This document shows, in pieces, positions 1 to 64,000 of a DNA stretch of 64,000 nt (position 1 is the stretch's first letter; the number at the start of each line of letters is the position of its first letter). The DNA comes from Enchytraeus crypticus (taxonomy: Eukaryota; Annelida; Clitellata; Enchytraeida; Enchytraeidae): assembly GCA_905160935.1 (NCBI GenBank), contig CAJHZI010000532.1, forward strand, positions 987,501-1,051,500, in the 5' to 3' direction. Under the pieces are notes generated by a model, which was given only the letters and a program-made list of their open reading frames with translations, searched no databases and was not told where the DNA came from. The position numbers were made by a program, and so were the translations under genes.

Positions 1-380
1 ATGATGATGATGATATATATATATATATATATCTGCAGAATAGGGCAACTGCACAAACTGCCGCGTGTACGCAAGAGGCGACTAATGCAGTATCTTAGGA
101 AGGCAGAGGGGACCCACCTCACAATGAAGTGTTCCCCCATGATTAAATGGCAGTTAATCCATTATAGAACTCAGGAAGGCAAAAGAAAACCACCTCAGTA
201 GCCATGTTATTCCCAAGCTATACGATACATTGGTGTGTGGATAACGAATAGCTATTTGTGGAGGGATTAACTCATTAATCGAGTGTGCTCTTTATGGAGC
301 GTGAATAACAGCATTTGAGTAGGAATATGTATCTTGGACCTGCCACTTGGCAGAACACTAGAGAAAGAATATACTTAACT
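1..380 (+). repeat. SINE-B copy (about 380 bp)
   Basis: Matches 58025-58395 along most of its length, starting at gcagaatagggcaactgc and ending in the ccacttggcag 3' end shared with the RTE-like LINE at 60.2 kb. Confidence 0.75.
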
Positions 381-699
381 TTTAACAATAATTAATGCTA
401 TTGCTTATTACATAGTGTTTGCATATATACATGTATCAACATGGACATACCTACCGTTGCGCGTTTGTTGCTTTTCTTTTGTTTTTAGTTTGTTCCATTC
501 ATGGACACGCTGTAACTATTTCACAGTCGTTTCTTGTTTATTGTTCATGAAAAGCATAGAATAAAGAATTAATTATTGTTATTCCGGAATAGTAATTATG
601 ACGTATAATTAGAAAATACTTTTTATTATTTCTGTATATACTACTCGTATCTTAGCTGTCTGTACCTTATCAATGTAGTCCTATGTCTATCTATCTAAT

Positions 700-850
700 T
701 CTGATTCGTTGATGGAAACGCGTTAGATTCTGTATCCAGTTTGGTTGAAGAATAGACCAACCGGTGACTGCACGTGTCGTACAAAGCGACTAAAGCACTA
801 AGATCAATACCAACGCCCGAAAGGGCATTACAGTGTAATCGGATCCTTAT
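700..850 (+). repeat. SINE-E fragment
   Basis: Shares the 5' segment gaccaaccggtgactgcacg and tcgta..gcgactaaagcacta with copies at 6195, 18040 and 20115. Confidence 0.55.
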
Positions 851-874
851 CTGATATGCAGGCATTACACACAC

Positions 875-876
875 AA

Positions 877-943
<67 letters not shown>
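875..943. repeat. (GA)n microsatellite
   Basis: Simple GA repeat. Similar tracts lie at 8073-8195, 9265-9310, 35128-35175 and 53390-53425, with CT versions at 30845-30930 and 48135-48162. Confidence 0.95.
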
Positions 944-1014
944 TGAGCAAGCATAAGTCAGATTCAGCATACTATGTAGAATTTTACCTTTTTACTTATT
1001 CTGCCTGTATCAAC

Positions 1015-1200
1015 ATCTTCTTCTTCAGTCCACTGCCAAGTGGTAGGTTCAAGGTACATATTCATACTCAAAGTCTGTTTTCTTGCTCCATAAGAGCACA
1101 CCTTAGATCAATAAGTGAATCCCTTCACGAAGTCTATGCCGTATCCATACCTTATGTAGCCAATAGTTGGGGAAAAGCATGGGTACATAAGGTATGGCGT
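1015..1200 (-). repeat. SINE-B 3' half
   Basis: Partial inverted copy (cactgccaagtggtaggttc to ccttatgtagcc). Confidence 0.6.
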
Positions 1201-1693
1201 TTAAACATATGATGTAAATTTTTAAAAATAATTTAACTTTCAAAGAAAAGTGTTGTCGTGCAAGAACATATAGCGCAGAATTCCAGCAAATTCAACGCAG
1301 CATCTGCTTTGGTTGGAATTAGAAACACTCGCAGTTCTCTCTTGGCATTTGCTCAACGCCTAAAACTGTAGGGTATTTCTAGAAAGTGGAAAGTCAGAGC
1401 TGAAAAGGTCGTAGTTAATATTTTATAAAAAAGAATCTAATCGTTTTAAATTGAATTATTTGTTTTCTGATAGGTTAAGAGCCTTTGAATTCGAATGATA
1501 TTAATTTCTTTGATCGTTGTCAGGAAGTAACAGCTGTTAGCAAGCTGCAGCCAAATGAAAATAGCTAATACGATTATGAGGAAGTTCAATACATTTGATG
1601 AAGCTGATAGATTGATTGGCAGAACTTGAGTATGTACTCGATATGTTCACTTTATGTCATATAACAGTTCGCTGTCACAATATGAAAATCATT

Positions 1694-2372
1694 GTAATTG
1701 TATAATCCATAAATGTCACAATATGACCAATAATTGTCACAGTATGACCAATAATTGTCACAGTATGATCACTAATTGTCACAATATGATCACTAATTGT
1801 CACAGTATGATCACTAATTGTCACAGTATGACCAATAATTGTCACAGTATGACCAATAATTGTCACAGTATGATCACTAATTGTCACAGTATGATTAATA
1901 ATTGTCACAGAATGATCACTCATTGTAACAGAATGACCAATGATTGTCACAGTATATCACTCATTGTTACAGTATGACCAATAACTGTCACAGTATGACC
2001 AATAACTGTCACGGTAAGACCAATAATTGTCACAATGTTATCAATGATCGTCATAGTATGATCACTCATTGTCACAGTAAGACCAATTATTGTCACAGTA
2101 TGACCGATAATTGTCACAATATGACCAGTTATTGTCACAGTATGATCAGTAAATGTCACAGTATTAACCAATGATTGTCACAGTATGATCAATAAATGTT
2201 ACAATATGACCAATTATTGTCGCAGTATGATCAATAAATGTCACAGTATTGACCAATTATTGTCACAGTGTGACCGATAATTGTCATAATATGACCAGTT
2301 ATTGTCATAGTATGATCAATAAATGTCACAGTATTGACCAATGATTGTCACAGTATGATCACTCATTGTCAG
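1694..2372. repeat. 21-bp minisatellite
   Basis: About 32 units of roughly cagtatgaccaataattgtc plus a. A unit length divisible by three without stops keeps reading frames open on both strands; these are not genes. Confidence 0.95.
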
Positions 2373-2379
2373 ATTCCTC

Positions 2380-3019
2380 TCAATGTCTTAGACTGCTTAT
2401 ATTAGAGGTTCGCTGATACCAGACATCAATCATTCCACCATGGTCACATTGACCCTCCGAAAAATCGAAATATATTTTCTTTCCCACTGTCCGAAAGAGC
2501 ACAAAGAGTCTTCAAAAGAGAGAGAGAGAAGCGCATTGATGAACAGTTTTTAATGTTAGAATGTCGAACGTTCCTATAGTTTGAAAGAATAGCATGAAGT
2601 TATTTGCGAACTTACACGCGAAGAGTTACTGACTGAAATAATATTCAAAATTACTCAGAGTCAAAATGTGTAACATACTTTTACATGATTTAACTATAAC
2701 CTATTTTTTTTGTAAAAGCAACTTGTGAAAAACAAGTATCTTCCTGCTCCTACTAATAAGCTTTTAATATGTTTAAGATTCCATCATGTAATTAATATGC
2801 CTATCATTTGACATATTGTTTTGAAGAATAGCGAAAATGAGCAAACCAAGCAACAAGCGTAAAATTTCAATTACATTAACGTAGACTGAGATTTTGAAAG
2901 CACTGACTATAACAGTATCTACTGACTAATCTTTTCCATGAGCCAAAGATGAATTCTGTCAATTAACAAAAGAGCAACTCAGATAAAACAGCTAAAAGAA
3001 GTCTAATATAATCCGCTGA
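2380..3019. other. Plakin 3' flank
   Basis: Presumed 3' UTR and downstream sequence; nothing else recognised. Confidence 0.5.
2763..2768 (-). promoter_or_regulatory. Possible poly(A) signal of plakin mRNA
   Basis: ATTAAA on the minus strand about 250 bases past the stop codon. It is the nearest hexamer-like match I noticed, and weak evidence alone. Confidence 0.25.
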
Positions 3020-6000
3020 TTACATTCTAGCAGACTGACTGAGAGTGGCTTTCTTCAGTGCACTCAGACACGTGAGTGGCTGCAGAACCTGCCTACGTAG
3101 CTTGTCCGTCTTATCTATCACCATCCTGTTCTCAGGATCAATACTCAATCCAAATGAGCTCTGAAGGACTCGAGCCTTGAGGAATCCCCTCATGATGGCG
3201 TCACCCACGTACATCCTCTCTCCGGTAAGGTTGTCCCAGAACTCCCCGGTCTCCTTGTCGATCAGTCTGGAACGGATTGCCTCTCCGAAAGTGACCGTCC
3301 TCTTGAGCCTTCTGTCCACCACAGCTCTCACAGCGTACACCTTGCTGACGACCTCGGGTTCCCCAGGTGATTCTCCTATGTATTCTATGTCGATCAGTCC
3401 CTGTTCAGCCGCTTCTGTGATCATCAAACGTCGACCGGTTCTTTTGTTGATGAAGACACCACGACCTGGATCAATAAGACCTCTCCTCAGAGCCTCTTCT
3501 CTTTCCACCTTTCCTCCTCTGCTGGTGTCCAGCACTGACTTGATGATGTAAGGACGAATGATCTCTTTGATAGTCTTGATGGTGATGATGCCGATGGTCG
3601 AGCTCTTTTCTCTTGAGCGCCTTACCGTTGTGTAGATGACATCGATGAGACCGTCAGACATGGCGTTGGGTAGCGGCATGGACTGGTTGGTGATGAGGTT
3701 AACGTAGGAGCCTCTCTCCGTGCTGATGATGCCGCTGTCGATAGCTTCTTTCAGAGAGACCTTACTCTCGTTCACTGGGTTTACAACTGATCTGATCACG
3801 AAGGTCTTACATTCTTCCACTTCAGTGGAACAGAGCTGCTCGGTTTCGGCTGTTTTTCTTTCCATCGCCATTCCAAAACTGGTTCCCTCGTGCTCGGCGA
3901 CATTTGCTCCTCTGATGTTTATGTCTCTGATTTCCTCGAACCCTTCCTCAGTCACCGAGGACTCTTGAGGCTGAAGGACGATTGGCTTGGGTGCTTTCTT
4001 CTGAGAGTTGCTGGTATCACTTCCCATCTTAGTCTCGTACTCTCCTGAACCGCTACTACCCTCTTCATTCCAAACTCTCCATTCTTCCTCCGGTTTTCCA
4101 TTGGATGAGTTATTTTGGGACTTTTGTGATTTGGACCCAATTCTGGTTTCATATTCTCCTGAACCGCTACTGCCTTCCTCATTCCACACTCTCCATTGTT
4201 CTTCTGGATCTTTCTCATCTGAGCCTTTCTTATTTCTAACAACAGTTTCCAATGTTCCACTTTCACTCCAGGAATCGTCGTTAATCTTTTCTTTATTCTG
4301 GGCATCCTTTGAATCAGATTTGACTTTTGTCTCGAAAGAACCAGAAGCAAAATTTTCTTCCTCATTCCACACTCTCCAAGACTCCTCTGTATCTTTTTCA
4401 TCAGAACCTTTCTTATTCCCAACTACAGTTTTCAAAGTTCCACTTTCACTCCAGGATTCGTCCCTGATCTTTTCGTTATTCTGGACATCATTTGAATCAG
4501 ATTTAACTCCTGTTTCATAAGAACCAGAAGCAAAATTTTCTTCCTCATTCCAGACTCTCCATTGTTCTTCTGGGTCTTTCTCCTCTGAGCCTTTCTTATT
4601 TCGAACAACAGTTTCCAAAGTTCCACTTTCACTCCAGGATTCGTCCTTAACCTTTTCTTTACTCTGATCATCTTTTGAATCAGACTTGACTCTTGTCTCG
4701 TACGAACCAGAAGCAAAATTTTCTTCCTCATTCCACACTCTCCAAGGCTCCTCTGTATCTTTTTCCTCCGGGCCTTTCTTATTTCTCACAACAGTTTCCA
4801 CTTCGCCCTGTTCACTCCACGATTCGTTACTGTTATCTTTCTTTTGTTCTGCACGAGGATTTGATGAGCTGCTTGTCGTTGTTGTAGTTTCTATCATTCC
4901 CTCCTCTGTCCTCCACTCTTCATCCTCAACTGGTCGTTCAGATTTCTTGGAGGTCACCACACCCGACTCAGACATTCCATCTTCTTGGAACTTACTATTG
5001 TTACCGTTCACATAGTTTTCATTTGGAGTTCTTTCGTCGTTATTATTAATCAAACGTTCTTTTCCTGGTTTGTGTTCAGCTTGTTCTCTCTTGACAACTG
5101 TTTCACAAGTGTACTCGTCAGTCCAGACTTCCTCGTCTTCTTTTTTCTCTCCAGCTCGCGCTGTGTTCAGCTTCACAGTCTCGCAGACTCTCTCGTCCTG
5201 TCTCTTCATCTCTAGTGTCGTTGAACTCTTCTGAGGCTCTCTCATAACAACCGTTTCATAAGTTCCCAGATCCTTCCACTTTTCTTCATCTTCAACTTTC
5301 ACAGCCTTGATTTGCTCTCTTTTGATTTCAGCTTTATCGTTGTTCTTGAGGCTTATTTCAGATTTGCTGACTTTCAGCTCACGTGGGCTGTCTGGCTGGG
5401 GCTTCTTTTCTCGTTCTTCTCGCGAGTTGATAAAAGTTTCGTACGTTTCTTCTTCAGACCAAACTTCATCTTCATCGGAAACCTTACCTCCATCTTTCTT
5501 CCCCACATCTGTACTGACGATTGTTTTATACACTACAGTTGTTTGAGCATATCCTTCATTCATCTGCTGCTTGCCGTTACCATTGCTAATTCCATCTGTC
5601 TTTATGATCGTTTCGAACATCCCCTCCTCCTTGTTTCCATCATCTACCTTGACCTTGTCGCTCCACACAACCATCCCGGTCGAGTCGGTACTACTTCGAG
5701 AACTTCTCCCAGATCTGCTGCCCTCAGCAGTGCTTTCAGTGGTCACGCCGAAGTCAGCCCTGAACACCCGCCCGTCCTCTCCCTGCACCGTCACGGGGTT
5801 GACCCTGGCCGTCTGCGGCCCCCTGTCGTCCCTGCCGCTAACGACCGTCCAGCTCTCGCTGAATCCCTCCTCCTCGCCCTCCCGGACGTCTCCCTGGTGG
5901 ATCAGGCGAGTCCTAGGTCCTGTCTGGATCTGAGTGGTGAACACGTGACCTCTCTCGTCTGGCTCCACGCTCTCCAGGGCGTACACTGTCGCCACCTGTT

Positions 6001-6140
6001 GTTTGCGGGGTGAGGTTCCTCCGTCCACAGCGTCCTCAAACCTCACGACGTCCTCGTAGGGGACTCCAGCTAGCACAAACTTCTTCTGCATCATCAGAGA
6101 CTTCTCACGATCAGTCAGAGGAAGGTTGATCTTCCAGAAC
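3020..6140 (-). CDS. Plakin exon 17: acidic repeat tail and three plectin repeats, stop
   Basis: 3,121-nt terminal exon, residues about 541-1580. It opens with [15 protein letters not shown], the end of the plakin domain. A Ser/Glu/Lys-rich tail follows, in which a W..E...ET(V)V motif recurs about a dozen times. Tandem 61-residue units (183 bp) lie at about 4826-4000. Three plectin-type repeats follow at about 3790-3165, each with EAI/EAL-x3-LID or IIS and a glycine turn. The stop TAA is at 3020-3022. Plectin repeats bind intermediate filaments in other plakins; the repeat tail has no function I can assign. Confidence 0.9.
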
Positions 6141-7919
6141 CTGTAACATTGATTATTTACTGTAGATTATGAATTAAACACACGGAGTGAAATGATCGTC
6201 TTGTGTCCGGGTTGCTGAAGAATAGTTTAATAGTGGCCTGCAAGTGTCGTAAATGGCGACAAAGCACTAAGATCTAAGCGAACGTCAGAGGTTGGTGAGC
6301 GCCTAGGCTCAAGAAATTGCGACGAAATTCTGTTCGCATCCCGACCCGTATCAAACTGGGATTCAAGGAATGATGAAAAATGCTAAAGCTAAGGTTAACG
6401 TCAGTTTTCTTACTCGAAAGCGATGTCAGTGACGGACGAGCTCAGGCTTTGAACCCCACACCTACAGATCCGCGATCTAGTGTCTTACCGACTTCGCCAC
6501 TAGCTCCAGCCAGTGTGATGATGATGATGAAGATGATGATGATGACGATGATGAGTGAAATGATCATCCATAATGGTATTTATTGCGCTTAATGCCATGC
6601 TAAAACAATTAGGCAGCTAGATCCATTATCCATTTATAGGTTCTACACCTTGCATTTGAAGAACATATACCATTCATTCCCTATTTCAATTCGTCAACGT
6701 ACTTCTGTAGAGGACCGAACTATATGAAATGCCAATGCACTGCCATATTATAGCATAACCGGGTCCTTAACGTCCCTTTCTTATGCTATTGTGTATTTAT
6801 GACCCAGTTATCATTTACCTTGTTGTCTTACCCTTTGTCCTGTAATGATGTTATGCTTTGGTAACTTTCCGTTGTAACCCATTTATAGTTTCTGGTTTAG
6901 ATTGCAATTGATTGTGCAATCCTTATTCAACCTATGTTCTCGAGCTTCCGTTAAGCTATTAATTAGTAGTAGGTCTTTCTTTAGGTATGCTTATATATAC
7001 CTGTAGGTTCTATGCTTTATCTATAGAGATATCATTGAATATCTCTCTTTCTCTGGTTTGAACCGGATGCTTAATTGAATTGATATCTAGAGATTATTAT
7101 TATTATTAAGTTGACTTTAGGAAGTTAACTTAATTGAGTCACTTGGAATTGAGTGAGAGTTGTGTGAGAGTCGAACACTTGTCTCTAGCAGTCAGACATG
7201 CAGTTAGTCTTGTCACTAGTAGAATTGAGTCAGAGAGTCTGAGAATTAGGAGTCAACTTGAGAGGTTGACGTTAGGTCAATATGACACAGGTACATAGAA
7301 TGTTTTAGTATGGTATGTATGTTTGTATGTTTGAGGTTGTGATATGTTAGAATATCGTAACAGTTGTATTTAAATTTTGTTTACAAACTGTAGTTTATTT
7401 ATCTGATGGGTGAATTGTAATTGAATGTGTTATTAAATATTGTTATGATAGAACTCGTCTTGTTCTGTAGCGTAGAGATAACATTAGAATTGCGCCTTCA
7501 ATTTTATACCACCTCGGCCAGGACAATCCCATTCATTCGGGAACCTTCCGACACGATAAGCCAAGCCAGAAGAAGATTAACAAGCCATAGGAATCATATA
7601 AAGAATTACAACGTAATCTACTGTTTACGTTAGTATATAAACAGTACTTCTATATTACTTTCAACGACAATAAGCTTTATATCCAAACTCATGTTTATTT
7701 AAAATAAAACTTCACCACTGGCTAGAGCCAGTGGCGAAGTCGGTACGATACTCGACCGCGGATCAGTTGATGCGGGTTCAAATCCTGGGCTCGCCCGTCA
7801 CTGACATCGCTTTCAAGTGAGGAAACTGACGTTAACCTTAGCCAGCGTTAGCCTTAACGTTAACCAGCTTTTATATACAGAAAAGAATTCGCCCTTTAAT
7901 GTTTTCCCAATATCCATAC

Positions 7920-7954
<35 letters not shown>

Positions 7955-8122
7955 CATATTGGGCTAGAGTAATCATCATAAAACTTTTGGTTTAATCTTA
8001 CATCGTAGCTCATAACAGCTGAACCTGCTATCTCAGGCACTTTTCCTAAACACCGATCATGCAATGGACGAGAAGGAGAGAGAGAGACAGAAACAGAGAC
8101 AGAGACAGAGACAGAGAGACAG

Positions 8123-8168
<46 letters not shown>

Positions 8169-9274
8169 ACAGAGAAAGAGAGAGAGAGAGATAGACTCAC
8201 TTAGAGAAGAACTCTCTGGTAACGAATTGGAGCTGCTCCCACTTGTCCACAATGAGCATGAGTTCAGGAGCTCTCGACACCTCCACGCTGATCTTATAGT
8301 GCTCCCAGTCCTTGAACATATCCTATACAACAACAACAACAACACTTGTACATGTCCTGTGCAACACATAATGTCAAATGAAATTTAACGATAGTTTCAT
8401 GACCTGAAAGCATATCAGTGACGGGTTCTCTCTCTCTATATATCTCTCTTTCTCCTGGAACTTTACTGGCTGGAGCCAGTGACGAAGTCGGTAAGACACT
8501 CGACCGCGGATCAGTTGATGCGGGTTCAAATCCTGAGCTCGCCCGTCACTGACATCGCTTTCGTGTGAGGAAACTGATGTTAACCTTAGCTTTAGCTTTT
8601 ACTCACTAGTGCTCTGCTAAGTAGCAGGTTCAAGGTTCATATTTATACTAAGAGCCTGTCTTCATGCTCCACAAAGAGCATCCTATGATTAAAAAGCCAA
8701 TTCCTTCTCAAAAGGCTTCATCCATATCTTATGTAGCCTACAGATTGTAAATTAGAACCTGATAGATTTTTATGATCTATAGAAGTCAATCGATTCAGAT
8801 AGATTCTGATGATTCTTGAAAATCAATATAACCAGATTGATTTTGATGATTCATGAAAGAAAATATAACCTGATAGATCTTGATGATCTCTCCCAGAGCT
8901 GTCACCTGTAGAATCAGATTCTCAGTCAGTTTCTCATCTGCATGAAATCATTGATAAAATAACACAAATGATGTAATGAATTCATGTAGTACAATACACG
9001 TTAGTTCATATTATAACAACTCTCACCATCAGTGTACTGCCTAATGGCAAGTCCAAGGAAAATAATTCTTTTAAATATTTTTAAACATTATCCGTTATTT
9101 ATCTTCATTATAAATGTGAATTCTTTACGAAGTCGTTTAGCTTTCCTTGTCTCGATCTTCCAAAGATTCCACTGATTCCATTAAAGTATTTAAGAAAGGT
9201 GAGAGAGTATTACATGCAGTTAAGATATTAAGAAATACAGCTATAGATAGTACGCCAGAGAAAGAGAGAGAATA

Positions 9275-9311
<37 letters not shown>

Positions 9312-11914
9312 ATAGAACATGAAAGCAACTGATTTACTGAAAGCTAAACGATATTATAAAGTTCCACTCATATGTAGACATTTCTTTACTAGTTTAGATA
9401 TTAATTTAAATTTAATTGTTATTCTGCTTATTATTACTATTGAAATCTTTCTATAAAGTAGTCTCTAAGACCGAGTTGGGCCATGACACTGCTTATATAA
9501 AATTTCGTTGTTAATAATAATAATACTAACAGGAAAAACGCTAGTTACAAAGTGGAAGTAAAACATAATTGAAATTAATAGACCTATTATGAAATAAGAG
9601 GAGTAGGAACAAAAATGAGAGAAGAAAAGGTTCAATGTTTAACCGTTTCCATCATCACTGGCCTCCTCCAGCGCCATACGTAGAGCCAGAATCCTCTCCT
9701 GCAGCTGTAGAAACCCTTCGTGATCCGACCAGTGCCTCTTCAACCCGTCCTCAACAACATCGAGTATATCCAGCATCTTGTCCTTGTCCAGCTGGTCTAT
9801 GGACGATATCGCCTTTATCTAGACAACAATCAATAGTGAAAGAGTGGGAATAATGGGGAAAGTGCGGGAACAATATGATAATAGTGGGAATAAGGGGGAA
9901 ATTGTGGAAACAACTATAAAAGAGAATAATGGGGCAAAGTGTGGGAACAATAATAAAAGAGTGGGAATCATAGGGAAGGGTGAGTACAATACTGAATGTC
10001 ATAGTTAATAGTAAAAGTAATAGTGGCGAGGAACCGGATGTTAAATTCTTTTTGACTGAAAGAGTAGCAGCAATAGTAGGAGAGTGCCAACATTTGGCTA
10101 TATTCAAAATGATTATCTTGGTTTCAATCGTCAAATATCAAAGCCACTTATTTCTTGTCTCTCTTTCTCTCTCTTTCTCTCTCTCTTTCTTTCTCTCTTA
10201 GTTTGCTACCCACTGGCAGGTCCACGGTATACATCGCCTCCATTATTCTCGCTTTCATCGTCATATGAATATGAATATACATATATTATATACATATATT
10301 ATTAAATATACATATGAATGTATCGGCTTTCATTTGTCGGTATTAGTTAGCATTTGAAACAGTGCATGATCACCTGCATACCAGTTTGCTATCAACTCGG
10401 CTGTTCCATCAGATAGCATGTTACTCGCTCTTATATCTCATCACGCAGTGATACCAACTCTACTATTTCATCAAGCAGTGTTACAAACTCTATTATTTCA
10501 TGACGCAGTGTTATCAATTCGACTATTTCTTCACGCAGTGCTACCAACTCTATTATTTCATGATGCAGTATTCAAAGGAACAAATCAACGTATTGATATT
10601 GATAATTAAATGATTATCAGTGATACGATATTGTGATTGAACAATCAATGCAATACATAGAGGCCTAGTATGCAGCAGAGTAAGAAGGCAATGAGAAACT
10701 ACGTCAGTTGTTGTTTGCTGTTGTGTGTTTGCATTGAGATTCACTAGATTGAAAAGGGGAGATATATAGAAGAGAGAGTATTTAGAGAGAGAGAGAGAAA
10801 GTGAATGACAGAGAAAGTGAGAGAAAATGAGAGAGAAAGAGAGATACAGATAACAGTATGACGAATACAGTAGAATTACACAGAAGATGCTGTAGATGCA
10901 AAGTCTACCTGTTCAGGTTTGTATTCATTCTTAAAGACGTCGAGCATGAAGCATATCAACTGTTTGCCGATCTTCTTCAGCGCTCCAGTCCATGATGCCA
11001 ACAAGCGCAGTCTCATACTGGTTACAAAACAATACAGGTGTGATGAACGAATTATAAATCAATCAATCAGTCAGTAAAATTTAAAATCTCAACGAATCCA
11101 AAAGCAAAACGATCGATAAGAATTACCATAAATGTTCAATAGTCAGATTACTCGTTCGTCTAAAGAATTAATCCATCAATAACTCTACAATATCAATCAC
11201 TCAAACAAGCATATCCACTAACATTTAAGCTGACACCCCATTAGTTTTAGCTACAACCACACTGCCGCCCGAAGAACATTTTATGCCTACGCTACAGGAC
11301 AAGGCTAAAGATAAAGCGAGTTTATCGTCAGTTTCCTGGTCGAATAGGATGGTAAGTGCTACCAAGGTGCAGATGATAAATTCAGTGTACTGGCACACTA
11401 GCGCCGACAGTGGCACGCTTCGGAAGAGGAAAGTGACGTTTAACTCAGGTTTAACACTTTAGCTTTATATATTTGTTATTTTATATTTGCACGTGTTAAT
11501 TAGAGATAGCATATTAAATTTTAGGATATATTATAAAATTTTATATTATATTATTATATTATACATTTTTATATTATATTATTTTATTTATATTATACAA
11601 TTTGTCAATGATTGTTAAAGATTGTGAGAGACGTACTTGACAGCTGTGTCTATGGCTTGTTTTTCAGGACCAGGAATAAGAACTATCAGAGCCGGGACTT
11701 CATGTTCCTCGCCACGTCCATTTCTGATTCTCCAAAGCTTTGGATTGGAATTGTCCAACAGCAACACATCCTCTCCCTTTCTTACGCTTATCTACATAAT
11801 CAATCAATCAATTAATGGGTTAAAGGTTAAATCAGTCAATGCTATAAAGCAATTGACCGCCAATTAAGAATTGTATGCAGAGACTAATAAATGTATCTAT
11901 GATAAATTCATGTA

Positions 11915-11978
<64 letters not shown>

Positions 11979-14900
11979 TATATATGCATATATATATACA
12001 AATATTATATATATATTTATATATATGCGTATAGATATATATATCATAAATAAATATATATCTATATGTATATATATTATTATTATTATATATATACACG
12101 TAACAGGTTCTGCCATTGCCCGGACCAAATACATATTCCAACTCTTATGCTGTTTTCACGCTTCAAAAAGAGCACTCCATCGATTAATAAGCTAATCGCT
12201 TCAAAAAGCCTATGCTTTATTCATAAATTACATAGCCTATATATTAGGAATAATATGGCTTCGGCGGTGGTTTCCCGTTGCTTTCCTCAGTTCCTGCTCA
12301 GTCGCCTCTTATGACATGTCCAAATTGCGATTGACATATTCTTCAGCGTCCTGGATGTAACACGTGAATCTTATACAGTATATACATTTATATATAATTA
12401 TTATAACATAATCTTTAGACGGCTTTGAGTCCAAATATCTAGTATTTAAATTTTAATTGTACAGAAGCAAATTAAAATGCTGTCCTACTAATAAACTATA
12501 ACTCGTTTCAACAACAACACAGTCTCTTGTTCTCATCAACTTTCTCTGGTAGGCCTAACTAAGACTTATGTCTCAAATAATAATTCCACTCTAGATAGGC
12601 TCCATCTGTCGTGATCATCATTTGATCAATGGACCAGCATCGTTTCAGACTTTACTTCTCTTCAGAACATGTCTATTGAAGATTGGTTTGAGTGAATTGA
12701 TCTGTAGTGATGTGTCCTGTGGTGACATCATCCCAGCCATCATGCTTAACTGAAGAAACGGACGCTAAACCTTTACTATTATAATTATTAGTTAAAAGTT
12801 AAATGATGTCGAAACTATGGTTGAACTGTTGCGACATGCGATGAAGTAGAATGAACTAATCACAAATAATAAATAGAACGAACAAATCGATTCCTGTTAT
12901 TGCATAGGTTCCTACATGACTCACTGACCTCTTTAGTTTTGTAGTCAGCGAGTATCTGGGCAGGCGAGGGTTCCTGAGAGGCATCGGTTCTCCTGGGCAC
13001 AGGCACGAGACTGGTCGACATCTGCCACAGTCTGTTAGTGCGGGCCTCCCACTGGCGCAGTGATACGTACGTCTCCTGTAAGAGCAATAAGTCCATAGAA
13101 TTGCCCTTTCAGTAAGGAACTGAACTGCCCAAGCGCTACAATTTATCGTTTCCATAACTAATCACATTTTCGATATTGATTGTGCCAACACTGACTGCAG
13201 GCTCATGATACACGATTAACCTTCCTGGGATCCTAGGGGATATCATTCAGTTGTTGACTGGCCTGGGCTTTAAACCCCGATCATTTGTATCAGAGATAAA
13301 CCCTCTACCTGTTGCGCCATCCTCTTTCCTATACGATAAACCACAAACTAGCAACCCTTTCCTCATCCCATTCAAATATTTTCTAAGCCTAAAGCTATAG
13401 ACATATGGTTCTCTTGCGTAAGGTGCTATACTACTGATATCTAGTATAAAGCTAATGTTTAACGTCAGTTTCCTCACTCTAAAGCGATGGCAGTGATGGG
13501 CGAGGCCTGGATTGGAATCCCGCACATACTGATCCGCAGTCAAATATCTAATATATGAATATAAGACATAATGTCACATACGTCGAGGAACTGCTGAAGA
13601 AGTTTAGAGTCCTGCTCGCTAGAGGTCCAGTGATGCTGCTCAAATCTCTTAGCTATCTTGCCTAGGTCTTCCTCCAGCCATCCTTCTGTTTCCTCTATCT
13701 CGTGATAGAACTAACAAAGGACATCGATAGAAATAATATAGTGTTAACATATGGTAACCGTGTGATAACATGCAATGGAATTACTAGAAAATTCTGATGA
13801 TATTGTAATAAATGCTGTAGTAACATTGTAAAAACTTTTTGATTACATACTGATGACCGTGATAAAATTATGTTAACAGTATCATAACATGAGAATAACA
13901 GCGTGATAACATTGTAATAACGGGTGAAATGATTCTGATAATACAATCTTTAACTTCGAAAGCAACTTCAGCAAAAAGCAACTCATACGCTCATACTTAG
14001 AAATATCAACAACAACACTTGTAAATTAATTAATAAAAGGTTACCTCTGCTTTGTCGATCACGTGACCATTGCTCCAGTAACCCTTGTTCTGCCAGTAAG
14101 CTATCAAGCTGGTCTGGTTAATGAATTCTGATCATTCTAGTTTACGTAATATGAGTAATGGTACGACCCAAGAAATGGAAATTATGGTTCATACTTAACA
14201 GGCAGTGGAAACCAAGATTAATGTTCTTATAAAATCATGCAGTTAATTGTGGTCGAAGTACTACCTGTGTTAATCGCATGGAAGTAATTCTCTGACTGGA
14301 AGTAATGAAACTATTTACTTAAGATCTAAGTGAATACATGTTGATACCTGGTGATAGTCTGAAGCGTTGCTTAGATGTACGTCAGTGCAGCTAACGAGGG
14401 TTCTAATCCAGTCCCAATTGTCTCGTAGTCCGAATATACAGTCCTAATGAATGTACGAATCAATCAATCATTCAATCAATCGATTCTATTAAGCAATATA
14501 TCAGTCAATCATTCCAATCAATTAATCAATCAATCAAGCAATCAATCAATTAATCAATCAGTCAATCAAACGAGTCAATCGCTGATTAATCAATGATTAA
14601 ACATCGATTAAGTAATGACTTACGCACTTTCTATGATTAAAGAGTGAATCTTTTTGATTAACTTCCAGAAACCGATGTTAGATCAGAAATTTATTTTTAA
14701 TTATCAGGAGTAAAATTAATTTTCACTTTATTAATTTCATTAGTGGTAAAGCATTGTCTTATTCTCTACCTTCGTAGAGCTGTTGGTACGACTTTAATAC
14801 AAGTACTGTATTTATTTCTGTATTTAAAGGCGCCATTCCCGTCTGGTATAATATAAATATTCATCTGGAAAGTTTTCCGAGTAGAATTATTTTAATATTT

Positions 14901-17900
14901 ACTTATACGAGCTTAAATTACTAAATATTGTCAATTATTTGAAAAACATTACTTAATAATTTAACTATGAAGAATTTATTTTACTACTAATTACTAATTT
15001 ATTTAAACTATTAATTTACTGTAATGATTTACTATTTAATTAATTATTAAGCGATTATTTATTACTTGATGATTTATAACATAATTGTCTAATATTTATT
15101 TATTTATATATTTTTAATTACTGAGTTGTTTACTGTTATTTTACAAGTCCCGAACAATTATTTCTTGTCAATAAACTGTATCTTCTATGAGTTACGAATC
15201 CATAATACCGAGTAAAAGCTGGTAAAACTAAGGTTAACGTCAGTTTCCTCACTCGAAAGCGATATCAGTGACGGGCGAGCCCAGGATTGAACCCCGCATA
15301 TACTGTCCGCGGTCGAGTATCTTACCGACTTCGCCACTGGATCCAGCCAGTGTATGAAGAAATATGATAATTAATTTTTATTGATTGATTGATCAATAGA
15401 ACCTGAGCGGAGGTTCCTATAAATCCCGCCACGTGACATCCAGCCAGTGAATCACGTGACCTTCCTCCCTTCTCTCTCATCTCCAACTCCTTCATGATCC
15501 CTCTCACCATGGTAACGGATTGTTCGTCAATCTCACGTGACAGCCTCTGAAAATACAGTGTTGAATGCAATACTAAATATACACATAGATAATGATAATA
15601 CAGTATTGCATGCTATACAAAATACACACACATATGTTGATAACAATAACAGTACTGGGTCAGAGTGACTTATATACTGTGTATATATATATAATTATGT
15701 CTTAAGACCCATTTTGACTACTCTACAGTTTCTGGCAGATTATTATAAATCCTTTCGACGTTCAATCATAAATCAGCTATTGATAGAGCCAACTGATAGC
15801 AAGATCCGATACATAATGTACCTTCGATTGACCTAAGGGGATATCCATTATTTGCTGACCTGAGCATTGAACCCAGGCCATTATCATCCGAGGCGAAAAC
15901 ACTAATCGTAACGCCATATCCTCTTCTATACTCTTCCTTAAGTACAAAGCATACAGTATACTTCATTGCTTAAACCTTTAATGAATATAGTGCAATTACT
16001 CATTTGCGTTCAGTCTGTTTCCTTTAATGACAGTAGCACTTTTAATTGTTGTGTTTTGTTAGTAATATATTCAAGACTATAATCATTTCCAAGAGGAACG
16101 GAAGTTACACCTTTATTATTATTACTAATACAGTTGCTTATGCTACACGAAAGTCCCAATGTCACGGGTTTGCAATCTCTGGACAGTCTATGACAGTGCA
16201 TTAGAGCAAGTCTTAACTATGACAGTGCATTAGAGCAAGTCTTAACTATGACAGTGCATTAGAGCAAGTCTTAACTATGACAGTGCATTAGAGCAAGTCT
16301 TAACTATGACAGTGCATTAGAGCAAGTCTTAACTATGACAGTGCATTAGAGCAAGTCTTAACTATGACAGTGCATTAGAGCAAGTCTTAACTATGACAGT
16401 GCATTAGAGCAAGTCTTAACTATGACAGTGCATTAGAGCAAGTCTTAACTATGACAGTGCATTAGAGCAAGTCTTAACTATGACAGTGCATTAGAGCAAG
16501 TCTTAATTCTGCTATTGATTGGATCTCATACCGTGCAGCTGTCCTCAAGTCCAGATACTGACAGCATTGTCTCTAAACAGTGGAGCTTCTTCTCTGACAC
16601 AGCCTGTGATATAAACATAAACACCACTAAGCTAATAGTATAGTCATTGTAATGATATGTAGCACTTGTAACTTCGAGTGCTTAATAAATATTTAAACGA
16701 CGATAATGGAATATTTAAAGTCCGGTTCCTTACCCATCGGCGATATCAGGGACGTCTTAGACGATATAAACATCGTTGAGCCAATCAAATACTACTTATA
16801 TGTGAAAAAGCCATATTGTCTTAACTTTAACTAATCTTAATTAAAAGTAATTTTAACTTTAACTAATCTTAATTAAAAGTAATTTTAACTTTAACTAATC
16901 TTAATTAAAGTAATTTTTATTTTAATTAATCTCAGCTTCTCGGAGTTAACTAGATCGTACCCTCAACACTTACTACCTGAAATTTTACAAATAAATGTAC
17001 TAGTAAATGCATTTATTGTTTACTAGTAGATGTACTATTAAATGTATTTAATATTTACTAGTAAATGTTTACTAGTGAACTTTCAAGTAGTAATAGTGCG
17101 TTGAGGGTACGATCCAGTACCCCAAAAGCATCGATCAAGTCAGAATAGGCGTGGTTTGGCAAATTGCCATTCATGAACAGTGTATGACACAGGTATAGGC
17201 TACTGTATGTAACAAATGAATATATGTTTGTCTACGTGAAAGAAAGCACCCAGGTCCAAGAGTGTTTGTGTTTAAGAAGGTTTTTGTCTGGATTTTTAGT
17301 ATGGATATACATTATGTCGCCAATGTTCTCCTGGTGGCCAAATCTTTCTGTATCTGGGACCGCCATCTGCCGATCCATTAGTTGTTAAGTTTACTCACGG
17401 AAAACATTTAGTATACAGATTTCATGAGAAAGCCCCAACAAGGTTCTATCTAGGGGCTTTATATTTATTTTTGACTAAAACCTTCTTTCTACGGAAGGTT
17501 TTAGTAGACAAATATTTACAAATCCGGGGGATAATCCCCCGGGGAATAAAGCTGGTAAAGCTAAGGTTAACGTCAGTTTCCTCACTCGACAGCGTTGTCA
17601 GTGACGGGATAGCCAAAATCCTTTTGTGGGGTCAATCCTTGAGGGAAAATTTTACATAGAGAGATTATAATGAAAATTATCATAAAGAGATGTTCTTGAA
17701 TTTTCATTCTTCTGAAATAAAACCATGCGAGATGGATAAGCTAATAGTACATAAATACAGTATATACCGCAATAGATCAACAAAGCGGTATATCAAAGTA
17801 ACGTATTATTACACAACACTTACGTTTTGAACTAGTCAACTGTAACTCCTTTATTGTGCTTACCTTGAGAGCTTTGAAAGCTTTATCCAGTTCATCTTTT

Positions 17901-20900
17901 TGTGAGGGATCGCGTATCTGAAACGTATTGAAATATAACTATACGTGAAGTTCAGTACATGTTATACATGCATATCACAAAAAGGTCAGAGGGTAATATA
18001 TAATAACAGATTGCAATTTCTAAATACCAAAAGTGTCTTCGTGATGTGTCTGGTTACTAGAAGAATAGACCAACCAGTGATTGCACGTGTCGTAGAAGGC
18101 GACTAAACTTTTAACTTTAAGTACATCGATTACATGGATTACATGTAGGCTAGTACATGGATTAAGTAAATATATCGCTTTAGCACTGAGGTCAAAACAA
18201 ATTCTGAAAGGGAATTCGGTTGGTGAGTGCCTAAGCTCCAGAAATTTCTACAAATTATTATAAAAGGAATAGCAGGGATTATAGGAAGAGAACGAAAGAA
18301 GAGATAATAAAGGATTGACTGATGATATGGTATTGGACAGAGAGGAGCGAGGAAGGTCTATTAATATCCCTAGCTTAGTTAAACTGGGACTAAAGAGAAG
18401 ATAATGATGATGATGATGATCATTGCAATTTAAAGTTACCTGCCTGTTGTTTACTAATTTGAGAAGTCTCTTTCGATCTTTTCTAGAAGCTATTAGCCAG
18501 GCAGATATTGATGGCTCAATCTAAAGTGTATAAAGTACTGTAAATGATACTTCTTGTATTATAATGTACTTCGGTATAAAGCACCGAATTATCGAGTACT
18601 GAAAAAACTCGATTGTACTTTATAGTGATAACAGCCAGAGGATTAGCATGACTAAACATTTTGATAAACTTAAGAAATCTCATTAATTACTGTGTATACT
18701 ATTGCAATCAAGTGTAAAGTACTTTCAATATTTTTTATATTTAAGTCCGATATTAAAGTTCGATATTTAAGAGCTTTTGATATACATGTATCCGCAAAGT
18801 ACTGTTAAGTACTTTGGATAATTATAATATGCAAAGTACTATACACGCCCCTGACATCATCCTTGGATGAGGAAACGGACGTTAAACCTTTATTATTATT
18901 ATAAAGTAATCTGAATATTTCTTTGAAGTAGGCTATTGCAAAGCACTTTGAATAACTACGTAAATTACTGCTAGGTATCGTACACAACATTGGATACTTA
19001 CCCGTTGGAGTAGTGTGCGCACTTTATCTTCATTGCTTCTGATGACGGTGGCTTTAGACCTCTGTTCACTTATACCCTCGTACAGTCCCTGTCTATTACC
19101 CGCGTATCTTATCTTACCTATCTCCTCCTGAATGTGACAACAACAACAAGTATCTTAACTTACCTATCTACTCCTGAATGTGACAACAACAACAAGAGTA
19201 GCTTCAGTTACAGGTAGCTAACTGAATGCGCAGAGATTTAATATATCCAAATATACAGTGTAAACATAAATTAGTAATTATATAATATACTTGTATATTG
19301 TACGCCATTGTACTCATTGCGTAAACAGGATAGTTTTCTCAGGGAATGGCGCCCCTGCTCAGTAAATGTTAGTGGAATCGAAACTGAGAAAGGCATGTGT
19401 AAATATGTATTTAAGAGCAGTGGTTACGGGGAACGCGAGGTAAATTAGTTCCACTAGCTCGATTTTTTTCAAATATGGGACCCAATAAGGGCCCATATGT
19501 GGTAAAATAGAGGCCCTGTATAATTGAAGGGGGCCCGAAAAATGTTGACTGTTTTACTAGCTCTCAATTTTCAATTTAATCAGTGTACAAGAGTAAAACA
19601 ATGTATAAGTAAAAATGTGAACTTTATCCCGGAGCAGTGGTGCAACTGGACTTGGCGTGGTTTAAGCCCCCCCCCCCCCTCTTATCGCCAAAATTAGGTT
19701 ACTTTTGCAATACGTGCAGATCCGATGAGTTTCTTCAGACGTGAAAAAATTAACCTAAGTTTTCCAAACCAAATGTAGTATTTTAGGCAGTTTAGGTTTT
19801 CTCCTAACTTTAGTACGGCGATGAATAAATCTTAAACTGTAGACAAATTCGTTTTGGATAAACGACAACTGCATATAACGCATTTAAACTAAACGAAAAT
19901 CAAATTTAGCATATATCGTCTTTTAAATAATGAGATCAATAACGGGCTAACGATAATAATATAATTTTATCTTGTGGTCTTTGTTTACTCAGTCGTCATC
20001 GTGTGATTCTATGGCGTTAATTGATGCTTAGTCTACTTGAGATGTCACTGACATTGCCTTATGGTGAGGAACCAGACGCTAAATTCTTACTGATTGATTG
20101 ATACATGGATATCCCCGTGTTGTGTCCGGGTTGTTTGAAGAATTGACCAACCGGTGACTGCACGTGTCGTAGAAGGCGACTAAAGCACTAAGATCCATAC
20201 CAACGTCAGAAATGGCATTCGGTTGGTGAGCGCCTAGGCACCAGAAATTGCTACAAAAATTTAAACGAATAGAAAAGTCTCAAATAGGGGATTGGCTGGT
20301 GGATGATATGTTGTAGGACAGAGAGGTTTTGAGACAGTCTATCGTATCCCAACCCTAGTGGGATTCAAGGGAAGATGATGATGATAGATACATGGATAGA
20401 TTGATGACAACAGACTTACTGTCAGGCCTCGGATCCAGGTTAATGTCTCGTGATAAGAAGACGGGTTCGCCTAAAAATAATTAATCAATTAGGTCAATCA
20501 AGCAATACAAGTAAGTGAAATATGTCAATCAATCAAATAAATCAATAAATTAAATCACTTGAAGAGTTCTATCGTCAATTGACGAATTTGATTGCCAATT
20601 GATGTAACCTTAGATAAGTCTATCAGAATGATTAGATATTGCATTTGATGTATTATAGTAATTGTAACGTTATTTGCTGGAGCCCGTGGCTATGTCGATA
20701 AGATATTCGACCGCGGATCAGTATGTGCGGGTTTCAAATCCTGGACTCGCCCGTTACTGACACCGCTTTCGAGTGAGGAAACTGACGTTGGCGTTAGCTT
20801 TTTTAGCCTTAACAAAGATGTTATTTTTCCTACTGCACTGTATAGCATATTCGCCGTAGTGTACAATGTAGCCTATTGATTCATTGTATTTACTATATAA

Positions 20901-22128
20901 CCTATTCATCGTTTTGTACTATATAGCCATCTATAAATATATGTACTATATATTGTTCTAGAATAAGTGTACTATATATTCATCGTATTTTACTATATAA
21001 CATATTCACTTGTGTTGTACTATATAGCCTATTCATCGTATTTCTCTATATTGATCGTATTGTATTATATTTACTATTCATCGTATTGCACTATATAACC
21101 TATTGATCGTATAGTACTATATACCTGTTCATCGTACTCTACTATATAACCTGTTCATCGTAAAAAGGTAAACGTTTACACATTATAGTGAAATGATCAA
21201 CTATGTTGTTATCTATCACTTTTAGTATCATATGTTTAAACCGTTAGGCAAGTTAGTCCATTTTCCGAATAACCAGTCCAGAGAATGTCCGAGGTTTTAC
21301 TCTCAGATCAGAGTGGCTGGGATTCGAACCCACGAGATTTCAATTCACCTCAGGATCTGTCATTTGAAACTTCATGACGAAACCCTTACGCTATTGAGAC
21401 CTTCACGTATTGCGTAACATATCGGAGTGTACGATATATCCTATTCATCGTATTTCACTGTACAACCTATTGATCCTACTGTTAGAATTAACTAAGACAT
21501 TTTCAGCTCCATTCTAAACAAGCGATTTATAAAGAGATTTTGCCTCTTTATAAATCGCTTGTATAACCCTCCACATACACTCTACATGTACTACAGGTCA
21601 CTGCTGAGCTTAGTCTGCACAATCTGTTTACATATTAATTGTTGTTAAAATTACCAATTTTACAGAGAATTAATACCCTTACTCAAACAGTAATGAAATA
21701 GAAATAACACTAGTAGTAGGTCTCTCTCTCTCTCCCTCTTAGTGCACTGTCTACTGGCAGGTCAATGGTATATAACGCATCCACTCATCTCTAGGCCTTT
21801 CTTCCGTTTTCCTCTTCATATCCTCGTACGAGTGGATGTTTAAATCATCTACAACATTCCTTCTGAAATATCGATATTCTTGGAGGATTCTACTTATGAC
21901 GAGGTGGGCCCTATGCTTTCCTTAGCTTGCACGTCTACAGTATATAACGATATATCTTTACTGGATTATTGTAGACGGCACTGTATACGTAGAGATACTT
22001 GTTTGTGTTCGTGAAAGTTGACATCGCAAAACATACACAATATCATATTATTAAGCAAGTTCTGTAGTTACTGATGATATACATTATCCTAATACTCAAC
22101 TCACCTTCACATTGTACGAGATGTCCAT
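3020..22128 (-). CDS. Plakin-family cytolinker (VAB-10A/short spectraplakin-like), 17 exons
   Basis: Spliced minus-strand gene: 22105-22128, 20420-20470, 19002-19127, 18440-18520, 17864-17917, 16532-16603, 15403-15546, 14348-14443, 14045-14113, 13582-13710, 12929-13075, 11637-11791, 10909-11017, 9644-9818, 8870-8937, 8201-8322, 3020-6140. The sum is 4,743 nt, exactly 1,581 codons with the stop, and every junction is GT-AG and in phase. Residues 1 to about 600 form a plakin domain of spectrin-like helices. An SH3 lies at about 318-380 (DYKTKE then [17 protein letters not shown]). Residues about 600-1320 are acidic, low-complexity and repetitive, and three plectin-type repeats follow at about 1325-1532. 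Plakins link cytoskeletal filaments to junctions at the membrane. The architecture matches C. elegans VAB-10A: plakin domain plus plectin repeats, without rod, EF-hand or GAS2. No actin-binding CH pair is seen. The start ATG at 22128 is the first in the first recognised exon; upstream alternative exons are possible. Confidence 0.85.
4000..4826 (-). repeat. 183-bp coding tandem repeat (61 residues) in plakin tail
   Basis: About 4.5 units, each reading [13 protein letters not shown]..., then [20 protein letters not shown], then a variable KSDS linker. The fourth unit switches to a [10 protein letters not shown] ending, and the last half-unit repeats that variant. Unit-to-unit identity is high at DNA level, so expansion is recent. 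Confidence 0.9.
6195..6375 (+). repeat. SINE-E copy
   Basis: Copy from tgtgtccgggttgctgaaga to gggattcaaggaatgatg, in plakin intron 16. Confidence 0.6.
6377..6514 (-). repeat. SINE-A (tRNA-derived)
   Basis: Inverted copy of a ~140-bp SINE with A-box-like tggcgaagtcgg and B-box ggttcaaatcc and the 3' hairpin plus gacgttaacc end. Confidence 0.8.
6520..7712. other. Plakin intron 16, middle
   Basis: AT-rich unique-looking sequence with a short (GAT)n run. No coding or repeat family recognised; a degraded LTR is possible but I found no boundaries. Confidence 0.5.
7714..7848 (+). repeat. SINE-A (tRNA-derived)
   Basis: Well-preserved copy: gagccagtggcgaagtcggt, gcgggttcaaatcctgggct, then gaggaaactgacgttaacct. 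Confidence 0.85.
8201..8322 (-). CDS. Plakin exon 16
   Basis: 122 nt. Starts [17 protein letters not shown] and ends with two bases completed to Lys by exon 17; donor gtgagt. A (GA)n tract lies immediately downstream in the intron. Confidence 0.85.
8467..8602 (+). repeat. SINE-A (tRNA-derived)
   Basis: Near-identical to the 7714 copy; both lie in adjacent plakin introns. Confidence 0.85.
8600..8740 (-). repeat. SINE-B 3' half
   Basis: Partial inverted copy (tgctaagtagcaggttcaag to cttatgtagcc) directly after a SINE-A copy. Confidence 0.5.
8870..8937 (-). CDS. Plakin exon 15
   Basis: 68 nt. The base carried from exon 14 plus 'at' makes GAT, giving [18 protein letters not shown]. Acceptor ttcatgcag; ends phase 0. 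Confidence 0.85.
9644..9818 (-). CDS. Plakin exon 14
   Basis: 175 nt, ends with one base of a codon. Residues about 420-478, helices with [20 protein letters not shown] and [15 protein letters not shown]; acceptor ttgtctag. Confidence 0.85.
10140..10262 (-). mobile_element. RTE-like LINE 3' tip with CT tract
   Basis: (CT)n, then cccactggcaggtccacggt and tacatcgcctcc; inverted terminal segment in plakin intron 13. Confidence 0.55.
10410..10572. repeat. 30-bp minisatellite, about 5.5 units
   Basis: Units around tctattatttcatgacgcag, mildly diverged, in plakin intron 13. Confidence 0.85.
10909..11017 (-). CDS. Plakin exon 13
   Basis: 109 nt, first base completes the exon-12 codon, ends in phase 0. 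Residues about 383-419; contains [13 protein letters not shown] and [11 protein letters not shown], post-SH3 spectrin-like helix. Confidence 0.8.
11637..11791 (-). CDS. Plakin exon 12 (SH3 core)
   Basis: 155 nt, starts phase 0 and ends with two bases of a codon. [35 protein letters not shown] and the P-G-P tail show the SH3 fold embedded in plakin domains. Confidence 0.9.
11905..12098. repeat. (AT)n tract in plakin intron 11
   Basis: Interrupted TA dinucleotide array of about 190 bases. Confidence 0.95.
12105..12365 (-). repeat. SINE-B copy
   Basis: Inverted copy, diverged, lying in plakin intron 11, with the Ctcagtcgcctctta signature of the 5' region. Confidence 0.6.
12680..12792 (+). repeat. 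LINE 3'-end fragment
   Basis: Matches the 3' end of the 37.6-40.2 kb LINE (gaattgatctgtagtgatgt ... ctaaacctttactatt). Confidence 0.65.
12929..13075 (-). CDS. Plakin exon 11 (start of SH3)
   Basis: 147 nt, phase 0-0, residues 283-331. Helix [18 protein letters not shown], a proline-rich linker (VPVPRRT), then ILADYKTKE, the first strand of the embedded SH3. Confidence 0.9.
13205..13375 (-). repeat. SINE-D (tRNA-like) copy
   Basis: Minus strand has A-box-like gatggcgcaacaggtagagg and B-box-like ggggtttaaagccc; same family as 15770-15960. Confidence 0.5.
13447..13545 (-). repeat. SINE-A, truncated
   Basis: Inverted copy keeping the 3' hairpin and B box (gattggaatccc). Confidence 0.65.
13582..13710 (-). 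CDS. Plakin exon 10
   Basis: 129 nt, phase 0-0, residues 240-282. [18 protein letters not shown] matches the conserved E.E.WL region of plakin domains; donor gtatgtg. Confidence 0.85.
14045..14113 (-). CDS. Plakin exon 9, probable cassette exon
   Basis: 69 nt, phase 0-0, encoding 23 residues ([18 protein letters not shown] at its end). Acceptor attaaccag, donor gtaacc. Exons 8 and 10 join perfectly without it, and the family normally runs straight from ..YHQ into F(F/Y), so this is an insertion between two plakin helices. It may be alternatively included. A second AG inside it (ttgatag) would give a 56-nt frame-breaking version. Confidence 0.55.
14348..14443 (-). CDS. Plakin exon 8
   Basis: 96 nt, phase 0-0, residues 185-216. 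Contains [11 protein letters not shown], the conserved NW.W motif of plakin spectrin repeats, and ends SDYHQ. In other plakins this is followed directly by the FF/FY segment that here opens exon 10. Confidence 0.85.
15216..15351 (-). repeat. SINE-A (tRNA-derived)
   Basis: Inverted, complete copy about 50 bases from plakin exon 7. Confidence 0.8.
15403..15546 (-). CDS. Plakin exon 7
   Basis: 144 nt, phase 0-0, residues 137-184. Begins [20 protein letters not shown] and ends GTSAQ. Acceptor tgtattttcag, donor gttcta (weak). A heptad-like helix within a spectrin repeat. Confidence 0.75.
15770..15960 (-). repeat. SINE-D (tRNA-like) copy
   Basis: Minus strand has gatatggcgttacgattagt and gggttcaatgctcaggtca. 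Shares the catta..atatccccttagg end with the 13.2-kb copy. Confidence 0.5.
16191..16507. repeat. 29-bp minisatellite, about 11 units
   Basis: Almost perfect head-to-tail copies of tgacagtgcattagagcaag plus tcttaacta, ending 24 bases from the plakin exon-6 donor. Confidence 0.95.
16532..16603 (-). CDS. Plakin exon 6
   Basis: 72 nt, phase 0-0, residues 113-136. Acceptor tatatcacag, donor gtatgag. A 29-bp minisatellite begins about 25 bases into the downstream intron. Confidence 0.75.
16820..16925. repeat. 31-bp tandem repeat, three units
   Basis: Units of taattttaactttaactaat plus cttaattaaaag. Confidence 0.85.
17550..17612 (-). repeat. SINE-A 3' fragment
   Basis: Only the 3' hairpin half remains (ggttaacgtcagtttcctca). 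Confidence 0.6.
17864..17917 (-). CDS. Plakin exon 5
   Basis: 54 nt, phase 0-0, residues 95-112 ([18 protein letters not shown]), donor gtaag. The preceding exon ends NNRQ, giving a continuous helix. Confidence 0.8.
18035..18425 (+). repeat. SINE-E copy with internal insertion and (GAT)n tail
   Basis: Same family, interrupted after ggcgactaaa by about 75 unrelated bases, ending in gatgatgatgatgat. Confidence 0.65.
18440..18520 (-). CDS. Plakin exon 4
   Basis: 81 nt, phase 0-0, residues 68-94. [18 protein letters not shown] is a spectrin-like helix; acceptor actttag, donor gtaac. Confidence 0.8.
18843..18905 (+). repeat. LINE 3'-end hairpin fragment with TTA tail
   Basis: cctgacatcatccttggatg then aggaaacggacgttaaacct and (TTA)n. 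Confidence 0.7.
19002..19127 (-). CDS. Plakin exon 3
   Basis: 126 nt, phase 0-0, residues 26-67. Charged helix ending in [11 protein letters not shown]; acceptor cattcag, donor gtaagt. Confidence 0.8.
20038..20105 (+). repeat. 3'-end hairpin fragment with GATT tail
   Basis: Variant of the same end: gacattgcc...gaggaaccagacgctaaatt and (GATT)n. A like copy lies at 37190-37255. Confidence 0.6.
20115..20395 (+). repeat. SINE-E full-length copy with (GAT)n tail
   Basis: About 280 bp, from gttgtgtccgggttgtttga to the gggattcaagggaagatgat tail. Its 5' segment resembles SINE-B, suggesting a shared promoter module. Confidence 0.7.
20420..20470 (-). CDS. Plakin exon 2
   Basis: 51 nt, phase 0-0, residues 9-25 (contains [12 protein letters not shown]). 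Acceptor atttttag, donor gtaagt. Start of the plakin-domain helices. Confidence 0.7.
20673..20810 (+). repeat. SINE-A (tRNA-derived)
   Basis: Complete, mildly diverged copy followed at once by a degenerate 20-30 bp tandem array. Confidence 0.75.
20815..21175. repeat. Degenerate tandem array (tattcatcgtattgtactat units)
   Basis: AT-rich unit of roughly 25-35 bp repeated about a dozen times; resumes at 21420-21482 after a SINE-C insertion. Confidence 0.75.
21175..21418 (-). repeat. SINE-C (tRNA-like) copy
   Basis: About 240 bp, matching 62125-62372. Minus strand carries an A-box-like segment and B box gggttcgaatccc. It interrupts a tandem array. Confidence 0.7.
21518..21562. repeat. Perfect 19-bp hairpin
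   Basis: acaagcgatttataaagag, 7-base loop, then its exact complement, in plakin intron 1. Confidence 0.9.
21716..21952 (-). mobile_element. 5'-truncated RTE-like LINE 3' end
   Basis: Minus strand reads [20 protein letters not shown] then LTCQ and stop, then ggcagtgcactaagag and (GA)n. Same protein end as at 60.2 kb. Confidence 0.75.
22105..22128 (-). CDS. Plakin exon 1 (start codon)
   Basis: Encodes MDISYNVK and then a consensus donor (gtgagt). Its phase-0 end fits exon 2. The 5' UTR continues above 22128 to an unknown point. An acceptor-like tttag lies about 26 bases upstream of the ATG, so this could instead be an internal exon of a longer isoform. Confidence 0.55.
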
Positions 22129-22129
22129 A

Positions 22130-23690
22130 CCAGACAAGTAATATTAGACATTATTCTAAATCAAACCATTGGAAAATATATCACTCAAAATTAAGCATTT
22201 ATTAAACTTTCGATAATCCGTTTTCAGAGTGACAGCAAAACCAACGAAGATCTATAGGTTCTCACGCCTGACTGCCTGACAGCCTACCTACTGTTACTGT
22301 TATTAAGCTCGCGGTCGCTTCTACATAGTTATGCGTGGCAACAACAACAACAACCTACGATCAAGTTACGTCATGCTGTAATTGTAGTGATCTCGGCTTT
22401 CATTAACTACCATTGTTGATTGGCTTCAGTGCTTTTGTCAAGTAGTTGGCATTTTAATCAAAATAGAGGTTTTTGTTGAAATCATCAAAAATCTCAAGTG
22501 TTTTTCAACCGATACTCAGATAGAATGTGTTCAGTAAATGACAAAAGCATCAATTCTACGCATGCATGAATACAATAATAACTTTTCCTAATGCTTAGTC
22601 AGAGCTTATAGACCTACCTTTACATTTACATGATTATTTGATATAATAACATTGTGATTATGGCAAAGCGAGAGCTTATGAGCTTATGTTACGTTGCAAC
22701 CTACATGAAAATAGTCAAAAGTTCATAAAAATCTGTAAAGCCGATGCTAACGTCAGTCTCGTCTCTCGAATGCGATGTCAAATACGGGTGAGACCAGAAT
22801 TTGAACCCCGCACACGCTGATCCGAGGTATGGTATCTTACCGACATCACATTAAAAATTTTGAGAAGTTTGAACAAGATATGCATGTAGGCCTCTTTATA
22901 AGCCAGAACGATGCTTTTAGGATGCATAATGCACTGCTGACAACTATGTGTAAATTCCGCATGTATGTGTGAAGTTGTGAACTGTATTGGTCTACCATAG
23001 TCTTTAGCTATTTTATGTGTACGGGTTAAGCGTGAATCTGAAACAAAGTTACCTCATGCGCCAGGTCTACGCTGACTATAGCCATAGACAAATGATCTAA
23101 GCTCAAATCAAATGATTATTCAGGAATTTTCTTAACAGAATTCGACACGCACAGTCATTGCATGTAAGCTTCAGTATGCAATTTAACTTTGCAAAATAAT
23201 TTTGCAGATGTGTCGAAATAAACAGAATATATAGGGCCAATATATGTAGAAAAGTATACAATGAAACCCGACCCGATGCTGGAATTCCATCTTATTATCA
23301 TCACTTCAAATAACTAACAAAATACCTAATGTTGTCATGAAGACTTTTTCTATTGATAATTCGCAGGCTGTTGCAAATCTCTTGAGCTTACGAAAGCTCA
23401 AATATTATTAATAATAAATAAAGGTGCCCGTGTAAGGGACGGGTAGTAAGCTGTTTGTTTCATTGTACGTAACTGTTATAATGTATAGAGATGCATTTTT
23501 GCCTAGCCTATGCTCCATTTAACATTAGTCAAAATAATACTAGGTTAAGTTTTTGTACTCTAAATGTTTGTTACTAAGTGACTTTTAATTTGTATTATCA
23601 TAATATATATTGTGGAAGGCAACGAGAAGACACTTCGGAAGCCAAATACACGCCAAGCAAGGTATGGGTAAAGATGGCCTTTTGTGAAGA
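22130..23690. other. Upstream of plakin exon 1
   Basis: Should hold the 5' UTR and promoter of the short isoform. Contains (CAA)4 near 22340 and a SINE-A; no TATA or initiator I can defend. Confidence 0.4.
22735..22852 (-). repeat. SINE-A, diverged
   Basis: Inverted copy upstream of plakin exon 1; B box reads tttgaacccc. Confidence 0.6.
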
Positions 23691-23790
23691 GATTTACGTG
23701 CTGATTTATGTAGTGCTCTTTATGGAGAGTGACAAAGACTCGAGAGTAGAAATATGTATCATGGACCCTGCCGCTTGGCATAACACTATC
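23690..23790 (+). repeat. SINE-B 3' fragment
   Basis: Contains gtgctctttatggagagtga and ends atgtatcatggaccctgccgcttggca, the SINE-B terminal segment. Confidence 0.45.
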
Positions 23791-23929
23791 GAGGAATTCA
23801 TATGAAGCCTTATTTTTATTTAGCAATAATTTAAATTTATTTGGTTGTAATTGTATATTGAAATTTTTCATATTTCTCTTTATTTCCCGTTTTTTTTAAT
23901 ATGAAATGCCTTAAGCTGCTACAGAAATG

Positions 23930-25015
23930 ATCGTTTAAGTAAGTCGGCAAGTAAAAAAATTTGTAACTGGTTCCAAAGTAATCGTTTATTAATCGTAATA
24001 TTAATACAGCTAAATCAGCATATATTGTTTTCTTTCCGTCTACTAATGACGAAGCGTATATACGTGATAACAATCTTACATTATTTATGGACCATAATCA
24101 AATTGCAAGAGTTAATTGTATTAAATTCCTTGGTGTAGAAATTGACGAACATTTAAGTTTTAAAGATCATATCGAAAAAATTACAAAAACTGTTAAAAGT
24201 GCTAACGGATTACTCTTTAATCGAAGAGAATTTATACCAATGTCCTGTCGCAGGAACTTGTATCTCTCGATGATATATTCTCGTGTAAGATATTGCATTG
24301 AAATTTATGGTTATGCCACTTGGAATGTTTTACAACCACTACATATTGCTTGTAACAGAGTTCTGCTAACTTTGCAGGGAAGTCATCGTTACTGTAATGT
24401 TAAAGATCTTTAAGTTTCCTATGATATTTTGCCAGTTCATCCATTGCATAAATACTGTATGGCCAAGTTGATTCATAAATGTACTAGCAGTAATCTGCCT
24501 AAGTCTACAGTATTGGCTAATATATTTGATCTCAACCACTCTAACCATAATTATTCAACTAGACTGCTTGACTCCAACTATCTGTTTAAAAAATCCAATG
24601 TGACATTCTATAAATCTTATGTAAATGAGGCGTGTACGGACTGTAATAAAATTCCACCAATATTACGCAACATCAAATTGATATCAACCTTTTCTAGAGA
24701 ATTTAAACAGTATTTATTAGAAAATTTGTCACAATAAGAAAAATTGTTTTTTTTCTCATCCAACTTCTGCTTGGTTGTAATTTAAAATCGTCACTCTTTT
24801 ATTTTGATTAAAAGTTTGATTTATACATGTGGGATGCTTGTTAGCGGGGTGATTGATATCCGGGTGGTCAACTCGACAGGGTGTTATGCTCCCTCATTGA
24901 TGGCCTGGTTTTTGCATGTATTAGTGTGCCTGTCTTTGCGTTTTTTTTACTTTGTACCTTTATGTTATTCGAAATATGTTGACTGTCGTGCTGTGTGATA
25001 TGTGAACAAAAAAAT
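23930..25015 (+). mobile_element. 5'-truncated non-LTR retrotransposon (RT C-terminal region)
   Basis: Frame from about 23984: NINTAKSAYIVFFPSTNDEA and CIKFLGVEIDEHLSFKDHIE, the post-catalytic segment of CR1-like RTs. A stop at 24412 is followed by more of the same protein to 24737. The 3' UTR runs to aaaaaaataaatacta. Confidence 0.75.
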
Positions 25016-25248
25016 AAATACTAATTTCTTCATTCTTTCAGCATTTTTACTTTAAAATTTTGTTAAGTAAGGTATTTTGTTTGTGAGGTATGATATTACG
25101 ATTAGGATTATAACTCTAAGTCTTCATGCTTTCATGAATCAGTACACTCAAATGCAATAGATAACCTATGAATAAATAAAGATCTATAGCTATACAGAGA
25201 TACTCTATCAGATTTAGAACTTCTCATGTATTGCACAGTAATCGCAGT

Positions 25249-25517
25249 CAAGCATGGATCCAGATGGGGGAGGGGAAGTTTGGTCCCTACCCACCCCTTA
25301 GGCTGTCGATAAAATTCATATCAATATTTCCATGATGTGCAGAATTTTTATATGTAATATGTAAATATGTATATAGGAGTAAAAAAGGATGTAAGTAAAA
25401 AAATTGATCTCTGTCCCGGAGTAGACGTGGGTGTAAGCAAAAAATATAAACACTTTCCAAAAATAAAGTTTCTGCTCAACCCCCTCCCTCTTTAAAAGCT
25501 TCCTGGATCCGCCACTG
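25249..25517. mobile_element. Non-autonomous hAT-like element, 269 bp
   Basis: Inverted ends CAAGCATGGATCCAG and (reverse) CAGTGGCGGATCCAG. Flanked by a perfect 8-bp duplication ATCGCAGT at 25241-25248 and 25518-25525, the hAT hallmark. No transposase inside. Confidence 0.8.
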
Positions 25518-25639
25518 ATCGCAGTAGCATGGTATTGCTCGCACTGAGCCACATTAACGCTCAACACGCGTTACGCCCTGGATGATTGAGCAATGTGAAT
25601 CATTAGTAATTCACGCTAGAAGGCACTGAGTGTAAACTG

Positions 25640-26010
25640 CTGACATAACACAAAGTTAGGAATGAACGCTGCAGAGATAGCATGGCGAAGTCAGTAGGCA
25701 GTTGTTTACTGCTGAATATCTCATAGCATGAACCTCAACCAATTCACAGACAAATTAGAAGCTCGCACCGATGACTTCCACTATGCAAAACACAATCCAG
25801 TTAAAGGCGCATTTGATTTGATAATTGAAGGATGAGGTGCAAGTGAAGGTTGACAAACAATTCGGTGAGATCTGCTATTCATCCCTGACTAAGCAAACTT
25901 GCGAAATTCGTTTTACAAAAGTAAGAGCGCAATACAAACCAATATTGAGTCCAAATGTTGATTCGCAAAATAGGCGATATTTTAAACTTTCTGTAGAGGT
26001 CAATTAACGC
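25640..26010 (+). other. Unrecognised coding-like stretch
   Basis: 25730-25832 reads MNLNQFTDKLEARTDDFHYA and continues to a stop; 25825-26007 continues in another frame (MKDEVQVKVDKQFGEICYSS to YFKLSVEVN). The two together look like one broken ORF with one frameshift, perhaps a transposon gene remnant. I recognise no family. Confidence 0.3.
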
Positions 26011-26204
26011 TAATACCCGATGATTGACATTTGTCGAGAGATCAAATGAAATATTCTACTCGAAAATCAATTAAAAATATAACGTGTTTAAAAATGAGTT
26101 TAATATATATAAGCCATCAGTTTGTTTAATGAGATAAATACTAGCAACAGGCACGCGTGACTACAGGTATTTAGCGTTTCAGAACGAATGAATTTTAAGT
26201 GATA

Positions 26205-26935
<731 letters not shown>

Positions 26936-27195
26936 TTCTTTTTAATTTCTTTCTTTTTAAATTTCTCTCTTTCTTAAGTTCTCTCTTTATCTCACTCTTT
27001 CATTTCCCATTCTTGTTCTTTATTCTTTCATTCTTCCTTCTGGATAGCAATGCGCAAATCTCGCATGGGTTTAGTGACTACGAGACATTGAGATGTGGAT
27101 TAAAATAGGAAATTTACTTTTTGTATTCAGATAAAATTAAAAAGATTAATAACCCAGTCAATCGATCGATGGATTGCACATCATCCGCTCTTTCA

Positions 27196-27443
27196 CTCTC
27201 TCACTCACTCACTCACTCACTCACTCACTCACTCACTCACTCACTCACTCACTCACTCACTCACTCACTCACTCACTCACTCACTCACTCACTCACTCAC
27301 TCACTCACTCACTCACTCACTCACTCACTCACTCACCAACTCACTCACTCACTCACTCACTCACTCACTCACTCACTCACTCACTCACTCACTCACTCAC
27401 TCACTCACTCACTCACTCACTCACTCACTCACTCACTCACTCA
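27196..27443. repeat. (CTCA)n microsatellite
   Basis: About 60 units with one interruption (caccaact). Confidence 0.98.
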
Positions 27444-28086
27444 ACACTAGTCCAAAAATATGGAATCACTCAATAATATGATATTTTAATATTTATTGAA
27501 ATTGTCAGTGAAAAACATCAATTAATCAGTAAGACCACAAATAAACAACCATTAAATCTATAATTCATTTCGACAATAAATCAGGCAATTAATCAAAGTA
27601 ACAAGTCAAATATTCAACCAATTACAGCCAAGAATTTTGAAATATAGGCCTACTTCGATCAGTGACTTGTACATCATTATTAAAACTTAGACTTTAGTAT
27701 CCAATCTAAGAATTTGCAAAGAAAAGATAGTACGAGAATAAGATGGGCATGTTAAATATTAGACCTAAAGGAATGGCCAACCTAAACTATGGCAATAATC
27801 CCAACATTTCTCAATCCATGAAATAAAAGTCAATTCTTCATTGAGTAGCTTAGGCTGCTTGATCTACATGTAGTTTAAAATGTAACTGATATTCTAATAA
27901 GTTAAAAATATCACACATGAATATTTTACGTTTACTATTTTAAGATATTGCGTTACTTCCCTTATTTTCTTTAAGATATTTTCACTCCGAGAGATAGGGT
28001 ATAATATAGTTATTCGTCCATTGAGTATATACACGAGGGGGTAAATAACTACCGTCTTCATGGGATCCTAATCTAACGCCCTCTCC

Positions 28087-28123
28087 ATGCCCTCTCGTAC
28101 TATTACATATATACTTGTATATG

Positions 28124-28163
<40 letters not shown>

Positions 28164-28172
28164 CATATACAA

Positions 28173-28211
<39 letters not shown>

Positions 28212-28243
28212 CATATGCAAGTATATATGTAATAGTACGAGAG

Positions 28244-28248
<5 letters not shown>
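28087..28248. repeat. Inverted repeat, ~50-bp arms around (AT)n
   Basis: Left arm starts atgccctctcgtactattac; right arm ends gtaatagtacgagagggcat; one mismatch seen. The middle holds AT runs and a smaller inversion. Confidence 0.9.
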
Positions 28249-28305
<57 letters not shown>

Positions 28306-28308
<3 letters not shown>

Positions 28309-29273
28309 GGCGCGCATTAAAAAATATTCCCCTAGAACAATTGCGATACCTTAGTCAATTATTTATATTTCGCCTTGAAATTTCAAGGTTCGCTTTTGGA
28401 GGAATTTAGCTACAAGCTGACCAAATTTTTAAAAAATATTTTTAAGGGAAACGGAGTTATCCAAGTCTTGCGAAAAAAATTGATTTTTTTCATTTAACAC
28501 GCAACGTAAAACGCCAATTAGAATCAATTTCTTTTTGAAAATGTGCTGACCCTGAAAAAGGCCGTTAGATGATTACGACTCTGATATTGTGCTACATAGT
28601 ATTACACTAACACTATTCTGCCGAAACTGATTGAAGACTGCAACAAGTTAAAGTCAAATGATTTAATATTTCAACACGACGGCGCGCCGACTCACACTTC
28701 ACGTCTTGCGCAATACTTTCTTTTACAATATAGCCCAGATTTCATAAAAAAGTGGATGATTGGCCTTCTAATTCTCCAGATTTTAATCCACGTGATTCTT
28801 TGTCTGGAGACTCATGTTGGAAAAGTATCGTGCTTTCAAGCCCATACTCAGAAACACAATGGAATTAAAGGCTGTTCTTCAAGAGGTCTGGAAAGACCTA
28901 CCACAATAGTCCATTGACAGCGCAATTTTATCTGTAAGAAAAGACTTCTGGTAGGCATTAAAACCCAGGGCGTTCATGCCTTAGAGCACACGTTATAGCA
29001 CAAAATCAGAGTCGTCATCATTTAACGGCCTTTTTCAGGGTCAGCACATTTTTAAAAAGGAATTGACGTTTTACGTTAAGTGTTAAATGAAAAAAATCAA
29101 TTTTTTCGCAAAACTTGGATAACTCCGGTTCCCTTAAAAATATTTTTACAAAATTTGGTCAGCTTGTAGCTAAATTCCTCCACAAGAAAACCTTAAAATT
29201 TCAAGGCGAAATATTAAGAATTGACTAAGCTATCGCAATTGTGCTAGGAGGATATTTTTTAAAGCGCAACCTG
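28306..29273 (+). mobile_element. Tc1/mariner-like element, 968 bp, decayed
   Basis: Flanked by TA on both sides. Terminal inverted repeats of roughly 290 bp, starting CAGGGCGCGCATT and (reverse) CAGGTTGCGCTTT. The inside keeps a plus-strand transposase fragment (FQHDGAPTHTS and [10 protein letters not shown]) at about 28625-28810, too short to be active. Confidence 0.85.
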
Positions 29274-29534
29274 TATATACAGTATATATGTGATATTGAA
29301 ATACAAACAGAGATGAGTCAAATAATAATAATTATTAGATTAATAATAATTTAGTTAAATTTTCAATAACACTATTAATTAAATAAAGTCTTGTTTTATC
29401 TATTTTTGAGCCCAGGGCCCTATACAGCCCATGGCATTTATGAAATAATAGTAATAATAGCAATAATAGCAACAATAAATAACAATAATAATAGCAATAA
29501 TATTAATAATGATAATCATCATAATAATAAATGT

Positions 29535-29602
29535 TTATCCTCGGCTTCCCCATACAAGGATGATGTCAGGGACGTCCCTACATCCTGTGTTACTACAAAT
29601 CG
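29535..29602 (-). repeat. LINE 3'-end hairpin fragment
   Basis: Inverted: ataaatgtttatcctcggct ... gatgtcagggacgtcc, preceded by an AAT-rich tract (its tail). Confidence 0.65.
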
Positions 29603-30324
29603 ATTCACAAAAAAACGAATAACATGAATTTGAATAACATGTGCTTAAGAGAAAAGAATATAATAAAGCTTACAAGTAGGCCACTTGCTTTCACTCGATA
29701 TAGGAAAAAGTTAACTAAATGCATTCTTACTAACCATTACCGTTGTAGTTGTGAAGAAATCGATCGAAATGAAAAGAAAACAAAAGAGGAAGATCCCTCT
29801 TTTAACAATCATAGAAATTAATTAAACGATTAGAAAAGTATAAGCCATTATGTACAACTCTGAGTTAACAGGTCTTAACTAACTATTCTCTTTCTATCTA
29901 CTGACTAATCATAACTTTTAAGCTCTCTAGATCGATCGCTTGGTCGATTGCTCTGAAATATTTCACACCTAAATCAATATGTATACAAACAGCGTAGCGT
30001 GAGATTTTATGACAATGAATAAAGGCATTCCTTTCTTTGACTAGTAAGATGCGTAGGGCGAGCACACATGAAAGAATGCAATCAAGTGCTGTCATTTGAA
30101 ATACGATATTCTTTAAAGTTTTGAGCAAATGAATTCGTAGTTTAGAGAATTTAGGCGAAGTCATGGAATCAACTAGCCTACGCCTATATATCATGAATTT
30201 CTAGGCATGACGCCAAGCCAATGTCGATTGAATATATGTAAACAAGGAAAGAGATATGAATGATTCTCCTGAATTCTATATTCTATGCATATAGAACAAC
30301 TTCTGATCCTTCTATCTCTTTATA

Positions 30325-30590
30325 ATGTTCTGCCAAGTGTTAGGTCTAAGGTACATATTCATACTCACATGCTGCTTTTATGCTCTATAAAGAACACTCA
30401 ACTCTATCAATCAGCTAATTAATCCCTGCACACATATACACGTATAATGCAGCCTACAGCTTGGGAATAATATTGCTTCTGAAGAGATTTGGTGTTGCCT
30501 TTCTCAAGACTTGCTGAGTCGCCTCTTAAGACACGCGCAGTTTCCGGTTGTTTATTCTTCAATGTTCTAGATACAGCACGGGGAGTGGTG
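30325..30590 (-). repeat. SINE-B copy
   Basis: Inverted diverged copy starting at its 3' end (ttctgccaagtgttaggtc) and running to the gagtcgcctcttaag segment. Confidence 0.6.
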
Positions 30591-30894
30591 AGATCCTTCT
30601 TCATTAGGTCTACATAAAATTTAACCCATGAGTTTATAGATGTGATCATGGTTGATAATTTCACGACTATATTTCATTATATTCGAACTGGCTGTGCAAA
30701 AGCCTAGTTTGTTTAAATTGAAATTTGAAGCGAAATCGGATTAAGGTTGTCTGTATCACACTTGAATCTTATGCAGGCAGCGTTCTCTACATATATATCT
30801 TTCTCTTGAATAGAAAGAATTAGAAATTAGAATTAGAATTCGATCTCTCTCTCTGACTGTCTCATTAATTTGCGTATCTCTCTGTCTCTCTCAT

Positions 30895-30932
<38 letters not shown>

Positions 30933-31334
30933 TCTGTCTTTATTTAGTTAGGCCTCAATTTGTCATGCGAATCAGCTAATATAGAATCAAGAACAGATTT
31001 CTGAATTCAGCAGAAATTGATATAATACGTATTGTATCATTTGTTTATTTACAGCAATCAAACTAACTCCTATTATGAAACAAATTTCAAATTTAGACGA
31101 ATTGTGTAATCGGCCTAGGAGGTCATGGCTGGAGGTCCAGATACCGAGTCCTATGGCCAGCTGTGCTCCTGCCTACATTTGGTCAGTGGCCTAGGTCTAC
31201 TGAGATTTGAGTGGAGACTAAGGTATGAACACCGATTTTACAGCTGCCATTCTAGGAAGGTTTTAAATTTCGTTGTTATGAGCAAAGACCAGGTCATAAT
31301 TAAAGGGAATTTTTTAATCCTATGAATCTGTACA

Positions 31335-31462
31335 GCTGCTGTTCAGGTAAGTTTCAGCTCTCGAAAGTGTATTACTGATGGGAGTGCCCAGGATTTGAAC
31401 TCCGCACATACTTATCAGAAGTTGGATAGCTTACCGACAACGCCACTGGTTGGAGCCAATTC
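31335..31462 (-). repeat. SINE-A, diverged
   Basis: Inverted copy ending cgccactggttggagcca. Confidence 0.6.
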
Positions 31463-32187
31463 TGCTACAGTAGTTTTCGTTATTTAATTATTCCTACCTG
31501 TCCTTAGTTATTAGTAATCGTTGCCTTTGCAATGATGGCAGTATGAACGAAGAGATTTTATTTGGTGATGTATTGCAGATTAAACATATCTATGGGGACG
31601 GGATTTAGCGCACCTGATTTAGCTACACGTCAATGAATTAAATTAGGCTACGTCGGGCTCTGTTAGTATATGGATGGGCGACCACTGTGGAAGACCGAGT
31701 GCTGACAACGTTGAATGAAAGGTATCTCAAGGGTGTTGAAAGGTTATTCTTAAATCCGCGCCAGCTGCAATCAGTGCAATCACCAATAACCATGTAGAGG
31801 TAAGAATAAATAACGAAACTTTTAAAAACAGAAACCAAGCACGAAAACTCTGTAACAAGTGCGGTTATTATGTATGTGACCATACAAGCAAATAAATGAA
31901 CACATGAGACAATATATGGGATTCATTTCACCCACATGCTATATTTTCATTTTACAGCATGATATTTGCAGCTATTATTATTGGTAACTTTGAAATTTTC
32001 ATTTATTCAAAATATTTCCATTTCAAAGATAGGCAATAAATGGGGTTTTAAACTGCTATACATGTATATAAACTGTAAATGAAAAACTAAAAATGAAAAT
32101 TTATTTTTCATACTAGGGGTATAAAATATTAGACCTAATAAGGCCTAATATGATATACCCCTAGGGGTATATCATATTTTTATAGTA

Positions 32188-32211
<24 letters not shown>

Positions 32212-32218
<7 letters not shown>

Positions 32219-32523
32219 TAGTGATCTGTCCTTAGGATATGAAGTTGTTCCGGTGGCCATTGAAACCATGGGCCCGATGAATCCCGAAGGAGTTGAATTT
32301 ATTAATGGCATAGGCAGACTTATTGCAGAGCAAACCGGCGATAAGCGAGAGACATCTTTTCCTTGGCAAAGGCTTTCCATGACTCTGTAAAGATTTAATG
32401 CAGTCTGCTTCAGCAGTTCTTATAAGCCGATTGATGACCTCAAGTAGCCGGGCGGCGATTCAGCACGCATTGCTCGAATCGTTTTTATCAAACGTCGGGT
32501 TCTTTACACCCCGGGGTAATAGA
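32212..32523 (+). mobile_element. 5'-truncated copy of the 48-51 kb retrotransposon
   Basis: From gtgatctgtccttaggatat to the same 3' terminus, aligning with 51149-51452. Begins right after an (AAT)n run. Reading frame is EVVPVAIETMG-like, then stops. Confidence 0.85.
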
Positions 32524-32529
32524 TTTTTT

Positions 32530-32612
32530 AAATAATAATAATAATAATAAAGGTTTAATGTCTCTTTCCTCATCCAAGTATGATGTCAGGGACGTCCGCA
32601 CAGTGAGGGACA
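32530..32612 (-). repeat. LINE 3'-end hairpin fragment
   Basis: Inverted copy with (AAT)n tail: aaaggtttaatgtctctttc then tgatgtcagggacgtccg. Confidence 0.65.
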
Positions 32613-33225
32613 ATAGGGAAGAAGAGTTTCAGATAAGTAAGAAGACTTGACAAATTGCAGAGTTTTTGAAAGTTAAGAGAGCTATTTTATATTTTATGAG
32701 TAAATATATAATCAGCAACAAATATGCTATGACTACACGAAATACTCCAATAAGAAGAGAGAGAGATATGTTTATTTGATCAAAACACAGCATATGCCAA
32801 ACAAGATAAATACAAGCACACGGAATAGTCAAATAGAATAGAAAGTAGACAATATAAAAGAAAATTTTACAAGGGAAAAAATAACATAAATCAAAAAAAT
32901 TAAGCAGTGACAGAAACAATAGGCCATCAGAGAGAACAGAAAGCGTTCTATCTAGTTGAACACCTATTTATGCAGAGTTAACAAATGAACAGAATCATAT
33001 AATAAAATATTAAAGTAAATTGAAGTAAACTTTTACCATTTAAATAAATTAGAATTAAGTACATTGGACGAACAGCACAAGTAGTGTGTATGTATATTCT
33101 TACCAACTATTTATTAAATAGTTTTTTTTATTTAGTAATGAGTGACGACATAATACATATATTTCGAATTGGAGGTGAAATTTCATTCCAAATAGAATGG
33201 AGGTGAATTTCATTCATAAAAGCGG

Positions 33226-33294
<69 letters not shown>

Positions 33295-33330
33295 AATATA
33301 TATATATGTAAACCGATATATACATGTAGG

Positions 33331-33394
<64 letters not shown>

Positions 33395-33410
33395 AGCCTA
33401 CATGTATATA
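33226..33410. repeat. (AT)n with inverted repeat
   Basis: Long AT tracts; atacatgtaggcttatat at 33321 is mirrored as its complement near 33392-33410. Confidence 0.85.
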
Positions 33411-33629
33411 TTATCAGGTAATAAAGACAGATATGAGCAATAAACACTACGTAACGATAAAATATAATAAATAGCTAAGCATAGGTCCTATGTAGGTTCC
33501 AAACTCTATCTTGCGGATGGTGATGTGTAGGACTCTGTGAAGAATCGAGAGAAGTTGTAGAAGAGGGTTGGAGAGATTGTGTCCTCAAATTGACCTCTTA
33601 TAGAGCTCGCAGATGATTTGTATGATCAC

Positions 33630-33785
33630 TCACTCAGTGCACTGCCTACTGGCAGGTCCATGGTATATATCGTCTTCATTCATTCTTCTCTTCCGTTCTC
33701 CTCTTCAGGTCAATATTCGAGTGGATCTTTAAATCATTTATAGCATTCCTTTCATACTCCAGTTCCTTTGATTTGTATGATATTC
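33630..33785 (-). mobile_element. 5'-truncated RTE-like LINE 3' end
   Basis: Minus strand NIDLKRRTEEKNE and YIPWTCQ-stop, then taggcagtgcactgagtgag. Confidence 0.7.
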
Positions 33786-33889
33786 ATTGTTAATTCATTT
33801 AAAGTCTGCATTACGAGTAATTATCATTATGCGTTTAATTTTAGACAGAATAATCACTGGCATCTAATTGGTAGTGTCTAAAATTATTC

Positions 33890-34480
33890 ATCTCCATTCA
33901 ATACGAGATATCTTAAGTTTTCTATCTCCATCCAATACGAGATATCTTAAGTTTTCTATCTCCATCCAATACGAGATATCTTAAGTTTTCTATCTCCATC
34001 CAATACGAGATATCTTAAGTTTTCTATCTCCATCCAATACGAGATATCTTAAGTTTTCTATCTCCATCCAATACGAGATATCTTAAGTTTTCTATCTCCA
34101 TCCAATACGAGATATCTTAAGTTTTCTATCTCCATCCAATACGAGATATCTTAAGTTTTCTATCTCCATCCAATACGAGATATCTTAAGTTTTCTATCTC
34201 CATCCAATACGAGATATCTTAAGTTTTCTATCTCCATCCAATACGAGATATCTTAAGTTTTCTATCTCCATCCAATACGAGATATCTTAAGTTTTCTATC
34301 TCCATCCAATAGGAAATATCTAAAATTATCCATCTCCATCCAATACGAGATATCTTAAGTTTTTTTATCTCCATCCAATAGGAAATATCTACAGTTATTC
34401 ATCTCCATTCAATGTGAAATATCTAGAATTATTCATCTCCATCCCATAGAATATATTAAGACACATCCATCTCAATCCAA
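33890..34480. repeat. 34-bp minisatellite just past receptor stop codon
   Basis: About 12 near-identical 34-bp units (33890-34303) and several degenerate ones up to about 34480. Each contains the palindrome GAGATATCT. It ends about 50 bases from the stop codon, so it should be transcribed as 3' UTR. Confidence 0.9.
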
Positions 34481-34532
34481 TAAGAAATATAGGATATGTC
34501 CAGACTTCTCCATGCATTATCAATATCTACGA

Positions 34533-35008
34533 TTATCGATTTCCATAGTAATCAACGGCCTCATCAATCTCCTCGTTGAATCCGATAGGTTCAGATTTAA
34601 AATGAGAATTATACGCTAACAGAATCATCAAACCGATGTTTAGGAAGAGTACTATGAAGGCCTGTATGAAGAAAATAATCCTCTCCCATATTTCCGCTAC
34701 TTGTTTGTTCACTTCCGTGTAATCTTTCACTGCTCCGTCGACATCGAGTTTATCTTCAACGTCGTTATCTTCTTCCTCATTCGAGAAGGAGGTCGGTGGT
34801 ATTACCTCATTGACTGGCAGAGATCTAAGTTCTCTGGAATATTTCGGAGGATTTTTGCTGCAAGTGACGTATTTGCCGAGAACTGTAAGCGTGGGAGTGG
34901 AAAACCACGAGGGTAATGGTCGATCGTTTAGTTCATAGACTTGTTGCAGCAGTACAGTTAGTAGAAGGGTTGCCGTAGCGTCAACGATATTGGCAAACAC
35001 GTATTTGC
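34533..35008 (-). CDS. Cys-loop receptor terminal exon: M3, cytoplasmic loop, M4
   Basis: 476 nt, acceptor gcacag. [20 protein letters not shown] is M3. A short loop of roughly 85-90 residues with an acidic stretch ([14 protein letters not shown]) follows, then an amphipathic helix with EIWER, M4 ([20 protein letters not shown]) and a short tail to TAA at 34533. Confidence 0.9.
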
Positions 35009-35134
35009 CTGTGCAATGACAGAAAAGATAAACACATATCAAGCTTAGTTAATTGTGGACCTGAAGTCAAAATCAAAACTCTGACACCTAGAACAAGACC
35101 AAGATCAGACATCTCAAGACCAGAGAGCGAGAGC

Positions 35135-35176
<42 letters not shown>

Positions 35177-38100
35177 CATAATAATTTATTTGCAACTGAA
35201 TAAAAATAGACACAGAGCGCATACAACGAGATAGAACACAAATAAAACGACCTTCGGAAAGAGCACAATTGAGCTCTATCTAGCTAACTACCGGAAACAC
35301 GGAAACATAGTAACATAGCAGCATAGGGTCGTAGACGAATTGGACATATCAAACATTCATAATGAAAATAGCATTAAACTGTAAAGAGCAAAACACTGCG
35401 GATTATCTAAGGCCGGAACTAAATATTTGTAGAACTAAAAATGCATTAAAAGTAAAACCGGATTCAAACAATGGGACTAATGTTAGTAGGTAACGCCTGA
35501 ATGATCAGAGGTTCTACTGACTTAAAGACATTGCACAACTGTAAAGATCAATACAAAGACCATGAAAAATCACTTTCAAACCCTCGAGACCAAGACCAAG
35601 AGTATGACCACTCGAGACCAAGACCAAGACCAGACCACTCGAGACCAAGACCAGACCCCTCGAGACCAAGACCAAGACCAGCCCTTCGGGTCCGAGACTA
35701 ACACAACGATCACCGACAGGTCCTAAGACTGCAAGTCTGGTTACCCGCAATACGAGAATTATTTAACTTCCGTTAATTTATAGCAATTTGATTTTCCTGT
35801 AATTCATACTAGAAAATGCTATTGAAATTCAAAACTAACGACCTAAGCGAAGTATAGGTATAATATATGACTGTCAACAGATATTGTAAAAACCTTTTCT
35901 TATTTTATTACAAAATTTAATTAATTAACAAACACTGAATTAATGAAATTCATTTAAGAAATTATTTTGGAATACCTACCGAGTAAAGGGAAGTAGTCAG
36001 ACGACATGGGTGTAATAGATTGTATTGTGAGAAGATCGACGATCAGAGCCATGATGAGTGTTATCTGATAGGTTATCTTCTCTTCACACTCGTGAGGCAT
36101 TAGCAGCACGAGGAATGACAGCAGAGACTTTAAGAAGATCGGTATCAACAGGTTTACTATGTAATACAACGGCTTTCTCCTCAAGTATAAAACTGCTCTG
36201 TACTTCTGGACTCCGTCCAGTTTATAAATCTACGTAGTTGTTAGTTATCTTTGTTTATTTATTTCAACTTTTATATGTTACTTACCTACAATTGACATTC
36301 ATTTCAATCATAAAGCCCATATATTTTTAATACGATTCATTAATTTTTATAGCTAAATTAATCCACGCGGTAAATTGGCGATAAGACGAAAGCACAAAGT
36401 GGCAAAAAGGTCTCGAGACTTAGGCAATTTTAGTATGCGAACTTCTAATGGCGTTCATAGCTTACCATCACGTCTTTTTGCCTTATGCAGTCATAGCTAC
36501 ATTTATAGTTAGCCATTTAACATTTTCTTATTTTATCCTTAGACATTTATAACTATTTGGCCTATTTAATTAGTCTATTATTATTATTTAGTACCTATTT
36601 ATTAGTGTTTAAAATATTTCATATCAACAGCCAATTGACACAAAACTATATTAGTGTTCATCTACTTTTTAGCATACATGTATACTTACTAATGATTTCG
36701 TGCCGGTCAAATTCCACTGAACATTTTCTGTGTAATATTGCCTAATGATATTGGACTCGAATATAGGAAAGAAACTGATGTCGCGATTTTGATAGAACAA
36801 TAGGGATATCTCTAAATAGCAGGCCTGGTTGTCGAATGGGAAATATGTTAAATCAAGTGAACATCGAGTCTTTGTTATACCGGTCACTTTCAGACTCACC
36901 GATCCGAAGCTATCCACGTAAACTTTATACCGTTCCTTGTCCATAATAGCTCCAAATACCTCTTCAGCGCTGCTCATTAAATGTGTATAATAATTCTCTT
37001 TAAATAATTGAACGCCTGGTTAAATACACAATATGAGCATTGAGCTGAGTCGGTAGCTTGTAAGCAAGTTGTTCGACAGCGGTTAGGATCGAGTGCTTTC
37101 TGTCAATGAAATTCTATTCGAACCAGCAGGAAACTGACGTTAAACTTGACGTTTATTTTACTAACATGGTTATAGTTTCTAATGTTGAAGTCCCTGACAT
37201 TGCCTAACGGCGAGGAACCGGACGTTAAATTCATATTGATTGATTGATTGATTTTAATTCCTCATATTTTGTTCCAGACAGTCGATATAGAATAGACGAA
37301 CAGGCGAGACCATGGATCATAGCGTTATCAGCGTGTTTATCTCAGTCCAGACGGCGTAGGAGCATTTTCCAGGTTTGGGGCTTGGTGCATATCATGAGGT
37401 CGTCGTTTTAGAAGTTTAGGACGCTAAATTGCCGAAATGATCTCTGCCGCGGAGCTGTGAAGTCCCCTGGACCTGAGCACTTGTCGGTTGCTCCAGAAAG
37501 AAGTGCTGAAGTGTGCGCGTGGTAAGAGCTGGGGCTGATCAATAATAAGTAGATTTGGTAGCGGCTAAAGCAAGCCACCTCTCACATAATGAGAAGTGGC
37601 TTGCTTGATGCTTTTGATCTCAAACAACATGTATCTTCCCCTACTCAATCCTCTGGTCATCTTCTTGATCTTATAACTCGAAACAACATGTCATTTCTTG
37701 ATCATGGAATCTCTGATCCTTCACTATCAGATCACAGTGCGATTTTCTGTAAATTGCCTGTGACTGTTAATGTACACCCTTCAAGAACACTTAAAACTTA
37801 TAGAAAAAACTCTCTTCTATTCAATTCTATTTTTCGAAGGATTCTATTGAATCCTTCTCTGCTGGTATTGTGTCCTCTTCCTTTTGTATTTTAATCCATC
37901 TTCAACGGTTGCCGAATATTCAGCTCAATTTAGCTCCGTACTTTCTTCCATATTAGACAAACATGCCCCTCTCAAGACCATTCATTGCCGCTCAACCCCT
38001 AGGAAATCATTAATTTCTGTACAAATCCTTTAACAAAAATCTGAACGTTCCCAATTCGGAACTAAGTTCAGAAAGGATCTGAAAAATCCACCTGAACTAA

Positions 38101-41100
38101 GAAATCCAGATATTAAGTCCAAGTACCTCAAGCAAAGAAACTATTAAATAAAATGATTAGTTCTGCTAAGAGCTTGTACTATCAAATTCTAATCTCGCAG
38201 AATCAAAATTGTCCCAAGAAGTTATGGGGAGCACTGGACTCTCTGCTTGATCGCACCATTCCCAAGTCACTCCCCTCTACCACCTCACCATCTTCTCTTG
38301 CTACCTCTTTTCTCAACTTTTTCGATGACAAAATAGCCAAACTCTGTAGCTCTATACCCTCCAACTCAATTGACACCGACAACTCCATTTCTGTAAATAT
38401 GCCTGAACCACCACTACGTTCTAGTTTTGAACCAGCTAAACCGGAAGAAATACGCAATTTAATTCTTCGCTCTACCGACTCATCTTGCTGCCTGGATGTT
38501 CTTCATACACGATTACTGAAATCCTGTATTGATGTTTTAGTTGCTGTTATTACTTAATTATTCAACCTCTCACTCTCAGAAGGTATCTTCCCGACCTCCT
38601 TCAAACAAGCAGTTGTATCTCCTTTGCTAAAAAAAAGCCTTCTCTACCAAAAGATGATCTTTCCAGTTACCGTCCTATTTCCAATCTTAACTTCATCTCT
38701 AAACTTCCAGAAAAGGTAATTTATACCCGTTTATGCACTCATCTTGATTCTTTCCCTTCTCTCTCTCATCATCAATCTGCCTATAGAAAACTCCAATATA
38801 CTGAAACCGCTCTTATTCGTATACATAATGATCTTATCTTGGCCATGAGTAGTAAACAGGTTTCTGCCTGGGTTCTTCTAGATCTCTCTGCTGCCTTTGA
38901 TACAATTGACCATGGCATCCTAATAAATAGGCTTAAATCTTGTTTTGGCATATTTGATTCTGCTTTTTCCCTTCTCATATCATATCTCTCATGTGGCAAA
39001 CAATCAGCTGTTTTTGGTCAAAATCGCTCTTCTGAACTACCCCTCCTACGCGGTGTTCCTCAAGGTTCAGTGTTAGGTCCACTGCTCTTCTCTTTATATA
39101 TCACTCCTCTTAGCTACCTGCTTGCTCAGTCCTCCATAAATTTTCATTTCTATGCATACGACACACAACTACTGTATATGCTTCTGTTTCTAATCATGAT
39201 TCCGATCAGAAACTAGCTCATCTCTCATCCATTCTAGACAAGGTTTATTCCTTGTTTTGTGCTAACCGTCTTGCTGTTGTAATCCTTTCAAAACTGAATA
39301 CCTTTTAATTGGCACTCCTTTGCAAAGAAGTAAAATTACCAATAGCTCTGCTAATTTTCAGAATCTTGCTCTTTCACCTTCTCGATCCGCCAAAAACCTT
39401 GGAGTCATATTTGATGAAAACCTTGACTTTAAATCCCATATCTCTTCTGTTTGTAGCGCTTCTTTCTGTCAGATTCGTCAGATTAGGCAAACACGTCCAT
39501 CCCTTACTAGAAATTCAGCCACTATCCTTGCTAATTCTATAGTTCATTCAAAGCTCGACTACTGCAATTCATTATTACATGGGTTGCCTCCTTCTTCTCT
39601 CAATCGTTTGCAGCACGTCCAAAATTCTCTTGCACGTGTTTTTTGTAAGTCCTCTCGGCTTAAATTTCGCTCTCTTTCTCTACTTCGCAGTCTTCATTGG
39701 CTCCCTGTTAATCAACGCATAAACTAAAAAATATCTCTATTAACTTTCAAAACTCTGCGATTTGACAAGCCTTCTTACTTATCTGAAATTCTTCTTCCCT
39801 ATCGTCCCTCACGTGCACTTCGCTCCACCGATGCCAATCTTCTCTCAGTTCCAAATATTTTCATGGCATTGGGCAGACGTTCATTTCTTACGCAGCACCC
39901 ACAATCTGGAACTCTTTGTCTGCTAATCTTCGCTCTTGTTCTTCTCTTTCAACATTTCTCTAGCAAGCTTAAAATTTACCTTTTCCCACCATAGACATAA
40001 TCAGTCTACCTTGGCAATTTTTTGATCACCGGTCTGGCTTTCGTTCAGGACCTTACTTCTCCTCAGCACATTTCTTTCGCAGATTGGACTGAGTGAATTG
40101 ATCTGTAGTGATGTGTGCGGTTGGGGACGTTCCTGACATCATCCCTGGATGAGGAATCGGACGTTAAACCTTATTATTATTATTATAATGCCATCGGGAA
40201 TGACTTTTAGCGAACTTGAGTGTACAATATGAGCATTATCTGTGCGCTTCGATTTTTGCTAAATTAAAAGGTACTCCTCCTGCCTACCCAAGCCCTTCTT
40301 ATATAGCACTTTGAGAATGCCTATTGACTCTACTTGATCTCCACGTAACCAACTAAATGCTGCTCATATCTCCGTACTGCTAGAATGAAACCAATTACTT
40401 CTATGACGGACTCACCGTTCAAATCAAAATCGCTGGATAATAGAAGGAAGGCTTGGAGTGATTTGAGGACTAGAAATAGGCGGGAGCCTTGCCCTTTCAG
40501 CCAGGAGCTTACATCTATCAGCCAGGAGCCTTGCACTATCAATCAAGAGCTGTATCATTGAGTGAGTTATTTACTTTTTGAGTGATTTACATTACAGACG
40601 ACTCGAGAAAGAGAATTTTGTACGGTTTGGAGACTAATCAGAGAGGTATTTTGGGAGGTAATTCAGCAGAGAGTTATCATTCTAAACCAAGTTTAGAATA
40701 GACAAGCGCATTGGCTAATACAGTGGAGGAATTAATACCAAGAGACTTATGAATTTGACGTAAACACAATTTGACGTATACAGTTATTTTATGACGCTGC
40801 TGTGGGGTGCCGATGAGAAGGTATTTCGTTTTTGAAGCATTGACAACAAGACGATTAGCGCAAACCAGGAGTGAACTAATAATAATATAATGATATAATG
40901 ATACAGTAACAACAACTAAAGTGCTACTGTCATCAATGACAACGTCGAAGAAATCACTCCAAAGATCGATGTAATGAAAGCACTGCTAGTCTAATGCTAC
41001 GTGGGATGTATAATGCGATTACTTGAGAAAAACGAATATGTGTGCGCATTTAATTGATTTTAATATAAGCTAAATAAGCTTCCTTTTAAAAAATATGGAC

Positions 41101-42381
41101 AAGTGAGAGAGTGAAAATTAGACATCCTTGTTAGAGAGAGTTAATAAAATGTTAAGTTATACGAGATTTGTAAAAAAATGCTAAAAGAAAATACATGAAA
41201 AGCTGCAGGCATATGTGCAATTAAATTTTAGCTGTAGATTTGTAGATAGGCCTTCATGTATGAGAGCATTACAAGATTTTATAAGATCAAAGTGAATAAA
41301 GGAAAACACTTTGACTGATAGACAGTAAAGATTGTTTAAAAAATGTCTTAGAAACAATGAAGCTATACCCTGTCATACCCTCCACCCCGGCCCCCCTCCC
41401 CCATAACCACTGCCATTATTAACATATTTACACATCGAAATTGGCTTTGAAACAATGAAACTATACCCTGTCATATCATTCACCCCGGGCCCCCCTAACC
41501 ACTGCCATTATTAACATATTTACACATCGAAATTGCCTTAGAAACAATGAAACTATAGTTTAAAATTTTTTTATCGGCGGACCTAAGGTGGGGCCCGGGC
41601 CCCCTGGGCGCCCCCCTGGATCCGCCACTGTGAATGATCTCACTGGATTATATCTTCTCGAAACCCACTGCTTGCCCATATTATTTGTTGCTACTGTTAG
41701 TATTGATCTGAGAAAAGACCAGATTCATGACTTAAACGTAGCTTGGAATAATGCTTTAGATTAATCTTTCATTATAATAGCCGGGAGTCTGTTAAACCTA
41801 TTATGGCAGGTCTAGGAAAATTAGGTTTCAGACATATTGGGGTAAAGTTAGTAACGAACTTTTAAAGAAAGAATTGCATGCTACCCAGTAACGGTGTACT
41901 TAAACATATTACAATTAGGTATAGTATCGCTAACTTTGACAAGCTGTACAAGACATTTAATTTGCCTTTCAGTACTGGATTATGTTATCAAATAATATAT
42001 CTTTCTAATTATCTTATTATTATTATTATTATTATTATTACTTATTATATCTTAATAATTAATATATCTAACTATGCACTTTTTATATAAGTCCTTTTCA
42101 AGTCGGAGTGGCTATTTTTTCAATTATATGCTGATTTGCCTATTCTTATATGCAATGTTGACTTTTAATTGACCATTAATATTATTTGATTTTTGTTTTG
42201 TTTGTTGGCCTATGCTCAATAATAGAAATGTATGAAGTGAGTATTTCGATCCAATTAGGCTAACTCTAACTCTAATTGTGTAACTGTTGGTGGTTTATGT
42301 TTGATATTACTTTTATGTTTATGCTGTTTGATTTGTTTACTGCTGTTTTTGTTCTTGTCAAATGTTGACTTATAAAGAAGT

Positions 42382-42463
<82 letters not shown>

Positions 42464-45400
42464 ATACATATATATTATACCTGTAATATATAATTAAATA
42501 TATATAATATACTGCATATATAATTTTATTATGCGAGACTGAGAGAACAGAAAGATATTCTGTAGACCTGTTAGTAATGGCCAGACTTGGTGTCCAGATA
42601 GAAGACTGCTTAATAAAAGTTTGATATATCTCACCAGGTTTTGGTTCCCCCCAGCTAATAGAGTGTTCCTTCCACATCTGTAGGAAAACGAAAGGGAGTA
42701 ACAACCGATAGCTAATAATTTATAATTAAAAAACTAATCATTTAAATAATTTAACTTAAGAAGAACATGGCGTCATATCTTGCATTTTATGCGATTGACG
42801 TATCTATGCTGGATAGATGTTTACTTCATAGTTCCTCTAGTATATATCGATTATTTTACTTATTTTTATCTTTTATAAATTCTGTCTGACTCTATTTTAT
42901 GAGTAATTCAGCTCAGATATAATTACGTCGTATAATATCAATTTGCGGACAATTTAAGACTTTTGAAGAGAGATATAAATATATAAATTGTTTTATTTTG
43001 AATGCTGTTGAAATCGACCTTTGACCAATATCTTTATCTGTACCGAACATTGGATTATTCTCTCGTATTCTATCTACTACGTTACAAGTGTTACAATTTC
43101 GCAATTGTTACAAGCCTATTCAAGTTCATCGACGCTTCTTCGTCACGCTTGAGTAATCTAGATCACCTCTCGATAACTTCGCAACTTTTAATATGAAGCG
43201 TGTTAGATCGTTAGATAATCTAGATCATAACAGCGACGGCTCGGGTCTAAACTGTGGTAAACCATCCAAAAGGGGAAGCAGAAATTAGCGCTCCAACAAA
43301 TAACAAAATTCTTAGTCTGCAAGGAGCAATGCTCCAATGGGTTGCAATGCTTCTCCTGCTCAAAGACCGCTCATCTGAGCTGCTATGGAATTTCTAAAGT
43401 TAATGTGGACATAGCCCTTCAGATTGTTGGAATACCTTCAAATACTTTTAACGCCCACCTGTCTCCTGAAGAGAACAAACAACAGTACCTAAAACGTCAA
43501 GCAAAACGTAAGCGCGCTCAGAGAACTCGCATTGTGGAGCCTAATCAGCCAAGTATTCTCACTCTCTCCGAGTTTCCTCCTGTCATCTCCCATTGACAAA
43601 CTGTCAACACTAGTATTCTAAACCCTGCGGCAACAGCATTGACGGCTCCTAGACAAGCTATACTCAGTACTTTGAACATCCAACCCAACCGCACAACTAA
43701 CGTAGGGTACCCTACTCATAACTTCGTAATTGCGAGTTCAGTGAACCCTTCACATTCTGCATCTACATCTTCGCTTCACGTCCAAAACTGACTTGATAGA
43801 AATCACTCTACGGAAATCACTAGCAGAATGGAACATATGAGTAGTCCTATCTACTCTCGTCGACACGTGATCCATTACGTAATACAACTCTTATATCTAT
43901 GATGAATACTACTATAATAAATACTTTAGAGGCAACCTGCGGATCTTTTGAATTTCGAAGATTCTTGGCAAGCTGACAAATGTTAAAGGCCTCACCTTCT
44001 GACGATAGGCCTACTAATAATCGACGAGGGACACCAGTTGAACTAATGGTACTCAAAGATAAAATGCCTGCTCTCAAACATTCAGAGTATTAATAATAAG
44101 ATCTCTGAATTAAACTTATTCAGGTCCGAATTTAATATTGACATTGCTTGCTTCTGCGAAACCTGGTTAAACGAATCAACTCTGGACAGCACGATTGTAG
44201 GTAATGATTTCTGTGTATTTAGGAGTGACCGGTCCAATAGGAAGGGTGGAGAAGTGGCAATCATCGGTAGGATAAAATCAAACTTTAAGCGTGTAGAGCT
44301 GCCTAGTCGTTATAAAAATCTTGAGATAGTGGTCACTGATGTATTATGTGGCTGTTCTAGTGATGTTATTCGCCTTGTAGTAGTATACTATCCGCCTGAT
44401 AAGGTTAATGACAAGGCTATGTGTGAACTTTTATTATCTGCTTTTATGTTTATTAACAATACCATGTTATCAGTATGTATTGTAGGAGATTTCAACCTTC
44501 CCCATATGGATTGGAAAAATCATTTCTCCCCTAACATCCAAACGTATATTGAATTTTTAAGCTTCTTTTCCTATAACTCCTTTGAACAACTAGTTGACTT
44601 CCCGACACGCGTAAATAATACGATGTATTTAATTTTCTCTGACAACCCAAATACTGTCAAAGATATAAAATCCACTACTCCCATTGGCTCGAGTGATCAA
44701 CAATCATTCAACAGTCCTTTTCAACATTGTTCCAGATATGATCCCTAACACCTATCCTTCTGTAGATTCCTTTACAACTACTATCAACAAAAACGTCACC
44801 TTTAACTCTTTTAAATACAAATGTGACCGAGCAGATTGGGATCGTGTAAAGAGATCTATATCTGAAGTAGACTGGTTCAACTTATTTTATGATTGCTCTT
44901 CTATTGACTAATGTTGGACTTCATTTAGTTCCATTCTGAATCAACTGCTCAATTCCTATATTCCAAGAAAACATTTCCGCACACCCAAACGCTCTAATAG
45001 GTTAGGAGATAAAAAAATCTAATCGGAAGATCTTTGCTAATCCCATTAAGAAGCTGTTAAATAAAAAATTAAAAGCCTGGAAATCGTTCAAAAATAATCG
45101 ATCAAATATTAGTAAATGTTACTTTAAAAAAAGTTTCAAATTATTTAAAGAAGTAAATCTTCACACAAGACGTGGAATTTAAAAAAAGCTAATAAGTAGT
45201 GGGTGTAGTAACAAATCTTTCTCTTACCAAAAGTAGAAGACGATGATCAAAAATAATATCCCCCCTCTAAAACCATATAGCATAGACGGAGCCCTGGTTT
45301 ACAGTGATTTTGATAAAGCTTCCACTTTAAATAACTATTTTAGTTCAGTCTACACTATAGATAATGATGTTATTCCTCCCTTCGAACTACCAGAAGAAGC

Positions 45401-48177
45401 ATCGCCCTCTCATTCCCTAGAACAAATACTCTTTTCAGAAGTCACAGTGTCTGAAACATAAATAAGCTAAAAATAAGGGCTCTCCTGGCTATGACGGTAT
45501 TTCTCCTACTGTTATAAAAAAAACTAAATTGTGTCATATCTAAACCGCTTTCGCTCTTATTCCATGCATTTTGGCAAAATCCCATCTGATTGGAAATACT
45601 CCATTGCAATACCCATAATTAAGAAAGGAGACAAAACTGATCCCAAAAACTATCGCCCAATATCTCTAACTTCCATTGCATGCAGAGTCATGAAAAGAAT
45701 AATCAAGGACCGATTACTTGCTTTTTTAACCAATAATAATTGATTACACGCAAAACAATATGGTTTTCTCTCTAAACGATCCACCGACTGTCAATTACTA
45801 CGTTATTTTAATGAATTATCAGAGAACATGAGTAAGTGCCTTCAAATTGATTCCGTGTATCTAAATTTTTCTAAAGCTTTTGACAGCATTGTTCACTCCA
45901 AATTATTGTTTAAACTTCAAAAATATGGCATTGGCGGTAATCTTATTATATGGCTATGGTTTTTCCTATCGGATCGATTTCAAACAGTTAAACTAAATAA
46001 TACCTACTCCAATTGGGCTTCTGTTCGCAGTGGTGTTCCCCAGGGAAGTGTATTAGGTCCTATTCTTTTTATTATTTATATCGATGATTTGTATGCCTGC
46101 AGTTCGAGCTTAAGAAACCTCTACCTTTATGCTGACGATACAAAATTATTTTCTTGTATAAATTCTATCACTGATTGTGAATTACTTCAAGAGGCTCTGG
46201 ATGCGATACACCAATGGGTTAATATGTGGCAATTGGATCTCGCTAAAAACAAAAACCGAGTAATTTCTAAAGGAAATTACCGTATAAAAAGTCTATACGG
46301 CTAAATTTCAATTACCAACTTGATTCCACCTCGTTGCGTAAAGTTGAAGAGATTACGGATCTTGGGGTGATTATTTCGCAGGATCTCTCATTTTCCACAC
46401 ATATAGAACACATGTGTAATAGAGCAAGGAAAAGCTTCCATTATTCTTAATTGTTTAAAATCAAAAGATAAGAAATTACTCTTTAGAGCGTTTACAGTCT
46501 TTGTCAGGCCCACACTGGAGTATTGTTCAAACCTCTGGTCACCTTATCGTAAATATGATATTGATTTAATCGAATCTGTCCTAAGAAGGTTTACCAAGCG
46601 ATTAAACGGCTTGAGCGACCTGCAGTTTTCCTTTAGACTAAAAGCTCTTGATGCAGATTCATTAGAGTTACGTAGACTAAAGTCTGACTTATGTACATAC
46701 TATAAAATTATGAATTATCTGATTGATCTGCCTTGGGATGAGTTTTTTCTATTAAACAAGGAATCACACATAATAATGGTGCTACCTTAAACTTAAAAAC
46801 CACTATGTATAATGCTAAGCGTTACCATTTTAGAAATAGATGTGTAAAATTTTGGAACTATTTACCGTCTAGCATTGTCATGGCTTCTTCATTAAATACT
46901 TTTAAGAAAGGACTATGCAAATCGGATCTATGTAAATTTCTAAAATCTATACAATAAATTGGATACATAGCTTTAGAGCAAATATTTTTTCGATGACAGA
47001 TGCTCCTTTCTAACTGGTATATTTTGTAACAATTATGTTTTTAAACGTTCCTATTGCAGGAGATATCTTTAACTTTATGTTTGATTTTAGTCGCTGCTTT
47101 TATACTTTACTTTTATCAGTTGTACAACCGGTACATGTTAGTGCCGTCACGGCCCTTATTACCGATCACACATATGGTTGAACTTTCTTTATGCATGCAC
47201 ATATGTTTTGTCAGAGTTGTCTATGATGTCATGAATAAATTAAATTAAATTAAATTTTGTAACTTCCCCTTTCACCCATAGTCCTCACATACATTCCATG
47301 TGCCCACATTTATACTTTTGAGGCGCATTGAATATCCTCTTGGTATATCTGTGAGGCACCCAAGGTGCCGACGGGCCGTGAGATTCTTATCACCCCTTCC
47401 CATTTAATGGGTGCACGGGACTGGGGGCGTTCATTTGTTTTGTGATACACCAATTCATACCATAACAATGCCAATTATATATTCTTAATACCAATTGATA
47501 GGGGTTATTATTACTTACTTGTTACTTGGGGTTATACTTTTGACGAGGTGGGCACCTAAGCTCATTTTACCTGGAGAGAAATTTTATTAAATACCAATTA
47601 AGCTACAAATTTTATGAAAATCTAAAATAAAATGTATAATTAGAATCAACAAGAATAAATGATTATAATGATGATGATGGTGATAGTGGTGGTAGTGGTG
47701 GTGGTTGTGCTGCAGCTGATAATGATGATTATGATGATGATGATGTTTATGATGTTGATGATGATTATAGAATGATTTGAAGCAAAGCAACTTGCCGTAG
47801 AAATTGAAACCTGTAAGTGAAGAACTTCCGAAATTTCATCCTATATGACACAAAAATACATGTAATTCTCATTAATTATTATAATAAAATAAATAACTTC
47901 ATACATACAGGGTCTGCTTTATGTACATGTACTTTACTTATTTATATTGTTTTAATAATTGACAACAATTTTGCAATGACGAAGTGGTCTAAAATACGAA
48001 TTATTCAGTTATTTCAAGTTTGCGATTTCAAAATGTACGTTTAGTCGCGTTAGGTTATCTTAAAAATAAATTAGAATATAGATAAAGTGAGAACTAGGCT
48101 ATACTCACTCTCTCTTTATCTATATTTCTCTATCTCTGCCTCTCTCTCTCTCTCTCTCTCTCGTCACTGCCTCATGG

Positions 48178-48218
<41 letters not shown>

Positions 48219-51200
48219 TAATAATAAAAATAATAATAATATATTCGCTAGAGGCGCTCGAGGTGGTTAGTTTGTTTACGCACACCTGTGTTTTTCTTTA
48301 GCACTTTTTATCGTTTTTCTTAACTTCTGCTAATTTTTTATGTTGTCTTTTGGCATACTGCTTTTATAAATATTCCTGTACGCGCAGGCCCTTTTATTTC
48401 TATTCTTTTGTGCGCATTCGGTGTAATTTACCTTTTATTAAATCTGCATTATGCTTTAGTTTTCACCTGCATTGGACTATTGGACTGCAGCTATTTGCAG
48501 TAGCGATCCAGTTGTAATTCTTTTATCTCTCGCTTGCTATGCCGTGTTTGCCACATGCCTGCCAGACAGACTTGGCCACTGTCTCAGACTGTCAGCAAGA
48601 AAAATGGCATCTGTTCGACGTCAGCTTCATTCGGGATACGGAAAGGTCCGTCTTCATGGCCCTTTGGATAATCGTTGCCCGGGTTCCAACCAACTTCCCT
48701 AGCAGATCTCCGCACAGGCGGCAGCTTCGCAACCAGGGCCTGCAGTTTCTGATATTAGGAATAGGGTCAGCCAGACCTTCGTGTTTAGCAGCCTTGATTG
48801 ATGCCTTCCGTAAGATCGAAAGCGATCCCTCAGTTTTATCATACTGGTCAGATTTGTTGCTTTTCGCATCTTCGGTTTTGCAAGTCCCTGCTCGCACAGG
48901 TAAAAGGCTTAATCTAAGCTTCTTAATTAAGAAAAGGTTGAAGGGCCTATGTACTGGTGCTCCCACTGAGCCGATCGTAGATACATTGTAGAATTAAAGG
49001 AGCTCATCGTTCTCATGAATCCCATGCCTCAGCAGTCAGGTCCAAAATGGAAGATAGAAATGTGTCGGCAGCTGTAGCCTACGCATCCTCTGTTCAGACG
49101 AAAGCCCAGCGCAATGCAGATTAAACACTTTCTATATCCTGAAAGCCAAGCACCCACCCGCAGCTAGTAGCAGTATAATGGCACACCTTTCAATGGAGAC
49201 TACGTCCATTCAAGTCTCAGAGCAGGATGTTGTCAAAGCTGTACGTAGCTTTCCAGCAGGCTCAGCAGGTGGTCCTGATGGCCTTCGCCCTCAGCATCTT
49301 CTGGAGCTTGTGACTTGTAGAGAGTCGGCTGGGACATTTTTGACCGCTTTGACTTCTTTCGTGAATCTCCTGCTTAGAGGTGATTGGTCCCCTGAGGTCC
49401 AACCGGTGCTGTTTGATGGTAAACTCTTTGCACTCAATAAGAAATCTGGCGGCATTCGCCCCATTGCAGTGGATTACACTTGGCGTCGTTTAGCCGCTAA
49501 ATGCGCAAATCGCTATGCAGTGTCTGCTCTCAGCGATTATTTGAGCCCAATTAAACTTGGAGCTGGTATTCTAGGTGGCTGTGAGGCAGCTGTTCACGCT
49601 ACTCGCCGTTTCGCTGAGTCAATGCCAGCTGATCACTTCGTGGTAAACCTAGACTTCTGTAATGCTTTTAATTGCTTGAGTAGATCACGAATGCTCAGCG
49701 AAATTCATCACAGGATACCAGAGCTGTATTGTTTCTGCCATCTAGCTTACTCAAGCCCTTCGTGGTTAAAGTTCGGAGACTGGTGTATTGAGTAACAGGA
49801 AGGAGTCCAACAAGGGGATCCCTTAGGGCCCATGCTGTTTTGTTTGACTATTCACCCTCTCCTTACTTCTCTCCCTAGCGCTCTCACGGTGGGATACTAG
49901 ATGACATTACTCTAGGTGGTTGCGAGTCGTCGATTGCAACTGATGTACACACTATCATCGACAGAGGCCAAAAATTTGGGCTTCAGTTGAATCGTTCCAA
50001 GTGCGAAGTCATATCATCATTTTGCAAATCTCCGGGCAACTCAGTTTTGTCATCCTTTGTGCCAATGGGCCTCTCCCATAGCACTCTACTCGGCGCGCCA
50101 CTCTCTGGAGAAGAAGCTACTACCACCGCGTTATCAAGTCGCTTGGAGGATTTCAAACATACAGCATCGCGCTTGAAGTCGCTAGCCGCTCATGATGCTT
50201 TGACAATCCTTCGCTTTTCATTAAGTGCAACTAAACTTATGCACATTCTGCGCTCTAGTCCGAGCTTCTCTAATCCGCGGCTTTTAGACTACGACGAGGC
50301 TCTTAGGCAATGCTTGTGCGACGTTATCAACGCAGATTTGTCTGATTTGCAGTGGCATCAAGCCAGTCTACCGGTGAGCATGGATGGTCTTGGAATTCGT
50401 CTTGTTTCCTATATCGCGCCTTCTGCCTTCTTGGCATCAGCGATGGGAATGAGGCAGTTGCAAGACGTAATCTTTCATAAGTGCTCCCTTTCTGCCGATA
50501 GATCCATTGACGTTGCGTTGTCAGTTTGGTCTAAAAGCCTCACCTCCAGTGCTCAACTTTCTACCTCAGTCAGTAACCAGAAATCATGGGACCGTCCTAT
50601 AGTGGATCGGATTTATAACAGTCTGTTAGAATCCCAGTCCAATGTAGTAGACAGAGCACGACTCCTAGCTGTATCAACCAAAAGAAGCGTGAAGCCAGCA
50701 GCGACTGGCTTCACGCTCTCCCTCTTGCTTCTTGTGTGGGCTTTTTTTAGACAACGAGGCGATTCGAGTAGCCATTAGTTTCCGCTGAGGGGCGAAAACT
50801 TGCGAGCCTCACATGTGCCCCTGCGGTCATGAAGTCGACGCTTTAGGTCTCCACGGCCTCTCCTGCAATCGAAGCTCGGGTAGAATGTCTCGCTATCACA
50901 ATTTAATTGACTTAATATGGCGAGCACTTTCAAGAGCAGGCATCCCTTCCTCTAAGGAACCAAGTGGGTTGTCCAGATCAGACGGCAAGTGTCCGGACGG
51001 CATGACTTTAGTGCCCTGATGCAACGGTAAATATGCCGTATGGGACGTCACGGTCAATGACACTATGGCAAACTCCTACCTGAATACGACTTCAGTCACA
51101 GCCGGTGGAGCTGCTCTTCATGCCGCCTCTTGGAAGTTGGATAAATACCGTGATCTGTCCTTTGGATATGAAGTTGTTCCGGTGGCCTTTGAAACCATGG

Positions 51201-53384
51201 GCCGGTGAATCCCGAAGGAGTTGACTTTATTAATGGCATAGGCAGACTTATTGCAGAGCAAACCGGCGATAAGCGAGAGACATATTCTTTGGCAAAAGCT
51301 TTCCATGAATTTGCACGAATTTAATGCAGTCTGCTTCAATAATTCTTTTAAGCTGATTTATGACCTCGAGTAGCCGGGCGCCGATTCAGCACGTATTGCT
51401 TAAATCGTTTTTATCAAACCCCAGGTTCTTTACACCGGGGTAATGAAAAATAAATTAATAATAACAATAATATTAATAATAAAAAGATACTAATATTATA
51501 TAATAGAAATAGTATAATAATTATCATTATTTATGAAAAATTTAGACAGAAGATTTAGCCAAAATTATAAATAAAGCCGCATGCTATAGCTATCGATAAG
51601 TCTAATGCTAATTCCTCTGCAACTGCCTCAACATCAATACATGCATGTAGTATTAATATATAGATGAATACATATTGTGTTAAATACGTTTCATTAATAT
51701 TATTATTATCATTATCATATCAGGATCGACAGACAACTCGTGCTAGAGAATTCTGAACGCGTTGCAAACGCATGACAGAAGAAGAAGGTAAACCATAGAG
51801 CAATGAATTGCAATAGTCAAGTTTAGAATGAACTATTGAATTAGCAAGAATGATGGATGCATTTTTATCAAGAGATGACCGTATCTGTCAGATTTGACGG
51901 ATCTGGAAGATAGATGAACTACAGACAGATGAGATATGAGATTTAAAGTCAAGATTTTCATCAAATATAACACCAAGGTTTTTAGCCTTTAGTATGTCAT
52001 TTATATGCAATTTTTTCAATTAATTTTATCCTCAAAACTTTGGCAAGTGGCTGAGCGGGGGCAGCAAAGCCCCGTGGCTTCTTGGAAAGTTTTTCGGCAG
52101 ATCAGCAGGGTGCAGAGTTCAATTTTAGTGCTACGCCATCACTGACATGCTACCCAGCAAGAAACTAAAGCTGAACTTAGCCTTAGCTATTAGAACACAA
52201 ATTTACAGATTCAAGTACATATGTACATGAAGTTAGCAAATAAAAATCAACAAAACGCAGGCGTTCATCATAAAAATAACTTATAAGCTCAGAGTGTTAA
52301 TTAATAACAACAACATCGAAAACAACAACAATAACCGCAACAGCTACAACAACAGCAATAACATCAACATCATCAATAACCGCAACAACAGCAACAGCAG
52401 CAACAACAACGGCGACAACAACAACAACAGCAGCAGCAGCTGCTTTAGTAGCAGCAACAGTAGTAGTAAGCAGTAGCATTATACCTATTGTTTCTCTTAT
52501 GCCGTGTCCTTTCCTAGCGCTTTGATGTTGTCTGCAATCGAGTCACATTGGCGAATGCGGCCTCCCAGAGTAAAGAACAATTATTTGAAACATTTGATTT
52601 TATCTTTATTATTGTTGTTATTGTTGCTATCGTCGTTATTGTGGTGGTTGTCGTTGCTGTTGTCGCTGCTGTGATTGTTGTTGTTGTTTTTTGTAGTTTT
52701 TATTGTTGTTGCTATTATTATAAGGCTATTAATGTTTATTGTTATTATTGTTATCTATCGAACACTTACATGTATCCTACAAACCCGCTCAGACACTACG
52801 TTCAGATTTACTTACAAGATCTCGTATGGCTCTTAGATCTATGTTGAGGGTAATATATACTTCATCGCCAACCCCATCAACCACTCTTCTATCGCCAGTA
52901 TTACTCGCATGCAGTATCATATCCAACACTCTGCTCTCTCTGTTCCAAAACTCTTAAAAAATGCAAAACATTAAACTAAATATACGCTAATATAGTTTTA
53001 AACGTTATTAAAAGACTGTTATGCGACACAATAGGTGATAGTCGGTATTAAAGATGAACTAGCCATAGTTACCCGCAACATGGGCTAAACTAACGACATC
53101 TATCTGCCTTCTCTTATTATAGCTAGACAAAGTAAGTAATGTAATGCACTATAATGCAGTTGTGAAGAAGTTAAAGCTAAACAAATGTGATTGTTTGAAA
53201 CATTAAGATGTTGATCAGTAAAATAAGAATGAAGCATTGCAAGGGTTAGGAATTAAGCGAAAAGGAAAGTGAGACAAAGTTTCTGGTGAAAACCTTGACA
53301 TGAGTTGAAAGACAGGCATGGTGAGCCCTTATCATAAGACATTACTCTCTTGAGTAATGAATTCTTGGGAGAGACAAACAGACA

Positions 53385-53427
<43 letters not shown>

Positions 53428-56400
53428 GGACAGAACGATATATACTACAACTTGTACCTATGCTTTTAAACAAGTTATTGAACACTATAGAAGAAATGGT
53501 AGTCATGTCTTTGTAAGCGTTATTGACTTTTCTAAAGCTTTTGATTCAGTTAATTTCTGGTTGCTTTCAGTGAGTTATTGGACAGTAAACCCTCAGCTGA
53601 ATGCTTTTTAGTAACGCGTGAGCTTGCGTTTAGGTACAGCTACCAAAGCTCTATTATTAAATGGCAATCTGCAATTTCTAGTAGTTTTCAGATTTCTAAT
53701 GGCGTGCGGCAGGGGGGGGATATTGTCTCCTTTTCTGTTCTGCTTTCATATTCGTAGAGTGTTACTCAAAGTTATACAGTCTGGTATAGGCTGTTATTTT
53801 TCATGAACAGATTCATTAACGTCTTAGCGTATGCAGATGATATGGTTTTGTTAGCTCCCTCTTGGCGTGCTCTGCAACACTTATTGTATGTGCTAGAGTT
53901 TGCCACTAGGGAAATCAACATGATGTGCAACACAAAAAAACTGTTTGTATGATATTTAATCCGCTTATCATATGTAAATCTATCTGTGCTAACTTTCCGA
54001 ATTTTGTTCCTGAAGGCCATGAGCTTTCATTTGTATTCAGCTTTAGGTATCTCGGTCATATCATACAGAATGATCTTCATGATGATTTGGACATTAATCG
54101 TAAGATAAGGAATTTATTCTATCATACTAATGCTCTTAAAAGAAAATTTGGCTTATGTTCAATTTCTGTTATATTGAAATTATTTAGAAGTTATTGTTCT
54201 TGCTTCTATGATTTAGCCTTGTGGAAGGTTTTTAAATTAGCTGCTCTTAGTCGTATGAAGTCCTGCTATATAAAATGCGTTAAATCATTTTTTAACATCC
54301 CAAAATATAGTAGTGTCACTGAAATGTTTTTATCTTCTGGGATACCGGTATTTGACACAGTGTTCTGTAACTCTCGGTTTAGTTTGTTAAAACGCGTCAA
54401 AGAGTCTCATACAGCTCCTATTTCCTCCATGTCAAGGTTCTGTCTAAGCTAATCACTATTATTATTTTTATCTTTTTTATCTTTTCATATTGGACTACGT
54501 AATTCTGTCTTTTTCTCTTGTTTCTGTCATTGTATCGTGCAAGGTCTTAGGGAGTGTTGTCTGAAATAAACGAGTGATGATGATGATGATGATAGAAAAA
54601 AGAGAAAAATTCGTACCTGAGCTTTTACGTGTATAAGACTATATTAGGATTGACCTTTTAAAAATCCCTAACACGATGCGATCATTTTGTCATGAGCAAA
54701 CAGAGTTAAATTCTCGTAGAGATTGCAGCCAAAATTAGTCCAAATTTAGTTTCCTAACTAGTCGATGTATAATTTTTATTGTATTTTTAGCATAGACCAT
54801 TTTATGGTCGGCAACCCCTGTAGAATAAAAAGTTACAAAATTCAAACAATTGATACGGATGCCCTCACAAATTTAGCAATTTGCATAGTTGTAACGTAAG
54901 TTGTTTCAATGAACTTTTCTGACATTTTTTTTCATGCATTCAAATTGCGAAATTTAAAATTTTTCGTTCACCCTAATACATACAACTTTATTTCACCAAA
55001 ACGTATGGCAGCATAACTACAATACATGCTCAATATAAAGTACACTATACAAAGTGGCATCATGTTTCGCGAAAAGGGCAAATAGACTAATGCTGTTGAG
55101 ACTTTCAATGAGGAGTACAGATGATAAATTGTCTTCTATAATACTAGGAGAGCCGATGAATAGGTTTGATAAAGAGGCTGATTTCTACAAATTCTTATTG
55201 TCGTAATAACTGAACATTTTACCTATATTATATTATGTGTACGTAAAATATCCTTCTCCATTCAATCTATAAGAGTTCATAATGTAACTTATTATGTAAC
55301 GTAGGAAGTTTTATATATATATATATAGATTCTATATCCGCGACAAAGTCACACAAATAAGAAAATATTTTCTGAAAGATTAGTTTGTTTAACTGCTGGT
55401 AATATATTGCTGTTTGTGTCATTTATTATTCATTAAATGTTAATTGTCAGTCAAAATAAGCATTTCTTAATTAATACATCCTTGATAATCTGTAAATGAA
55501 CTATTAACCTTTTCAGTAGTAATGTACTAGTATGAACTAGGGTGGCTTTGAACTTTAGTCCCCAAAGTGCTTTAGTGCGCCACGCGCTGACCTAGGTAAT
55601 CCGCCCACATACATGCTTTCCCGTACCAATTAGCCTGAAGTATCAGTGGATGTATGCGTCATGTGAGGTCTTAAGTGGATGTTACTAATTAGCCCAAGGA
55701 ATCATTGGAGCGATTGTCCTCACTCAGCAGCTCATGTGACCACTTAAGCAGACACCAGATGTTACTAATTAACAAGAAATATCACTTAGTATAACTCTAC
55801 ATTGTCCTAAAATTGGCCTGTAGCTATTGCACACAATAAAAGACACACCCTCATAATTTTAAACTTGGTAAATACACATCCTCAAAATTCTCTAGTTGAT
55901 AAATTCAAGTCTTCATAATTTTAAACATGTTAAAAACGTATCCTCTTAATTTGAAACCTGATTTAAACACACCCTCGTAAGTTTAAACTTGACTGAAACA
56001 CGCCTACATAATTATAATCTTGATAAAAAAACAACACATCTACATAATTCTCCAGTTGATAAATTCACGTCTTCATAATTTTAAACGTTTTAAAAATGTG
56101 TCCTCTTAATTTGAAACTTGATAAAAACACGTCATCATACCTTTGTAATTGATATAAACAAGTCCACATAATTATTTTAGTTTGTTTAAACACACCCTAA
56201 CATGATCCCCCACATGATCCTAAGTGGTGCTATTATTTCTGTAGTTATAACCGCATAGGTGTGAAAAATATATTTGATTTAATAGCTGTTTCCTTCTCCC
56301 TATCAGCCTAATGGCAGGTCTACGACACCTACATTTTCAATCCTAACCCTTCTTTCTGCTCAAAGCATATATCTTGCGCATCCTATTAGGTGTATTTACT

Positions 56401-56582
56401 GTCCTTTACATGCATGCATTCTTAAATATATCTTTCTAAGTATATAATGCCAGACATTTAGCACCAAAATCTTAAATATGCAACCCTCGTTTCTTCTCAA
56501 TCTATGAATTTTTCACATCCTAGCCTACTAGAGTATTTTTCTCACTTGACATGCGCAGTTTCTTAAATTTCTCTATTTCCTC

Positions 56583-56631
<49 letters not shown>

Positions 56632-59600
56632 TTTTTTTTCATGCATCCTAGTACAGCCTTTTCCTCCCAGTAGATGCATACTTTCATAATTTTTCTACAT
56701 TTCTTGGCTATACCTACCTGCCTAGTAGGTATCCATTGCACTTAACTCTTAAATCCCAACACTCTTCCTATTCAATATACGTATCTTGCGCATCCTAGTA
56801 AGCTTATTCCTGCCTTATACATGCTTTATTTTGTAAAATTTTTCTCCTTAAGTGTATAATGCCAGGCCCTTAATATCTAAATCTTCAATCCTCATCCCTC
56901 TTTTTTTCATCAATATATGTATTTTACATTTCCTACTAGCATACTTTCTACACTATACTTGTACACTTTTAAACATTTTTGTCTCTTAGCTCTCTAACGG
57001 CACCTGCATAACACATCAATCATCTCTCCTAAACCCTACTGTATTCTTTTAATTTCCTCTTTTAGCAAATTATCTCAGAACTTGCTTTCATCCTAAATGC
57101 ACACCTTTTTCTTTATTTAATCTCTTAACCCATTATCATTGTTGAAGCGTTCTTTAATTGCCTACTTCCATTTGGTATGCCATTCTTCTAAATTGCAACA
57201 TTGCTTTGACTTTTCTCCTATGTTTTCATGCCAAAACTTAGCTATCTTCTTTTCAATAACCACGTTTCGTAAACAATTCGACCTCTCTCTTACTCTCTCT
57301 CTCTCCCTCTCTCTCCCTCCATGCTTCTCATAGTTAAAGCAAATATTTAATTACTATTTTAGTTAGTTTTAACTTAGTTTACTTACCTTTCTAATTTCTA
57401 AAGTTTAGCTAAAAAAATAGTGACAACAACTTTTTAATCTAGCCAAATTTGTTTACAATAGTCTAGTCAATGCAAAAATGACTTTAATGTGAAAGCAATC
57501 TTTAATCAGATAATCGTATTATCGATTTAATGGTTTTAAATGCACCCTGCAACTCTATTTATATTTTGATGATAACAAAGTTCTCAACTAATTTCAGTAC
57601 TCATATAATTTGGTAAGTTAACTCACTATCTCTTAGTGCACTGCCAATTGGCAGGTCCACGACATAGGCCTATAACTCATCAACATATTTCTATCCTCTG
57701 CCTTTCTATTCTAACCAAACCACAGTTATACTACAATTACAAATCTGGGTACAAATTGACTTAATTTATTAAATTGATTGACGTATACAAATTGATCCAT
57801 TGGGGGTTTTACCCTCTCCAGAAGGAACTTAGCCCCCTCCCCAAATAGTGTAAAAGAGGGTGTCAGGTTTTGACCGAAAATGACTGAAATCCGCTGTACG
57901 AACTCCTCCAGATAAATTCTTATATATCTTCAGATATTTATAGCATTTAGCCAGTAATTCTAGATACTAGATTGATAGGTGATGCATTTGACAATAGTGA
58001 TTCTAATAATCTGACATATTGCCCCGTGTTGTGCTCGGGTGTAGTTGGACCACTGCAGAATAGGGCAACCGCAAACAATCTGCTGCTTGTAGGAAAAAGG
58101 CGACTGAGGCAGGAGCTGAGGATGGCTAGAGGGGACCCGCCTCACAATGAAATATTTTCGAGCAGGATTAAATGATAATTAATTCATCTAACAGAGAAAG
58201 GTAACGGGAAATCACCTCAGAAGCCATACCTTTCCCAAGCTATAGGTTACATATGGTATGGATAAGACATAGACTTTGTGAAGGGATTAACTTGTTTATC
58301 TAATGAGTGTTTTTATGGAGAGAGAAAATATACTTTGAGTATGAATATGTACCTTGAACATGCCACTTGGCAGTGCACTGAAGAGAGAAGATATTTTCAG
58401 TAATAATTGTTAAATATTAGCAATTAGTGTCATAAACAAAGAGTCTATTTTAATGTAGTGTTTAATACTTTAGATGCAATTGTGTACGAAAGAAATGCTA
58501 AATACTAAAGCAGTTAAGTACAACTATTTTTAGCTAAATATATAGTAGAAGTAGTATAGTTTAACGACTTCTTTAGTTATCAAAATAGTTAAATTTTAAC
58601 AACTTCTTTAGTTAAAATAACAGTGTATAAAGTATTAACTACGTTTAAAGATAGTCTATATGCCCATCACCGAACATGATTGTATTAAAATATAGAATGA
58701 AAGTTAATATCAAGAAAGCCAAAGTGATGAGACTGTATTGAACATTAGGAAGAGTCAAAATAGAAATAGAACGAAGTTGAATTTAGAACAGGTAAAGAGT
58801 TTCAGATATTTAGTGCACACATTAACGGAAGACGGGAAATGTGAAAAAGAAATTAAATGTAGAATTGGTCAAAAAACAGAAGCCTTCAATATTAGGAAAG
58901 AATTACTAACACAAAGTTTGAGGAAAGCCACGAAGAAAAGTTCGATAGGACTTTAGTGTGGACCACGCTACTGTAAGGCTGTGAAACATTGACGTTAAGA
59001 AAGGAGGATAATAGAAAACTGGAATCTTTTGTAATGTGTCTGTCAAAGTTTGATTCGATATATATTTAGTATGTACTTGTATTTGTGATTGCATTTTTAG
59101 TAAACTATTTAATGATACTGCTGGATAAGTAAAGTTAAGATTTAAAGTATTGAGTTTTATTAAAGTGAGATCCTACGCGGTAGCTATACTACGGCAAGTG
59201 ACCAATGAGGGCATGCCTAAACAGTAACTAGGGGAGATCAAAGATGGAAGAGTGACAACACGGACGTAAAACGTGCCAAGTTGAAAAAAGATTTAGGAGA
59301 TTTGAGGAATCTCAGTTGTTGACGAATTCAGAAGGAATTCGAAGGGTTCGGTTATTCGAACTAATTTGTAGTCCATCGAACAGTGGATGAGAAGAGAGTG
59401 ATCAGTAGAGGATCGAAGAAGGAAGAGAGTTCCATCGAAATATTCTAACCTAGGGATTATATTAGATGGAATCCTAGTAGGCGAATAGTCGAGAGGAAAC
59501 TAAAGTAAAGTGTAAGAAATTGAGCTAGAGAGCGTACTAGTAATTTAAGTGTCAAAAGCAGTTGTATGTTATGTAAAATACTTACTTTTTGCGATATTTA

Positions 59601-60236
59601 AAGTGAACAGTGATTCACTAGAAAGTATAGTTTTATGTTATATAAAATTCGCTTACACGTGTTATTTGAAATCGTTTAATTTTCGTTCTACTATATATCC
59701 GTGTATTATTTTATTTATTTTCGTATTAAATTAATATTTATTTTAATGCAGTCGTTGAAGTTATCCATCAATTATTGGGATGTCTAGATTCAGTCGAAAA
59801 TCGAGGACAGATAAAATTCTAAAATAATTATAAGAGGCATTTTATTAGGAATTTAAGCCCTGTAACATTTAATTTCAGGTCATCATTTTACCAAAGACAA
59901 ATTAGTAGAATCAGATTACTGACAGTGTCTATGAAGAAAAATGAAGAGGATCAAATGTCCTGACAAAATTACGAATGAAGAAGTGCTAAATAGGGTTGGC
60001 AACAAATAGACAATTGATAGATATCATCAGGCATAGAAAGATGAACTGTGTGGGTCATATATAGGGACTGGTTTACCAAAACAGGTAATTAAAGGAAGGA
60101 AATTGGTTAGAGGAAGACTGATACTTGGGATGATGAATGACTGGATAACTATTTCATTCGTTGATATGAAAAGAGAGACAGAGGATAAAAATACTTGGAA
60201 GAGTCACATGCCACGGACTTGTCAATAGGCAGTGAA

Positions 60237-60296
<60 letters not shown>

Positions 60297-62595
60297 GAGG
60301 AGAGAGAGAATATGATAATAATATTAACAAAGATTTTACGTCCGTTTCCTCATCTAGGGATGATGTCAGAGACGTCCCCAACAGCACACATTACTACAGA
60401 TCAATTCACCCAGTCCAATCTGCAAAAGAAATGTGCTGAGGAGTAGAAACGTCCTAACCGAAAGCGGTTCCAGTGATCAAAAATCGTCAGGGGTAGATCG
60501 ATTATGTCTTCGGTGGGAAAAGGTAAGTCTTAAGCTTGCTAGAGAAAGTTGAAAGGGAAGAACATAGATAGAACATAGATAGGATAGAACTGATTGGCTG
60601 ACTGGTTAATGGATTGAGTAAAGTTTACCACAATTATTTTCGTCCTCAAAGTCTCTACAGTTGTTGTATCCATCACACAGCTCCCAACTTCTGATACAGA
60701 GACCAGGAGTAGAGTTACAATGTAGCACTTCAAAAGCCGTTGCTCCGTAGTTCTCCAGGATATCGCAACTCGTGAAATTTGCTTAGCACAAAAGCATGCG
60801 ATTGAGTTTAATTTGTGTGCATAATCATGAGTGATTTGAGATATGATAAATACTAATTATGCATAATTAAAACTATGCATGGACATATATGTTATTATAC
60901 TATAATTATATTTTTTAAACATAATTGTACAATCAGAAGTATGCCTACAATCTATAAGGATGCCAACTACACTGAAATAGTTTCAAGCTTCTACAATTTT
61001 AATAATAAATAACCTGAAGGAGTAGGATGGGGAAGGGGTTAAAATTTAAATTGAAGACATTTGAAGCAATTACAGTGCAGTGCGCTCCAGATTGTGCACA
61101 GTTATCTTTATAACTGTGAAAATATGTATAGGCTTACTTACAGTATAATTATATAGACGTGATACAGAGACGAGCAGTAGACGCGCTGTAAGATGTAAGC
61201 ACGATGTAAGATGTAAGCGCGCTGTAAGATGTAAGCACACTGTAAGATGTACGCGCGCTGTAAGGTGTAAGCATTAGTTTCTAGAATATGGTCTAAATCC
61301 AAATGATTCAAATAGTCAAATAAAATCTAAGATATGGAATAAGTTTGAGAATATTTTACATGCTAGTAATTAAAATTATTTTTATTATTTTGAAATTAGG
61401 ATAATTAATGTGGTGGAAGCAAAAAGTAAGAGTCCCTCTGACGAACTAACTTACTGTACTAGACCGAGAAGGTTCCGATTATTCGGGTTCAGATCTACAA
61501 CACGAAGGGTAGTCTTACTGCCAGGGGTCCTACCTACGAGATGTGAGGCTATGTGGGTGACTGTTTGAGAAGACTATTCAATAACGAACAAAGCATAAAA
61601 TGTCATAAATACAATTATGTTTTCTGTTGCCTATCGCGGTTTTATAATGCACGAATAAACTATATTTAAGCTCGAAATTGTTACACAACGTTCATGATCG
61701 ATACATAGTTACCTTGTTACCTTGTTACCGTTCCATCAAATGGAATAGCAAAGAGCAAGAACAAGAGAAAAGTAAGAAACTAACTGGAGACTTAATAGAC
61801 ACAACTGAAGACGTAAAGGAGTAAAGGAGTAGAGGGGTAAATTACCAAAAAACCAAAAGAACACTAAAGACCACTAAAGACCACTAAAGACCCAACAGCA
61901 CACTAAAGACCCGGACTGCTGAAAGGACCCAGCTTATATTGTCCGAAAGATACACATACATTCCAACATACAAACAGACACACTAAGAGAGAGACATTCA
62001 CACGATACTAAAGGCAATCGTTCTATGGAAACCTGTTACCAAAATGGTTGTCCCACTTAACCAGATATATCCGTAGCAACGAATTGGCTTCCGAATCAAT
62101 CATAATAATAATAATAATAATAACACACATTATTATAGTGAAATAATCAACTACGCTGATATCTTTCACTTTTAATACAACATGCTTAAACCGTGAGGCA
62201 ATTTAGGCCATTTTCCGTGTATCCAGTCCATTGAATGTCCGAGATTTTACTCTCAGATCAGCGCGACTGGGATTCGAAACCACGAGGTTTCAACTCAGCT
62301 CAGGGTCTGTCATTTTAAACTTCATGACGTTATCAACACCCCTAACCATTGCGCTATTGAGACATTCAATCATACTCATACTCCAAAGATGATCCAAACA
62401 AACAACAACCACTTTGTAAACTGACTCTCAGGTACGTTTCCATAACTTGAATGTTGCATGATAGTAACAAGGCTAGTCATGAATGTGTATATGTGTATAC
62501 ATATGTGTATGTATGTATATATGTACATATATATGAACATGTATATGAATTTATGTGCATGAATATGTGTATGTATTTATATGTGTAGGTATATA

Positions 62596-62652
<57 letters not shown>

Positions 62653-63628
62653 GGACTGGGCATTAAAAAAATCCCCCTAACACAATTACAATAGCTTAGC
62701 CAATTATTGATACTGTGCCTTGAAATTTGAAGTTTATCTTGTGGAGGAATTTTGCTTCAAGCTGACCAAATTTTGTAAATATATCTTTAAAGGAACCGGA
62801 GTTATACAAGTTTTGCGAAAAATTGATTATTTTCATTTAACACGCAACGTAAAACGTTCATTAGAATCAATTTCCTTTTGAAAATGTGCTGGCCTTGAAA
62901 AGGGCCGTTAGATGATTACGACTCTGATTTTGTGCTATAATGTGTGCTCGAAATGAATGCCCTGGGTTTTAATGCCTACCAGAAGTCTTTTCTTACAGAT
63001 AGAATTGCGCTGTCAATGGACTATTGTGGTAGGTCTTTCCAGACCTCTTGAAGAACAGCCTTTAATTCCATTGTGTTTCTGCGTTTGGGCTTGAAAGCAC
63101 GATACTTTTCCAACATGAGTCTCCAGACAAAAAATCACGCGGATTAAAATCTGGAGAATTAGAAGGCCAATCATCCACTTCTTTTATGAAATCTGGGCTG
63201 TATTGTACAAGAAAGTATTGCGCAAGACTTGAAGTATGAGCCGGCGCGCCGTCCTGTTGAAAAATGAAATCATTTGACTTTAACTTGTTCCAGTCTTCAA
63301 TCAGTTTCGTCAGAATAGGGTTAGTGTAATACATTGTAGCACAATATCAGAGGGGTATTCATCTAACGGCCCATTTCAGGGCCAGCACATTTTCAAAAAG
63401 GAATTGATTCTAATTGACGTTTTACGTTGCGTGTTAAATAAAAATCAATTTTTTCGCAAAACTTGGATAAGTACGGTTCCTTTAAAAATATATTTACAAA
63501 ATTTGGTCAGCTTGTAGCAAATTTTCTCCACAAGAGAACCTTCAAATTGCACGGCGAAATATAAATAATTGGCTAAGCTATCGTAATTTTGCTAGAGGGA
63601 TACTTTTCTAATGCGCAGCGTGTATATA

Positions 63629-63692
<64 letters not shown>

Positions 63693-64000
63693 GTCGCACT
63701 TTTTGCTATTGAAAGATATTTACATGTTACTTGTATTTATTCACTTGACAGCTTTGCAATTTTGTCTTTTAAATTTTTCTACTATTGAAATGGTGAAATA
63801 AAATAAAATAAATCTAGGTTGTTTCACGATTTAGACAGAATTTAGGTCCAGCGATACGGCTGTGTAAGAAAAATTAAAACTTAACATATTTGATTAACAG
63901 TCATTGATATACCACAATAAGTTTCGTCGTCCCAATTTCTACAATCATTGAATCTGTCGCATAGTAAGTCGGTTGAGATACACCTAGAAGCCGTGTTGTT
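34533..64000 (-). CDS. LDLa-containing nicotinic-type Cys-loop receptor subunit (partial, 5' end outside window)
   Basis: Recognised exons on the minus strand: 63913-64000 (runs off the window), 60629-60781, 52816-52952, 42568-42677, 36690-36969, 35980-36229, 34533-35008. One small phase 0-0 exon (45 bp expected) between 52.8 and 42.7 kb was not found. Order: at least two LDL-receptor class A modules, ligand-binding domain with a 13-residue Cys-loop, M1-M2-M3, short cytoplasmic loop, M4, stop. Such subunits assemble as pentameric ligand-gated channels in the plasma membrane. The vicinal cysteines of loop C and the loop B tryptophan are missing, so it is not a canonical alpha subunit. Phase 1 boundaries join LDLa exons to the binding-domain exon without strain. 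Joining across 18 kb of intron is an inference; separate genes remain possible. Confidence 0.7.
35575..35705. repeat. GAGACCAAGACC degenerate tandem array
   Basis: Mixed 6-bp and ~24-bp units (actcgagaccaagaccagac), in a receptor intron. Confidence 0.8.
35980..36229 (-). CDS. Cys-loop receptor exon: loop C, M1, M2
   Basis: 250 nt. [20 protein letters not shown] then [12 protein letters not shown] (M1) and [20 protein letters not shown] (M2). Loop C has no Cys-Cys pair. M2 keeps Glu at -1' (a cation-selectivity feature) but has Met at 9' instead of Leu and Asp at 14'. Ends SDYFPLL plus one base; donor gtaggt. Confidence 0.9.
36690..36969 (-). CDS. Cys-loop receptor exon: beta strands and Cys-loop
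   Basis: 280 nt. Begins by completing Ser (..[10 protein letters not shown]), then [15 protein letters not shown], a perfect 13-residue Cys-loop with FPFD. The following GSWTY-type loop B reads EISLLFY, so the aromatic-box tryptophan is absent. Ends GTKSL in phase 0, donor gtaagt. Confidence 0.9.
37040..37255 (+). repeat. Diverged SINE-A plus second 3'-end fragment
   Basis: agctgagtcggtagcttgta ... aggaaactgacgttaaact, then a second hairpin end with (GATT)n. Confidence 0.5.
37585..40192 (+). mobile_element. Non-LTR retrotransposon, degenerate (CR1/jockey-like)
   Basis: 5'-truncated. 37589-37894 holds the end of an apurinic-type endonuclease (SDHSAIFC). The reverse transcriptase runs about 38200-39200 ([39 protein letters not shown]) with several frameshifts. 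The catalytic YADD reads YAYD. The thumb/C-terminal part 39320-39727 contains [20 protein letters not shown]. The 3' end has the hairpin, gacgttaaacc and (TTA)n at 40190. Confidence 0.85.
40200..41330. other. Receptor intron
   Basis: No gene recognised. 40640-40900 may be an old inverted LINE fragment but the match is too weak to assign. Confidence 0.4.
41335..41560. repeat. ~90-bp duplication, 2.3 units
   Basis: aaacaatgaaactatacccta-like start with accactgccattattaacat in the middle; C-rich segment differs in length. Confidence 0.75.
41560..41627. mobile_element. End of a related hAT-like element
   Basis: Ends cccccctggatccgccactg, the same terminal inverted repeat as 25249-25517. I did not find a matching left end or duplication. 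Confidence 0.45.
42384..42475. repeat. (AT)n tract beside receptor exon
   Basis: About 90 bases of TA repeats about 90 bases from the 42.57-kb donor. Confidence 0.95.
42568..42677 (-). CDS. Cys-loop receptor exon: loop D to loop A
   Basis: 110 nt, the same length as the equivalent exon in nicotinic receptor genes. [14 protein letters not shown]... [12 protein letters not shown] corresponds to the W...W and IW.PDI..YN segments. Loop A lacks the usual tyrosine. Acceptor ttttcctacag; donor gtctac is weak but the next exon completes AGC in phase. Confidence 0.8.
43200..47258 (+). mobile_element. Non-LTR retrotransposon with endonuclease and RT, broken ORFs
   Basis: Nearly full length, inside the receptor intron. 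43310-43596 resembles an ORF1 with a PHD-like finger ([14 protein letters not shown]), typical of CR1-like elements. Endonuclease 44095-44740: [18 protein letters not shown], but SDQ in place of SDH. RT 45240-46300: [31 protein letters not shown], intact YADD. Several frameshifts. The 3' tail is (TAAAT)n. Confidence 0.85.
48250..51452 (+). mobile_element. Non-LTR retrotransposon with C-terminal restriction-like endonuclease signature
   Basis: Flanked on both sides by AAT-rich tracts. 48539-48991 encodes an N-terminal region. RT 49178-49795: [40 protein letters not shown]. Then 49987-50778, where a one-base loss breaks the YLDD catalytic motif near 49896. C-terminal 50813-51020: [17 protein letters not shown] zinc knuckle, then CPDGMTLVP...WDVTV, a PD...D pattern as in R2/NeSL-type endonucleases. 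Ends tttacaccggggtaat. Confidence 0.75.
51700..52005 (-). mobile_element. Fragment of the 37.6-kb LINE family, inverted
   Basis: Minus strand translates [18 protein letters not shown] ... [20 protein letters not shown], nearly matching 39390-39650. Confidence 0.75.
52035..52192 (+). repeat. Degenerate SINE-A-like element
   Basis: Ends with gctgaacttagccttagc after a gacatg hairpin-like segment; strongly diverged. Confidence 0.4.
52300..52720. repeat. (CAA/CAG)n followed by (GTT)n
   Basis: 52300-52465 is AAC/CAG-rich and 52605-52720 is GTT-rich, so the two halves are rough complements about 140 bases apart, directly next to a receptor exon. Confidence 0.85.
52816..52952 (-). CDS. Cys-loop receptor ligand-binding domain, first exon
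   Basis: 137 nt, beginning with two bases that finish a codon and ending in phase 0 at donor gtaagt. Reads [20 protein letters not shown] then [22 protein letters not shown], the N-terminal helix and first beta strands of a nicotinic-type binding domain. Known nicotinic genes have a phase-1 exon of about 140 bp here, followed by 45 bp and 110 bp exons. Acceptor is a T-run plus aag; a second AG two bases on would give a phase-0 start. Confidence 0.75.
53440..54592 (+). mobile_element. 5'-truncated non-LTR retrotransposon with (GAT)n tail
   Basis: RT fragments: [43 protein letters not shown]. The C-terminal domain 53925-54452 contains [20 protein letters not shown]. Two or three frameshifts. 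Ends aataaacgag then (TGA)n. It starts right after a (GA)n tract. Confidence 0.85.
54600..55830. other. Receptor intron
   Basis: AT-rich, no coding or repeat family recognised apart from a short AT run at 55312. Confidence 0.5.
55840..56205. repeat. Degenerate tandem array (~35 bp)
   Basis: Recurring cacaccctcataattttaaa and cttgataaa segments about ten times. Confidence 0.6.
56300..57100. repeat. Degenerate long tandem duplication, T-rich
   Basis: 56370-56530 and 56775-56930 share gtatcttgcgcatcctagta-like and gtataatgccaggcccttaa-like segments in the same order; an (AT)n run lies between. Confidence 0.6.
57622..57690 (-). mobile_element. RTE-like LINE 3' tip
   Basis: ctcttagtgcactgccaatt and ggcaggtccacgacat, the inverted terminal segment. 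Shorter tips lie at 9028-9060 and 56295-56335. Confidence 0.55.
58020..58395 (+). repeat. SINE-B copy, longest 5' end
   Basis: Begins ccccgtgttgtgctcgggt and ends ttggcagtgcactgaagaga. Body matches the copies at 1-380, 12105-12360 and 30330-30590 (the latter two inverted). Confidence 0.75.
58660..59040 (+). mobile_element. RTE-like LINE fragment, 5' part
   Basis: [11 protein letters not shown], then [35 protein letters not shown] and [20 protein letters not shown], typical of RTE-type RT C-terminal regions. Interrupted at 59041 by a probable solo LTR. Confidence 0.75.
59041..59924. mobile_element. Probable solo LTR (884 bp)
   Basis: Starts TGTCAAAG and ends TTACTGACA (TG...CA ends, TGTCA/TGACA inverted). 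Flanked by GTGTC at 59036-59040 and 59925-59929, a 5-bp target duplication. Removing it rejoins the RTE-like reading at the conserved ESF.M...RKMKRIK segment. Confidence 0.6.
59925..60310 (+). mobile_element. RTE-like LINE fragment, 3' part with (GA)n tail
   Basis: [20 protein letters not shown], then [20 protein letters not shown] followed by CQ and stop. The 3' end taggcagtgaattaagagag runs into (GA)n at 60241-60308. Confidence 0.8.
60315..60440 (-). repeat. LINE 3'-end fragment
   Basis: Inverted copy extending into the segment tactacagatcaattcaccc also present at the 40.1-kb LINE end. Confidence 0.65.
60629..60781 (-). CDS. LDL-receptor class A exon (complete)
   Basis: 153 nt, phase 1-1, 51 codons. 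Six cysteines: SC, HC, GLC, ELC, NNC, NNC. Contains [17 protein letters not shown], typical of LDLa; the Asp before the fifth Cys is Asn. The spacing between Cys 1 and 2 (15 residues) is longer than usual. Acceptor gtgctaag, donor gtaaac. Its first two bases complete a codon left by the 63.9-kb exon. Confidence 0.8.
60790..62120. other. Intron between LDLa exons
   Basis: Nothing recognised apart from the 18-bp array and a short actaaagacc tandem at 61860-61900. Confidence 0.5.
61175..61275. repeat. 18-bp minisatellite, five units
   Basis: Units of gcgctgtaagatgtaagc with small variation. Confidence 0.85.
62125..62372 (-). repeat. SINE-C (tRNA-like) copy
   Basis: Second copy; A-box tagcgcaatggttag and B-box ggtttcgaatccc on the minus strand. 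An ATT microsatellite sits at its 3' side. Confidence 0.7.
62652..63622 (-). mobile_element. Tc1/mariner-like element, 971 bp, decayed
   Basis: Same family and size as 28306-29273 with the transposase fragment on the minus strand (63062-63334: [28 protein letters not shown]). Flanked by TA within long (TA)n tracts. Confidence 0.85.
63913..64000 (-). CDS. LDL-receptor class A exon (partial)
   Basis: Reads [18 protein letters not shown] then DDETYC, ending one base into a codon at donor gtatat. The C-I..LC-D...DC...DDE..C pattern is the C-terminal half of an LDLa module, with the DC and DDE calcium-site acids present and the middle Asp replaced by Asn. Extends past the window. Confidence 0.8.

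What the first reader, a model, noticed from the sequence alone, without database searches (positions are those of the whole stretch)
52816..64000. LDL-receptor class A modules apparently fused to a nicotinic-type Cys-loop receptor
Two LDLa exons (63.9 and 60.6 kb) lie on the same strand upstream of a ligand-binding-domain exon. The complete LDLa exon is phase 1-1, and the binding-domain exon begins in phase 1, so all three splice in frame (...[15 protein letters not shown]). Nicotinic genes have an ancestral phase-1 intron between the signal-peptide exon and this ~140-bp exon, and the 110-bp exon downstream is also conserved in length. This looks like exon shuffling of phase 1-1 modules into that intron, giving a channel with extracellular lipoprotein-receptor modules. 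I cannot exclude that such architectures are already in domain databases.
Basis: partly seen in the sequence, partly recalled or inferred. Interest (0 to 1): 0.92.

Follow-up and report, generated by a model that had tools for sequence, protein, structure and literature searches.

The report
Ion channels wearing lipoprotein-receptor modules
This animal genome carries a whole family of genes that encode nerve-receptor-type ion channels with a string of lipoprotein-receptor modules built onto their outer end, a protein design for which we found no published description.

Summary
The finding holds and is larger than reported. The window gene (minus strand) joins 13 exons into a 717-residue open frame with every splice phase fitting: signal-peptide candidate, six LDLa modules, then a nicotinic-type receptor with the classic 137/45/110-nt binding-domain exons, Cys-loop and membrane helices. 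Four of the six LDLa exons lie beyond the window; a fifth straddles its end.

The fusion recurs. Outside this contig, 110 of 113 genome matches to the LDLa half lie on eight contigs that also carry receptor paralogs. Of 38 Cys-loop exon matches, 21 have same-strand LDLa upstream within 60 kb. For 98 of 108 LDLa matches the nearest receptor exon ahead is on the same strand. One paralog has a 532-bp intron between last LDLa and binding domain, without a plausible signal exon. Against it, LDLa exons (dN/dS 0.27) and receptor exons (0.37) are both constrained.

The acetylcholine-site residues are gone and the pore looks cation-selective. I infer a non-cholinergic channel whose LDLa arm captures or anchors a ligand. 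No transcripts were available; the species is unknown. New variant of a known kind.

The parts
63913..64000 (-). LDLa 5 exon, 3' part (whole exon 64035-63913, 123 nt, phase 1-1). Upstream of it, beyond the window (extended numbering, minus strand): LDLa 4 75430-75308, LDLa 3 79874-79752, LDLa 2 81747-81616, LDLa 1 86009-85887, signal-peptide candidate exon 88423-88345 (C439:1075845-1075923)
   Evidence: the signal exon rests on a hydropathy and donor scan only, no signal-peptide predictor was available
60629..60781 (-). LDLa 6 exon, 153 nt, phase 1-1
52816..52952 (-). first ligand-binding-domain exon, 137 nt, phase 1 to 0
47796..47840 (-). 45-nt binding-domain exon [15 protein letters not shown], phase 0-0, followed by a GC donor
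42568..42677 (-). 110-nt binding-domain exon, phase 0 to 2
36690..36969 (-). Cys-loop exon, 280 nt (C-x13-C)
   Evidence: PF02931 genome match 2.6e-11
35980..36229 (-). TM1-TM2 exon, 250 nt
34533..35008 (-). TM3, cytoplasmic loop, TM4 and stop, 476 nt
   Evidence: TM4 read by eye

Best explanation
The locus is one gene for a subunit of a pentameric (Cys-loop, nicotinic-type) channel that carries six LDLa modules in front of its ligand-binding domain; the genome holds a family of about twenty such genes. SHOWN at genome level: exon order, phases, open frame, recurrence in paralogs, purifying selection on both halves. INFERRED: the LDLa modules fold as usual (six cysteines each; the calcium-site acidic pattern is complete in 4 of 6) and stand as five flexible arms above the pentamer. 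INFERRED: the channel is not gated by acetylcholine, because the loop A, B and D aromatics and the loop C cysteine pair are gone, and it passes cations, because the -1' glutamate is kept with no proline-alanine insertion. MOST LIKELY MECHANISM: the arms capture a ligand (a lipid-carrying particle, a hydrophobic molecule on a carrier, or a basic protein) or a matrix partner and hold it at the receptor, whose altered pocket then opens a depolarising channel; tandem expansion diversified the specificities, as in chemoreceptor families.
For: 13 exons join into 717 aa with one terminal stop and matching phases. Pfam on the joined protein: LBD 1.4e-29, LDLa 1.7e-23 with 4 stretches at E up to 0.001, Neur_chan_memb 8e-9; six LDLa stretches are matched when the limit is E 10. 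Closest solved chains are nicotinic subunits, an alpha-3 fusion construct first at 2.4e-36. LDLa-type matches: 110 of 113 outside C439 (counted) and 128 of 132 outside C439 with a paralog-based query (counted by eye) lie on the same eight receptor-bearing contigs. 21 of 38 non-window Cys-loop exon matches, all on those contigs, have same-strand upstream LDLa within 60 kb. The nearest receptor exon ahead of an LDLa match is on its strand in 98 of 108 cases. C235A: identical LDLa, Cys-loop and TM1-2 exon lengths, dN/dS 0.27 (95% 0.16-0.41, 215 codons) for LDLa and 0.37 (0.27-0.50, 368 codons) for receptor exons; 532-bp LDLa-to-LBD intron. Binding-site and pore residues read by eye from the alignment. 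Precedent for nicotinic-derived receptors of hydrophobic molecules that do not bind acetylcholine: octopus chemotactile receptors (PMC11526382, passages).
Against: No transcript, protein or expression evidence. The signal-peptide exon was chosen as the best-scoring candidate of its stretch; other stretches hold candidates of similar score, and its copy at 118.6 kb is a segmental duplicate, so not independent support. Two splice donors of the window gene are weak (gttcgt, gtctac) and one is GC. 19 of 108 LDLa matches have no same-strand receptor exon ahead within 60 kb, among them whole LDLa groups at C723:10637-22535 and C223:320794-325939, and module order by best match is not perfect (C172, C722). 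17 of 38 Cys-loop exon matches, all on other contigs, have no detected LDLa upstream although some relatives there reach 53% identity in the membrane exon. C235A keeps the Asp before cysteine 5 in only 2 of 6 modules. Ligand capture by the arm is untested, and the LDLa domain of LEV-10, a nicotinic-receptor clustering protein, is dispensable for clustering (PMC9083331, passages).
Confidence: 0.6

Rival explanations
1. Two neighbouring genes: a secreted or membrane LDLa protein gene upstream, and a separate receptor gene with its own first exon between 60.6 and 52.95 kb.
For: A weak in-frame signal-like candidate, 55063-54997, exists in that interval; no RNA is available; in the window gene the two halves are 7.7 kb apart; some LDLa groups elsewhere have no receptor exon detected ahead.
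Against: The interval's candidate density (2 rows in 7.6 kb) is below that of the other stretches scanned (10 in 25, 18 in 30, 23 in 44 kb). Paralogs repeat the arrangement on eight other contigs in both orientations, and C235A leaves 532 bp with no plausible signal exon. All phases match.
Confidence: 0.04
2. The fusion is real but the LDLa arm serves anchoring (matrix, synaptic organiser or clustering partner) and not ligand capture: a trans-acting auxiliary function of the LEV-10/NETO/LRP4 kind moved into the subunit.
For: LDLa-bearing proteins act as partners of ionotropic receptors: LEV-10 and NETO have LDLa plus CUB (PMC9083331, passages); LRP4, an agrin-MuSK co-receptor at the neuromuscular junction, appears in abstracts listed.
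Against: In LEV-10 the CUB domains, not LDLa, matter for clustering. The orthosteric site has changed too and the family is expanded in clusters, which suggests ligand diversification.
Confidence: 0.3
3. A working fusion family exists, but the window copy is decaying.
For: Weak donors at LDLa 1 and the 110-nt exon, a GC donor, and long introns holding transposon-like frames. A duplicate of its first two exons (118.6 and 116.0 kb) has lost its first donor GT.
Against: The whole 717-residue frame is open, and each exon compared has dN/dS below 0.5 against C235A, though a pairwise ratio cannot date a recent loss.
Confidence: 0.12

Closest known systems
Nicotinic-type Cys-loop receptors (best solved match: nAChR alpha-3 construct, PDB 6pv7)
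   Same: Binding domain, C-x13-C Cys-loop, membrane domain, 137/45/110-nt exon series (that nicotinic genes have such a series is recalled), -1' glutamate
   Different: Six LDLa modules in front; no loop C cysteine pair; loop A, B and D aromatics replaced; M at 9' and D at 14' of TM2
Octopus/squid chemotactile receptors (PMC11526382 and PMC10338036, passages)
   Same: Nicotinic-derived, lineage-expanded, signature ligand motifs lost, cation channels (predicted here)
   Different: No LDLa array is mentioned in the passages read; no phylogenetic test was made here; ligand here unknown
Expanded molluscan and annelid nAChRs with odd domain structures (PMC6896357: abstract, sections 5 and 9, passages)
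   Same: Large clustered expansion; 41 of 1371 tabulated genes carry other functional domains (my sums of Table 1)
   Different: Named additions are dynamin and GAIN; LDL does not occur in the main text (supplements not seen); the expanded molluscan genes tend to be intronless, these are intron-rich
LEV-10, NETO auxiliary proteins (PMC9083331, passages)
   Same: Extracellular LDLa module working with an ionotropic receptor
   Different: Separate single-pass proteins with CUB domains; here LDLa is in the subunit itself and no CUB was found
LRP/LDLR proteins
   Same: Tandem LDLa modules
   Different: Here they end in a pentameric channel instead of beta-propeller/EGF and a single membrane span (comparison recalled)

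Membership tests
Cys-loop pentameric receptor subunit | Neur_chan_LBD and Neur_chan_memb domains | tested here: met
   1.4e-29 and 8e-9, both above cut-off; memb profile matched over its first half only (positions 1-122 of 233)
Cys-loop pentameric receptor subunit | Two cysteines 13 residues apart with FPFD | tested here: met
   [15 protein letters not shown] at 36863; the two cysteines invariant in 5 of 5 aligned family members
Cys-loop pentameric receptor subunit | Pentamer forming a gated pore | not testable with these tools
   sequence only
nAChR alpha subunit | Adjacent loop C cysteines | tested here: not met
   no CC in the joined receptor
Acetylcholine-binding nAChR | Aromatic box: loop A Tyr, loop B Trp, loop D Trp | tested here: not met
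   replaced by T, L and S in the alignment to alpha-3 (read by eye)
Cation-selective Cys-loop receptor | Glu at -1' and no Pro-Ala before TM2 | tested here: met
   [10 protein letters not shown] against [10 protein letters not shown]; selectivity itself not measured
LDLa module | Six cysteines in LDLa spacing, Pfam PF00057 | tested here: met
   six cysteines invariant in 12 of 12 modules aligned (6 window gene, 6 C235A); PF00057 1.7e-23
LDLa module | Complete acidic calcium-site pattern | tested here: inconclusive
   Asp after cysteine 4 and the closing D-E invariant in 12 of 12; Asp before cysteine 5 kept in 4 of 6 window modules and 2 of 6 C235A modules
LEV-10/NETO auxiliary proteins | CUB domains | tested here: not met
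   no CUB match in the listing at E up to 10
Chemotactile receptors | Orthology to cephalopod CR clade and gating by hydrophobic ligands | not tested
   no CR sequence was fetched; function not testable here

The most novel reading that the evidence does not exclude
A new class of chemoreceptor or lipid-particle-gated channel: expanded nicotinic-derived cation channels whose LDLa arms bind lipoprotein-like or other carriers and deliver the cargo to a remodelled, non-cholinergic pocket, so that an ion channel is gated directly by what a lipoprotein receptor would bind.
Probability: 0.25. Interest if true: 0.92.

Novelty: new variant of a known kind. Interest (0 to 1): 0.72.

Why it matters
Extra domains on these receptors are rare: in the 14-species table of PMC6896357, 41 of 1371 nAChR genes carry other functional domains (my sums), and LDL is not mentioned in its main text. 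A family of about twenty genes in which endocytic-receptor modules sit on the channel subunit itself would be a natural experiment in building auxiliary or capture domains into an ion channel. It makes concrete tests possible: does the arm gate, tune or place the channel, and can a ligand-gated channel read lipoprotein-like cargo?

Tried and rejected
Separate-gene reading: tested by a signal-exon scan and by paralogs; rejected. Chance neighbourhood of two common gene kinds: the 150 scored general LDLa matches (of 819 candidates) and the 150 scored LBD matches (of 405) share ten contigs (C179, C321, C330, C390, C395, C421, C440, C454, C554, C767); inspected by eye, none has an LDLa upstream of an LBD on its strand within 60 kb (nearest such: C321, about 170 kb). 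Both lists are capped.

Second LDLa-receptor copy between 86 and 116 kb: only a 5' duplication was found (signal plus LDLa 1, the two longest pieces 82% and 80% identical, first donor GT lost); no second receptor there. Scans for the 45-nt exon failed because they asked for a Trp or a GT donor; reading the sequence found it before a GC donor. A first joining of the LDLa exons used a wrong donor for LDLa 2 and ran into stops; corrected.

Database relatives: the receptor search gave 1 protein (Adineta ricciae, 25%) and a 5-row alignment gave 5 proteins, none with LDLa in its listed Pfam domains. The tool's word filter misses distant relatives and eukaryote coverage seems patchy, so absence there is weak evidence. 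Species: a neighbouring SLC52 gene's organism-named hits were Capitella (38%), Helobdella (36%), Lepeophtheirus (32%) and Phallusia (30%), below unnamed proteins; lineage left open.

Literature, search listings only unless said: LDLa + Cys-loop receptor 0 papers; Neur_chan_LBD + Ldl_recept_a 0; LDL receptor class A + pentameric ligand-gated ion channel 0; LDLa + acetylcholine receptor 36, 20 listed, 13 of them by title or abstract start on LRP4, myasthenia or the neuromuscular junction and none on a fusion by title, 16 not seen; broader sets gave 7, 473 of which the 20 listed hold no 'LDLa', 8 of which 7 listed and unread, and 0. The library is open-access papers only.

Structure prediction was not run, because a spliced protein is not letter-for-letter in the DNA. 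No tree was built, and sequences of the LDLa-less relatives were not fetched.

Full report
OBSERVATION. The window is C439:987501-1051500 of a 524-Mb, 802-contig genome. On the minus strand the stated LDLa exons are real: single-exon Pfam matches of 7.8e-7 (60.7 kb) and 2e-6 (64.0 kb, cut by the window end). The stated binding-domain exon starts at 52952 in phase 1 and the 110-nt exon is 42677-42568. I then found the missing 45-nt exon, 47840-47796, before a GC donor, the Cys-loop exon 36969-36690, the TM1-2 exon 36229-35980 and the TM3-4 exon 35008-34533 with the stop.

WHOLE GENE. Neighbouring letters show five further LDLa exons upstream on the same strand and none on the other. Six of the seven LDLa exons join the receptor in phase: LDLa 1 86009-85887, LDLa 2 81747-81616, LDLa 3 79874-79752, LDLa 4 75430-75308, LDLa 5 64035-63913, LDLa 6 60781-60629 (extended window numbering). 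The seventh (116.0 kb) is part of a duplicate of the 5' end whose first donor GT is lost. A signal-peptide-like exon, 88423-88345, ends in the required phase 1. It was the best-scoring candidate of the 86-116 kb stretch, but candidates of similar score occur elsewhere, so this exon is the least certain part. The 13 exons give 717 residues with one terminal stop; each LDLa exon is phase 1-1 with a length divisible by three. Pfam finds the binding domain at 1.4e-29, LDLa at 1.7e-23 (4 stretches at E up to 0.001) and the membrane domain at 8e-9; at E up to 10 six LDLa stretches are matched.

ONE GENE OR TWO. There is no RNA here, so I used the rest of the genome. A search with the receptor half returned 100 matches; a search with signal, LDLa 1-6 and the first binding-domain exon returned 122, nine on this contig. 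Of the other 113 (two of them binding-domain exons), 110 lie on eight contigs (C172, C207, C223, C235, C402, C425, C722, C723) that also hold receptor exons; the three exceptions are on C450, C460 and C614. Of 38 Cys-loop matches outside the window contig, 21 have a same-strand LDLa exon upstream within 60 kb; these 21 are all those on the eight contigs, and the other 17 lie on other contigs. A neighbour's LDLa can count in a cluster, but at the 15 loci with an LDLa 6 match it is 4-15 kb from the Cys-loop exon. Seen from the LDLa side, 89 of 108 LDLa matches have a same-strand receptor exon ahead within 60 kb and 96 of 108 within 100 kb; the nearest receptor exon ahead is same-strand for 98, opposite for 6, and absent for 4. 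Order is broadly LDLa 1 to 6, binding domain, Cys-loop, TM1-2, TM3-4, also in inverted genes (C722, C723). It is not perfect: modules are called by best match, C172 and C722 show local departures, and the LDLa groups at C723:10637-22535 and C223:320794-325939 have no same-strand receptor exon detected ahead within 100 kb. A second query built on the C235A modules gave 139 matches: 7 on this contig, 128 on the same eight contigs and 4 elsewhere (C450, C460 twice, C765, counted by eye). Some loci may be allelic copies: several LDLa matches on C223 and C172 have equal scores. Match lists are capped by the tool.

THE DECISIVE PARALOG. In C235A the exon lengths equal those of the window gene for the five LDLa exons compared (123, 123, 123, 123, 153) and for the Cys-loop and TM1-2 exons; the first binding-domain and last exons differ (143 against 137, 461 against 476). 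The intron between LDLa 6 and the binding domain is 532 bp. It holds no ATG frame of 12 or more codons with a GT donor in the needed phase; two short frames (12 and 13 codons) are followed by GC (GCAAAG, GCGTGC), and no ATG frame in the intron exceeds a nine-residue hydropathy of 2.1. A separate receptor gene starting there is very unlikely. dN/dS between the two genes is 0.27 for LDLa (215 codons, bootstrap 0.16-0.41) and 0.37 for receptor exons (368 codons, 0.27-0.50); the 45- and 110-nt exons and LDLa 2 were not compared. In the window's own interval a weak in-frame candidate (55063-54997) remains; such candidates are no denser there than elsewhere.

RECEPTOR HALF. The best solved relatives are nicotinic subunits. 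In the alignment to alpha-3, read by eye, the loop D Trp, loop A Tyr and loop B Trp are S, T and L, and the loop C cysteine pair is missing, so acetylcholine binding of the usual kind is unlikely. TM2 reads [22 protein letters not shown] against [22 protein letters not shown]: the -1' Glu is kept without Pro-Ala (cation type, recalled rule), 9' is M, 14' is D. That D is invariant in the five family members aligned.

LDLa HALF. Six cysteines, the Asp after cysteine 4 and the closing D-E are invariant in the 12 modules aligned. The Asp before cysteine 5 is kept in LDLa 1, 2, 4 and 5, M in 3 and N in 6; in C235A it is kept in 2 of 6. Calcium and ligand binding are inferred from the known fold.

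MECHANISM. Shown: gene structure, recurrence, selection. Inferred: the arms stand on top of the pentamer (the LDLa array is N-terminal to the binding domain), catch a ligand or partner, and the altered pocket gates a cation pore. Lost acetylcholine motifs plus clustered expansion resemble the octopus chemotactile receptors, which respond to hydrophobic molecules (PMC11526382, passages; PMC10338036, passages). Against a simple clustering role, the LDLa domain of LEV-10 is dispensable (PMC9083331, passages). I put capture or delivery of ligand somewhat above anchoring; neither is tested.

KNOWN OR NEW. In PMC6896357 (abstract, outline, sections 5 and 9, passages) 41 of 1371 nAChR genes in 14 species carry other domains (my sums), with dynamin and GAIN named; LDL does not occur in its main text, and its supplements were not seen. 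Paper searches listed no LDLa-nicotinic fusion, with unlisted rows unseen. Protein searches found no LDLa-bearing relative, with weak power. The architecture may still sit unnoticed in domain databases that I could not query. Verdict: a real, apparently undescribed architecture, hence a new variant of a known kind.

Noticed in passing
window 3023-6166, minus strand: Open frame of 1048 residues with plectin repeats (Pfam PF00681, 2.4e-13).
   Followed up: partly
window about 44.0-46.9 kb and 48.5-51.2 kb, plus strand: Reverse-transcriptase-like open frames (non-LTR retroelements by look, recalled motifs) inside the receptor gene's introns.
   Followed up: no
window 63062-63346 (minus) and 28600-28917 (plus): Two mariner-like transposase remnants by look, one between LDLa 5 and LDLa 6.
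   Followed up: no
window about 34000-34450: Minisatellite-like repeat of about 34 bases shortly behind the receptor stop codon.
   Followed up: no
C439, extended window numbering 113.5-120.5 kb: Duplicate of the gene's first two exons with surrounding DNA (longest pieces 82% and 80% identical); its first donor GT is TT.
   Followed up: yes
C103, C378, C384, C516, C655: Receptor relatives with up to 53% identity in the TM1-2 exon and no LDLa match on these contigs in the capped lists: possible LDLa-less sister genes, useful to date the fusion.
   Followed up: partly
window 35980-36229: TM2 of the family carries an invariant Asp at 14' (5 of 5 aligned members), unusual inside a pore helix.
   Followed up: no
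L015 1058-2443, minus strand: SLC52 riboflavin-transporter frame (4.2e-107) just beyond the window's low end.
   Followed up: partly
C460:652629-653381: A 287-residue open frame matching several LDLa modules, with no receptor match on that contig.
   Followed up: no
C723:10637-22535 (+) and C223:320794-325939 (+): LDLa groups of this family with no same-strand receptor exon detected ahead within 100 kb: missed exons, contig ends, decayed genes or LDLa-only genes.
   Followed up: no
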